Below, piece after piece: positions 1-64,000 of a DNA stretch of 64,000 nucleotides; position 1 is the stretch's first letter, and every line of letters begins with the position of its first letter. The position numbers and the translations under genes are program-made. Source of the DNA: Rhytidiadelphus loreus. Lineage: Eukaryota; Streptophyta; Bryopsida; Hypnales; Hylocomiaceae. Location of the stretch: positions 48,793,025 through 48,857,024 of the forward strand of contig OX344763.1 in the NCBI GenBank assembly GCA_947034895.1. The letters are read 5' to 3'. Under the pieces are notes generated by a model. The model searched no databases and was not told where the DNA came from. It saw nothing but the letters and a program-made list of their open reading frames with translations.

Positions 1-2786
1 ACCAAGTCGCCCAAGTTCTATTGCATTCAGTTCAACTCGCAGCAAGTCAGTTCAAGCTCGCAAGCCAGGCAGTACAGTCTGCGACCAGGTTCATTCAGTT
101 GCAGCCAGGTTGATGCCCTTGCTACGTCTAGTTGAGGCCCTTGCCACGTTCGATTGATACCCTGCTACAACCGGTTGATATCCGTCAACTTGGGTTTTTT
201 TCAAAAGGCCCCTTGTTCGTTTGGAGGACCTAGGGAGCCTGAGTCAGTGATTGCTTGAAGGCCCGGGCTACCAAACGTGTTTTTTAACACGAGTTTCTAA
301 TTTTTGGAGGAATTTGGAACACCAAGAGTCGTTTTTTCTCGGCAACTAATCGCACACTAAATTGGAATGCTAAATTGACACTTGGAGCACTAAGTTTTGG
401 GGCTAAACTTTGAGGAAATTCCCAATATTTTGGGAACTAGACTTGAGAATTAATTGTAAGGAAGCCAAAGTTTTGCCATGATTTTGAAATACACCTAAAT
501 TCTAAGACTGAGAGCTATAGCTTTGCCGTATTTTCTCTAACACCTAAAATTCTAAACATAAAAAACTATAGCTTCGCCGTATGTTTTGAAAATACTATAG
601 AACTCTCCTAACTTCCAAACAACCAAAGTCAAAGCTTCGCCATGAAACAAGGAGAATACGGACAACCACAAGGGAAATGATTTGTTAGTGAACAATAAGC
701 TACCAAATGTTAGTGCTAAAATAACTTAAACGACGCTAGAGAATTTCCTCAAACAACATCGCTAGTCATAGGGGAAGGAGACTCTAGGATTAGTACAAAG
801 TTAGTTCAAAACACCTACAAAACGTCAACAAAATACAAGAACTCCACAAAACATCACCCAAGCTTCAAATAATCCACAAGAAATGCCACAAGAAGATAGC
901 TAAGCTTGAAGGGACCCCAAGTCCTTCAAGAGAGCTCCAGAAACAACAACAAAGGAGCTTGAAATGCTCCAAAAACAAGGAAAATTTGGCAACGTGGCCT
1001 AAATGGCCAAAATCCAACTAAATGGACCTAAATGAAAACAAGGTGGTTCAAAAATGAACCTAAGGGGTGGTTTGAGAGAATAATGAGCCCCCTTATATAC
1101 TCTTCCAAGGTGGATCACCCCCTCTCAATTCCTAAGCCGTAATCTTATCAACTAAGATTTTCATCTTAATCTTCAATTTTTAACTTTCTACGCTAGTCCG
1201 AAACTTTAACTTTTGGAGAAATGCTCCAAATCACAAACGAATTGCGTCATTGGCTTCAGAAGGCCATTTTTAGTTTAGAAGAACCTCCCACCCTTTTTTT
1301 TTATGCTAAAAACTCAATGAATCCTAACGCCAACTTAACGATCAAAAAAGGTAAAAATCCAACTTCTGGAGGTTGACTTTTCTATGAAAAGTAACTAGCC
1401 TAGGCTCTTAAGTAGGTACAAGGGAGTAAGAAAAGACCCCATTTCAACCTCATTCCAAATTTGTATGCCGCCAGAACGCCGGTCAACTCCCCGAATTAAC
1501 TTAAATTTCACCAATTTCGAGGAATCTTGTTGGTTTACTGTCTTCTGGTTATCAGAATGTCTTAAAACTTGTTGGAGCATCTTATTATCATAAAAAAACC
1601 TATACTAATTTTTGGTGAGATTTTACCGCCATCTGGGTAATTACTAGGAATTTCCTATTGTAGGTTTAAGTAGTTGACCGCTCGAAAAAAGATCCTTCAA
1701 TGATCAGAAAAAATCGAGACTTTTCATGGAGTCTCTCATAGAACTCCATGACCCAAGTACAAGCATATATTCTCACTCTACACTTCGGGATAGCATCAAT
1801 TAAATCCTCATTTGTCTTGAATTACCGGCAGTCAGGGAATCTTTCACATATAAGGGAATCTTGGCGAATCAACTTCGCTTTTGATTTCCTGGCATGCTTC
1901 TAGTCCAAGAACACAATCCAGCAACCCCAGATTCCTCCGTGGGCCCATCTTGAGAATGTAACTCCTGTAGGTTAACCATTGGGGTTTCTACTATTTCGTT
2001 GATGGAGTGGGGAAACTAAAACCTCTCTCTGGGAATGAACTTTAGAACCTTTTTGGACTTCCCTCGGACCAATTTAGCCTTGATGAGTCACAAGTTTGGT
2101 AGGTTTTAGACTATTTTGGTAATATTCACTCAAATCCCACTATTTATATCAAATTTGAGGGGTTTTCCTATTCACATGTGGGTTTTGGGTGAACTAAAAG
2201 GAAAATACTATAATTATGACCAAATATTGTAATTATGATCAAATACTATAATGGCATGACACATACCTATTTTGGTTTTACACTCTTTTTTGGGCTTTTT
2301 GTACCTAAAATCTAACTTAATTTTGTAAAAATTGAAAAAAAAAAATCTTGAGTCCCAAGTGACGAATTGGGGGTTCACAAACTCCAAATGATCTCATACG
2401 TCCGTGCCTCACCAATATTGCGTCCACGCTCAACATCTTCGCCCATACCAGAATTGAGCTTCTACCCCACCCGACTAGCGTTTTTGCCCTGTCATATGTC
2501 TACACCCGTCCAGTTTTCAGTTTCTGCCCATACATGTGTCATCACCCGCCAAATGTCCCCACCCTGACAAACTAGCATCCTCGCCTTTACACGTGTCCTC
2601 GCTCGCCCAAATGAAGTCACCACCCCTACTCTGGCCGCCATGTGGCATGTTGGTAACTCCACGTCAGTTTGTTTTTACCATGTCAAAAAGTCAATTATAT
2701 GTTGACTACTTCAGATGGGCAGTCAAGTCAATCAGACGAGCAAGCAGATGGGCGACTTATCCGATGTGATAACCCAGGGCAAAACT
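1..2786. other. Decayed repeat DNA, no gene
   Basis: I see no coding sequence with family resemblance here. The first 190 bases contain imperfect repeats of a GTTGATGCCCTTGC-like unit. About 470-650 holds four imperfect units with the core GCTT(T/C)GCC(A/G)T. A C-rich, ORF-poor stretch lies at about 2380-2760. The style fits old retroelement or other dispersed repeat sequence, but no reverse transcriptase, integrase or intact LTR pair could be recognised. Confidence 0.4.
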
Positions 2787-2789
2787 ATT

Positions 2790-3250
2790 TTTTTCTTGTT
2801 AACACATTAAACACTTGTTACATTTCTTAGGATGGGCCTAGTTGGTTGTTACCACATTTCTACCTACAAAGCTCATTAAGTAGTACCAAGTCATAAATAT
2901 CTCATAGACACTCATACAAATTCAATGAAAATCGAATTCAGACCACTTGAATGAGATAAACAACTTCTTACAACCAATCATTCAGTTCATGAATTGGTGT
3001 TTAACAAGAAGCACAATATGCATTTATAAAAAAAACATTGTTATCACTATGAATTAAAAAATTTAGGAGGTGCTTTGACTAACTAAAACTCTTATTTTAA
3101 TGAAAATCATGGCTTACAACTAAAGAATTCAATTCCCCCCCCCCCTTAAATTTAATGTAATTCTACTTCAATTTTTGGGTCTAGAAACGGCCAATTTTAT
3201 TTTGGGAGGTTACTAATCTCCAATTTTAATGAATATGATGTTTTAGCTAA
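2790..3250 (+). repeat. Dispersed repeat, copy 1 (partner at 22640-23115)
   Basis: By eye this aligns over several hundred bases with 22640-23115. Shared stretches include TGTTAAC.CA.TAA.CACTTG near the start, ACCTACAAAG.TCATT, the CTTACAACCAA block, AAAACTCT.ATTTT and AATGAATATGAT near the end. Divergence is substantial with several indels, so both copies are old. The family is not recognised. The two copies lie on either side of the giant hAT element. Confidence 0.6.
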
Positions 3251-4203
3251 GATCGAGCTTATGCATGACATAGTCTTTGAATACATGTTTAATAAACTAT
3301 CTTTGACAACAATACTCATATAATAATTGTGAAGGTTGTGATAGTAATTGATTCTTCATTGATTGTGTTGTTTAGCTCGACTCAAGCTAAACTTTGATTA
3401 ATTAGATTTTTACGATTAAGGATTATGACATTTGCTACATTCTTGTTCATAATCTTTTCTACATTATGATGTCTTGATCTTGAAAGGATGAATGTTTGCG
3501 TTCGAGATTGTAAAGGTCTTCCACATTGTTTGTGTATCATGAAGTGTGTCACTCTATACAACAATGAGGGCATATTTGTTGAAAAAAGTGCTTGCCACAA
3601 TATGAATGCAGACCTCGTGCTTGGGGCCATCGGTTCTCTTGGAGACACACGTAGCAGTCCACATTTTGAAGATGCATTACGAAGTAAACATACTGCATGA
3701 GTAGGTGTATTCACTTGTAGCTTGGCCTATTAAACTAGTCCATTGCCGTGGAGCAAGCCTGCACGACTATAATGCCCGAGACAATTTCAACCGTCTCCAA
3801 GCTAGTCTTTTGAACCCACGGTCTTCAACATTGGCAAGGCTATATACAAGTATCATCCAAAATCCACCTTGCAAAATTGGCATCAAGGCAAAGGAACTCC
3901 TCTCGTAGGAATCAATTAACTTGGTGTCTAGCAAAATCTACTACAACAAGAATTGTGTGCAGTTGTTTCCTAGAGAAAAGATTTGAGCCTTCCATGAATG
4001 CATATACCAACAATCTACATTTAAGTTCAGAGCTCACATGAACATAGATGTTCATAAATGAATCCATTGTGACTTGCATGGGAAAAAGATGGTAGCGGTA
4101 GAAGAAATAAGTGTGTGCATGCAAACATGGATGTTTATTGCTAGGGGCACACATGCAACTTTCTACTATTACCAAATGAGAAGTTATGGACCATGGTAAT
4201 TCG
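3251..4203. other. Left flank of the hAT element, no gene
   Basis: Mixed-composition DNA with short open frames on both strands (for example 3705-3908 and 3912-4175) that overlap and resemble no family I know. The last eight bases before the element form the left copy of its target-site duplication. Confidence 0.4.
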
Positions 4204-4211
4204 GGAATGTT
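4204..4211. repeat. Left target-site duplication GGAATGTT
   Basis: Eight bases immediately outside the left terminus, identical to 21358-21365. Confidence 0.8.
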
Positions 4212-4545
4212 CAGGGTTACCAGGACGTCCGTCTGGACGTCCAGCGTCCGCGTCCGAACCCCCCCGGACGTCCAGTTTTTCTGTTTTTTACCTAGGGTAA
4301 ATTAAAAGTTACCTTGCCCGGGGCTTCCGACGGCCTGGCCGATCGGACGGCCACTCCCGATCCGACGGCCTGATCGGACGGCCAGGTTCGATCCGACGGC
4401 CTAATCGAACGGTCCGATCGGGTATGCTCTTCCGACGGCCTGATCCGACGGCCAGGTCCGATCTGACGGCCTTATCAGACAAGTTGATTGGATATCCTCT
4501 TCCGACGGTCTGATCGGATGGCCACATCCAATCCGACGGCCTGGT
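4212..4545 (+). repeat. hAT left terminal and subterminal motif array
   Basis: After the CAGGGTT terminus come three GGACGTCC palindromes. From about 4325 to 4540 there is an array of (C/G)GACGGCC units, with nine exact GACGGCC copies plus variants, mostly set in GATC(C/G)GACGGCC. The GC content contrasts sharply with the AT-rich surroundings. hAT transposases are known to bind short subterminal repeats, so this is the expected place for binding sites. That it is bound is inference. Confidence 0.7.
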
Positions 4546-5216
4546 TTAATCAAGCCCTTTTCCTGACAAAAGTATAATGTATGAGTGAAAAAAATTTAGA
4601 AATAAAAAATTTTAATTCTGAAAAATCTTTGTGTTGCCCGGTCTTCCAAGTTTTGAGTTACATGGGCATAACTTTTGTAGAGGGGTACCGATTGAGAAAA
4701 AAATTATATTTTCACAAAGGTTTTCCATTTTTCTATCTTAAAAAAAAATTTAAGAAAATCAGGAGACAAATTCAGCCCATAGGTATCAACCTGAAATCCA
4801 TTTGTCAATGGAAGGGACGCTTTGTCCTTTAGGGGTTCAAATGAGCTATGAAAAGAAATAGAACCCATTGTTGAACTTCGGTATACAATAAGTTTTGTTT
4901 AAGGTCCCTATTGACAGTCATGGAAATTATTCTAACAAAAAGAAAAAGAAAAAGGTACAAGGTCTAAATACTAAATAGCGTCGAAATGCACGATGGTACT
5001 ATTTTTTTAGGGTTTTATAGAAATGCCATTTTTTTAATTAACAAGGATTTAGGCCCAAAAACTAACCCATTCTTGTACTTTAGGGAGTATTGAAAGAATC
5101 CCCATTTGAACTCATTAAAGTAATTTGACTTCAAAAAAATTAAAATTCTTAAAAATTCTGTATCATTCCCAACTGTAGAATTCAACACATTTTTATTCTA
5201 ACCATTTCTTTCTTAA

Positions 5217-5769
5217 CCCTTTAGGGCCTAGCATGCCAATTTTAGTTCTTTTAAATTGAATTTTGGAAATTGGAACACTTTCTTGACCTTAATTGCTCTT
5301 GAGGTGTGAATAAGATGTGAGGGCACGGTTATTCCGCTTCCAATGAGACATTGGCCATCAAATTTGGAGCAATGATGATTTGTCTATGACAATTTGAAGT
5401 TGGGAATTTTAGAGTTTCAAAATGCACTGTGGAATATGTTTCTCTATTCAATTTATTTGTATATAACTAAAGAGAGCATGCCAACTTCACCATAATGTTC
5501 AATATAATGAACTCTATTTTTAATAAAAAAAAATCTTGGTAAAGTGACCTTTTTTGTAATTACTATGATTTTTCAAAGACATAAACTTTAAAAAATCATA
5601 TAAATTTCATTTTTTTCCCCCAAAATAATTAAAAATCATATTAGATAGAAGATATGAATGCTTATTTGTGGAAAAATAATAATTTAAATTAAATTACAAA
5701 ATTTTAATATGCAAATTTGATTTTTGAAGAATTCAAGAAGTTGCTTGGGGCTCCTTAGGCCCTAAAGGG
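5217..5769 (+). mobile_element. TTAA-flanked miniature element (piggyBac-like), copy 1
   Basis: The element starts CCCTTTAGGGCCTA and ends with the inverted complement of the same 14 bases. It is bounded by TTAA on both sides (5213-5216 and 5770-5773). It is AT-rich inside with no coding capacity, so it is non-autonomous. A TTAA target plus termini beginning CCC is the signature of the piggyBac superfamily, which is not commonly described in plants. It aligns end to end with 8605-9154 in the same orientation at roughly 80% identity by eye. The superfamily assignment rests only on termini and target. Confidence 0.65.
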
Positions 5770-6678
5770 TTAAGCCCTAAAGGACCGAGCCATTTTCTGG
5801 GTCCAAAATCACTGAAAACTGCCATTCCAGCTGCGATCATTCACGATGTTGTGAAAATGTTTTCTTTGAAAATGTAACCGTAAGATCTTGAAGTGAACTT
5901 GTATGAGAGGGTGTGGTAAACTTTTTGGGAGTTTTCACCGTACGGATAAAGAGATATTTGCATTCAAAGTCTTTTTTTTTTTTTTTTTTCACTATGCCCC
6001 AGAATTTCAGATGCCTTTGACCGCCTCATGCTCAATTTTTTTGCACTACACACCATAAAATTAAAAAAAATTCTTGTAGGTATTGAAGTTGGGCATATGC
6101 ATACCAATTTTCAAAGAAATCCAACACACCTAACACCTCCAAAAAAATTTTGCAATGCCATTATGCCACAATGTCCCAAATATTGACAATGCACTAAGTC
6201 ATCTTTGAATCAGTTTTCCCACCACATACTTTGAGATTTTGAAAATCCGAATGATGGATACAAAGGCATACTTATATTTGACAAGCAAAAGAATTTTGTT
6301 TGGGAAAATTTCAAAATCTGAGATTCCTATGACCTTCTGAAGTTTGAAGCTGCTTGGACGATGGGGTTTATAAAGCTTAAAATGAAAACAATCTCCACAC
6401 ACCCTTGCTAATTGCCACCTCAACATTCAACAACAACAAGTAGTGCCCTTTTCATTCAAGTCATATGTATCTTTCATAGTTTCATGTGACAAAAAATCAT
6501 AAGCATTACTTACTCAAATACACCGAACTTTCAAAATGTATAATTATCATATTCCACATATATGGTCATACATCGACATTGCATAATTAGGCACTATATA
6601 GTGTGCACGCGTACATCCTCATTCTATATTTACTACATACCTCTATAGTTCTATGCTACTATAAAGTACGTTGAACTA

Positions 6679-8175
6679 CTAATATGAATGGCGGAAGTGC
6701 TCATCCGGCACAGGCCAATTGCATCGACCGGAAAAGAAATTGATGATGTGAGACAAACCGCCACGGTAATTCGAACCTTCACTGCAAGGCCGCTCCATGT
6801 ATGAGTGAAATATAAGGGCCAAAACGTGGTGACTCAACTTCGTCAGTTCAGCTGATTCCCGATGCAATTTGTTGTATTCTTCAGACATGCAATCCTTATT
6901 GATGCGTTGAGCGAGTTTACAAACCGCATATTCTTTTGATGCACGTGATAGATTTGGAATGATTGACCCATCTACATCTCTTTTGTGCACATATGCAATC
7001 TTCAGGTCCACCCACCACCTCTTTCTCAAAGCCTCCTCCATGTCACTCGCACATGTAAACATGTACAAAGACTTCATTGGTTCAGAAGCTACGGTAGTCA
7101 TGCCCCAATCGCAGACTCCAATGTACACGCGTGACTCGTCTTCAGGAAAGTGAAACATTATGTTGTCTGGAGAGATGTCATTGTGAAGATGTCCAGAAAT
7201 GTGCACCGCATTCATGATGTGCAATAATGCCCATGCGAGTTGCGTGCGCTTCTTCCTAAATCGTCCGAGACGGTAAGCTTCAATCAACTCTACCTCTGTT
7301 GGCCTCGAATAGTGCAACCGAATGGCAATGTTGTCTGGATAATCATTATCCAAGTGCATCATGTGCTGTAGTATTCCGCCATTCCACCAATATGAATACC
7401 CTTCATTTGCTGTTCCATGAACTGCAGCAAACCGTATAATTCCAGGATGTGGAATCCGCACTGCCATTGACTCGTTCTGGTGTTCCAATCTCGCAAGATG
7501 AGGCTGTGTGCGGTGTTGATTGGATAGCTTTGCTGCAAACTCCCAAAATGTAGCTATCCCTGGACACCCTTCAATTTGAACCCTACGAATTGTTGCATAT
7601 CCACCCTTCATGGTTTTTTGGTCTTGAGCGATTACTCGTGCTGTGTCAGGAAGCGCTATGAGGTGTTGTCTGCCCCGATCCAGTTCAGCCACTCCATCAG
7701 TGCTATTCCACCAACCCAAAGATCCTCGTCTATTACGGCTCTTTGCAAACGGCTTGCATCGTGCAACAAACAAGTCAACTTTCAGAATGACTTCACGAAA
7801 ATCCTCATCATTTTCCCGATATTGAGAGCCATACCTTGCTAGCACCATTGATGCATTCCACAATGCATCGTGGACCCTATTCTCCAAGAATTTTGGAAAG
7901 CCATTCTTCTCCGTCTCGTGGTGCCATTCTGGAGTGCTAAGCGCATTCATCATCAGTTGCCACATGTCCGCCTTGAATTTTTGCGAGCACTCCTCGTTGT
8001 ACCTAACGTATTTGTTGTGTAGTGACATCGTGGTTTCCGACTCATAGAAATTGACGATCAACTTGATCAAAAATCTCTTGCATGCATCAGAGGGAATGTC
8101 CCTACTTGCCTCATTGTGTGAACCTCCTTCATGCTCCATTTGTTTCCTCTTTGCAGCCTTCTTTGTTCGTGGCAT
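6679..8175 (-). CDS. Protein-kinase-like protein carried inside the hAT element
   Basis: An uninterrupted 498-codon frame. I start it at the ATG at 8175, which opens with a basic stretch (MPRTKKAAKRKQ) that could be a nuclear-localisation signal. The frame stays open upstream into the GC-rich array but loses gene-like character. Residues 30-180 are a helical, unrecognised N-terminal region. The kinase fold follows: glycine-rich loop GGYATIRRV (191-199), likely ATP-binding Lys216 in FAAK, a candidate helix-C Glu near 235, then IPHPGIIRF. The catalytic loop HNDISPDN (331-338) has Asp333 and Asn338, and the metal-binding motif is CDWG (Asp356), with Trp instead of the usual Phe of DFG. Key catalytic residues are present, so activity is plausible. 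The C-terminal 140 residues are not a family I recognise. A GGACGG motif array lies about 205 bp upstream of the start. Substrate unknown. Phosphorylation of the transposase or host chromatin proteins would be speculation. Confidence 0.7.
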   Translation of the reverse strand: MPRTKKAAKRKQMEHEGGSHNEASRDIPSDACKRFLIKLIVNFYESETTMSLHNKYVRYNEECSQKFKADMWQLMMNALSTPEWHHETEKNGFPKFLENRVHDALWNASMVLARYGSQYRENDEDFREVILKVDLFVARCKPFAKSRNRRGSLGWWNSTDGVAELDRGRQHLIALPDTARVIAQDQKTMKGGYATIRRVQIEGCPGIATFWEFAAKLSNQHRTQPHLARLEHQNESMAVRIPHPGIIRFAAVHGTANEGYSYWWNGGILQHMMHLDNDYPDNIAIRLHYSRPTEVELIEAYRLGRFRKKRTQLAWALLHIMNAVHISGHLHNDISPDNIMFHFPEDESRVYIGVCDWGMTTVASEPMKSLYMFTCASDMEEALRKRWWVDLKIAYVHKRDVDGSIIPNLSRASKEYAVCKLAQRINKDCMSEEYNKLHRESAELTKLSHHVLALIFHSYMERPCSEGSNYRGGLSHIINFFSGRCNWPVPDEHFRHSY

Positions 8176-8379
8176 CGTGATGAACTTCTTGTACGAATGA
8201 ATATTCGCAAAATGAAATGATAATTTCAAGTTCAAGTGAAACTTGAACCAAAACTGAAAAAAATGGCAATAAGGGGCCCTCAAAATCGCACTCTTGCTTT
8301 CCCAAGAAGACGAACCAATGGGGGCATGAACCACCAAGCTCTCCGCTTCACTCTTGCAATATGCAAGGGGGAAAACAAA

Positions 8380-8590
8380 AGTGAGGATCGGACGGGCCCG
8401 TCCGACTCTCTTATACCTTTCCGACGCCCTTTTCCGACGCACGGTCCGCGTCGGAAATCCGACGCCTACGACGCGGTCAACAGATCGGGCGGCCGATCGA
8501 TCCGACGGCCCCCGCGAGGCGGACGGGCTGCCATGCGATAGATCGGACGGTGCGGCAGGACGACAGATCAGACGGCTCCGATAAATGGAA
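8380..8590. promoter_or_regulatory. GC-rich GGACGG motif array upstream of the kinase-like gene
   Basis: This short GC-rich block contains repeated CGGACGG, TCCGACGCC and GATC(C/G)GACGG motifs in both orientations, the same vocabulary as the element ends. It begins about 205 bp upstream of the kinase-like start codon. A promoter or transposase-binding role is inferred from position and motif sharing only. Confidence 0.45.
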
Positions 8591-8604
8591 TTTTCACCCC
8601 TTAA

Positions 8605-9154
8605 CCCTTTAGGGCCGAGCATGCCAAATTTGGTCGTTTTAAACTGAATTTTGGAAATTAAAACACTTTTCTAACCTCATTTGACTGTGAGGTGTAAATG
8701 AGATGTGAGGGCACGGGAATTTCGCTTCCAATGAGCCATTGGCCATCAAATTTGGAGCAATAATGAGTTATCTATGGCAATTTGAAGTTGGGATTTCTAA
8801 AGTTTCAAAATACAATGTGGGACATGTTTCTCTATCAAATTTATTTGTATATAACGAAAGGGAGCATGAAAACTTCACCATAATGTTCATTATAATTTTT
8901 CCTATTTTCTATAAAAATTTCATCGTAAAGTGAGCTCTTTTGTAATTACTACGATTTTTCAAAGATAGAAACTCTAGAAAATCTTATAAATTTCATTTTT
9001 TTCCCAAAAAATATTAAAAATTCAGATCTGATAGAAGACATGAATGGTTATTTGTGAAAAATAATAAATTAAATTAAATGATAAAATTTTGATATGAAAA
9101 TTTGATTCCAAAAGAATTCAAGAGTTTGCTTGGGGCTCTTTAGGCCCTAAAGGG
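8605..9154 (+). mobile_element. TTAA-flanked miniature element (piggyBac-like), copy 2
   Basis: Same family and orientation as 5217-5769. It begins CCCTTTAGGGCC, ends GGCCCTAAAGGG, and is flanked by TTAA at 8601-8604 and 9155-9158. Internal landmarks are shared in order, including TTGGCCATCAAATTTGGAGC, the TTTGTATATAAC block and TTGCTTGGGGCTC. It has no open frame of note. It sits directly beyond the GC-rich array upstream of the kinase-like gene, so the two copies bracket that gene as direct repeats. Confidence 0.65.
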
Positions 9155-9158
9155 TTAA

Positions 9159-10676
9159 TCCTTTACTTCCTAAGAAGCCCATTTTCGGCCTCACATTTTT
9201 GCAACAATTTCGAAGAGTTTATATGGAGATTTTTATTTATTTTAATAAAAATATTTATTTTAAACCAATGCATCCAATATTCTTTTTTTTTTTGCTTGAA
9301 ACAAATGGACAATTTGCATGCAATATTCTTCACTCAAGCTAATGATATAATAAAAAATTTCATTTAGATTATACTTTCCACGATACGAACATTCAAAGTT
9401 TGTAACTTAAAATCATGAATTAGCATTCCAAGTGGAAGAAAAGAATTTCTTTCAAGATAATCCTATGATAGCCCACAAAACAAGAAAATCCATAACTTTC
9501 GCATCATGAATCCAATTGGAATGAATCAAAGCATCCCATTTAGAAAAATCCAATATAATATACAAGAAAAAAAAAAATCATTTCTAATTCAAATTTCTAG
9601 TGGATTTTTTGGGTTGCTCGGTCTCACCCATTTTGAAGTTAATAGGTTATGGTGCAAAAACATTTGCACACGGACACCAACAAAAACATAATATATATAT
9701 TCCCTAAAAACTCATCAATTTATCTATCTTATGAAAAAATTCCTGAAAATTTCAACAAAAAATGAGACCACCCAAAATTCATTTTGGCCCCCTTTACTTG
9801 ACAAAATCACGAAATTCGTTAAAGGAGGAGGTCCACAAAACAAAATTACACCATGTAAGGGACGCAACTAAATTTCAAAGAATTGAAACAACTTCAAGTA
9901 TTTTTCAAGGAAATTTCATTGATATATTGAGAAAATTGACTTGTAAATCAAGTCCTTTCCTATTATGTACATGAAGCTTCATGGAATTAGTTATGAAATT
10001 TTGAATGAAATTTTGGAAATAGAAAAAATAGGAATGCATTTACATTAGTTAAATTTAAGCACTCTTTCTTTATGTTTTTCATAGGAAGAAGAGGAAGATT
10101 ACCAAATATTGAAACTGTGACTCCAAACATTTTTGTCCATCACAATTCACAAGGCTCAAGGTGTGTTGGACATAGGTGTACTAGTAAGTGACAATTTACT
10201 TTATGTAGGAGGGTCTACAAAATATAACATGCTACCTTATGCTTTTTTAAAAATAAAAATTAGGTAACAATAAGTTCGAAGCACTTCAATATTTTCCATG
10301 GACATCTAGGATAAACAATTAAACATGCCATCTACGATGGTGCATTGACATTTTCACATTCGAATGACAAAATGGTAAAAGCTGGGCCATTGCTATACTT
10401 AGCTTCCAAAACACCATGGCTTGATTCATTGCATAGCAATGGCATTCAATAATACCATGAACATGAGAAATCTATCATTCTAATAATATATTTCAATACA
10501 TCGCAATTGTAGCGGTTTTGCATTGTACGTGACGACTGACGACCACTCATTGACACCATTACACTATGCTTGCTACATTCTATATTGCATCATTGTATGG
10601 AAAACAACTAAATCTAAATTTAGAGCCCATATTGTAAGACAGACAATACAATATTGTATTAGTGTTTGATTCGGCT
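9159..10676. other. AT-rich spacer inside the hAT element
   Basis: No coding sequence supported. Short frames such as 9762-9974 show no family signature. This spacer separates the direct-repeat miniature element from the 3' end of the zinc-finger-like gene. Confidence 0.4.
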
Positions 10677-11681
10677 TCATTCGGAATCTGAATCCGTGTC
10701 ATCTCTCTGACTTGGGCCTATAGGACCACCACCATAAACACCGAGATATGGTCCTCCGCCATAGTAGTCGGGAACATATCCGCTTTGCCCACCTCCTTGT
10801 CCATAATTTGCAGAGGAAGGACCTCCAAAAGTTGGAGGAGGAATTGAATCACCGTGGAGTGATCCTCTTTGAGTTGAACCGCCATAATAAGAGCCTCCAA
10901 CGTTTTGAGAGCCATGTTGGGGGTCATGGCCATAGTGTGAACCATAGGACCCATGTGGTGGGTCATATGCACCACGGTCACGTTGGTAGAATCCACCATA
11001 CCCATCTTGTCGACCACGGTCCTCTACGCTTCTACGCATCGCTTCTTGCATTTGTTGTTCGTATTCAATGTCTTCTCGATCTTTTTTACGCTTGTGCTCC
11101 TCTCCCAATGTCACTGGTGCTGGAGCTTCACCCTCATCACCGTCACTCGACCATTCATCTTCTCCATGTGGCACCACAACTGCAAGAAATCCAAACTGCC
11201 CTCGATTGGACCACTTTGGTTGGCAATCACTTGCAGCAGTCCAGCTAGTATAAATCATTGCATCATTCCAATTCAGACTATCCACATGTTTTCCATAAAT
11301 GGTACGCCAATCCACATCTTTGTGGAGTACAATCTCTGCCCAAACCATAGCCATGTTAGAATAGTTCATTATATTAGGTTTGAAGTCACGTAAACCCGCT
11401 GAACGCGTTACTTCTTCGTAACGGTGAAGAAAGTGTCGGCTCGTACATGTGGACATTTGTCCTTCCCATCGACGAACTTGGCCTTCAGCACGTTCTCGTG
11501 ACCACATTTTGGAGAGGTGAGTCATCTTGACGTACTTCTTGCATGTGGTGCAGTCCCAAACTTTCTTTGGCTCTTCTTCCCATCCATCTTCAGCTACGCA
11601 ATTAGGGTTTTCCTAGTCAACCCAATTCATATCTTGAGATTTCCCTTTCTTACTCTTACTTGATGGTTTAGGGCGAGACAT
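10677..11681 (-). CDS. Zinc-finger-like protein related to the hAT transposase N-terminus
   Basis: The first ATG (11681) is followed by a basic, serine-rich start and then an in-frame TAG at 11613-11615. After it the frame is open to the stop at 10677, with the next ATG at 11525. Between the TAG and 11525 the frame encodes WDCTTCKKYVKM, a CxxC pair; HFLH follows about 30 residues later, giving a BED-like CxxC...HxxH layout. The segment KMTHLSKMWSRE and the later NYSNMAMVWAEIVLHKDVDW match, with substitutions, KMYHIDKLWPRD and NYSTASMVYAKLILGRKVDW in the transposase N-terminal piece at 15131-15987. The C-terminal third is Gly/Tyr/Ser-rich low complexity ending in DDTDSDSE, with no catalytic hAT domain. 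It may be a DNA-binding accessory or antagonist of the transposase. The TAG could be a true lesion, a very short intron, or a sign that translation starts at 11525. Confidence 0.55.
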
Positions 11682-11964
11682 GATAACCTTGATTACAATG
11701 AAGATAATTGATGTCCGAATTTTCCCAAAAAATTGCACCAAGTGCACCAAGTGCTTCTCACTTCAAAATTCAAATGCAATGGTTTTCTAATTCACAGTTC
11801 CTCGCATCCAAGAAATTATTCAAACCACATCACTTAAAACCATCAAGTATCCAAGCACAACCGTTCACACACCAAACCGAAAGGGGCGCGCAGAGCCACA
11901 GATTCACATCGGGCACTAGAAAACCCACTTCGGGAGGGCAACGGCTGTGGAAAAATGAGGCGTC

Positions 11965-12290
11965 GGAAACGCTATTTATGGCTTCCGACGGCGCTTTAGG
12001 GTCCGTCCGAATCGGACGGCCTGTTTTCTGACGCCCCCATCGTGCGGCCCGAAACTGTCGCACGATGGACCGCACGGTCACCGAGAAAGTGCGGATGAAC
12101 AGCTCGGACGGCGCGTCGGAAGCTTGGACAAGGCGTCGGAAGCTCGGACGGGGCGTCGGCAGATCGGACGGGGCGTCGAAAAGTCGGACGGGGCGTTGGT
12201 TTCGGCTTTCGGGACCGTCGGAAGGTCGGACGGGGCGTCGGAAGGGCGGAGGGGCCGTCCGGCGAGGAGAATTTTGGGAAACAAGGGAAG
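11965..12290. promoter_or_regulatory. GC-rich motif array upstream of the zinc-finger-like gene
   Basis: Contains roughly six tandem units of about 20 bp with the core GTCGGAAGCTCGGACGGGGC, plus ATCGGACGGCC, the same motif family as the element ends. It begins about 285 bp upstream of the ATG at 11681. A regulatory role is inferred from position. Open frames across it on both strands are by-products of high GC content. Confidence 0.45.
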
Positions 12291-12389
12291 TTTTGCCCCT
12301 TTCGAAATTGCAGGCTTTGCCCTGCAGCAGAGGCAATGAAGGGGGCAATTCAGCGTACCCTTTTTTGGCCCCCCCTGTGAGCACGTAAA

Positions 12390-14470
12390 AAATTTTGGAA
12401 CTGAACCATAGGATCTAAAACGTTACTTGTAACACACTAAACCCTTGTATAAAATGTAGAAGGAAAATAACAAGAAGAAAGAAGTATGGAATTTTTGAAC
12501 TCCCAAATTCATGAGGGTTTTGCTATGCCCTTGAAAAATTAGGATCCCATTGCTTCGAAATGCGTAATTTTTTTAATAAATCATGTACATCCTCTAATTC
12601 GCTTTCTTGAAATAATTGTAGAAATTCATGAACTACGGTTATCTCGGGGGGGTCATTTAGAGTGTCCATTAGAAACCAAGTGCGAACAAAACTTTGGACC
12701 CCCTATATATTTTTTGAATTTTAAATAAAACAAAATTAAAAAAATATGAATAGATTTTCCTACTTTAAAAGTTTATGTTTTGAATTATTGATATTTTTAT
12801 TTGTTAATAATAATTAGTTACAAATTTTTGAAGTAAAAAGATACACTGTAGAACTGAAAAATAGCTTTTACACCCCTCTATTATATAAGAAAAAATTGTC
12901 TAAAAAATGAACAAAAAATTCCTAAAAATAACTCATTATTGAAAGCTCATTTTGAATTGAATATTGACTCAATGGTCATCTAAATGTGTCCTTTATAATT
13001 ATTTCAATTGAAAAACATGCCATTTTAGTTCATTTTCAAGTTTCAACCTCTTCTAGAAATCATTTCATATTTTATTTGAGTTGGAAATTTTGGCAATAGA
13101 AAGCTATAGTCATTATTAAACAATGTTCAAAATTTTAGGTTGAAATTATAGTTTATTAGAAACCACTTGTTCACATGTGATTTGTTATAGTAGAACTAAG
13201 TGCACCCCCCAAGACGGTTATGGCCTTATGGGGCACTTACAACTGCATTTTTTGAGTAAAGAAAGAGAGATTCCATAATTGTTGACCATGTAAAAGTAGA
13301 AAACTACCTAGAATAATTTATTTGAAGAAATATTTATTTTTTGCTCAAATGTGCCCACTCTCTTTCAGTTCCACAAAAACCTGTAGTACTTCTTTTCTAG
13401 TTAATAGTTATCAATCTCACTAGCAATTGCATGCAGAAATGAACTCTAAAGATTTATAGATTTATTTTGGCAACACTCAAGAACATGCTCTAATAGGCTA
13501 GAACTTTGAATAAAGAGATTATCCATAATTCTATAATATAATATATTTTTGTGCAATACTGCAAGGTATGAAAGCTTAACATTTCGTCATACATATAATT
13601 AATGAAACCTAAATTAATAGATTAATGAATTCAAGTTTAGAAAAATTGGTGAAGGCCTTAAAGTTGGCCCCTCTCTCCCCCTTCTCAATGAAATGAAAAA
13701 ATATATCAATATAGGGTATATGGTTCAAATTTTCCATATTACAATGTCATGAATTCATGAATGAGTAGTACATTTTACAAGTAAATAAAAAACTTTCAAA
13801 TGATCATATGTGATGTTCTCCTTCTATTAATTCTTGTACATGAGTGATCATCATATTCAATTGTCAATTTTGTGGGACAACCTTTCACTTCTGCAATTTC
13901 CACGGTGCCATGTAATAATTCATACCCGAAAACATAGAAATGAATAACTAATTAGTCGACAAGGTTCACGTGTATAGTACATTTAAATTATCACATGTAG
14001 ACTACAAGTTCAATGGATCAATTACACAATGGTTTCTACATTCAAATTACATTTCAACCAACATTTCCACATTGACTTTTTAAATCATATCTTAAAATCA
14101 TAGAAGAAGTCATGTACTTTGTGGATCCAAAAAAATAAATGTCTTCAAATTGCAATGTAATTATGTATCCATGTAACCATGTATAGAGGGCAAGCCAAAA
14201 TTGCTACTAGTGGATATTGGGATGGTGGGAATACTCGGTGAAATCGTAAAAGTGATGCCGCATGCTGCACCAATTTTTTGTTGAGCACGTGAATATTTTA
14301 TATGGAAATTTAATAATTTGTAGGGTTTAGGGTTTAGGGTTTAGGGTCTAGGGTTTAGCATTAAAAACAGTCTCACAATGTAGGGAAGAAAATGAACAAT
14401 AAGCTTTCACACATTGGATGCTTTCTACATTACATTGATCATTCTTTACAGTGATTTAACTATTTCAAGG
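12390..14470. other. AT-rich spacer inside the hAT element
   Basis: Two kb of AT-rich DNA with no supportable gene, lying between the divergent zinc-finger-like gene and the transposase. Its only landmark is the TTTAGGG-like tract at 14321-14358. Confidence 0.45.
14321..14358 (+). repeat. Interstitial TTTAGGG-type repeat tract
   Basis: About five units of the Arabidopsis-type plant telomere heptamer, one altered to TCTAGGG. It is short and flanked by unrelated AT-rich DNA, so it is not a chromosome end. Confidence 0.8.
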
Positions 14471-14574
14471 ATCCGTTGTTTGAACAGTGCGTATACAGCT
14501 GGCGGATGACAATTCAGCAGGTCCGTGCAGAGGAGACGATGGCCTGATCGGAGACATGAAGACCTAAAATCCAT

Positions 14575-14925
14575 CTGACGGCCTGATTTGACGGCCACGA
14601 CCTGTTCGGTCCATCTAATCGGGCGCAGGCGACTCCGAAACTTGGTCTTCCGATGGCCCGATCTGACGGCCCCGGCGTCTTCGATCCGACGGCAGCGTTC
14701 GATCCGACGGCCTCATCGGCCGGTGACGTCGGATCCGACGGCCTCTTCCGACGCCCTCATCGGACGGCCTCTTCCGACGGCCTGATTGGACGGCGACGGC
14801 CTGTTCGGTCCGCCCAATTGGACGACCAGGACCGATCCGACAGCCCAAAGTCGGACGGATCGCGGTCCGGAACCGAACCGGTATTAGGGTTGGTTTCGGA
14901 TGGCTATATGATCGGACGGGCCCTT
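14575..14925. promoter_or_regulatory. GC-rich GACGGCC array upstream of the transposase N-terminal piece
   Basis: At least eight GACGGCC copies, mostly preceded by GATC(C/T/G) and closely matching the left-end array. The array ends about 206 bp before the ATG at 15131, the same distance seen at the kinase-like gene. It is probably the promoter region of the transposase and possibly an autoregulatory binding site. That role is inference. Confidence 0.5.
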
Positions 14926-15130
14926 CATTTCTTTTCACTTCTTCTCTCCAAACTTGCCAAGTCAGATGTGTTGCTGTTGCCTCTGGCGCTAGTTGCTCTT
15001 ACTTGGTGGAGAGAAGGGGTCCAACATATTTTATTACGGTGTGACTTTGGTAGATTTAAATTACCTACACGTATATTTCAATTGACCGAATTTTTTACTT
15101 TGAATTGCTCTTCAATTCAAAGTACCAAGC

Positions 15131-15987
15131 ATGGCCGTGGAAGGTGATGGAGGGGCTATTGGGACGACTTCAACACAACCTCCACTGAAGAAAATTAAAA
15201 CAAGGGGGGCCGGACATGCGTTGCAGTATGACATTTTAGATGATCCGAACATCAAAGCGGAGCCTGACTGGGAGAAAGTGGAGGCCGAATATTGGAGCTC
15301 TAAAATGTGCAAACATTTGTCAAAATGTACCACATTGACAAGTTGTGGCCTCGGGATTTCCACGCAGCCCACACAAGATATTTCAATTGTAAGCCGTGGA
15401 CTTGCAAGGATAGTCATTTTGTACATCAATCAGACGAGGTGTGGAAGGTCCTCTTCGGCAAGAAGGCAAGGAGTAAAAGATACATAAATTACAGCACGGC
15501 ATCTATGGTGTATGCAAAACTCATATTGGGTCGGAAGGTGGATTGGAGCACGTTTCCAACGACATCGCAATTGCCGCTTCAACTTCCGAAAAATCAAAAG
15601 GATATTCCCGATTTATACAACCACGGGGCACAAACGGCTGAATCTAAAATAGTATTCAAAAATACTAGAATGCCTACAATGAAGGTTTCACAGGGTGTAG
15701 GCAACGCAATACAGTTGGACCCCACACAACTAGGAGCGGAGGCCACCAATGCCTCTTCGGGAGGTGTATTTCGGAAGGTCAATTTCAAGGATCCGGAGAC
15801 TTGTTTACCCACCTCGGTTCATGTACCAATCACGGGTGAGCAAAGCATTGCTCCAAACAAGCACGACCTTGTGAAAGAAGTTGCCCCCTCTTCCTCGTCG
15901 CGAGAAGACATGGATGAAAACAAAGTTGCAAGAGCAAATGCTACAATTGAATGGCTTATAGAAAATTCAATACTACTATCAATATAA
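15131..15987 (+). pseudogene. hAT transposase, N-terminal DNA-binding part (frameshifted)
   Basis: The first frame from the ATG at 15131 opens with KKIKTRG-type basic sequence and runs to EYWSSKMC. Homology with the zinc-finger-like protein at 10677-11681 then continues in the next frame (from about 15311: TFVKMYHIDKLW, HFVH, NYSTASMVYAKLILGRKVDW). The two agree in order and spacing, so a 1-base deletion or equivalent near 15311-15316 is likely. The first Cys of the expected CxxC pair is Ser here. The piece ends DENKVARANATIEWLIENSI, which resembles the segment preceding the DUF659 domain in plant hAT transposases. I therefore read this as the N-terminal half of the transposase that continues at about 18152, separated by 2.2 kb that may be an intron, an insertion or both. 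Confidence 0.55.
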
Positions 15988-17080
15988 ATTAACAAAACCG
16001 AAGACATAAGTACAAATAGAAATAGAAATGTCTACCACAAACTTATAACCAAAGAATTGAAGAAATACTATAAAATAATGCATTTACAAATGATTTTATA
16101 GAAAATTCCGTAATTTAAAACCTTGAAGAATACAATATTGATTGGATTAAAAGTCAAAAACTATATAGTTTGACTTTTAGTAATATATATAATTAACCAA
16201 GCATGCTAGATCTTCCACAATATAATTGCAATAAAATCTCTTGTCTAATTAAATAATGATCAATTCAATCTTCTTAAGTAAAAATAAGGAACCCAAAAGT
16301 ATTGAAGGGATCATATGAGGGGCCATCATGTATTCATGTTCGACAAAGGTCGGTTATGTTTTAAACTATTCAAGCACTAATATTTTTCATATGAGATATA
16401 TAGTTGACGATTTACAATTTATAGGTATAAGGGTGTAGGAAAACAACTTCAATAATATTTTTGTTGTATAAATGCAATATTTAATCTTGAACAACATTAA
16501 ATTACATTAAAATATTTAAAGCATTTTTTGTAGCATCTTGTAATACAATTATAAAATAATATAATTGCTTGTACTATGTATACTTTGATGTTTGAAACTA
16601 TTAATGCATTTTACAACAAAACTTAAAGAAAAAAAACTTCAAATTATAATTGTATGTTTGATATTTGTAAATTGGCACATCATAATTGATGTAGAAAATA
16701 CCAAGAACATGTTGACAACATATATGAATAAGCTTATGAACTATGCAAAAATCCATATGTAGTACATCATGATAATCACATTTTAAGGGAATTAGAAGTC
16801 AAACATATTTTGCACATTAAAGCAATGTGTTTGTTCACTAATGTAAAATTCAAGGTTTAGGGTCTAGGGTCTAGGATTTAGGGTTTAAGATTTAGGGTTT
16901 AGGGTATAACAATTATAGTGCATATTTCATTGTGTGAAAGTTTAACTTGGATTATCCTTCCTTTGTATACATAAATGCTATATACGATGTTTGTACTTTG
17001 TAGTATTAAATAGAAGTTTTGAAAAGCGAATCTGTACTTTTCAAAATTCATTAATACAATACAATTGGATGGAGGGTACA
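15988..17080. other. AT-rich DNA inside the split transposase
   Basis: No coding sequence supported. It contains the second TTTAGGG-like tract. The 60 or so residues expected between the two transposase halves in related proteins were not found here, so they may be lost or too diverged to see. Confidence 0.4.
16853..16906 (+). repeat. Degenerate TTTAGGG-type repeat tract
   Basis: About seven units mixing TTTAGGG, TCTAGGG and TTTAAGA, an older version of the tract at 14321-14358. Confidence 0.7.
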
Positions 17081-17087
17081 ATAGGCG

Positions 17088-17582
17088 GACGAGTGGTTAG
17101 ATGGCGAACTGGGGGTCGGAGGAGAGGAGTAGAAGACAACGTTTTTTTGGCCATTATCAAAAACAGCCTTAGAAAATGGTCCTTAACTATTTGCTGGAAA
17201 GTTGAAACTTAAAACGGATTCTTGGAGGTGGAACTTGGCTTCATTTCCAACGTTTTTGTAGTTCAAAGTTTTTTGAAAAAAGACATTTTACTATGCGTAA
17301 AAGAGGTCTAAAAATCATGTTTTAAGACATTTTACTGCGGTCGGCAGAAGGGCGGACGGTGGGTCGGAGGAGCGGACGGCAATTTTTTGGTCATTTTCAA
17401 AATCAGCTTTAGAAAATTGTTTATAACTTTTTTTTGGAAGCTTGAAACTTGAAATGGATTTCTGGAGGTAAAACTTGGCTTCATTTCCAACATTTTTGTA
17501 GTTCAAAGTTTTGTGAAAAAAGACAATTTACTATACGTAAAAGTGATCTGAAATTCATGTTTTATGTCTTTTTACTGCGGTC
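17088..17582 (+). repeat. Tandem duplication, two units of about 245 bp
   Basis: Unit 1 (about 17088-17341) and unit 2 (about 17342-17582) share the same order of landmarks: a short GGCGGACG-type GC patch, TCAAAA.CAGC.TTAGAAAA, GGAGGT..AACTTGGCTTC, TTTTTGTAGTTCAAAGTTTT and TTTACTGCGGTC. Each unit carries its own GGACGG patch. Confidence 0.75.
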
Positions 17583-17657
17583 GAACGGAGGACTAAGAAG
17601 ACTGCAATCTTTGGAGATGTCCCATAGTTGGAGTTTTTGTCCAAATTGAATGTATTA

Positions 17658-17700
17658 TATACCATTGGAAAGCTATAAATGATGTCTTTCCAATGGTATA
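17658..17700. repeat. Perfect 15-bp inverted repeat
   Basis: TATACCATTGGAAAG at 17658-17672 pairs with its exact complement at 17686-17700 across a 13-bp loop. It is too short to assign to a family. Confidence 0.75.
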
Positions 17701-17779
17701 TTATGGTGCACATGAATGTGGACAGAACGTCTGATGGTTAGGCGTCTGACTAGATGAGCGAACGGTATCAATTCATCTG

Positions 17780-18150
17780 TTTTGCCGTCCGCTCGTCCGT
17801 CCGCACCGCTGCAAGGCCGACCTCGTGGTTGTCCACATGTCCGGTCGACCGCGTGGCCGTCCGCCCTGTCGATTTCATGGCCGTCCGCCTTGTCGACTTC
17901 ATGGCCGTCCGCTTGGCCGTCCGCCCTGTCAACTTCATGGCCGTCCGCGTTGTCGACTACATGGCCGTCCGCTTGGCCGTCCGCCCTGTCGACTTAATGG
18001 CCGTCCGCCACTCCGCCCAGCTGACCGCATGAGCGTTAGTCCGTCGGAAATCCCGGTCGGCCCATCTGCTCTCCGCTATCCGTCGGAAGCTTTGGTCGGC
18101 TTGTCTGTGATCTACCCGTCCGCCCGTCCAGCGGTCGGACGGTAGTCACC
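17780..18150. repeat. GC-rich GGCCGTCCG array just upstream of the transposase C-terminal part
   Basis: At least eight GGCCGTCCG copies, the reverse complement of CGGACGGCC, lie in a minisatellite with units such as ATGGCCGTCCGCCCTGTCGA (about 17841-18010). Further CGGTCGG and CGTCGGAA motifs run up to 18150. It abuts the first recognisable DUF659 residues, so it may be an insertion that replaced coding sequence or intronic DNA. Open frames across it are repeat artefacts. Confidence 0.6.
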
Positions 18151-18151
18151 G

Positions 18152-20800
18152 CCAGGTATTTCAAAAGACGTCATGGGGTCAGCGTCCGCGAACTCTGGAC
18201 GCCCTGTCAACCCTGTGATCAATGCCATGCTTGTATCTTCAGTGGGTGAGCAATTCCTTGGATCGGTGGATACTAGTGGGGTGGAAAAGACAGCACAATA
18301 TTTGGCCACAATTTTAGAAAAATTCATAGAGCAGGTGGGTCCTACGAATGTGGTGCAAGTGAATGCAGACAATGCTCCAGTGCATCCGGCAGCATGGAAT
18401 TTGGTAACGAACAAATATCCACACATTTTTTTTCAAGGATGCGTGGTGTAAGTATTGAATTTGTTGCTCAAAGATTGGGGAAAGGAGAAATGGATTGAAG
18501 AGTCGGTAATGAGAGCCCAAACCGTAGTAAATTTCTTCAAGAAAAGACACATGCCACTTGTTATATTTCGGAAGTATGAGACAAAGTATAGTTTGTTGAA
18601 GCCGGTGGAAACAAGGGTTCCCTTTGTGTTTATCATGATTGATCGTTTGTTGGAAGTCAAAAGAGCATTGCAACAAAGTGTGGTGGATCTACAGTGGGTG
18701 GCATATGTGAATACACTCAACGACAATGGCAAAGCCAAATCTCGCACGAAGTCTCGTGATGTGAAGAGGTTCATTCTAGAGGAGCATTATTGGGACCGGT
18801 GGACAAATTTGCGAGAATTGGTGGCCCCCGTTGTATATGGTCTACGTGATTTGAATGCAAAGACGCCATGCATGGGTAAGGTGTTGCATATTATGAGGAA
18901 TTTAGAGAAACATGTCCTTAGCCTAGAAGGGCATCCTTTTTGTTTGGCAACAAATCTCGCCGAACCATTGGAGCGATCCTTTTTCAAACGCCGTGAAATG
19001 GGGGAGACAAATTTATATTATGTAGGAGCTTTTTTGAATCCATACCTTCTGCATGATAAGGATCTAGCCGACGACCAAGATGCAATGGACGCATGCAAGC
19101 GTGTTCTAATGAAAATTTGCAAACAAGAAGAGTACGCCTCGGTGGTAAAAGAATTTGTAGCCTTCCGCCATAGGGAACCTCCGTTTCACAACATGTTGAA
19201 TCCGGATGAGCAACAATTGTCGGCGCATGCTTGGTGGGATTTTGAAGGTGCATGTGGGAATCTCATTGCTCCAATAGCCAAGCGAATTTTGGCACAACCG
19301 GTATCCTCGTCTTCATGTGAACGAAATTGGAGTAGTTATTCTTTTGTTCACAACAAATCTCGGAACAAGTTGACAACGCAAAGGGCGGCAGACTTGGTGT
19401 ATGTGTACACCAATTCCAAGGTCTTGGCAGCATCAAAGGAAAAGGATGAGAAGAAGTGGTACGATGACAACGTGGATTCGGAAGATTCAGAGGGGTTTAT
19501 CTCGGAAGACGAGGAGGATGGTGGGTCAGTTGGGCCTCTATTGGATGACGAAGATGCCATGAATTACGACGGGCACAATTTTGATGATGAAATGTTCGAT
19601 AGTCCAAGTCGGCCCAATGAAGATCTTCGAGCCAATGATCGAGACATCTATGACTTTCCATTGGATGAGGATAATGATGGGTATGATGAAGATGTACCTT
19701 CCATAGCTAGATTTGTGGATGGAAGTGGGTTCATGAGTAGCGAAAAAGTTCTATCGGAAAAAGAAGACGCTTATGTAGAGGCCAATGAGAGAACGATTCC
19801 CAATGATGGGACTCAAAGAATGGATGAAGATCTTCTTCCACTTGAGTCTCCGTTTAGAGGAGTGTTGCGAGCGGAAGAAAATGATAAACACATCGGCAAG
19901 GGAGGACATGAGCCTTGGGAGGTGAATGTCAAAATGAACGTTGGCAACACGAGTGTTGAGTCAACCATTGTATTGGCAAGTGCGAATAGTGGTCACCCAA
20001 GTATTCCAATCCCTAAGGCAAATGAAGCGGAGAAGAATGTTGATCTATGTGTGGTGGGGTTTAGAAGTCCAATTTCGTGCATCAATGGAGAAGCCAAGAA
20101 GGAACTCATGCAAGATTTTGAAGTACTACCATCTAGCATCCCTCCACGTGCACAATTGAAAACCCCTAGTCAAATTTCGGATGGCGTTAGAAGCTTAGGA
20201 CTTGGAAAACGGATTGCAAATATTTCAAAAGAAAGGCGGCCTAGTCAAGGTAATTTATCATCCATGGACGATGACAAGGATGAGACATTGGCTTCAATGT
20301 TCATTCGGCATTCTCGTAATGCACCACCACGACGGCCCCCAACAATGTCAGTGCCTAAACCACAATCTTCAATCTCACCGAAGATAATCATTCATGGAGG
20401 CAGTGGAGGGCCCTCAACAATAAAATTAGAGGGCGGGGGATCACCTGGAGCCAATAAGAAGAGAGTTATGCAACCTTCTGCAATATCCCCGTTGAAAAAA
20501 ATAAGAGCCATTGGAAACCCTCTTGATGCACGTCCACATGTTTCAAAGAAGAAAATGAAAAGTGTTGTTGGCATTAAGGAACAAAATGGGAAATCCTTAT
20601 TAAGAGTAAAAGAAGAACTCAAAAAGGACAAACGAAGTAGAAGCCTTTCATTCACGCAAGTACAAGAGGGAAGAACGACATGTCTAGGCTCTTCATCAGA
20701 TGATATGGAAGACACATCCGACGACGAAGACGCAAGATTGGGAAATGGGTGTGAGAGTAGTGGGGCAGAGTTGAAAGGAGATTTTGATTACAATCCTTAG
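18152..20800 (+). pseudogene. hAT transposase, catalytic and dimerisation part (in-frame stop)
   Basis: From about 18173 the frame shows a DUF659-type core: NPVINAMLVSS, SVDTSGV, then NVVQVNADNAPVH, where the Asp matches the second catalytic Asp of hAT enzymes, and KYPHIFFQGC. A TAA at 18449-18451 falls where family members carry the His of the CAAHC-like motif. The same frame then resumes without loss (LNLLLKDWGK...) to the stop at 20798-20800. The hAT dimerisation domain lies at about 19205-19430, with AWWDFEGACGN, the SSSCERNWSSYSF motif containing the catalytic Glu, NKLTTQRAADLVYVYTN. The last 450 residues are acidic and then Lys/Ser-rich. The expected first Asp (usually in an SDGW motif) is not visible, because its position abuts the GC-rich array. 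With that loss, the stop and the upstream frameshift, this copy is probably not active. Confidence 0.8.
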
Positions 20801-21159
20801 AAATAGAAAGGACATAGGCTTAAATTTTCATGTGCTCATATTACATAAAGCACAGATTGTCGTACTGACAATTGATTGTTAGAGACTTTGATTGTAATAC
20901 TCCTAAACTTATTGATGGTGGTAATACCATTATTTTTGAAGGGGGCACTTAACCAAAGATGATTTCAATCTAAAATATCAATTGATTGTGTCATTTGTAT
21001 GTTGCTTTTCTACAATGAAGCATGATATATTGCAAGATGATGAAAAAAATTAAAAAATTAGGCTTCATACTTGTGGTAATTGAAATGCTTTTGAAAGGCT
21101 AGAGGATCATGATGATATGATTGTTAATCTTGTTTCAACCAGGGTTGCAATTCAAGAGG

Positions 21160-21357
21160 ACAGCTGCGACTGCGTCGGAATTCGAACGGCCAAGGCAGCG
21201 TCGGAATTCCGACGCCGGAATTTACCCCGAGGTAAATCGGACGGATGGCTCCGTTTTACCCAGCGTCCCCGCGTCCACCACGTCTGGACGTCCTCGCGTC
21301 CGGACGTCCGCTTTTTGGACGCGATTTTGGGCTGGACGCTCCAATTCGTCAACCCTG
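21160..21357. repeat. hAT right subterminal array and terminus
   Basis: GC-rich end with GCGTCGGAATTC, TCGGACGG, two GGACGTCC palindromes (21286 and 21302) and the terminal AACCCTG. It shares motif vocabulary with the left end, but beyond the first seven bases the two termini are not long perfect inverted repeats. Confidence 0.7.
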
Positions 21358-21365
21358 GGAATGTT
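21358..21365. repeat. Right target-site duplication GGAATGTT
   Basis: Eight bases immediately outside the right terminus, identical to 4204-4211. Confidence 0.8.
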
Positions 21366-22639
21366 GAAGCCTAGGCAGCACACCAAACAAGTAGTTGCTA
21401 TATTGAAGTACATCCTTGACAAAGAAGCAGATCACATGCCACACAAGACTCAGACTAAAAAGTGAGGGGAGAAGATTGTTTCCATCATTTTGCTATCTAC
21501 TTTTCAGTGGAACGGTCTGATGAAAAAAATCAATGATACCAATGTAACCTTTGGTTTGAAAGAGGTCTTGACTTCAAATTTGAGTAAGATTAGATCTATC
21601 AAGTTTCTAAAGTATGAAGTGAAGAAGCGAAGAGATAATTTTGCTCGTTGTGAAGTATTGGAAGAACTTGTGTACAATGCAAACATTATTGGAGAGTGTT
21701 GAAGGCGTTACAAGCATTTAGTGTACTAATGGCATGATGTGAAGGACGCTTTGCAAGAACCACTTAGTGCCTTTTTGTTTTGAAAGATAGTTTTTGGTCG
21801 ACAACTACTGTTTAAACGATTCCACCATATCAATTAGGAGAAGATGGCAAGGATCATGAAGAGTTTGGGGAAGATGACGCCTATGTTGAACCTTTGCGGA
21901 GTTGTCCGCAACCATCCTTCACAGTGGATTGTTATCTCTTTGAAGGGTTTTTTTTTGCAATTCAATCTATAAATGGTGACACCTACCTAATTTGCATTGC
22001 AACGACCTTATCTAATCCAAATTGTAACCTAAAAAATCCAAATTGTATGCTAATTCAATATTTCCATTCTTCCTCAAGGAGTTTAGATGTTTAAGACTTT
22101 TACAATGGATGGGACATCAAAATAGGTCTACGCTGGAAAATTGATGGAATTGAACCACCCCTTTGGAAGGAAACAAATGCTATCATGAGAGCATGGAAGT
22201 CTCAAATCCTAAAGGACACTCGCCAATGCTTGATCAAGATTCCAGCTAAGTAAATTAAAGTCATCAATAGGAGTCTTGCTTCATATGTTTGATGTGTTTG
22301 AATTATATTTACATATATGTTATAGTTTTAAAACTTCTCATATAGGATATTGAATATTTTTATGTAGTCCATAGTAATGTATTGTATCACTAATGGAATT
22401 TCTGTATTGCAATTGAATAGATGGTGTTGGTTTCATTTGATTTTGTAGATTGCTATTATAAAAATCATTTGGATTGTAGTAATGGTACTACAAGAAAAAT
22501 GCATTTATATATATTATTAATATATTTATTAGTATATTCTTGCGTGTTGTTTCTTTATAATTTACATTATTCTACTTCTTTATTGTTTGTGTAAATTGCA
22601 TTAAAAATTAACATGTGATTGAAAAAAAATGGGTGGTGG
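21366..22639. other. Right flank of the hAT element, no gene
   Basis: AT-rich. A 70-codon frame at 21490-21702 is the longest on the plus strand and resembles no family I can name. It may be a remnant of the sequence into which the element inserted. Confidence 0.4.
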
Positions 22640-23115
22640 ATATAACCACTTTTTGTTCTGTTAACAAACTAAGCACTTGCCACATTCTTGGATAGAGTGC
22701 TCGTTGGTTGTTGCAACTTTCTAACCTACAAAGTTCATTTAGCAAAACCAAGTCATGTATTCATCTTAACCGCTCAAATGAATTCAACAAGGATCGCACT
22801 CAGATTGCATGAAGAAGATATATACCCTCTTACAACCAACCGTTCAACTCATGACTTGATATTCAATAAGGGTATAATATTTACTTGTGTGAATTGAAAT
22901 ACTACTTTTCTAGCGAATTAAGCCTCCTTGAGACTCTCAAATTCACAAAACTCTCATTTTGATTGAAATTGCTCTAATCCCAACTTGAAAATTTAGTATT
23001 TATCAAGGTAAACTAGTTGGAATAAAAATAAGAGTCTTAAGTGTCAAATGGGTAATGATATTTAAGAGGGCCCCCATGTCTCGAAATAATGAATATGATA
23101 TTATAAATAGAAAAA
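22640..23115 (+). repeat. Dispersed repeat, copy 2 (partner at 2790-3250)
   Basis: Shares with 2790-3250 the same succession of short conserved blocks (GTTAACA.A.TAA.CACTTG, ACCTACAAAG, TTACAACCAA, AAAACTCT.ATTTT, AATGAATATGAT) in the same orientation, with many substitutions and small indels. Confidence 0.6.
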
Positions 23116-26100
23116 CATACGTAGGACCTCACCAAACTCTATAGACTAGACTTGCTATGTTATTTGATGAGAATCCATGTTAGCTTTTTGCACGGCCACG
23201 TTAAATTTGGGCGGCTCCACATCAAGTGCCACATCATCAACGAGCCAAGTGAAGAAATTCCCAAAGGGCATTATCTATGTACATGTGGTTGCCACATGGC
23301 ACAATTTCAACTTCTTAGCCTATTTCAGTGGAGACATTCTAAAATATTCTAAATTAGGGTGTGGTTTTTAGATGTGGTCAAGTTTTTTGTAAGTCAATCT
23401 TGATGGATATTTTGGACATCAACATTGACATGCCTAATGTTAGACAAAACATATTTCCATGTTAATCGACTTGTCACAAACAATGAAAGTTTCTTGTAGT
23501 GTTTGTCAATTGCAATGACAATTGTGTCTAGCTATGATAGTTAATTGCACCCAACTAAGTGTCTAGAACCATTTTTATAGACATATTTTATTTATTTATG
23601 TACGTAGTATTCTTTTGATTATTTGGTTCACTTGTTAGCCTTCACCCTGCTAGCCTTGACCAATCTGAGGAAAAAATTGCTCAATGTTGTCTTTGATCTA
23701 AACTGGGTGTTCTATTGCTACACAAAGTAGCATTTGTCTAGACCTTAGCTAAATACAAACCACTTGCATAGATGGATCCATTCGACTATGATTCCTGCAA
23801 TGTTGATCTAAGTACACTCCAACTTAAGGGGGTTCCTCAGAATCTTGCAATTGTATGCCAAAATCTATATGTGAAGGTCTATGAACAAGAAGAATATCCA
23901 ATTGATTGTCCAATTTTTTGTTCCATAGTTTTGATGTAGCTCCCATCTATGTGGTATTGATGTTTGACTACTATATCATATTGATAAAAGATAGGGCTAA
24001 CCTCACTTATTTAAGAACTAATAATCCTATTTTCTTATTATTTAAGGAGGTATGGTTTTTCAATAGGCTATTGAATATCGATAGGGAAAACACCTCGAAT
24101 ATAGATGATAGCCTTGAAAAGTGCTATTGCAACTCCATGTCTAATATCATATATTATATTTTTGGTGTATGATGCTTTAGATGCATACAATTTTTTTCTC
24201 CTTATATCAATTTTAAGGCATTAAAGTGGTAGTAGTTTAATGTGAATGATGGAGAAAAAAAATGAGGAATTTTGTGAACTATTATCTTTAAAGCACCCAT
24301 GTTTATTATAGAAACATATAAAGGATGCTCATTACAACAATCATAAGAACAATAAATAGAATGTGGGTTTTTTCTTCTTATTTCAAGCAAATACTTATAT
24401 ATAGGAATTTGATAGAAGAAAGAATTTTTTGGTTTTCACTTTAAATGTATACTTTTAGTTTTGGTTTAAGATTGTCATTGGATTTTCAATAATTTTAAGT
24501 TAAAGTAAACATTTTGTAACAAATTGCATAAAATCAAATCATTTTGAACTACTAATGAAAATTTATTTTCATTCACCAAAATAATCACCGACATAAAAAT
24601 TTGATATTTCAAAATGCATGTAAAAATTCGATTTATTAAGTTCAATACAATATGTAATTATTTATTTTTAGAATTCCTCTATATAATATAAACTCCCTTT
24701 GTCCTTCTACAAACCTCCCAAACCTTTTGTATGAAGTACCAATAATATACCATCACCTAGATATATGTATAATTTCTTACTCAATCACATTCATTTAAGC
24801 ATCCACAATCCATGCAAAAAGTAACTTATTTGAAAATCATTTGTGAATGCTACCATTCTTGATGCTTCAAAGGCTAGTGGCAACAATGCAATTTTAAAAA
24901 CATCAACTCCTAACCTAAATAACCTAAACTAGGAAATCCAATCCCCTACATGAACAAATCTTCATAGCACCCAAGTCATAATCAAACCCATCTTAAACAC
25001 AACTATTTGAGGAAGCAACGGATACAAAGTGTCTTAAATAAGAAAAATGCTCCCTGATTGCTTGCCACTTGCCCACACAAAGTCATTCCACACAACCAAC
25101 ACTCATTCAATGGTCAGAATCAATAAAAGTAGATTTTTAGTGGGACGATTTAGATTTTAGAAGGACAAAAGACGTACCAACCTAATATACCCTCTAAATA
25201 TTAGCTTCAAGATCATTCATTGGAGCTAGAAATAGTAATACACTCTCCACCCGTCAAATTCACAAGCACGGTAATCAATTGGGTCTGTTTTTTAGATAGT
25301 AAAATGACTCTGTAAAATGATAGAAAATTTGCAAAGAGTGTATAACAATGATCAATAACATAACCATGAGCCATAACACAAAAAACAAACCAGCACATGT
25401 GATAGAAACCAATAAAATGGATGGGCACCACCAGATGTCCATGTGCCAACAAACACAACTCCGATTCAACAGGGAAGATTTGATTAAGGTAGGAGGCTCA
25501 GAAATGGCTCATCTAAGGGCTGATCTGCCTTTTTCATGTATTGTCTTAAATGGAAATATTTTAAGCTCATTTTTTAGACAAAGAAAAATAGAAGAGGAAT
25601 GTAACAAAAGTGGTTTCATATTTTTTGAAGCATTTTTGAATTACTTATGGATTTTCAAAGGAGTTGTGTCATAAGCCCCTATTTGTCTCTAGGTCTTCCA
25701 GAAATTGTTCATTTGCAACTTCTAAAGAAAAATGGAAAAGCAAAGAGAATGATTGGCTCTTGCAATTAATAATAATTTTTTCATTGATTCGTTCAATGAC
25801 TATGGCAGTCAATTTATGAAATATTGTTTGTCCATTTCACAGCCATTTGTAGGGTCCATCCTTAATGCCCGCTCCATTTCAGAGCCGGTAGTTTTGCTGA
25901 GCGCTGAAAAGAGCCCCACCTCCGTTTTGGGAATAAGTTTGTGAACATCTTTAGGGTATTTCAACAAGAAATAATAGAATAAAAGAGCAAATATAAGTGC
26001 AGAGCACGAACTGCTAGCCAAGTGCTTGTCAAATGGGAATTCTCTGATAACTTGGTATGCAGCACTGCTGAAAAGATTAACATAAAATCTAACAATGTTG

Positions 26101-26222
26101 GAAAGTGAACATGCTTTGATATACATTCAGTGGAAAGTTTTGACCGGGTCTAAGACTTAGGGTACTCATATCAAAATTCCGACAAGAATTCAGAGCTGAT
26201 TTGGATGCAAGAGTGATCAACG
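23116..26222. other. Intergenic DNA downstream of the callose synthase gene
   Basis: Mostly AT-rich and without a supportable gene. The last few hundred bases must contain the 3' untranslated region of the minus-strand callose synthase gene. No polyadenylation site is singled out. Confidence 0.45.
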
Positions 26223-29200
26223 TTACAACTTCTTTCTACCAGCGAGAATTCTAGAAATCTGTAATCCTCGGCTGAAGGCTTGATTAAAGAGAAGGCGAGT
26301 TTGAAATTCCGACACGAAAGGAAACCATGAAAGGATAGCTATAGGTGTAAACAATAAGAGCCCCATTAAGTACTCATATCCACGAGCAAGTGCCTTCACA
26401 GATTTCCAGAACCCTACTCTGATCACCACTGGTTTGCAGGCTTGTAAAATCTGCACAGGTAAAGCAAATGAGCACCTTTAAACATACAATGGAGACTTCG
26501 GAGAAACCTGGAGTTGTAGTAAATTCGAGATGCAATTACAACCAGATTCCTAACTTAAAGAGCTGCATAACTCTGTAGAAACTAGATCAAGGTAAAAGTA
26601 AGACATAGTGTCAGGAACTCCCACTGATCCCAAAAGATTCGAAAGTGGACCTATTCAAATCTAAAACAAACGGCACTGACACTTCAAAAACATGGCCCAA
26701 TTGGAGACTGAATGGAAGGATCCTTAACAGGTAATACTTTTAAAAAACAAGGAGCATTTACCAAATGACAAAGAAATCAATTGCTGCGAGAGATATCGGT
26801 AAAAACATGCAAATTGACAATAAACATTGTTCAGTAAGGACTGATATAAACACGCCAGCACTGAAATACTTCACTGACCTGAAGCAAAGCCCAGCCGGTG
26901 GGTATGAATGCCAGCATGCAAGCAAACAGATCACCAACAGTAAAGCTTTTGACATGCAGGATCGCAATGACTGATACAGATCCTATAAACAATGAAGCCT
27001 TCAGAAGTCGGAACAAAAGCTGGAAATCTGCGCTGAATTTATCTCTACCCATTGAGACTATCTGTGAAAAAAAAATAAACATCAGTGAAGGACTGGGTTA
27101 AATTCCCAAACTTTCATGTACTACTGCATCTCCGTATCAAATTGATTCTTGCGTGAAATAAAAATGATACACGTAAATCAGGAGACTGGAGCGTCAAAAT
27201 ATTACCTTCAATACTGTAAGAACTGCCACAATGACGAGCCACGAGAGCCCGTACACCTGAAAAAGAAGTACGGTGAAACAGTTTGAATCAAACGTACTCT
27301 ATTATCGTTGATAAAAACTTTTGACTTCAGCTCAGCAAAAAGTCAAGAAATGCGAGGAACGGAAAGAGAGGAGTCATGATGAGGGGGGTACACTGATACT
27401 TAGATCCTTGGAGGAACGGGCAATATTCAAATGGTAGACGATTCCATATTGATAAAGAAAGAACCGAATAGATAGAAGACTTTCTACAAATCGACCAAAA
27501 ACTCCAGTGTAATTCAGATGCTCTTGCTCCTCGTCCCACCACGACTCCCAACTCTTGTTGCCTTCAACTCCAATCCCACCTCTGCCAGATGAAATAATAC
27601 AGAGCACACTGATTACATTCTGCCGACTGAAATCCCAGGAAACACGAAAATAGTTGGAAAAGGTCAGGGTATTAATCGCATACCTGTTACTCATCCATTT
27701 ATTCCAATCATCCCAATCCTCCACAATTTTCTGCCACTCAAATCCTGAGGGGTTGAATAGGAATGGTGCAAATAGCCAGCTTGCAACTAGGAACCACATA
27801 GAAAAAGTGATCAGTATATAAGTTACAGCACCTTTTGCAGATCTTGACACATAAAGCGTGTAAACAATTAGGAGCAGAAAAAGCTCAATTGCTTTAGTGA
27901 AATGAGATCTGGAATATAGTCTGTAGTTATCAGCAAATCGCTCATGCCTAACAACAAATCCGCGACCAGTTGCTCGGTACTTCGCACCACCATGCAGAAT
28001 TGTACGGCCGAAGTAGTGAGTTTTCGTTCCCAAAGAGAATGTGAAGAAAACAGATGCTAGCTGGAGTTGCATCGTAAGAAAGTCACTCAATGCAGTGCGA
28101 AACCCTCTTTCGAGACCAATTTCCATAACCATTGGTAGGGCCATAAGAAGCCCAAGCTGTACAAGGGCCTGAGAGGCCAATGAAGCAGTAAGGGCTTTGT
28201 TGTTTGCAGAATGCACAAGTGAGTCGTCCACTCCACTAAGAGCAAGATAGATTCGGCCATATAGGAAGACGTAAACCGTGAGCACCACAATCTGGGCAAA
28301 AAAACATACCAAATCTTAGACAACGAGCAATGAGTGATAAACCAAGAAAAAAATCGACTAGCACAGAATTGACACTCTCCACGGCCATTTCATTCCTATG
28401 ATACGCGACTTCCGAAATTTTATGCAATCTTTCATCTGCGTATACTACAAAAAGAGAACTACATAAAAGGGAAATAACAACTGACTCAGAGAGCGAAGAC
28501 AACATTGTGACTTGGCAGTCTCATTTTAGTAACAAAACAAGAGTCAAAAGTCTAGCAAGAGCAGTTGAAGTTCGAATTATCACCATAGTGCTCAAGTAGT
28601 ATCCAACAGTAGTAAAATAGCATGACAGCATACGAAAGAAATCAAATCGATGACCCAATCGATAGACATCCCTGCTAAGAGCTTGCTCGCCATTGCCACA
28701 AGCAATTTTAGCCTCAAATAACGAAATCTGGTTCAAACCCACATCTCGCCCTTTGCCAACTTGGATATATTCATGATGAGTCACATTTCCACGGCGTAAA
28801 ATGGAATTAAAACCTGTAGAAAAGAAAATTGCATCACAAAACACAAAACAAATGGAACTCCATAGTAAGCAATCTGTGAAATGCAAACTACTGAATGCTC
28901 ATTCCCAGCAGAACCATGTAACTGTATGATCGATTTGTGTCTTCCGACACACCATAATACCCTACGAATGCAACTGACAAGGTTTAATGAAGCAAAGTGG
29001 AGCTTGACAGTGCACACCGCCAGTTCCGAATATAACCTGCAAAGATATCTTCACTCAAGTTGATCACACGTGAGGCCTTGCTCATTCCCCCCCTTGTTAT
29101 GTGAAAGAGCCTATCGAATACGTCAGGGTGCCCATAATGAAACCGTACCCTGTACAAGACAATTTAGAAATTAATTCCAATCACATCAGCGTAGGCTAAA

Positions 29201-32200
29201 ATCTGAATTTTGATGAATCCCAACCAAACTTGATAAACATGACATCGAAGACTCCGGAGTTCTCATACATGAAAACAGTTCAGAGGAGCAAACGGTTCCA
29301 ACAAATTGACTTCGAAGAGAAATTCATCAAGTAAACAGAAACATACTTGAGTGGGCTGGCAAGTACACGTTGCCCAATAGTGACAAAACTTGTTTCCTGG
29401 TTGGACATAAACCATGCAAGAGAAGAAACACTGCACTCTTCCAAAGAACGAACTTAGATTGTTACACGTTAGCAAGAGCTACTTATCAAGCTTCAGCCAT
29501 CGTCAGTGGATCTATATTGTACCCGAAAATCTACATCGCTGGGAGGAAAGTAGATAAAACATTCACATTTAAGAATGCCGTGGTTGGTAACAGTAGCCTC
29601 TGAATATCCACAAAGACTGGGACAGGCTGTATTCAAGGTCATTTAGACTGATTTTGCAACGGCATGAAATATTAAAGTCTAAGATCAAACGTCTCCACAA
29701 CTAAAGATATTATTTGAACTACAGAGCCAACGTACCTGCCAGTAAAGATATGTTCACGAACACCTAGAATTGTAGGCGGGCGAACACCATGAGGTTCATG
29801 GAATTCCTGGAGAAGATTGCGCATTTTGAAAGCTTCTTCGAGATAGTTATCCTGTAAGATGTAATCAAAATGAAAACCCAGGTCGGGTGATAGTCGAAAG
29901 ATAAAATAAAGTTTACAAGGAATCTGGAATGGTCATATTATTCGTTGAATGCGGTAATGAAATAAAATTGTAGAAGTCATTTCACAATCGGAGGACATTC
30001 AAACATGTGGAAGAGCAGAATATAATCTGGAAAAAATATTCAAACCTGATTCATATCAATTGTTTGCAAACCTTCACCACGAGTAAATATAATAGCATGG
30101 TTCTGGTTCTCAGGTTTGCCTTCTCCAAGTCTCACAACACCGGGCAACTTAATTCGATAAATCTCTTGGTCAAGGCCATTAATAGCCTTAACCAGTACAG
30201 AGTAATATACCTTCCTGGGTTTCTCGTTCGGTCGATCCTCCACCTCGTCAATGTATGCCACCCGCAGTGACAGATTGCTGGAGCGAGAACTACTTAGTCA
30301 AAATTTAGTTCTAAATGTACAAAACAGCAACCAAGAAAGAACAATCACAGACTGCGGAAATCAGAGCTTAGTTTCGGACAAGTTATAAGTGCTGACGAAA
30401 CATTTATAAATGGTGCAGAAACAGCTAGACAAGAAGTAAGGTCGAAAAAGTACTTGAGCATCAGTTTCAATATCTCCGTAGCACTGTGGTGACCTCGGCG
30501 TTTTTGTTCACCATACATTTGGCATGCGGCAACATAAGTGAACTTCATATCAGCAATAGCCTGAAGTTGTGACCATGTGGAACGCTGACTTTTCTTCTGT
30601 TCAGGAGTAGCTTCAGTCAAGACCTTATAGCCATCTACCAGCTCTGCACGTACATAACATTGTTTACCAGGTAGCATTGATCCCCATAATACTTTTGAAG
30701 ACCCAAGAATACAGGAAGATGGCCCTCTATATAACCCAAGGAAGTTGATCAATCACATCGTTGGCATACGCATGCTTTTTCAGATACCTAGGCTCTCTTT
30801 AATTTAACAGGCAGGCTCCTACAATTGGTGAATTATGGGCTACTTCAGGGCACCTTTACCAGAGTCACCCAACTGAGATAGGACCCAAAAATTTAAATGG
30901 TTAAAAAGAGGAAATCATGCAACTCTCGTTACCATCTTCCGTTGCCATGTCCAAAAATGCCTGCAGCTCCAGAGCTCTTCGGTAGTACATCATGCCACGA
31001 ACTGAACAAATAGCAGGCGTTATAATATTATTCAAATTTAATATAAAACACGCGAGTTGTAAGAGAAATAAAATGGTATATAGATGGGGGTTCGCATTTG
31101 CGAAGAATCTAAACCAGAGTGCAACTTGTCAAATCAGGACAGAGTGTTGTGTGTACACCTGTACGTGAAAGGGTCTGCCCCCGGAATGAAGCCCACTCGC
31201 GAAGCTTGTCTTCCAAGTCACTGCAGCCAAATATTTGAGACTCAGGATCCTCAGAAGACTCGAGGCCGATCCGTTGCAAGAAGTTGCTCCACTCGTCTGT
31301 CGAAATACTCAAAGAGTATCAGTTTACCCATCAGATCCCATTTCGGTTCTCAATTAGCTTGTGCGAAAGCAATTAAGTGATAGGCGCTCTTCATCAACAC
31401 AACCTTGAAAATAGTAGAGAATACCAAAATGACGTAGTGATGAAGAATTGCAGCAAATTCGAATAGATAAAACAGTTACTGTTGAATAAGGAAGCAATAC
31501 TATGAAGATAATCACGCACCTGGATAGATCTTTTGCAAATAAAACAAAACAGATATTCCGTCTTCATTTTCTTTCATCAAGTTCTCCTTCGAGTACACGA
31601 CATCCTCCTTGAAGTAGGGAGTCAAAACACTGGAATGTCAACAGCGAAACCATTAGGCAATCTAAAATAAGATCGGACATATCGAAATACTACACAAAGA
31701 AAAAACCGATAAGAAAATGCTCTCGAGTACCGAGTATTGTGTACCGCACATAAAACTTCAGAGAATATCTCGGACGCTAAGAAGGCCATCTTGTAATCCT
31801 TTATTCTGAAGCTGATAAGGAACACCTTTCCAACCTATTTGAAATCAAAGACTGCCTCATACACTTCAGGAACCATCCAGTACCTGAAGGAAAGCATGTT
31901 TCGTACTCGGGGTGCATGGGGCATGTTCATGAATAAAGAGTTAGTGAAAAAAGCAATACGTCGGCGAGCTTCTAAGTTCTCAGGAACATCCATGGCAGAT
32001 TCTCTCTCTGTGAGAAGTAGGTGAAGTCGCTTAATCTGTAATCCGGAAAGTAATTCAGCAAGAAATCACTAAAACCATATCATTAAAATCAAATAAATAC
32101 TTAACATTCAGAAATATGAAGATGTGAAGACTGAAAGCAACCTAGATCAGAAGACCTGACATTGAACAAACCTGCTCAATCCATGCTTCATTGCGCGAGA

Positions 32201-35200
32201 GAGGAAATACAACTTTGGAAGGTTCATCTCCTTTCGCCGAAAACAGCTCGGACTTCCTTCCCTGCCCACCAGCTAAAGCTCCAAGGCTAGAATCCCAGCT
32301 ATCTCTGAGCATATTCAAAAACAATATGCAATGACATAATCCGAAGTAATCTCAATACAATACACATATTTGACGCAGCACCCTCCATTTGCACCTTCTT
32401 CGATTCTTATTTTAAGATTGCATAGGAATACTTATTCCACATATATTTTTTTGGAATGAAAAGGCTTGGTTGCGTGCAATCTATCAGATTGAGTTGTCTC
32501 AACCTCAGCAACTCCAAGCCACTCTTTCTGAATATGAAGTGGTGCTAGAAATCTTTTGATCCCACTTTGTAACTCGGAGGTGCAAGTGTGGGACCCAAAC
32601 CTCAATTAAGGAAAGAAAAATTACGAAGATAAGTGAATTTTAAGTAGATTGCATACCATAATGCCTTGTCATTCTTCAGAAAATTACAAGTTAAATAAGT
32701 ATTTCAATGCAATCTGAAATAAGAAATGTAATCTAGAATAATTAAACATGGGTCCAAATGGAGGGTGGCATTTCATGGCTTCCAGGATAACTCTACTGTA
32801 ATAAACACTTTCTTGTGTTTGAAATCTGTGGAAAATTCACAAAATTGCGTACATTTCCAAATCACTATTATATTTTGTATTAAAAACATTCAGAGTTCCA
32901 TAAAAAAATTGACTTGCAACTCATTCATTATTCAAAAACTAGCATGGCCCACTACGGTGTACACAGAAAGCATGAATACACGCTGAAAATTACCTCATTG
33001 AGTCACTCATCATATCACGAGTAACTACTTCGTACATATCTTGGAGTTTGAGAACAGCAAGATCACGTGCACTATCAATGGCCTCTTGACCAGTGTGATT
33101 TTTTTCCTGCGTAACGCAAGTGTCCCTGAGTGACATAACATGAGAATGTCTCTTAAATTGTAAAATCTAAACATTTTGGGGAAAATCTGCATGGGAAAGT
33201 TGTGTGCAAAGATCTTACTAGTAGCTCAATGAGTTCGATGAACTTTGCACTCAACACTGGTAGTTCTCCGAGCTTAAAATTATCAAGCAGTGTTTCCTTC
33301 TCCACATTCACATCCACCTCATCAAAAAGTCCATCAATAACCCTGCATTCATACAGAAAATGTATATTAGTAATTCACTGGAAGAGGAAAATGGGCTCAG
33401 ATGCGATTTTTTACAGAATTTCTTTTTTACGAAATCTGTGAATGAAAATTTCTTAGTATGTAACAAAGGAAAGGTACTAGAAGATACAACGTCAAATATC
33501 ACCTTATCTCAACTTCACCAACAATGAATCTTTTTAACACTCGCTTCAGAGATTCATAACATTCAGTGACAGCACACTTCATATACTCATCAATCTTGAT
33601 TTTTCTCAGCAGATCAGCCGCTCTACCAGTCTCAGCTGCCTGCTTTGCCATTTGCAGGGCAATAGGTACCTGCATGAATTTCATTTCTCATTAATGTTGA
33701 ACAGGTACCAAGAAAATCTCACCAACCTACTATAATTGTGTTCCCAATCATGTAATTAAATTCTTGATTTGTAAGGACATTTGAAATGAGAAAGAAAAGT
33801 GCAAAGACCATCACTGCATAGGATCAGAAGATCATCATTCTCTCATGTGAACTATCCACAATATCTGGAACACAGACCTCTCCTGAGATAGCACACTATT
33901 ACCAGCTATAAAAATCATGGGTGGATACTTAAAAGTACATAATGAGGCTAAAATATTTAACAGATATAGGTTTCTGACCCCTAATTATTTCACAAACAGC
34001 ATTCGCAATAAAAACCAGGGTTCCGCCAATTTCCTTTTATACTTGATAGTCTTACAGAAACAAGGACATACCTTACTGGCAAGTAAGAAAGGTGGCCACT
34101 GAACCAATTTAAGGTGAGGATCTGAGGAGTATGGCACAAGCATCAAATCTCTCTCTCTGAAAAAGATTGCAAACCAGAGTTCAGGAGTCTTGCTGCAGTT
34201 GGATGATGCAACACCTGACATACAAACATGACTCGCAAGCGCTACAAGGGGCGAGACTCCCAATGATCCTTAGTGAAGTATGATGCTATGGTAAATTAGA
34301 TTGAATAATCTACTGGCACATTCACGGGTGAAAAGAACTATCAAGCCCGACAAACTTTGAACTAAATTAAAAAAATAGAATTCTAAACCTCTAGAGAATA
34401 CATCAGTTATCAAGCTGAATACGATTCCAAGCAAACAGTCTGATCCAAGACTGCAAATCAAATAAATTAACGGAGACTCAAGCACTCGCTTAAATTACTC
34501 TTACTTATCACTAATGAGGTCTTCCTGGCGAAAGCTTGTTATGACTTCATTCCAAAGCTGAGAAAACCTAGCTGCTTTTAATCTGTCTCTCGACGGGGAA
34601 ATCTGCAAAGCAGGTGATATTAAAACGGTTGGAAAAAAAAGAAAAGGAAACTAACCAGGTGAAGAATACGGGAGAGTAAATCATTCATGAAAGAGAACCC
34701 ATTAACCAATCAAGAACCTAAAAGCATCAAGACAGAGATCAGTCTTTCATAATATCAATTAGGGAGAGAGGAAAGTCGACAGCATTATCACCTTTTCGAA
34801 GTCCCTAGAAAATGAAAAACCCTTGCGAGTTCGTTTTCCATCATCTGGAACTAGACTTTCATTGAAAGCTCCGGGTAGTGAACTGAAACGAGAGCGTAGC
34901 ATACCCAAAGTCCGAATCTAAAAGAGAGCCCACCAATTGCCACAAAGATGGAAATAACTGATTAATTGAAATCTGTTTTGTAATTTCAAAACAGGTGAGA
35001 AGCCCGAATGTGCAGTACATGAATATCAATCCCCACAAGCTAACGTGGCGAGATTGTGAATCAATCAAAAAAGTAGTGAAAACCATTATTACAAAAAAAA
35101 TGACGCCGTACCTCACCAAGTCGACGAAATGAGCCCGAAATTCCACCAAATATAGTTGAAAAAACAGCATACCAAATTTGAGAGTCCATGAAATACACCT

Positions 35201-38200
35201 GAAAGCTCATCATAGCATCAGCAACGGAAATGAAATCATCCAGCTGTAATAAACATGCCACTTCCTCGCGTCATTTATAAATCAAATGAAAAAAATCAGA
35301 ACGGAATTTCTTACCATAATTACGGGAGCCCAGAGAGAGATGAGTGCTCCTGGATTATTACGGGCTACATTTAAACCAATTTTAAAGCTGTTAGTTCATG
35401 CTCATAGCTCATCCAAATCCATCGAAATCATAAGATATCGTAACAATTGCTAGTATCGCACAGTACCATTTGGAAAAAATTCGTGCCATGTGTATATGAC
35501 TGAACTCTGCTGCATGATTGCTTTGGTTGGAGCTACAAGAGGCTCGATCTGCATAATTGCACATCAAGACCACACGAACAAACGAGATCAACAATGCCAG
35601 ATACTATATGTTTAAGCAAAGTCGCCAAAGCAAGAAATGATATGCAGTATTGAATCAGGAGTTTACCCAAACCAATCAAGAATACTTTCCTACGTTTCAA
35701 TAGAGTCGGGCAAAGTCGCAGAGAAGAAGAGCAAGCTGTTGTGAGAGCTGAAGACTGAAATTTAGATGTAACTCAAACCCTACAGCGAGCTATACATGCA
35801 CAGATGAGTGACCGGCATGAAAACCCTCTTTCAGAACCCGGATAAAGTGATAGAGAAAAAAGTACCTGGATAAAGTAACTAAAAGCAAACTTGCTGGCAA
35901 TCAGTAGAACCCAGAAAAAAGTGTATCTGATAGAGCAGGCATGAACAAAAAACATCAGCTCGATTCTGAAAAAAAATGATCTTTAGTTGATACTCATAAG
36001 TCTAAAATAACCATACTACCTGCAACGCACATTCGACGAACTCCTGCAGCCCAGCGTCCAAAATATACAGCAACCACAACAGAACTCATCACGAAATAAA
36101 AGAAAAATAAGCCACGTAATATGATTTCGTCGACGTCACTACTTAACATGAACTATTATGAAGTAAACTGTTACAGAAGAAAAGAGTATTTCCTTGTAAT
36201 TAGTATTTAATCCAGATAATAATGGAAACCCAGACAAGTCGTGGCACACTGAGATCACAGTCGATTTAAACCCAACGCCCAAATTCATTTCTATATTTTT
36301 GCACAGTTTAACAGAACTCTGTATGAATGTATTATTTACCTCAATTTCATCAATTTGGCTATTACGAAAGGCTGTTTATTAAAGATTTAACCATTACACG
36401 GTTCATCATCCAGAATATGGTCATCGGAGCGCCTAGGAGATATGAATAATAAAGACCTATCAAAAAATAAAGCGCCTTACCCAAGTAGAGCAATTTGGCT
36501 CTCATGCATTCCTCGCCCAATGTATAGACGTGGCTGTGGTCAATCAATGAACCACACGGTCACAACAAACTGCTAAATCTCAAAGATGGCATGAGATAAG
36601 CACCAATTAAAAGGAGTTCACGAACGAAATCGCTTGAAACTTCGAAGGAGCAAACAAAAGAAAATGCCAAACTTGGGTCAGAATGCGGCACCTGTGACCA
36701 CCATAGTAAGACACGAACCACAGTCCAATTGGAACTCTCTATCCACCTCCGTATCATAGGGAAAAGAAAGAAAAAAGCACCAATGAAATTTGGTATCAAG
36801 TACACCACGACAGCAGCAACGTATAGATAGGAACTTTCCAAACTCTTTCCAAGCCACTTTTGTATTTCGCCAATCAAACCTTCGGGATTAACCCAAGTAC
36901 GGGCATAACTGATTGTCAAGACTATGACCCACGCTGCTGAAGTAAACAGTTTCAAAACAAGTCGAATCACACCCAATAACTTTATACTGCGGAAAGCATG
37001 GTAGCAAAAGACGATGTCCAAGAATGCTGCATAACATCAACAGTACGGAGTGAACAACGTTGTTGTAAGTTTAAGAAATTGACAACACGGAAAGCCAGAT
37101 GTAAATAAATCTGAGAAATTTGTATGCGTCATTCATAAGAATTGAGGTTACATCTGAATGAAATACAGCTTGCCTTGAATGAGGCGAAGAATGGACGCAG
37201 TGATGAAAATACTCAGAATTTGCTTGATAACTGCCCCAGTAAAAGCATTTTGAAGGTTTGGTCCAACATTCCATGCAAGGACTATCATGGCCTGCCGAAT
37301 CACAAAGAAAATAAATACGCGGTTAAACTCGGCAGCTAGAACTGAAAGGAACACATTCCAAAACGACCAAAATAAAATTTACAAGAACGCATTGAATTTC
37401 GTAATTATTATTTACAGGCAAATAAAATAACACGGTTAACATCCAATAGTTCAGAGGAATAAGGACAGGCACCTGGAGGCCGAGGATGTAGAACGCCCAC
37501 AAGCGATCAAAACTTCGGAAGAGGTGCCAAAAAGATCTTATCTCGACAAAAAAAGATTTGCTTGATGATTGACAATCTTTTCCACGAATATCGTTTGCCT
37601 GAAATTATGTTTCGAAGTCAGATTGTCAGACGGTCAGCTCACATGTGAGGTACGCAAAAACTCTCAATAATGCACACAAGGACATCAGAGTTAAACTTAG
37701 GTAGCCCGAGCACACCAAGGTACGCAAGAACCCTCAATAATGTACACAAGGACATCAGAGTTTAACTTAGGCAGCCAGAGCACACCAAGGTACTCAAGAA
37801 ACTGTTTGACATTTCTGGTTAGCAACTCTGATGAAATAGTAAATAACTAACGGAAACCCATCGCAACCTCCGATTTAACGAGCTTTGACCAAAAAACAAG
37901 CTCGATGAGAGGCCTCAACGGTATAAATCAGAAGCAACATAAAAACAAGGTGGGGATGGACAGAAGAAGGGCAAGCTCTGAAGATGTTAGCAAGCAAAAG
38001 GTCAGGGATATCAAGAAGTCTAAAAAAAGAAAGAAACGTTCCGTACCGAGTTTGATGTTTGGGTTGGAACGAAAAAATCAGCATCAGGTCTCATTGGCCA
38101 ACCCATCCGAAAGCAATCCCCTTTCCTGAAAAGAAAAATTACAGGCATTTAGTCACACGAGAATTATCTGTACCAATATTTACGATGATCTAATACAAAT

Positions 38201-41200
38201 TATCTCCACAATAGTGAACAGCTTATTCAGATTCACCAGAAGTACTCGTTTAGGTCGTCATAGTTGCGCCATGCCGAGTGAGGCGCAGTTCCGTTTCTGT
38301 TTTTTAAAGTCTCCTGAATTACAAGCATAGCAGATTAATTAAATGTGCCAGCAAGGCCTCCAGCATCTACTGACGGTTACAGCAAACCCAGGCTCAGTTT
38401 AGAAAGTGACAACAAGATGAATCACAATATCAAACCGCAGTTTTCCATGCTTAAAGTCAGTCGATAGATACCTACCCGAGAGATGACTTTATAGATAGGA
38501 GTAACGACAAAAGTCAAGAACGACTCGTCTTCTCCACCATATGCTGGTTTCATATTGTCACCAGTCACCATACTCACATTTCCCGCAAGCATTCCATGCA
38601 GTTCAGATGCCATCTGCAACAGTGATCCGATGAACGTCAATCGCAGGCCTCAACGAAAGTAGCGCACTAACCGCAGTAGATTCAGTATAAAAATATACTT
38701 TTGCATCCAATTTTCACAACTAGACCAAGGGAATATTTCTTTTCGGATTCAATTAATCAACCAGACGTAATGCATCACTCATAATCGAGATTCAGCCTCC
38801 CCCAAAGGGACATTGCATTCTGTTTAATTTTATGACCTCATACACTCTAAACCTGATAGAGCATGTACGAGCATAATCGATGTATTCAAATGCACAAAAA
38901 GAAACACTGTAACCTCAAATATTCAGTTCTAAAATATACAATTCGACTGTCACATTCCATCAAAAAAACAGACTTACATGGTGATATATATAACAAAGAC
39001 ATTCTGGCATGAATCGAAGATTTGCAGCTTCTCCCCATACAAGAAGGTAGAGCCCCATGTACAATATTTTGCGCTGTCGTACTTCTTGATGAATCTGCGG
39101 CAACCTGCAAAACACATAGAAAATGTTTTCTCTCTTGTAATATCTATTGTCCCGAAATACATCAGAAAACAAACGCAACCAAACTCACAGTACACGAGCA
39201 GAGATATTGGTATTTCCGATGTTTTTCAACCCAAGTTGATAGTATCCCTCTCAAATTCCTTCCGCAAACTGAAAAAATATCATTGTTTAGCGTTTGGGCA
39301 GAACCAAATTAGGTATTTCCAAAACATGGGTGTCCAGCTTGAAAATGAAAACAGTGACAAAATGGAATTACCAGAGATTATTCTTTCGACCGAGAAACTT
39401 GCACCAGCTTTTATAATTTTTGAATAATTTGTTCATAACTGCATTAAGAGCTCGATCATCAAGCTGCGAAAGGACAGAAAATCAATTTACAGCAAGCCGA
39501 TGTATGTCAATGATAGCAAAAATGATGCACTACTACTTCACACTTAACATTCAAATGTCAAATGCCACAAGACAGTTGCAAAATTCTGAATGCAAATGAG
39601 AACGAAGGAGAAACCTTATGCATTGGTTCGGGGCGTGGCAGCAGACGAATGTGCACGTTTGCAAGCATTAAAATCAGATGTTCTCGTTGATTTGCTACAT
39701 TATCTTTCTGCACACGCAAAATGATAAATTCTGTTCCATAAGAAGGCCTGTAGACTATACTCTAATACATAAGGATCTGTATACTCTCACGATGTCCATA
39801 ACTCATGGTATGGCAATAACAGCTGAATACGATAACCATAGAGTGACATCCAAGCCTGTATGCTAGATAAAATAAGGAAAGAACTGAAGTGAAGGAATTT
39901 TGTCTCCTAAATTGCTGATAACTAACTAAGTCACCGTTTAAATAGCAATGCTCATGCCGACGTCGAAAAGGTAGGCACAGAAAGTGAGATGAGCAAATGG
40001 ATTTAAGCTCATTATTCTCTTTGAATAGCAGTGAACACAGCCTTTACATGGTCTCTAGGATGACAACACCGATCCCAGAGGTAAGCTCAGAATTCTTTCA
40101 AAAAAAATTCACTGTTCATGACCGTAAGGAAGCAAACGAGCAGTGGCACAAAAAAAATATCAACGTAGCCTTCAACATGATTTCACAGAAGTTAAGATTG
40201 ACAACAAAAAAGTATATTCCACAAAAATGGCCAGCGCCAACTGAGAAACTAATAACTCAAAATATAACCTAAACACTAAAAATACAACTGCCTGGAGAAT
40301 CTTAAAGTGCAGTCAACAGACCTTGATCTGAAACAACAACAACAGCTCAGACTCAAGAAGGTACCCCAACCTGAAATCCGAACATGTCCTGCAGCCAGTC
40401 AAGGCAATCAAGATCCCCTGCTCTTGAGTGAGGTTCTTTCTCAGTTAACCACGGCAATCCACGTACATTTCGCAGAGCTTCCACCGCTGCCCTAACCTGT
40501 AATAGTCACAAATATTGAAGTTCTGATTCGCGCACGACAACGACTCTCTGCAAGGGCAGTGGATGCACCAAAAGAGCGATAGGCACAACAAGAGATACAT
40601 ACCTCATCAAGTTGCATGATAGCCTGTGATGCACCTGCGGCATCAAGAGGAAGAATATTGTAGGGAACGTATATTTCCTTCTTCTGCTCCACGTCTGCTG
40701 CTGCTGCAATAATCTGCGAAGACGTCGCAATCCCAGAAGGAATAACTAACAACTCCGAGCACATCCAAGGAATAAGCCAAGAACACAACAATTCACGAGA
40801 TTAGAAATTCAACGTTCCATAACTTGTTGAGAAGAGTATATGCAAGTAGAAGACCTGGACTCAAAGGTAATGCTCCACAATCCAAACCTCAGGAATAAAC
40901 AAACATCAGGGAATAAAAGAACCTCAGGTGGTGGTTCTTCAGCCTTATCACGATTCACAGCCTTCAAGACCTCGAAAAGCACAGCTGCTGTTTGATAAGC
41001 TCTTGCTAGTTGCGCCCTGCAGAAACGCAAAGGTTCCACACTTCCAGATTTGGTGAAATGCAGAGACTCTTATTAAAATATAGCAATTTCAATGGACAGC
41101 AAACTCAAATTGGATGTGGCACTCAAAATTCTGCCAACTCCAAGAATGAAACATGTAAATTTTCAGGTAACAGAGTTTGAAGATGAGAAACACGGTCTGA

Positions 41201-42439
41201 AACCACATGAAACATTGGGAAAAACTTCAAAATTTCAAATCGATTTTGATATCTACAGCAGGTGATGCAGTTATGATTGCCAGCTTCAGACACGGTTGAG
41301 GGATTCAAAGCTGTTGTTTTGAGGTGTAGTAAGTACGATGTTTCCTGGAACATTTCCGTCACGGATTCCGAAAATAAACGAGATGTGAAAATTTGAAATT
41401 TAAAATTTAAGAGCGAAAAAAACATCATAAACTCGAGGACATTCGATTAGAAAAGTGAACGCTACTGAGCTGTGCAGAAACAAGACAAAATAAAGTTCTT
41501 AAAGCTCAAATTTGAAACCCAAAGATCATCCCAATTGGACATAGCAGATACAACTGGCAGTAACAGAACATCAGAATTGTATCAGAAACCTGTCTGAGTG
41601 CTCAGCCCCGTCAAGAGCCTTCACATAATCATTGTAGTAATTTTGATAGTAGCTTTGAATTTCTCTTGCATCACTCCGTCGATGTCTTAATGCAAGGGTT
41701 GGCTCACTATCCTGTACATAGATATCAAAGGTTGATAATCAGAATCTGACATAATTTCCTGAAGTAACCAAAGACAGTCTCTGGGAGCAATAGTCAGATG
41801 TTAAGCCAAAAGTAATAAGCCTCGAACCTCAGATTATACAGTGGTGACAAGGTTAACATTCCTACACCCTCATAATTTTAATGCAATTCCAAAGACTCTT
41901 AAAAGTATCAATAAACGAGGTTGATCCGGGACTAGTCTAAGACAGACCCTCTCGAGTCTCTGCAGCAAAGCTGTTTTGAATTGTCGAACACCGCGGCCAC
42001 TGGAAGTAGGATCAAAAAGGTGCGCTTTCTCGAAAGCATGGTAACGACCTGCCATTGGCCACGATTAAAGATCACGTGTCATGATAATCCAGGAAACTCG
42101 AACTCGAGCTCGAGGTTAGAATAAAAATCAAACCGTAGTTACCATTTCACAGAACTACATTCACCGATGAAACAAATGTAAAGAGGGGTACTGAGATACA
42201 CCGCTGCTAGCATCTCCTACATCAGATATCAATTCAGAGTCATACGCACATAGGTAAGCAACCCTGGCACTCGAAGCCTCGATTTCATTAGCAACTCGTA
42301 GGATTGGAGCGATGGATGCCAATGAAGACGGTACCACCTCACTATCAAAAACCTCTGTAAGCCCACCAGCAGTATATGTCCGGGATGGACGTCGGGGCAG
42401 ATCCGCAGACCCGGACTCAAGCATTCCACCAGAGGCCAT
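26223..42439 (-). CDS. Callose synthase (1,3-beta-glucan synthase, GT48 family), 42 exons
   Basis: Makes callose (1,3-beta-glucan) from UDP-glucose at the plasma membrane. Exons: 42439-42250, 42048-41948, 41711-41590, 41016-40923, 40713-40603, 40496-40371, 39707-39615, 39463-39372, 39104-38978, 38613-38476, 38313-38237, 38125-38047, 37598-37473, 37291-37174, 37026-36692, 36533-36481, 35926-35866, 35548-35467, 35364-35315, 35198-35112, 34917-34792, 34602-34505, 34156-34072, 33669-33503, 33342-33219, 33106-32994, 32304-32172, 32035-31884, 31629-31520, 31296-31159, 31001-30933, 30643-30454, 30277-30046, 29851-29736, 29430-29347, 29149-29037, 28813-28584, 28291-27684, 27581-27392, 27256-27206, 27061-26879, 26450-26223. 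All phases agree, giving 1933 residues, close to Arabidopsis CALS1. Residues 1-450 are cytosolic (Vta1-like, then the FKS1 domain with [19 protein letters not shown]). About 451-754 is the first membrane cluster, 755-1514 the large cytosolic catalytic loop ([48 protein letters not shown]), and 1515-1933 the second membrane cluster ending [11 protein letters not shown]. Nothing suggests disruption. The paralogue cannot be assigned; it is nearest the CALS1-3 type. Confidence 0.95.
37649..37800 (-). repeat. 70-bp tandem repeat in a callose synthase intron
   Basis: GGTACGCAA(A/G)AA starts recur at 37649, 37719 and 37789 with a period of 70, giving two full units and a partial third. It lies in the intron between exons 12 and 13, clear of splice sites. 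Confidence 0.85.
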
Positions 42440-42960
42440 TGCCGCCTCACAAGATTAAGGTGCTTTGGTTCCTGAAGTCAAAAGAAACAGAAGTTCAGCG
42501 TACTGTTAGTAGGAAAAAACTACAAAGAATATCTCAGCAATAGATAATATTCAAGAGAATAAATGCATCCTCGCGCATCCAGGGATGTTGGTAAATATGA
42601 ACCAACAAGACGAAACATTCAAAATTTCACATGTGCGTAAGCAGGCGAAGTACACTCCAATGCGGGACGAAAGGGCTTCAGTCGGTGGCTCGCCGATGCA
42701 GCAAAGTGCAAAACGCCGATTCTTGCAGTCCCATTTAAAGCACTTTCCTCTCACCTCAATCACTCATATCCCCAAGAGATCATCGTTTAGAAAACGCGAT
42801 CCTCGACAATCAGCAAGAGCCCTAAACCGCTCCTGCCGGTCGCGTAAACGACTAGAGCCGTATCAGCAAAGTGACCACCACTGCTCAGCCACCGAGCAGC
42901 AAATGATGGAGCAAAAACAGACAATCGCTGGCCGCCAGGCCATTATGGCTCTTACTTGAA
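42440..42960 (-). promoter_or_regulatory. Probable 5' untranslated and promoter region of callose synthase
   Basis: Immediately upstream of the start ATG. A good splice-acceptor sequence (TTTTGACTTCAG) lies at about 42472-42483, so a 5' UTR intron is possible. The block is GC-richer than the DNA beyond 42960. No TATA box or other element is convincing by eye. Confidence 0.35.
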
Positions 42961-44064
42961 TATGCAGCAGGTACAGTACTGTAGAGTAGGGTCCAAAACA
43001 ATTCAAATTTTTTCTCCCAAACTATTTACGGAGTAAGTTATAAGGTAAACTAGCCCATGACAAGCAAAACTCCCAATGGAAAACCACCCATGACAATTAT
43101 ACATCAACCCATGGCAGATTTTTGCTAAAGGTAGTTTTGCACTTGCTGTTAATTAAAGTTTTGGTGTCATTATAGGGGCACAATGTTCCACTAAGCTTCT
43201 TTCGGGGGCAGGGCTGGGATGCGGCCAGATCAAGGGTTGTGGAGCAACCCTCTGACGACCCCACAATTTGCTATTAATTTGGGTTCAAAATTGATTTTCC
43301 CAACAAAGTAGAATAGAATGAAATAGTACACAAGACTTTCAATATGAAAATTAAACTAATGATGTGGATCTTGTGCCACATATTTAATTTCTTGTATGAC
43401 TTGTGCATTTAAGCCTTGTAGCCAATCTTGTATTGAAGATAGAGTGGAAAAAATCTCTTTATACTAGTAGAGTAGTGGTGGGTGAAACAAACCATTTGGG
43501 ATATGTGAATTAGGACAAAAAAGAACTCTACTCATGGTTAAGTGGAAACACAGGAATTGTGATATAATTCAAATTCCAAACCTTATTTAGACATAGTAGA
43601 CTATAATTTTTCAAAAAACTTCAAACCAAAAAAAGTTGGGTAATCAAGTAAAATTTTATCTCCAAAAATCCATTTGAAATTTCAATACTCCACCTAAAAG
43701 CTATGAACAAATTTTAGAAGAGGTGTTTGAAAATGTCCCTTCCATCCTACTCCACCCCCTCTAGAATTTGTTTAGAACTCTTACATGAGGCTTTAAAATC
43801 TCAAGTGGATTTTTAGAGATAAATGTTAGCTTGTTTCTCCCATCTTTCTAGTTCAATTTTTTTTTGAAGGAAACGATTACACTTATGTCCATGAAGTTTA
43901 AAATTCAACTTTGAACACGATTCTTGTGTTTCTAGTTACATCTTAAATTTTTTTAAACTTTAAACTAGTATTTCATTATTATTGAAACAACACGACAAAC
44001 ACAAAGTATCCACTTAAGGTTGTCTTAGCAACATCACCAGTTATATTGAATCAATGTTGTAAAT

Positions 44065-44246
44065 CAAAGGTATAGTTTCAATAATTTGAATATGGTAGTG
44101 TAGGAATATTGAATCAATAATTATTCGAAGGTATTGTTTTAACATTTTTAATATGGTGGTATAGAATATTAAATTAGCAATTATTCAAAGGTATTGTTTC
44201 AACATTTTTAATATGGTAGTGTAGAATATTAAATCAACAATTATTC
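44065..44246 (+). repeat. 60-bp tandem repeat, three units
   Basis: Units share AAGGTAT.GTTT.AA.A, AATATGGT.GT.TAG, AATATT.AAT and AATTATTC. Starts are 60 bp apart. Confidence 0.8.
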
Positions 44247-47200
44247 CTCGTTGAAATCTTTGAAATCATATTCTACAAGGTTTTCTCAAGACTTTAAAAT
44301 TAAAAAATAGTCATTGTATTGTGTGCTTATAAATGCTTATTCTATTTTAATCGATTCATGCTTTTAAGTTGAAATGTTGAAATATTAATTCAAGAATATT
44401 GTCAAATTTTAATTTTTTATAGTAAAATTATTCTCAACTTTTGTAACAGATAGCTCTTTGGGATTTTAGTGGGGAAATGACACCCTTTTACAATTCATAC
44501 CTTTCAATCCATATTTATATTCTACATCAAAAGAACATTGGGATTTTGAAAATATTGGTAAATATCTTATGCCAATTGTTTAACCCTTTATGTATTGCAA
44601 ACACTTGTTGATACCTTTATAATGATAAAAAAAACTTGTCAATATCCAAAATTCCAATTACCTAATAATGCAAAAGGAAACTATTTCCTCTCTCAAACTA
44701 ATTATATTGGGTTTGAATATTGGGATGTCATGCAAATACTTATTCATTTATTTACTAAGTTTGTATAAAGATGATATTATACATACAATAATCCTTTTTG
44801 TTTTGTAGGACATCAAAGCATATCAAAGTTCTTATCACATAAAGGATATCTTACAAGAAATGGAACTTCTAATGAGAAGATATGAAATATGTATTAATTT
44901 CAAATTTAATTATCTATTGATGACATATTAAAACAATTTAACTTTTTTTATACATTTAACCATTAGGTAAACATGATAAAATATTCTATAATTGTTTCAA
45001 ATAACTTTAGAGTAATTTTTAGTTGTGAAATTACTTTGAAAAAGTAGAATAGTGCACCAAATGTTGAAACAACAATAAAACAAGGAGGGAGGAAAATTTG
45101 AGGTGTAACTATGAACGGCTTTATTTTTTGTAAACAAAATTGAAAAGTGTTGAATATAGTACAATGTTAGTAGTGGAGAATTTTCAAAGAGGGGTTGGAA
45201 GGGATATGTTTATAGAACTTAACACCATTGTCTTCAGTTATTTTCTTCAATCCTATGTAATTTTAGAGTTTATCATTACTTACATTTAAAAAAATAAAAT
45301 TATTTAATTATTTTTTAAAATTCATTTTTTTTTTTAAACGTACTGCAAATTAAATAATACTTATTTCCTAAATGCCAAAAGTTAATTTAAACCAAACTTG
45401 CATGTACTATTGATAGTATGTAACATTATACAACCTTTTTGATATTCTTACTTTCTTTGATGTTCAAATTTATGATTAGAAAATATTCATATCAAGATTC
45501 TAATATCTTTAATGATTTGTATTTGTCAAATCAATTTAAAAACATATAACTTTTAAGTACTTAAAAAGTACAATTTTTATTTATTGCTAGAATAAAATTT
45601 TGTTGTGATTGACAAAACTTATGCATTACACATATATATGAAACAAATATTTACAATGGAGAGTTGAAAATAAAAACATTACTACTTAAATTCTTATAAA
45701 GTAATTATTTGTTCATGTAATTGAATATGCAATTCTAGATGCAATTGCACATTGTTTGTATAAAGAAACTACCAAACTCTTGTAGGATTTTAGTAGAAGT
45801 TAGTAGAGTATTCTAAAATTTCCCTTAAAAAAAAATTAAACTAGATAGTAGAAGAAAAGCTTGTTCAGGAAAACACCTTCAGAATGCTAAAAACACGTTT
45901 GCAGAAATGGTTTTTGCGAGCAAGAAACCATCATATGGATTTTGTTGAGAAATGCATTCAAAACAAGTTGGAAATGGCACATTGTGCCCCTGTACATTGT
46001 GTTCGAAAGATTATTATGCATGTTATGAAGAACGTCTTCTGTCCAGCATGTCATTACCCATGTGTAATTGCATTACATTTGAATTCCACATGGGATATGA
46101 CATGGCGTTTTTGGTGGGCTAGATCTGGCTTCGGTGAAGCAACATCTGTCGCAATGTGAATGGTCATGTGTAGTGTCGTGGATTCTGCTTGGCATGGCAT
46201 GTGTCTTTATTTTATTATTTTAATATTTCTCATGGGATTTTTTTTTCTGTTCCAAATGTGTGTTCAATGTTCTGCAATTTGGTAAATTGTTTTGGGGAAC
46301 ATGGGCGTTTAATCCCTGCAATGTCAGAGTGTGTTATAAAATGTTGAAATCAATGTCCACACGACAAGAACATATGTTGCGCAACGTATCATTCAACATG
46401 TTGTATTACTGAAAAGAAGGCATTTTTAGAAATGCATGTTTAAAGGAACAAAACATTGTAACAAATAACACCGTAATTGATGAAAATCAATGCCCTTGTT
46501 TATTTTTCTCGTTGAAGTGAACATACAGTTACAGAACCTTCTCTGCACATGAGAATATTGCATAGAATAGAACAAAAGCAATTGTTCTGTCAGATGTGAA
46601 GATTTGCCGTTGAAGAAAATAATTAGTAGCTACATGTACACTGAAACAAAACGTCATACAATGGAAAGCCTAAACTGTAACATGTCGTCTAAAGCCATTG
46701 AAAGTAATGTTATATCTACATTTTTGTATACAAAAGACTTTCTAATTATAACTAATACCTTGAATTGCACAACTTATATAACATTAATCATGGGTACACT
46801 ACCTCTTCTCACAGAATGTAAAGTCATAGACCTGCATCCATGATGTGAGGACATCCAATATGTACGTACGGTTGTATTTGACAGAGTGTACTCCACGTAC
46901 AAAAGGGAATTACTGAATTATTACATATATATGTATGGGCCCCATTACCTGAGCGTTTGCATTTTGCAAGCAGTCGTTTCGTCTAATGTACAAATGCCTC
47001 CTTTTCTGTCGTTGGTGGACACGCTCTATCTTCCACCTTCATCACAGGAATTCTGAAAGTCATTTACAATGCAATAGAGTTAGTAAACATGTGTACATGG
47101 ATAGAGACTTCGTCACTACAGTTCTGCTAAGCAACGAATTCAGGTATAGTACAAAGGCAACATCTACCTTTTCCAATACACTTTACAACAAGTACGTAGG

Positions 47201-48289
47201 AAGCAAGCAACTTCATTACCTGGCGTCATTGAAGTTTGTATCGAAGAATAGTTTTTGCTGAAGAATTTCGGAATGTTTGCTATAGGAAGTACACTTTTGT
47301 ACTCATTGCCACCTGCTGAAATCTAAACATGCTAATCCGAACATGACAGAGACTTGGAATCTGAATTCATGTTTTGACATGTACCTTTTTCTGTATGACG
47401 CAATTACATTTCATCTTTTTTGTCCAAGTCTTCCAACTTCTTTGTATCGTATGATTCCATAGAACTATATTTCCAACCAACATAGTTATTCATATTCAAT
47501 GAATGAAACACGAAGTAGGTTTGCTGCAGTTGAATTCTGCTATTGAAACTCCTAGAACATGTAAAGCAAGGAAGTTCATACTTCTACAAGAACAAGGTTA
47601 GTACTTCCTAATTGTTTCAGACTAATAGTGCCAAAACAGGGAACCAACGGATGTTTTTCTAATGTTCTAATTTCAAATATCAGTATTCTATACTAAACAC
47701 AAGACAATATTCTATACTAAACACAAGACCAGTATGTCATTGTGTATGTAGAGAAACAAAAAATAAGATAGAAGAAGGTACAATTTCAATAGAAAGCATT
47801 TGAGGTTAAATGGAATTGACCTTGTACATTTGATGATAAACAAATGCTAAAGAATAGAGGAAGAAAACAACACCTTCAACTCAACTTTCCGTTATTTCTT
47901 AGAATTTGAAAGACCTGCATTATATGGCAATGGAATTTAGTACATCTCATTTGTATGCTTCAAGTCCATGCTAGAACTGGAATTAGTACTAAATGAACAC
48001 TATGTCATTAACAACCTATAATAGAGACCTCACTATGCATTAGACGATAACATAATAGAAAATGTTTTACTTCATACAGAAGAGAAGATCAGAACATGAT
48101 TGTACATGAAGGAAGATAAACACATAAATTTGTACCATTGCTACACGCATTTGCCGCTCAGTGCAATGACTTTTCTTCCCAAAATGAGGTGTTTGGCATA
48201 CATGGCATGTATGACAATGCTGACGTATGAACAACATTTCATAGTTAGTAAGCATGTATTAAGTATCCTACATGCACTTCTACAAATAT

Positions 48290-48430
48290 CACTACAAGGG
48301 AAACTGCGTCCAGAATGACAAGAAATTGACAAAATCCTGTCAACTGCGTTGTCAATTAGGATAGGGTGATTCAGACGTTGAGTTGACAAGATTTTGTCAA
48401 TTTCCTGTCATTCTGGACACAGTTGTATAT
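48290..48430. mobile_element. Hairpin-forming miniature element remnant
   Basis: Arms of about 42 bp (48303-48344 and 48382-48423) are inverted complements with three or four mismatches around a 37-bp loop. The left edge reads CACTACAAGGGAAAC, which resembles plant CACTA-element termini (CACTACAAGAAA). The right edge lacks the matching terminal bases, so it may be truncated. Confidence 0.55.
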
Positions 48431-49699
48431 ATATTTGAACATTACCTCCGGCCATGGTGGTTCCTCTTTGTCCAATGAGCATGCGCTTGCGTGGCATAGA
48501 AGAATTATTTAAAAAAAATTGAATTGACCTTCTTCAAAGTTTCATTCAGTAATTTGAAGATTAGTAAATTTAGTAAAAATGGCTAATGCTTTTCTTCTGA
48601 CAAGTAGTACCCAACACTATTGACACATATATGATGCTGTGATGTTCCATTTTTTTTCTTCAAAAGTGCCACTTTTCGTGGAACTATAGCACACGTACAA
48701 AGAGTCAAAAAATTTTAATATTTATTGGGCATCAGGAAACAGAAATTACATGTGGAGTATAGTTTACTAAAATACATATTATATACAACCCTTTTTTACA
48801 TAATACTTGCCTAGAAGGCAATAAAGATTGCCAGTGATTCCAGAATTTCATGTTCTAGACGTCATTGAATTCCGGTATAAGGAATTCATCACATGGTACA
48901 TTGAAACCTTTGTTTTTAGTGAGGTGAAAGTGCTCATGCTTCCAATACAGAGTGTCATGCACATTTGCACTCCTAGAAACGTACTGCTATATACATGTTT
49001 TTGACCTAAAACACTCATATTGTCTTGTAATACGAAGAACAAGAAGGACATTGTCAGGGACTGTCTTCTTGTATTACTCCAATTTCCTCTTCGTGGAATA
49101 CATATCACTGAATAACAGTCACTGCTGTCTTCGTGCTCTTTTCCCTGATGTGCGACGGACTTGTAATCGTCCCAATTCTAGACCATCTGTATCACCCTCC
49201 GCATACAACAACGTTGAATCCCAAATTATTACTAATCTTTGCAGCGATATGTGCATCCATTGGAAGCTTGCATGGTATTTTACTGCTTTCAGCCTATATA
49301 GTAAAGTAATAGGAACAGAACTGACAACAGAAGTAATGATTTAGAAAACATACTTCCTTTGTCCCGAAATAATTGTCCAGAATTCTGTTGGAACTTTTTT
49401 GAGTCGGTTCCATTGAACACATTGTAAAAAAAAGAAAAAAAAGGTTGCCAATGTTATATTGCTAGAATCAATCAAGAACATTGCATGCATTCATTGCAAC
49501 ATAATTAAAATTAGATAGAAGGAAATATTAGTTTGGCCTACTCTAAAAAATTAAAACAAGAAATTGACATTGACAGTGGACAAATGTTTAGGGATGGAGG
49601 AAGTGTGAACCACCATTTCTTTGAAGTATTTCGGAATATAATTCAAATAATTCTAATAATGCCTAAAGAGAACCTAATGCTCAGGGAATGCTGGTACGT

Positions 49700-49754
49700 G
49701 AGCGGGGAGCGACGAGCAGGGAGCGGGGATTGGTGAGCGGGGATTGGTGAGCGG
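49700..49754 (+). repeat. Short GAGCGGGGA tandem repeat
   Basis: Several copies of GAGCGGGGA and GATTGGTGAGCGGG in tandem, a simple GC-rich microsatellite-like block. Confidence 0.7.
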
Positions 49755-49916
49755 GAAGAGACTATTTTGAAATATTTGATCAAATAGATTGGAAAAAATG
49801 GATGATAATTGGATCAGAAGTTTAGGAAAATTTCTATGAAAGTTAAAAAAATTCTATGAAAGAACAAAAGTTTTGGGTTCAGGATTGAAGGTAAACTAAT
49901 GAAAGTGCTTAAAAAA

Positions 49917-50083
49917 ATGGATGAAAGTGGATGAAAAAAATGAATGAATGTAGATGATGAAAGTGAATGAAAAAATGGATGAATGTAGATGATGAAAGTG
50001 GATGAAAAAATGGATGAATGTAGATGATGAAAGTGGATGAAAAAAATGGATGAATGTAGAGGATGAAAGTGGATGGAAGACAT
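49917..50083 (+). repeat. 35-bp tandem repeat (GATGAAAGTGGATGAAAAAA type)
   Basis: Four to five units combining GATGATGAAAGTGGATG with AAAAAATGGATGAATGTA. The histidine-rich open frames on the minus strand (FIHFHHLHSS-like) are products of the repeat. Confidence 0.85.
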
Positions 50084-51529
50084 GGATGTACATCGGGGAA
50101 GTGGATGAAAATAATGGATGACATTGGATGCATGAAATCAATGTAGGGTCTTCTAATGAGATTAAAAGCATGCATAAGTGATGCTAAATAATACAAAGAA
50201 AATCACAGAGGATTCCTCTGTGAAGAAAAGCATATACCATAATCATGAATAGCACGCTGTAAAAAATCCAAAAGGAATTCCATGTCCAATAGAGAACTAT
50301 GTGTAGAGAATGAAGGCTACATTGTAAGAAAACACTGCGTAGGACTATACAATACATGCCCTTGGAATTTATTAAATAGGTGGTTTTTGAAACCCGACCT
50401 ACATGTCTTGGAACTTCCAAGATTCAACAAATTTCAAAAGATTTGAATATAAATACACTGCAGAATTGAATACATTTTGAAATCTTTAAGCTCACCATGT
50501 TATAACATTCATCATACACTTTCTTCGCCATATGTCAATATTGGCTATTATTACTCTTGAACTAATGAATTGAAGAAGAGATAGATCACAAAACGAATTT
50601 TGTGCAAAATTTTTGGAAACAAAGTTCAAATCAAGCGAGTTGGGATTAGGGTCGAACTATAATTAAAAAATTCAAAAGTTGTAATGGACAATTCCGTCAT
50701 TTGGCTGAAAAAAATGCACGATGAATGTTAGAAGATGGTGTTCTTGTATGATATTTTTCCTCTCTAGCAGCACATGTAACTTATACAGTCGGTTTGTAAG
50801 CTGGAAGCGGACCAACAACCTGGACAAGCAAGTAACGTGAATAAGCATTGCTAAGAATACGTTCATGTACATGTAATTGAGCTTCAGTTACTCTATACTG
50901 AACTGTTGTATTTGGATCCTACTTCAAGATCGTATTGTGCAATACTAAGTAATTGAAGACAAAGGCAAGTATTTAGCAAATGGGGTGTACAACTCACAGG
51001 GGGGGAAATATCCAGGTGTATCTCTTCCTCGTATAGTAGTAGCAAAATCATTGTAGTTGGATATACAAAGACCTATGCTTTGGCAAGCCCTGTGCAACTG
51101 AGGCATTGCTCGAACACTGCTCCGCCTACACAAACATGAAAACCAAATGTTACATAATAAGATGTATACACTGTGAACGTAGTCGGCTTGACAAGAGTCA
51201 AGAAAAAAGTGACATACTGGTTAACGAGGACTTCAAAAAACATACAATGGATATGTGGTGTCGTCTAGAACTCTAGATATATAGTCTGGACCCCGGGGCA
51301 CACAAATTCTATCGACAAACTACAGCCAGTCAGTCCCCGCAGAGCTATTAGAGCTTTAAAGATAACCTTATCATTTGAAGAAGCTACAACATTGCAACAC
51401 GTGGCACGAGGAGCATCGATGCACGGACCCACATTCACCAAGAATAATGAAAATGGAAGTGAAGGTTACAGTGCTATTTGAAGAAAGCGATATGCAAGCC
51501 GAAAACTGGAAAATACAATGCTACATTGT

Positions 51530-51880
51530 AATCTATTAAAAACTATAGCAAAATAGAATCGTCAGCTCGTAACCGCGCAATGGAATCACGCTTGTCGAAC
51601 TTGCAGGATTAGAAGAACAAAAATCACTATCCTTATCTTCTCGTAAGAACTACTTATCGACCCGAGTCATTAGAAATTCCAGAAGATTTATTCTCTTTAC
51701 TATAATCAATTCGAAACTGTAGCAAAATAGAATTGTCGGCTCCTAACCGCGCAATGGAACTGCGCATGTCGAACTTGCAGGATTTATTGACCCGAGTCAT
51801 TAGAAATTTCAGAAGATTTATTCTTTTTATTGTAATCTATAAAAAACTGTAGCAAAATAGAATCCTCGGCTTCTAAACCC
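51530..51880 (+). repeat. Direct repeats with core CTGTAGCAAAATAGAAT
   Basis: Three partial to full copies of one unit. The fullest (about 51656-51783) runs from CCCGAGTCATTAGAAATTCC through CTGTAGCAAAATAGAATTG and AACCGCGCAATGGAA to TCGAACTTGCAGGATT. Partial copies lie at 51530-51607 and 51788-51880. They directly adjoin the GC-rich minisatellite. Confidence 0.75.
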
Positions 51881-51892
51881 ACGGGTTTAGGG

Positions 51893-52930
51893 CAACCTCC
51901 CGCGAGGGGCTGCCTTAAGGTAGCACAGTTCCCTCGCGAGGGGCATCCTTCGGATAGCACAGTTCCCCCGCGAGGGGCTGCCCAAGGTAGCACAGGCCCC
52001 CCGCAAGTGGCTGCCCCGTCACAGCACAGTCACTGTGAGGGGCTGCCCCAAGGCAGTATAGTCTCCTCGCAAGCGGCTGCCCCAGCGAGGGGCTGCCGCA
52101 GGGCAGCACAGTCCCCCCGCGAGGAGCTGCCCTGCGGCAGCACAGTCCCCGTGAGGAGCTGGCCCGTGGTAGCATAGTCCCCCCGCAAGCGGCTGCCCCG
52201 CAGCAGCACAGACCCAGTGAGGGGCTGCCGCGGGGCAGCACAGTCCCCCTGCGAGGAGCTGCCCCGCAGCAGCACAGACACCGTGAGAGGCTGCCGCGGG
52301 GCGGTACAGTCCCCTCTGGAAGAAACTGCCCTGCGACAGCACAGTCCCCCCGCTTGCGAGCCCAGACCCCGCTAGGGGCTGCCCCGCGGCAGCACAGTCT
52401 CGCTGCGAGGAGCTGCCCCGCGACATCACAGACCCCACGAGAGGCTGTTGCGGGGCAGCACAGTCCCCCCGCAAGCAGCTGCTGCGAGGCAACGCAGACC
52501 CCGTGAGGGGCTACTGCGGGGCAGTGTCGTCCCCGCGAGAGGCTGCCCCAAGGCAGCACAGTCCCTCCGCAAGCGGCTGCTGGGGGGCAGCACAGACCAC
52601 GCGAGGGGCTACCGCCGTCCCCGCGAGGCGCTACCGCCGTCCCCGCGAGGCGCTACCGCCGTCCCCGCGAGGCGCTACCGCCGTCCCCGCGAGGCGCTAC
52701 CGCGGGGCAGCACAGACCCTGCGAGTTGCTGCCCAAAGGCAGCACAGCCCCAACCAGGGGTTGCCGCGGGGCAGCCGCTTCCCCGCGAGGGGCTGCCGTG
52801 GGGCAGCGTCGTCCCCAAGAGGCGCTGCGGCGGGGCAGTGCAGTCTGCTTGAGGAGGGCTGCCGCGGGGCAGCCCAACCTCCCTGGGAGGGGCTGTCGCA
52901 AGGCGGCGCAACCTGCTTGGCGAGGGCTGG
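51893..52930. repeat. GC-rich 33-bp minisatellite
   Basis: About thirty imperfect units. Within the best-kept part GGCAGCACAG recurs every 33 bp (for example 52103 and 52136). Each unit combines a GAGGGGCTGCC half with a GGCAGCACAG half, so it carries a dyad that can fold back. Because 33 is a multiple of three, long open frames appear on both strands, including 214 codons on the minus strand. These look like repeat products, not genes. Confidence 0.85.
52608..52700 (+). repeat. Perfect 22-bp tandem repeat inside the minisatellite
   Basis: Four essentially identical copies of CTACCGCCGTCCCCGCGAGG plus CG. The identity suggests recent expansion compared with the surrounding 33-bp units. Confidence 0.85.
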
Positions 52931-52933
52931 TAA

Positions 52934-53119
52934 CACTAGAAGAAAACTCTGTTCAAATCCCTGAAAATACGTCACCTAGATTTTGTTAAGTTCCCGTTTC
53001 AAAACGCAGAAAAACGCAGAAAAACGCTTTTTCTGCGTTTCGATTGCGTTTTGAAACGGGAACTTAACAAAATCTAGGTGACGTGTTTTCAAGGATTTCA
53101 ACACAGTTTTCTTCTAGTG
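52934..53119. mobile_element. CACTA-type foldback miniature element A
   Basis: Starts CACTAGAAGAAAACT and ends AGTTTTCTTCTAGTG, flanked by a 3-bp duplication TAA (52931-52933 and 53120-53122). Almost the whole 186 bp is one inverted repeat around a central stretch of AACGCAGAAA units. CACTA termini with a 3-bp duplication define the En/Spm (CACTA) superfamily. It has no coding capacity. It lies inside the GC-rich minisatellite. Confidence 0.85.
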
Positions 53120-53122
53120 TAA

Positions 53123-53300
53123 GGGGCAACGCCCCCTTCCTGGGAGGGCTGCCGAGGGGTAGTGCAACCTCTCTCGGAGGGCTTCCGCGGGTAGCTCAAA
53201 TCCCTGGCTGGATTGCCGCGGGGCAGTACAAATCCCTAGTGGGAATACTGCGCTACAACACACGCACTACCGACCGGGGTTACCAGAGGTAGCTTAGAGC
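53123..53300. repeat. Degenerate continuation of the GC-rich minisatellite
   Basis: Units of the GGGAGGGCTGCCG.GGGGTAGTGCAA type continue to the right of the inserted miniature element, more diverged than the left part. Weak remnants may extend to about 53440. Confidence 0.7.
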
Positions 53301-53440
53301 CTCGAATAGGACTACAGAAGGGAGCATAAACCCTTGGCAAGGCTGATTTAGGGTAGCGTATATTCTTGAGTCCAGTTTGGTGGTGGTGGTGGAGAGGGGG
53401 AGTATAGACCCTGGAAGAGGTTGGCCTGGGGTTATCTAAA

Positions 53441-54455
53441 CCCGGGAGCGGCCAGACACAGATATTAGGAGGGGAATAAGATAGACCTGTGAAACGAGAT
53501 GACAACAACCACACACATGACCACAGAGATAAGGGTTTCCATGATAGTCTGATCTTTCTGGAGTATTGCAATAATAGAATAATGCTATAACTATAGCGGT
53601 AGGCAAAGTTGCATGATTCCACATTGACCACTTATGAAAATTATTGGAATATCATTGATCTCCAAATATGATATTGATAAATTACAATATGCTTTTAGAA
53701 GTAAATTAATTACGATAATTATAATATTTGTCATCGTGTAGTCCATGAATTCACATTGAAGGGCAGTAACTTATTAGTAAAGGAAATCAAGTAAAAGCCT
53801 GGAATTTTCTTGGGGGGGCAGACTATGTTCAGGGAAGGACCAGGTCTCGGGACCGAGACCAATGTTTCAAATGCATTCGGCTTGCTCTATTCAATCAATG
53901 ATTCATTGATGGGGACAGAAATTCGAGAAACAGCAATTGAAGAAAACGCTCGTTGATCATGATCGACAAATCTTGAACCCCGCGAAGGACTCTAGCATCA
54001 TCTTAAATTACAGTGTCTGCAATTATCCCCCCTACTCAACAAATCAAATAAGCGAGAGATTACTAGAATTAGTCAAATTACAGAAGAATGCATGAATGAT
54101 ATAAAAAAAGAATGCAGAACTGAGTCACAGTTTCAATTTTGAATTAGGGTTTAGGGTCCTTGAATTTGTTTGTTACATCACAACCACTAGCAAGAACTTC
54201 AGGATAACAAGTGAGAAACGAGATTGAGGACTTAGAAGGTATACGGAAATGAACCCTGACTGTGGCGGAGCTGAATTACCGGAGGCATAGTAATAAGAAG
54301 CGGAACAACAAATATGTAATGTCTATTCGATCATGACCAGTATAAAGTACCATTGATGCAAACCAATAGACAAAACAAATGGAATAGATGAAAAAAGGAA
54401 TCCGCATCACAGACAAGCATATAAAATAAGGGAATGTGATGGTCTGACTGTCGCC
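53441..54455. other. Intergenic DNA 3' of the ParB-methyltransferase-like gene
   Basis: No gene supported. It contains one 18-bp palindrome (53843-53860) and presumably the 3' untranslated region of the minus-strand gene ending at 54456. Confidence 0.4.
53843..53860. promoter_or_regulatory. Palindrome GGTCTCGG-GA-CCGAGACC
   Basis: Perfect 8-bp arms around a 2-bp centre, about 0.6 kb beyond the 3' end of the ParB-methyltransferase-like gene. It shares the core TCTCGGNNCCGAGA with sites at 56815, 59563, 59733 and 59903. Function unknown. Confidence 0.4.
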
Positions 54456-57400
54456 CTAGTCAAATGATTTGGAACTGCCCTCACTGTCTGATGTTTCCAT
54501 ATCTGACTCCACAGCAATGTCATCAATAAACTGGAGAACTCGAGGATCTACTAGATTTGCCCTACAACTAGGCCTAGGGTCGATGGCAACGTAATCCCTA
54601 GAAAGAGATTCAACGTATTCGGGAAGTTGAAACGGCTTTGGTGGGCTTGGAAAGAAGGCAGGGTTTAGAAAGAACGGAACATGTGATTCGGATCTCATTT
54701 TTGCCGCTTGCCTACACAATGAAGTAAATAAGAAATTAGATTAAGATGATATAATATTCAAAGATATGATTCAATGAATAAGTTGAAATGAAGACTTAAT
54801 TACTGAAGAATGAAGTTTTCACAATCTGTTGTGCCGGCACCTCATCCTCATCCATATCACTTCCGGCATCAACGACACGTGTGGCTACGGCCGAAAGAAC
54901 CGGATTTTGACGAATCACCGGTTTGATTAGGGCCTCAAAGATAGCTTGATCTTCCTCGAAGGCTAAAACATGACGCCTAGTGGCTCGACATGCGAGAATG
55001 CTAGTACCTGCATATCCGATATGTTAGACATACATTCATTAGATGTCACCCGAATTTGACAAACTGAAGATGATTGCACTAAGTATGTAATACTCTTGAA
55101 GATATACCTGTAGCTGCCGTGCAGTCAACGACAACGGATTCGGCTTCGCAACACCCTTCCACAAGCATCGCCATGAAAGCAGAGGCCTTCTCTCTTGGAC
55201 CGCGCCATGGTTTCTCACCATTCATGGTGACCTCTTCGGCAAAGCATAGGTTCCTAAGGCAGTCATCCTTGCCCACGGTGACACCAACCTTTGCATGAGA
55301 GGGAACATGCTGGAATGGGAAGTTTTCCTCAGTTGTGGGGCCGGACTTCTTGACCACAAGAGAGATTGAAAACCTCTGCGTCTGGAACAAGTGAGAAGTC
55401 ATGGATTAATAAAGGCAAGTTGCAAATTTTGGAGGAAGACGAAAATGATAAAGTGAAATGGCTATTACCGTTTTTTTGGGATCAATGGCCGATGTCAAGT
55501 GAAGATGGTTCATACCCCACCAATCGCAAAGAATCTTGAATCCATATTCCTTGCAACATCCTAGAAGTTGACTTTTGTGCGCTTTGGAGGAAGATGGGTA
55601 CATCACGAGAAGTGCTCCATTGTCGTGTAAATAACCACCCGCAAAGTCAAAAATTGGAATCAACCAGTCCGATGAAAACTGATTCCACGTAGGAATAGGT
55701 GTAGGAGGAGCAGATATGGTAGGCACATGGAGTCCTTCAGATACATCAACAATAATCAAGTCGACTGCGGACTCTGTAGTCAAGACTCCGTCGAAGTATC
55801 GTTGTTTGTCGCTTGCATGCTGCACCATGACAATGGAACAACAAGAAAGTAGTGAGAAGTGATATATAATTCAGTATGGAGAAACATAATTAATGAACAG
55901 AAAATGAACTAAAAGGAAGAAGGCAACAAATTTACCATGGATAAGAAGGCTTCAACGGCTTCTAGGGCCTTCTTGTCACGAGTAAGTCCACGCAACGATA
56001 TATTGAGAATGCATTCGTCAATGGCATGGTCGGAATCCAAGTGATGAACCGTTGGAGTGAGACCATGCACAAGGTGGTCCTGAGTGAGTGAAAAGCTAGA
56101 TGATGTGTCCTTCACATCAGCAGCACTTGTAGCCGGTTCCTGCAAAGGAGTTTCCGCCTTCCTCTTCTTGCCCTTCTTGATTGCCTTCTCTTGCTCTTTT
56201 TCAACCTTGGCGGCCAATCTCTTGAGCTTCATATCCTCCGTCTTCTTCTTTGCCTCCTCCAGCCTCTCCACTTTCTTCTTGTCAAATGCATCCCGTTTCA
56301 CAATGGCTTTGGCTCGTGCTTCTGGATCAAGACCGGCAAATTCATCAAACTCAGGCTCCGCCACCGGTGTTTCCTTGAGTGTCTTGAACAAAGGTGCCTC
56401 CTCTTGTGGAATGGATCCCAAGTTGCATTCGATGTACCACGGGCAAGCTTGAAGATGTGGAGTCGTCCAATTTCTAAGCTGCCAGGGTGAGAACATGCAA
56501 TCATCCCTAGCTCTATCCAACCAGGTGGTCAAGAACGGTGGCAAGTCCGACTTGGCTATGGCTTTCTTGGCGTACAACTCGAACTTGAAATACCTGTGAA
56601 GATAAGATGAAAAATGACCACGATGAAAGATGTCAAAATCGAATGCCCTACAATTAGTTACACCAATTTCAAGTCCTCCAACCTGATTAATTGAATGAGA
56701 GGACCAAATCCTTTCCAGCAGAAATTGAAGATCCAAGAACAATTTCAGGGAAAAAAAGGAATATGAATAAAAGTCAAGCAAACCATGTTGCAAGACTCAG
56801 CCCCTGAATATTAGAGTCTCGGCCCCGAGACTACCAATTGAAGTTCCCAATGCTTGCACAAAAGGATTGAATGGATCCGAAAATTACATGAAAGAAGGAC
56901 CACAGAATACCTGTATATGACGCGATGAACTGCAAGCATTGCCCCTTTGTAATCCTTGAAGTTGTCAGACTTCTTGTAAGCGTCTGCTCCTCTAAACATT
57001 CCCGTATAGGCAATATCCCAAACCTTCATTCTCCAACCCTCTATATATTCCTTCAGAGTTTCCGGCTCAGTTGGAACAGACATGTTCACAGGAATATTAT
57101 CTACCCGCATCACCGAATCCAGCAACTCAGATGCTGCCTCCTCCAACTGTTATGCACAAATGTACATTAGTCAGATGTGAATGTAAACAAACCTTGAGAT
57201 CAAAGAACACATAAATTACAGAAGGACAGTCAAAAAGTATTTTCGAAATTCATACCCCCGAGTACCAGCAAGCCCTAGCCAGAAACAAAGCCAATTTTTC
57301 CTTGTTTACAGGCCTCGGTGGAAATCGACGCGCCTCTCTAGTTGGCCCTGATGCATTCATCCACTTCAACCATTTGACTTTGGATTCCGCAGTGGCATTA

Positions 57401-58841
57401 GCTGTGGCCATCATCTGCAGTTTCTCCAGAGTTAACTCTGGAATGGAAAACAGATTCCAATGCCGTTCGATCTGCAGAAATCCAATTGAATATTATTTAA
57501 TCGTACTTTTCATCTTAGAGTTTGACGAAATACATCACAGAGTATCTGGAAATAGTAATTAGTCAAGTATACCTCCAATAGCCAATCAGGTCCAAGAGCG
57601 GGGTTTGCTACTGCCACAATCTTCAAGAGTTTCTTCTGGTACTTCTCATTTGAATCTTTGATAGAGACCCTCATAGCCGTGGCAACTCCGTCCGCTGTCA
57701 CCTCTTTAGGCGAAGTGTCCTCCTTATGTTTACGAATGGCCACCTCAGCCGCTGCAGAAATCTCTTGCTGAGAGAATGCACATCACCCATTAGAAATGAA
57801 AAAGGAAACCATATGATAGGATGTTCTAATTGAATACTGTGATGAGAAATTGCATACCTTAAAGATAAATGAGGTGAAGACCTCCAATGGCATAGTATAC
57901 CATTTCGTTCGAGTATTGTTCCTACAAATTGTTAACTCTTCGGCGGATAACAATTCAGTGAACTTATTCAGCTCCATCATCCCGTATTTTTGGACGAGGA
58001 AAAGAGTGCACGAGATTAGTCTTGACATGATAGTTTTCGGTATGCCTGAAGATCACAAATGAAAAGAGTCAAGACATGAAATCAATATAGAGAGAAAGTG
58101 TGTATATATAAAAGAAACAAATGAAAACAGTGATTAGAACTATTTGGAATGGAATGCTCACTTGTTGATGTCGTGCATAGCCTGCATAGCAACCCCAATA
58201 CGACCTCTTGTATCAAGAACGATAGAGTCGACGCTGATGTGCCAACTCCTCTCCGTGGCATGTAGGCGAGTAATGTGGTTCATCCACGCAATCCTTCGGT
58301 GGTTTCCATCACAAATAAAAAACTTCTGATCCACCAAATGCTTGAGAACAGGATCGGCCCTCAAGGAGCTGTTGAATTCGTCATTGACGGAATTCCAGTG
58401 TTCTCCCCATTCAATCTTCTCTGCATTTGAGAAAACCTCACCGTCCCCAACTTCGTTTGAAATGGAAACGTAAAATACCCTGGCTCCCTCTTCGTACCCC
58501 CCCGTGAACTGATTTTCGAGCAAAGTCAAGTCGCATGCCAGCGTAGGACGAACTATAGGCATGGGCACGAGCCTGCACAACGGGATCTTCATGCGTGATG
58601 CATCCGTTGATGTCAACCTCAAGCCATACAGAATTGAAACGGTGTCCAATTTCTGGGACTTCCTTATGTCATCCTCCAAAGCATCTTTCCGCACACCAAG
58701 GATATCGACATCTTCTGAATCTGAACCGGAGACCACATCTGGCTGTTGTGCGACCTCAACAATAGCATCACTAGTGGGTGTGCTCATAATCAATGTTTGA
58801 GACTTAATGATGGTCTGCGGCATAGTAAGAATAACAAACAT
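54456..58841 (-). CDS. ParB-like domain fused to a DNA-methyltransferase-like domain
   Basis: Ten exons by homology-free splice reading: 58841-58162, 58020-57858, 57767-57573, 57471-57256, 57146-56911, 56593-55936, 55819-55469, 55381-55108, 55007-54804, 54706-54456. They join in frame to 1075 residues. Two junctions (at 58020 and 54706) need an acceptor AG slightly downstream of the more obvious one, so these are least certain. Residues 80-280 resemble the ParB/sulfiredoxin fold, with the signature CDGNHRRIAW at 177-186. The middle (500-690) is Lys/Glu-rich coiled-coil-like with a KKGKKRK basic patch. The C-terminal part resembles a permuted beta-class N6/N4 amino-methyltransferase: LIIVDVSEG (about 737-745) sits where active enzymes have a DPPY-type motif IV, then GGYLHDNGALLVMYP, then EKPW, then SVVVDCTAATG-TSILACR (about 915-932), like the SAM-binding motif I. 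The catalytic motif is altered, so methyl transfer is doubtful. ParB-methylase fusions are known from phages and bacteria. Here the gene has introns. The start is uncertain because a further exon probably lies upstream. Confidence 0.65.
56815..56832. promoter_or_regulatory. Palindrome AGTCTCGG-CC-CCGAGACT
   Basis: Perfect 8-bp arms around a 2-bp centre, inside the intron between exons 5 and 6 of the ParB-methyltransferase-like gene. Same core as the other TCTCGGNNCCGAGA sites nearby. Function unknown. Confidence 0.4.
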
Positions 58842-59038
58842 AATTATTAGAATAAAATAACGAATAGTCGTTCCTGTTGTTCTATGAAAGTCCCGGTTTA
58901 AATTTCATAGAGAAAACCAGTGTCATACATAAATCACATCCACGGTCAAATCCCACACTCGCATTTCTGATTGAGTGATCTATAATGCCCACAACACCAA
59001 ATGAAGATGTCCACATCTGTGTCATCTGCGGATGTCAC

Positions 59039-59359
59039 CTCTAAATCATCGTGAACACACGTACAGTACTCAACACTCTGTCGCGGTAAGGATATCGAGT
59101 CTCTCTCATCGGTTGATCCAATGGATGATCCCGAGGTCAGAACACGTTCAACACTATTGAGCACTACTCTATCACCATGTTGGGTAAACGTCCGAAGAGG
59201 CCTTACTAGTGGAGGTAGGTGGTCACCCGATTGCTTTGATGCAACCCCGGCTAGCGTGACCTCCTTCTCCAAACATGGGCGAATCTCAGGAGACACCAGT
59301 ACATTAATAGCTGCTTGAACATCCGCACCTGTCTGCTCCTCAACCGCGAGAATACCCCC
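59039..59359 (-). CDS. Probable additional upstream exon of the ParB-methyltransferase-like gene
   Basis: Open from an acceptor-like GTGTAG at 59360-59365 to a donor-like GAG/GTGACA at 59039. This is 107 codons, phase 0 at both ends, reading GGILAVEEQTGADVQ near the start and CVHDDLE at the end. It would splice in phase to an acceptor (CCGCAG) within the first exon listed for the gene, just before its residue TIIK. If right, the ATG at 58841 is not the true start and the 5' end lies further upstream, beyond or within the 170-bp repeat. No domain recognised. Confidence 0.4.
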
Positions 59360-59490
59360 CTACACAACAATTGATTGAGATAAACATAAGTAGATATTAC
59401 ATTTAATAATAATGAGAGCGGACCTGTCAATCCCATTCGATCACTTTCCAAGCACAAGTGAGGGCACCCCACTCGGGAAAAAATAAAAAA

Positions 59491-60037
59491 TGCACTGGGT
59501 GAGGGCGCAGCTCATTCCCCTCACGCCGACCCCGTGCAAGTGCGGGTGCCCCACTGGGCTCCTCTCGGGGCCGAGACTGGCTGGCTCCACGGTGGGGGTG
59601 TGCTCATGCAGCCACCTCCCCGAAAAACAAAATCCAAACAGGAAATCAAAATAACAAAAATGCACTGGGTGAGGGCGCAGCTCATTCCCCTCACGCCGAC
59701 CCCGTGCAAGTGCGGGCGCCCCACTGGGCTCCTCTCGGGGCCGAGACTGGCTGGCTCCACGGTGTGTGTGTGTTCATGCAGCCACCTCCCCGAAAAACAA
59801 AATCCAAACAGGAAATCCAAATAACAAAAATGCACTAGGTGAGGGCGCAGCTCATTCCCCTCACGCCGACCCCGTGTAAGTGCGGGCGCCCCACTGGGCT
59901 CCTCTCGGGGCCGAGACTGGCTGGCTCCACGGTGTGGGTGTGCTCATGCAGCTACCTCCCCGAAAAACAAAATCCAAACAGGAAATCAAAATAACAAAAA
60001 TGCACTGGGTGAGGGCGCAACTCATTCCCCTCCACTA
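59491..60037. repeat. 170-bp tandem repeat, three units plus a partial fourth
   Basis: TGCACT(G/A)GGTGAGGGCGC starts at 59491, 59661, 59831 and 60001, an exact 170-bp period with few differences between units. Each unit contains CTCTCGGGGCCGAGACT, a near-palindrome, and a variable GTG run. The high identity implies recent amplification. It lies immediately 5' of the ParB-methyltransferase-like gene. Confidence 0.9.
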
Positions 60038-60190
60038 TGAGGAAGTCTTGTTTTTTTGGACGAGTGCAAGAATGGGGGTACATGTTCACTTTGACATTTT
60101 GCATGTCTACTGTGAATGTCTAGGAAAATCCGTCGATCTTGACGAGGCAAAAACATGAGCCAATCTTAAAAAACGTCCGTTGTTTTCAAT

Positions 60191-60499
60191 CACTAGAAGA
60201 AAACCAGAAGAAACTGCGTTTTACTTCACAGAAATTGCGTTATATTCAACAGAAAAGTATCATTTGGATTTTGTTGAGTTCTCCCTTTGTAATGCAAAAT
60301 TTTGCGTTCCAACAGTTCAACACAAAATTTGACAAGTAAAATGCAAATTTCTGACAAGAAAAACGCAAAATTTTGTATTAAAGTGCAAAATTTTGTATTA
60401 CGAAGGGATACCTCAACAAAATCCAAATGATACTTTTTTGTTGAGTACAACATGATTTCTGTGAAGTAAAACGTAGTTTCTTCTGGTTTTCTTCTAGTG
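60191..60499. mobile_element. CACTA-type foldback miniature element B
   Basis: Starts CACTAGAAGAAAACC and ends GGTTTTCTTCTAGTG with a 3-bp duplication AAT (60188-60190 and 60500-60502). Long inverted arms share GAAACT.CGTTTTACTTCACAG and TTTGGATTTTGTTGAG. The termini match element A (52934-53119), so the two belong to one family of different lengths. No coding capacity. Confidence 0.85.
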
Positions 60500-60502
60500 A
60501 AT

Positions 60503-60639
60503 AGAACACCATAGGAGACGTGGTCAATTTTTTGGCAAAATCTTCGACAGGTGGCAAGCACGTCAACGCCACGTGCGTCTAGACTGCCCCCGAAATGATT
60601 TTGGACGTAGCCCGCTGTTTTCATGGAAAATGACGTGGA

Positions 60640-60670
<31 letters not shown>

Positions 60671-63600
60671 CTGACGTGGCATCTTGTGTCCTCTATTAGT
60701 GACCGGTGGTTGCACTGTACATGGCGTTCACGAGGACGTTGTACCTGGCAGGAAGACGTTTTCGAATCTGTGCTGAAGAACATGTACTTTGTATAGGGTG
60801 ATGTTTTTTCCTGAGGGTGCCTGTCCTACGACATGTTTAATGAATGACTTGTAATGTCGGAAATGGCATTCTTGTATGCGTAGTGAACATGTACTTCGGA
60901 TAAATTGCCTTGTTTTGTGTCACGTTCTCATACGTTCTTTGTAATAGTACTGCTCATTTGTACACGCCTTCTTCAAGACATGAGTTTTCTCGGAGGTGAC
61001 ATGTATTCATACAGTTCACTTGTTCTGAAAATGTGAAGCCATGTTAAAGAAAGGCTTCCATCCTGGTACTACAGATGTATGAGTGGACATAGACCTCGAA
61101 CTATGGAGTCGTCATAGTGCGTTTTGAAGTGCTTATGGCAGCTGTCGATTCACATGCTTTTTGACATGCTTCGAAACCTGTTTACAAAAGGCTAGCTGTA
61201 CAGTGTTGTGCGGACATGTGAAGTCCTGTCTCTCATGAACGTTAGATTCTGTAGGAACATGTACAAAATGCTGCTGCACTAAGCATGTAGGCGTCATACT
61301 TCAAATGCACGCTTCTATGTCACAGTTTGTTTCCAAGAAATAGAAACAGTGCACATTCCGTAAGGTAGAACTTGCAAACATCTACGACGATGTTTTTGAA
61401 GCATTGGTGTGCACACGTCAGAGCGCATGTGCAATCACCAAAGTGCACAGTGTTTGTTCACAGAGAAGAGAACATTTATTGCAGATTGTTGCATGCACAC
61501 TTAATGAATGGTAGTACAGTTTACAGAAGAAGGTGTAAAACGTAGCTTCTATCCCATTGTCATAGACATTGGAAGATCCCCTCAGAACTACAGGATTTTT
61601 GGATCTATTGTACACATACCTCTTGTGAAGAGTTGAGTGACCTTATAGTGCAAGTGCACATCATCTGTCCGTTCGTTGTATGTCGTCTGCATGCATAGGT
61701 GGAAATATAGAGTCGTTAACAATGGCAGCATTGTTGTTGCTTGCAGAGTGCATGCTTGCATTCCAAATTGCAAGTGCGACTTCAAATGGTTTGCATTCAC
61801 CGGAAGCATATGATGATGGCATACCGCATACAACGACTGCGTTCCCCCTACAAATAGTTGCTATTGTCCTTCAAGTTAGAACCTACAGAAAACACAGCAA
61901 AAGTGAATGTCGTTTGATATACACTGACATTGTACTAGTCTTGACATGCAGGTTATTTTGCATTTCCGATGTTCAGCACCTACATTTTCTGTTTTGGCAT
62001 TTGAACAGCAAGTTCTTTTGCAGATGCCAATGACAAGACATAGACTGGAACATTGTAGGAAGGCCGTTACATTACGAATGCATGCAATACGTAGAAGCGT
62101 ATGCTGAAGGTGTGACCGGGAAGAATTGCTAATTCAAGAAAATGGAAACTTATTATAATTATAACAGAATCAGTGATATACCTGTACAAGTGCTCACACA
62201 AAGTACCAACTGGTCTCAACGGCGACTGGGTGAAGGCATCCACTACTGTGCTTCACTGAGGCTCCTGTTCAATAGTCAATACAAATTCAACACACTTATT
62301 TCTATTTCCACTTGAAAACAACAAAAATGCAGACGTAGACAGTCTTATTCAACTATGAAATCTAGTGACCACATAATATAGCCGACTTCCACCAGTATGT
62401 TTCCTATTAACTATGACGCCCATGAAACGATTGTTATGCCTCATCACTGATGTCGGAATGAGATGACATCATTCTATGTGCAGCATGCTATGACTGTCCA
62501 CTTGAATAACAGAAGCAACAGTATAGATGAAAGGAGTGAAGACCACCGAACATGACCAGAATACAAGTGTATTTCTTGGATACATAGAGGACATGATCAG
62601 TATGTACACCAACAGAAAATGAAGAATGTCATGAAATGTAAAACGTCTTCACAGTTGAGGAAGAAGACCTCGGCTACAATGACATCTTCTTATTGGAAAA
62701 TACGAAATCGGACTAAGAAGTTGAAGATGGAATTCAGAAATGTGCATCAATGTATAGTATTGCAAATATTAGTTACGCATCAATGTGCACAACGTGAACT
62801 GTGTACAAACCTGAATGCCATCTTCTCCCTTTCGTGTGACCTCCGTGACAAAGAAGTGGACGACTGGCCATTGCTGAACATATGTGCCACACCTGAGCAT
62901 GTATGCAACAATGTCACCATGAATTGGATTGCTTTGGCGTTCAGTTGAACGACATTGAACCCTTCCTCCGCATACGTGGCAACAGAAACGACCACATGCC
63001 AGACCAAGTTCAATTGGGGTTATGTTATTACATTTTGTTTTGATCAGCGAGACGAAAAACATTGCTTCTCTATAGTACAATACAGTGCTGTACAAGGCAT
63101 AGTATTCATTCCGTGCTGAAGGTAACATTCAGCTGCAGAAGTTACTACTCTACAATTTCTTGCATAAGAAGCTCATGAGAGTGATTGAAAGGTATTCTAC
63201 CTTTGTACAATAGTTACTTCACAGTCGCTTAGTCATAGAAACTGCATAGGTCCGTAGTGCCGTCTACTGTCCACTACTATCTCCGCATGAACAACCCCAA
63301 CGTGGTTACTCTGTCACATGCTATGCAATGTGTAATGATCTGTTCTTAAACGTATACAGTGCATACAAGAACTTTCAAAAGCCTGTCACTTACGTACAGT
63401 AGCGGAACTGAGGTATACTACAACATGCCAATAGTTGTAGACGTTTCGCGTTCCATTGTATCAGTGCATTGATCATATGCTGCAATACAAGTTCTTCAAA
63501 ACAACTAGACCTTGCATGTCACTGTAGGCCATAGAAGCTTGTATTAGCCACAGCTAGTTCAATAATGGAAAGCATTGTGGCCATTACCATGGACGTTGTA

Positions 63601-64000
63601 CGTATGTATGGCTTGCAGACTTCCACTTCGTCGAGCTAGTGGAAGCACACATTGTACACGGAGACCTCGTGGCCCCAACAAGCTTGTCCTTTCAAATTGT
63701 GCCTGAACAGAACAACCTGAACATGAGAACTAAAATGGTCGCACTTGCACCTCATGACGGAAGTCATCTCGTGTATAGTTGTTTCGCTCTTCCAGCGGCA
63801 CATGATATGTGCGAGCACTTTAGCGTCTTCCCACAAAACCATGCTGTTTAAATGTATGCCTTCCCATAAATTTATAGAACTAGTAACAAATCATTCAGCC
63901 TCTGCTTGCAAGTAATTCACTGACTTCATTCATTCGTGATGCTTCGTCAAGAAAACTGTAATAAGGACAACCACATTCACGAGAGAAGGCAACGGTCCTT
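60503..64000. other. Intergenic DNA, no gene supported
   Basis: After a T-rich run at about 60635-60660 the sequence has balanced composition rich in ACATGT, GTACA and GCATGC words. Short frames occur on both strands (for example 61680-62033 and 62769-63128), with no recognisable domain, splice-consistent chain or RNA gene. Confidence 0.4.

Follow-up and report, generated by a model that had tools for sequence, protein, structure and literature searches.

A rearranged 17.1-kb hAT element in the moss Rhytidiadelphus loreus and the giant four-gene transposon family to which it appears to belong

A 64,000-nucleotide window of Rhytidiadelphus loreus DNA (the whole stretch analyzed here) raises the question of whether some 17 kb within it constitute a single oversized hAT transposon, and whether the additional genes found there belong to that transposon or are only carried along by it. 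Taken jointly, the reading that this is a hAT element, that it belongs to a four-gene family, and that its accessory genes are kept for the element has, in our estimate, a probability of roughly 90%.

The element runs from 4212 to 21357 on the forward strand, starting with the terminal inverted repeat CAGGGTT (4212 to 4218, forward strand) and ending with AACCCTG (21351 to 21357, reverse strand). It is flanked by a perfect 8-bp target-site duplication, GGAATGTT, at 4204 to 4211 and 21358 to 21365, so that the borders of 4204 and 21365, duplications included, and both ends are exactly those of the original prediction; the palindromes that it placed near both ends are also there, with GGACGTCC occurring three times in the first 500 bp and twice near the right end. 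Genome searches with each end agree with these limits: other copies have the identical start within different flanks, and 39 other matches in the right-end search stop at query base 297 to 302, the element's terminal base being 298. Within the window the terminal 7-mer occurs nine times and the duplicated 8-mer six times, which is about chance level and makes neither rare alone; the significance of ends and duplication comes instead from the exact abutment of 7-mer and 8-mer, which recurs in other copies. The two flanks, joined, were also searched against the genome; of 277 candidates, 40 were scored as matches, and 37 of these read through the junction, the remaining 3 being the two window flanks and one copied left flank. 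Two of the junction-reading loci were fetched, and each has one 8-mer, GGATTGGT or AGATTGGT, where the window has two copies of GGAATGTT; these related repeats elsewhere in the genome are sites without the element (paralogous empty sites).

Dozens of copies of this family are present in the genome. The seven that were read whole with both ends measure 16.7 to 18.7 kb, and of the 21 loci checked, that of the window among them, the 8-bp duplication is perfect at 14, has one mismatch at 1, and was not found at 6. The window and other copies have terminal inverted repeats of 7 bp (CAGGGTT/AACCCTG), with copy j beginning CAAGGTT; those of hAT elements measure 5 to 27 bp according to PMC12506042. 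Full copies hold four genes, encoding a protein kinase, a protein that we call zf1 (~334 aa), a RING-H2-like protein (~1,084 aa), and a DUF659/hAT transposase (~1,110 aa). All four genes recur in a second subfamily, of which one 14.5-kb copy was read, in parts; it is flanked by a perfect duplication, CACAAAGG (1 of 1). We consider it nearly certain that the window contains a degraded member of a giant (~17- to 19-kb) four-gene hAT family, and the proposal of one hAT element carrying extra genes is supported by ends and genes that other copies have in common.

The window copy itself is a mosaic, in which positions 15963 to 18215 (forward strand) are a piece of another repeat family, ending with its own AACCCTG at 18215, and are foreign to the giant hAT family, whose own sequence is short of some 4.3 kb there. 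Because this segment derives from another repeat, the 3' part of the RING gene and the 5' part of the transposase gene, which it replaces, are missing. We rejected a simple nested insertion, since no left end of that repeat is found at 15963 and the ~4.3 kb of family sequence is gone; an insertion along with a deletion or recombination may account for the segment. Such a mosaic could also mean that the whole 17.1-kb unit is an accidental composite, in which two unrelated hAT ends surround neighboring repeats and which moved once or never, and the observation that locus c02 has the left flank and left part in common with the window copy, with a different right end, fits that explanation. At the family level it is refuted, however, by other copies at different sites that have both ends, interiors 96.5 to 97.5% alike, and 8-bp duplications of their own, the very copies whose absence the original prediction had said would speak against it. 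An accidental composite is therefore extremely improbable and holds only for the interior of the window copy between 15963 and 18215.

What is left of the transposase gene in the window (18216 to 20800, forward strand) is its 3' part, encoding a DUF659 remnant, the hAT dimerization domain, and a long C-terminal extension, and it is interrupted by a stop codon at 18449 to 18451. The predicted hAT transposase is thus present only as a C-terminal part, albeit one with the dimerization domain: PF05699 scores above its cutoff in the window, in copy c03, and in the two relatives scanned. D205, D266, and E585, which we take to be the DDE catalytic residues, and C290 and H293, presumably the CxxH motif, are invariant in 17 of 17 sequences (the element's own and 16 of 45 relatives). 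The window transposase is without the part bearing the first catalytic aspartate; the window copy is rearranged and cannot give rise to a whole transposase. An N-terminal BED zinc finger is common, though not universal, in hAT transposases. By eye, the Cys/His spacing of the N terminus here is BED-like, and BED was not among the families found at E ≤ 0.01 in P0062, P0065, and P0061, the last of which has no N terminus. The transposase profile had no match among PDB sequences at E 0.01, and none of the element proteins scanned matched the DUF3435 tyrosine recombinase.

The kinase-like gene of the original prediction was confirmed as a 498-codon gene (6682 to 8175, reverse strand) that is open in the window copy. 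K216, E235, D333, N338, and D356, which we read as the kinase lysine, the glutamate, the catalytic Asp-Asn pair, and the metal-binding aspartate, are invariant in all 30 sequences aligned (the element's own and 29 of 50 relatives), and the loop, HRD, and DFG motifs are atypical (GGYATI, HND, and DWG). All 50 PDB fold matches listed for the predicted model (pLDDT 79) are kinases, the matches being moderate (TMt 0.42 to 0.62, rmsd 7.7 to 12.7), and a profile search returned two MAP kinases at E 0.003 to 0.009; the Pfam score of the element's own protein is 22.1 bits, below the curated cutoff of 31.7. One relative, P0002, is named for a Bacilli metagenome-assembled genome and is taken as contamination, and the 20 and 19 pattern matches in viral_contigs and genome_contigs yielded no confirmed kinase relative.

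The zf1 gene (10680 to 11681, reverse strand) has one in-frame stop at 11613 to 11615, and its start codon was set by comparison with copy c09. It had been thought to be related to a transposase; its kin is instead the element's RING protein, to whose N-terminal part it is related and with which it has a domain in common. The RING gene, ~1,084 codons elsewhere, is represented in the window only by a frameshifted 5' fragment (15131 to 15962, forward strand). The predicted gene content stands for the kinase gene and zf1 and falls short by the RING gene, which belongs to the full set. Eight zinc ligands in C3H2C3 arrangement (C-x2-C, C-x-H, H-x2-C, C-x2-C) are kept in all 8 spanning sequences of the 9 aligned, and by these ligands the protein is RING-H2-like and a predicted RING-type E3 ligase; in Pfam the element's own protein scores below the curated cutoff and its relative P0058 above it. 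The structure model of the RING protein was poor (pLDDT 39) and was set aside.

To count linkage, we used 79 of 87 kinase rows (six of the second subfamily and two pieces of one copy were dropped), all 53 RING rows, and 51 of 56 transposase rows (five pieces of split copies were dropped). Downstream on the expected strand and within 50 kb, 39 of the 79 main-family kinase matches have a RING match and 38 of 79 have a transposase match, compared with a mean of 0.32 and a maximum of 2 when RING matches were placed at random 200 times. Among sequences from other sources, P0062 (transposase) and P0052 (RING) each lie on a contig of 17,649 nt, P0083 and P0057 each on one of 7,321 nt, and transposase P0074 and kinase P0033 each on one of 27,639 nt; from the equal sizes, we infer that each pair comes from the same contig.

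The extra genes had been described as apparent cargo, and they could be captured host genes, passengers of no use to the transposon. Many copies are indeed broken: the RING gene is open over its whole length in only 4 of 53 matches and broken in 8 of 8 detailed copies spanning it, every copy read in detail has at least one of the four genes not open, and stop rates are alike (1.5 to 2.1 per 1,000 codons) for kinase, RING, and transposase matches. Nor is there significant constraint from copy to copy within the family when shared and private changes are compared, with c02 and c10 left out (RING, P = 0.07; kinase, 0.27; zf1, 0.28), and the transposase goes in the opposite direction (N/S of 5.0 for shared versus 2.1 for private changes). 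Between the two subfamilies, however, dN/dS (NG86; one copy per subfamily, dS ~0.7 to 1.2 and partly saturated near or above 1, one kinase segment without a defined dS) is 0.19 for the kinase, as low as the 0.20 of the transposase, 0.25 for the RING 3' part, and 0.33 (0.228/0.692) for zf1. In addition, the genome search with the kinase (86 scored of 1,154 candidates) gave 79 matches at 85 to 100% identity, 6 at 67%, and 2 pieces of one copy, with no single host-like kinase gene standing apart among those scored, although the unscored candidates could hide one, and the relatives in other sources appear linked. Because the full gene set recurs in the second subfamily and each gene is constrained between subfamilies, the extra genes look like long-term residents under constraint rather than freshly captured cargo, and the passenger explanation is quite improbable. 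Constraint on kinase, RING, and zf1 is silent on the beneficiary, and the genes could instead benefit the host, for example in defense or development, and be kept by host selection. The only plant-named kinase relatives are from Ceratodon, and one of them, KC19_VG055000 of Ceratodon purpureus (VG presumably denoting the V sex chromosome), stands for 126 member sequences. Against this, the genes accompany the transposase in two subfamilies, are multicopy and mostly decaying, and have motif arrays in common with the element ends; benefit to the host is thus unlikely, and the accessory genes are probably kept for the element.

These arrays consist of CGGACG/CCGACG motifs and are found at both element ends and upstream of each of the four genes. 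In the window they lie at the left end (4226 to 4533, including GGACGTCC), upstream of the kinase gene (8389 to 8544), zf1 (11961 to 12256), and the RING gene (14686 to 14913), and at the right end (21173 to 21305, again including GGACGTCC). Across the six copies tested, 51 to 62 of the 58 to 69 motifs per copy fall inside six intervals making up 21 to 24% of the element, and GGACGTCC occurs five times in the window element and not once in the 42 kb of the window beyond 22000. We propose that the transposase would cut and paste the element via the CAGGGTT ends and the subterminal GGACGTCC/CGGACG arrays, that the three accessory proteins would serve the element and not the host, and that arrays common to both ends and the fronts of all four genes may make it a self-regulated unit. 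In the least certain step, the zf1/RING pair would bind the arrays and, with the kinase, counter host silencing or tune transposition; anti-silencing or regulation through the arrays is a tentative suggestion. The kinase and RING protein might act on chromatin proteins of the element or the host through phosphorylation and ubiquitylation, and the accessory proteins would then help the element much as VANC, a different protein, helps VANDAL elements. A transposon with its own signaling module (kinase plus RING-H2/zf1), coregulated with the transposase by the arrays and overruling silencing or repair control, is an equally speculative extension. The window copy presumably lost this capacity once a deletion and the arrival of the other repeat had disrupted its transposase gene.

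hAT elements such as Ac, Tam3, and Tol2 are thought of as small, one-gene transposons. The moss element resembles them in its 8-bp duplications, short CAGGGTT-type ends, hAT dimerization domain, and subterminal motif arrays, and differs in being about four times the usual length and in having three extra constrained genes. VANDAL21 of Arabidopsis (VANA, VANB, VANC) is a member of the MULE superfamily. It is likewise a multigene plant DNA transposon (PMC5735166, PMC10398659), but of another superfamily and with other accessory proteins, the transposase of the moss element being hAT and not MULE-type. According to PMC12506042, ToxhAT, renamed ToxTA, is a 14-kb element with extra genes that was once called hAT, but it is fungal, single copy, flanked by a TA duplication, now assigned to Tc1/Mariner, and thought to be nonautonomous; the Starships of fungi, treated in the same paper, are also giant eukaryotic DNA elements with extra genes but are moved by a tyrosine recombinase (DUF3435) rather than a hAT transposase. 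In the PMC literature searched (titles and the starts of abstracts, a collection outside which most subscription papers lie), we recognized no account of a giant hAT from a plant that carries these genes, and the four-gene set appears, within that scope, to be without a description in a hAT transposon. If our reading is correct, a multicopy 18-kb family whose accessory genes are constrained much like its transposase would mean that hAT elements can become multigene units. It would also make phosphorylation and ubiquitylation by proteins of a transposon open to testing, and the motif arrays lend themselves to a direct binding assay.

The family to which the window element belongs is a real, multicopy group of giant four-gene hAT transposons, of which the window member is a broken copy. 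Checking of the sequence bore out both ends of the element at 4212-21357, its 8-bp duplication, and its GGACGTCC palindromes as the original prediction had described them. The genome assembly comprises 407 Mb in 489 contigs, five of them spanning 51-94 Mb each; the left 357 bp gave 45 matches (best 40 of 303 candidates scored) and the right 306 bp gave 40 (best 40 of 294), and the 39 right-end matches outside the window all end at query base 297-302, the element's terminal base being 298. At ten other left ends, those ranked 2-10 and 13 in the left-end list, we took 20 kb each, with no right end known yet. Seven (c03, c04, c05, c07, c08, c09, and c13) align to the blocks encoding the kinase, the ~334-aa protein zf1, and the RING-H2-like (RING) protein, and the right part aligned as well in six of these, c08 being the exception within its 20 kb; at c06 and c10 the left part is the sole match to the family, and c02 duplicates the window copy in rearranged form. 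Among these ten loci, the 8-bp duplication is perfect at c03, c04, c09, and c13 and has one mismatch at c07, and none was found at c02, c05, c06, c08, and c10. From both end lists we also picked by eye 13 further left/right pairs no more than about 51 kb apart (one being the c06 locus); of the ten tested, nine have perfect, mutually different duplications, including pair j, which lies in C-rich sequence, and pair g has lost its left end. Tested pairs that are spaced more widely (22-44 kb) probably contain nested insertions. In total, 14 of 21 loci, the window included, carry perfect duplications, and the seven both-end copies read whole are 16.7-18.7 kb long, with 96.5-97.5% identity among the six other than the window copy. 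Other copies with the same ends, the gene blocks, and duplications of their own were found.

Joining the two flanks of the window copy as a query returned 40 matches (best 40 of 277 candidates scored), 37 of which, at 69-78% identity, continue across the junction without a break; the remaining three are the two window flanks and one copied left flank. An orthologous empty site with a single 8-mer had been proposed as a check: a single 8-mer was found at the two read-through places fetched, but the sites are paralogous, and the 8-mer is GGATTGGT in one and AGATTGGT in the other instead of GGAATGTT, of which the window has two at that spot. The window holds the filled form of the site, and these paralogs the empty form. 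The element lies within another repeat family, its flanks (3912-4211 and 21366-21665) recurring at 69-78% in at least 37 further places. Locus c02 (G000:C3:48350200-48370199; L009 and L010) shares with the window 257 bp of left flank and 13 kb of the element copy at 99% identity, and its right end and right flank differ; this looks like duplicative recombination via the shared repeat. Elsewhere in the window are a tandem array of 170-bp units (59486-60032; 3.2 copies, 96% matches), a GC-rich array built of numerous variants of a 32-34-bp unit (51899-52926; 70% GC over 52001-53000), and inverted repeats at 60190-60500 (arms of 116 nt, 91% complementary) and 52933-53120 (76 nt, 95%), possibly small transposons.

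Full copies carry the kinase and zf1 genes on the minus strand and the RING gene (about 1,084 codons) and transposase gene (about 1,110 codons; stop-to-stop frame, 1,116) on the plus strand. The kinase has 50 listed relatives, and its catalytic residues are invariant in all 30 sequences aligned (its own and 29 of these); its own Pfam score falls below the curated cut-off, and all 50 PDB fold matches listed for its predicted model (pLDDT 79) are kinases (TMt 0.42-0.62). zf1 is related to RING residues 49-151 (29-40% identity; best E value of 8e-20 in a small local database), the RING protein has nine relatives, the longest of 1,140 aa, and the transposase has 45, all three of those scanned containing DUF659 and hAT dimerisation domains.

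In the window copy, family homology stops at 15962 and restarts at 18216; the corresponding interval in other copies is about 4.3 kb long. The RING gene is consequently reduced to a 5' fragment, and the N-terminal part of the transposase, bearing the first catalytic Asp, is missing; zf1 and the transposase have one stop each, and the kinase is open. The gap holds a young repeat (15963-17140; 96-99% identity, best 40 of 528 candidates scored) and a hAT-like end (17584-18215; mostly 77-89%, best 40 of 401) that terminates at query base 631-633 in about 28 of 39 other places, 18215 being base 632. We infer an insertion of a second element into the transposase gene, the rest having been lost by deletion or recombination. 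The 15963-18215 segment is part of an abundant young repeat. Compared by eye between loci, the hAT-like end of this repeat faces either way relative to the interior, as though long inverted ends bounded the repeat. A 537-bp piece (5233-5769) of the window copy recurs in c02 and is absent from the other nine of ten fetched copies; it belongs to a stretch about 84% like 8600-9161.

A genome search with the kinase gave 87 matches (best 86 of 1,154 candidates scored): 79 in the main family, six at 67% identity, and two that are pieces of a single copy. Such copy counts are lower bounds, since the best candidates alone were scored. In 43 of the 79 main-family kinase matches (three of them partial), the match is stop-free and the open frame at least 495 codons long; a RING frame of at least 1,085 codons is open in 4 of 53 matches, and a transposase frame of at least 1,108 in 11 of 51, one split. 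Detailed reading of individual copies found an open kinase in 7 of 11, an open RING frame in none of the eight spanning that gene, and no whole transposase. At the expected place, at least 39 of the 79 kinase matches have a RING match and at least 38 a transposase match.

The 67% matches mark a second subfamily. Its copy at C5:839874-854382 (14,509 bp, read in parts as L063-L067) has ends CAGGGTTGACAGGG... and ...AATTCGTCAACCCTG and a perfect duplication, CACAAAGG; zf1 lies on the plus strand, left of the kinase, unlike the minus-strand gene of the main family. Identity to the main family is 67% for the kinase, 62% for RING, and 72% for the transposase; kinase and zf1 are open, as is the transposase as far as it was read, and a stop interrupts the RING piece. 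With one copy per subfamily and high dS, NG86 dN/dS values were 0.230/1.193 (kinase), 0.253/1.033 (RING 3' part), 0.183/0.937 (transposase), and 0.228/0.692 (zf1); the accessory genes have diverged in parallel with the transposase under comparable constraint. Within the main family, the constraint test was not significant, and the transposase trend was opposite. In L064, aligned transposase codons 480-540 have a dN of 0 and the lowest dS among transposase segments between subfamilies, which suggests segment exchange. All six second-subfamily kinase matches (G000:C5:842575, C5:714788, C2:41167178, C5:9629436, C2:71166649, and C2:49995265) have frames open over 500 codons, score almost alike, and are probably a younger, less decayed group.

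The motif CGGACG/CCGACG, counted on both strands, is concentrated at six places per element, namely, 600 bp at either end and 700 bp upstream of each of the four genes. In six copies, these places make up 21-24% of the element and hold 51-62 of its 58-69 motifs; the same concentration was reached in 93-128 of 5000 rotations, presumably small shifts. This anatomy resembles that of VANDAL21, in which VANC binds tandem-repeat motif arrays in the element's noncoding parts (PMC5735166; PMC10398659); the superfamily differs, and the likeness is one of anatomy. The large ToxhAT, formerly called a hAT, is characterised by a TA duplication and has been reassigned to Tc1/Mariner (PMC12506042). The transposase would move the element by cut-and-paste, the arrays may be bound by an element-encoded protein, and the accessory proteins may act as regulators or as helpers against silencing.
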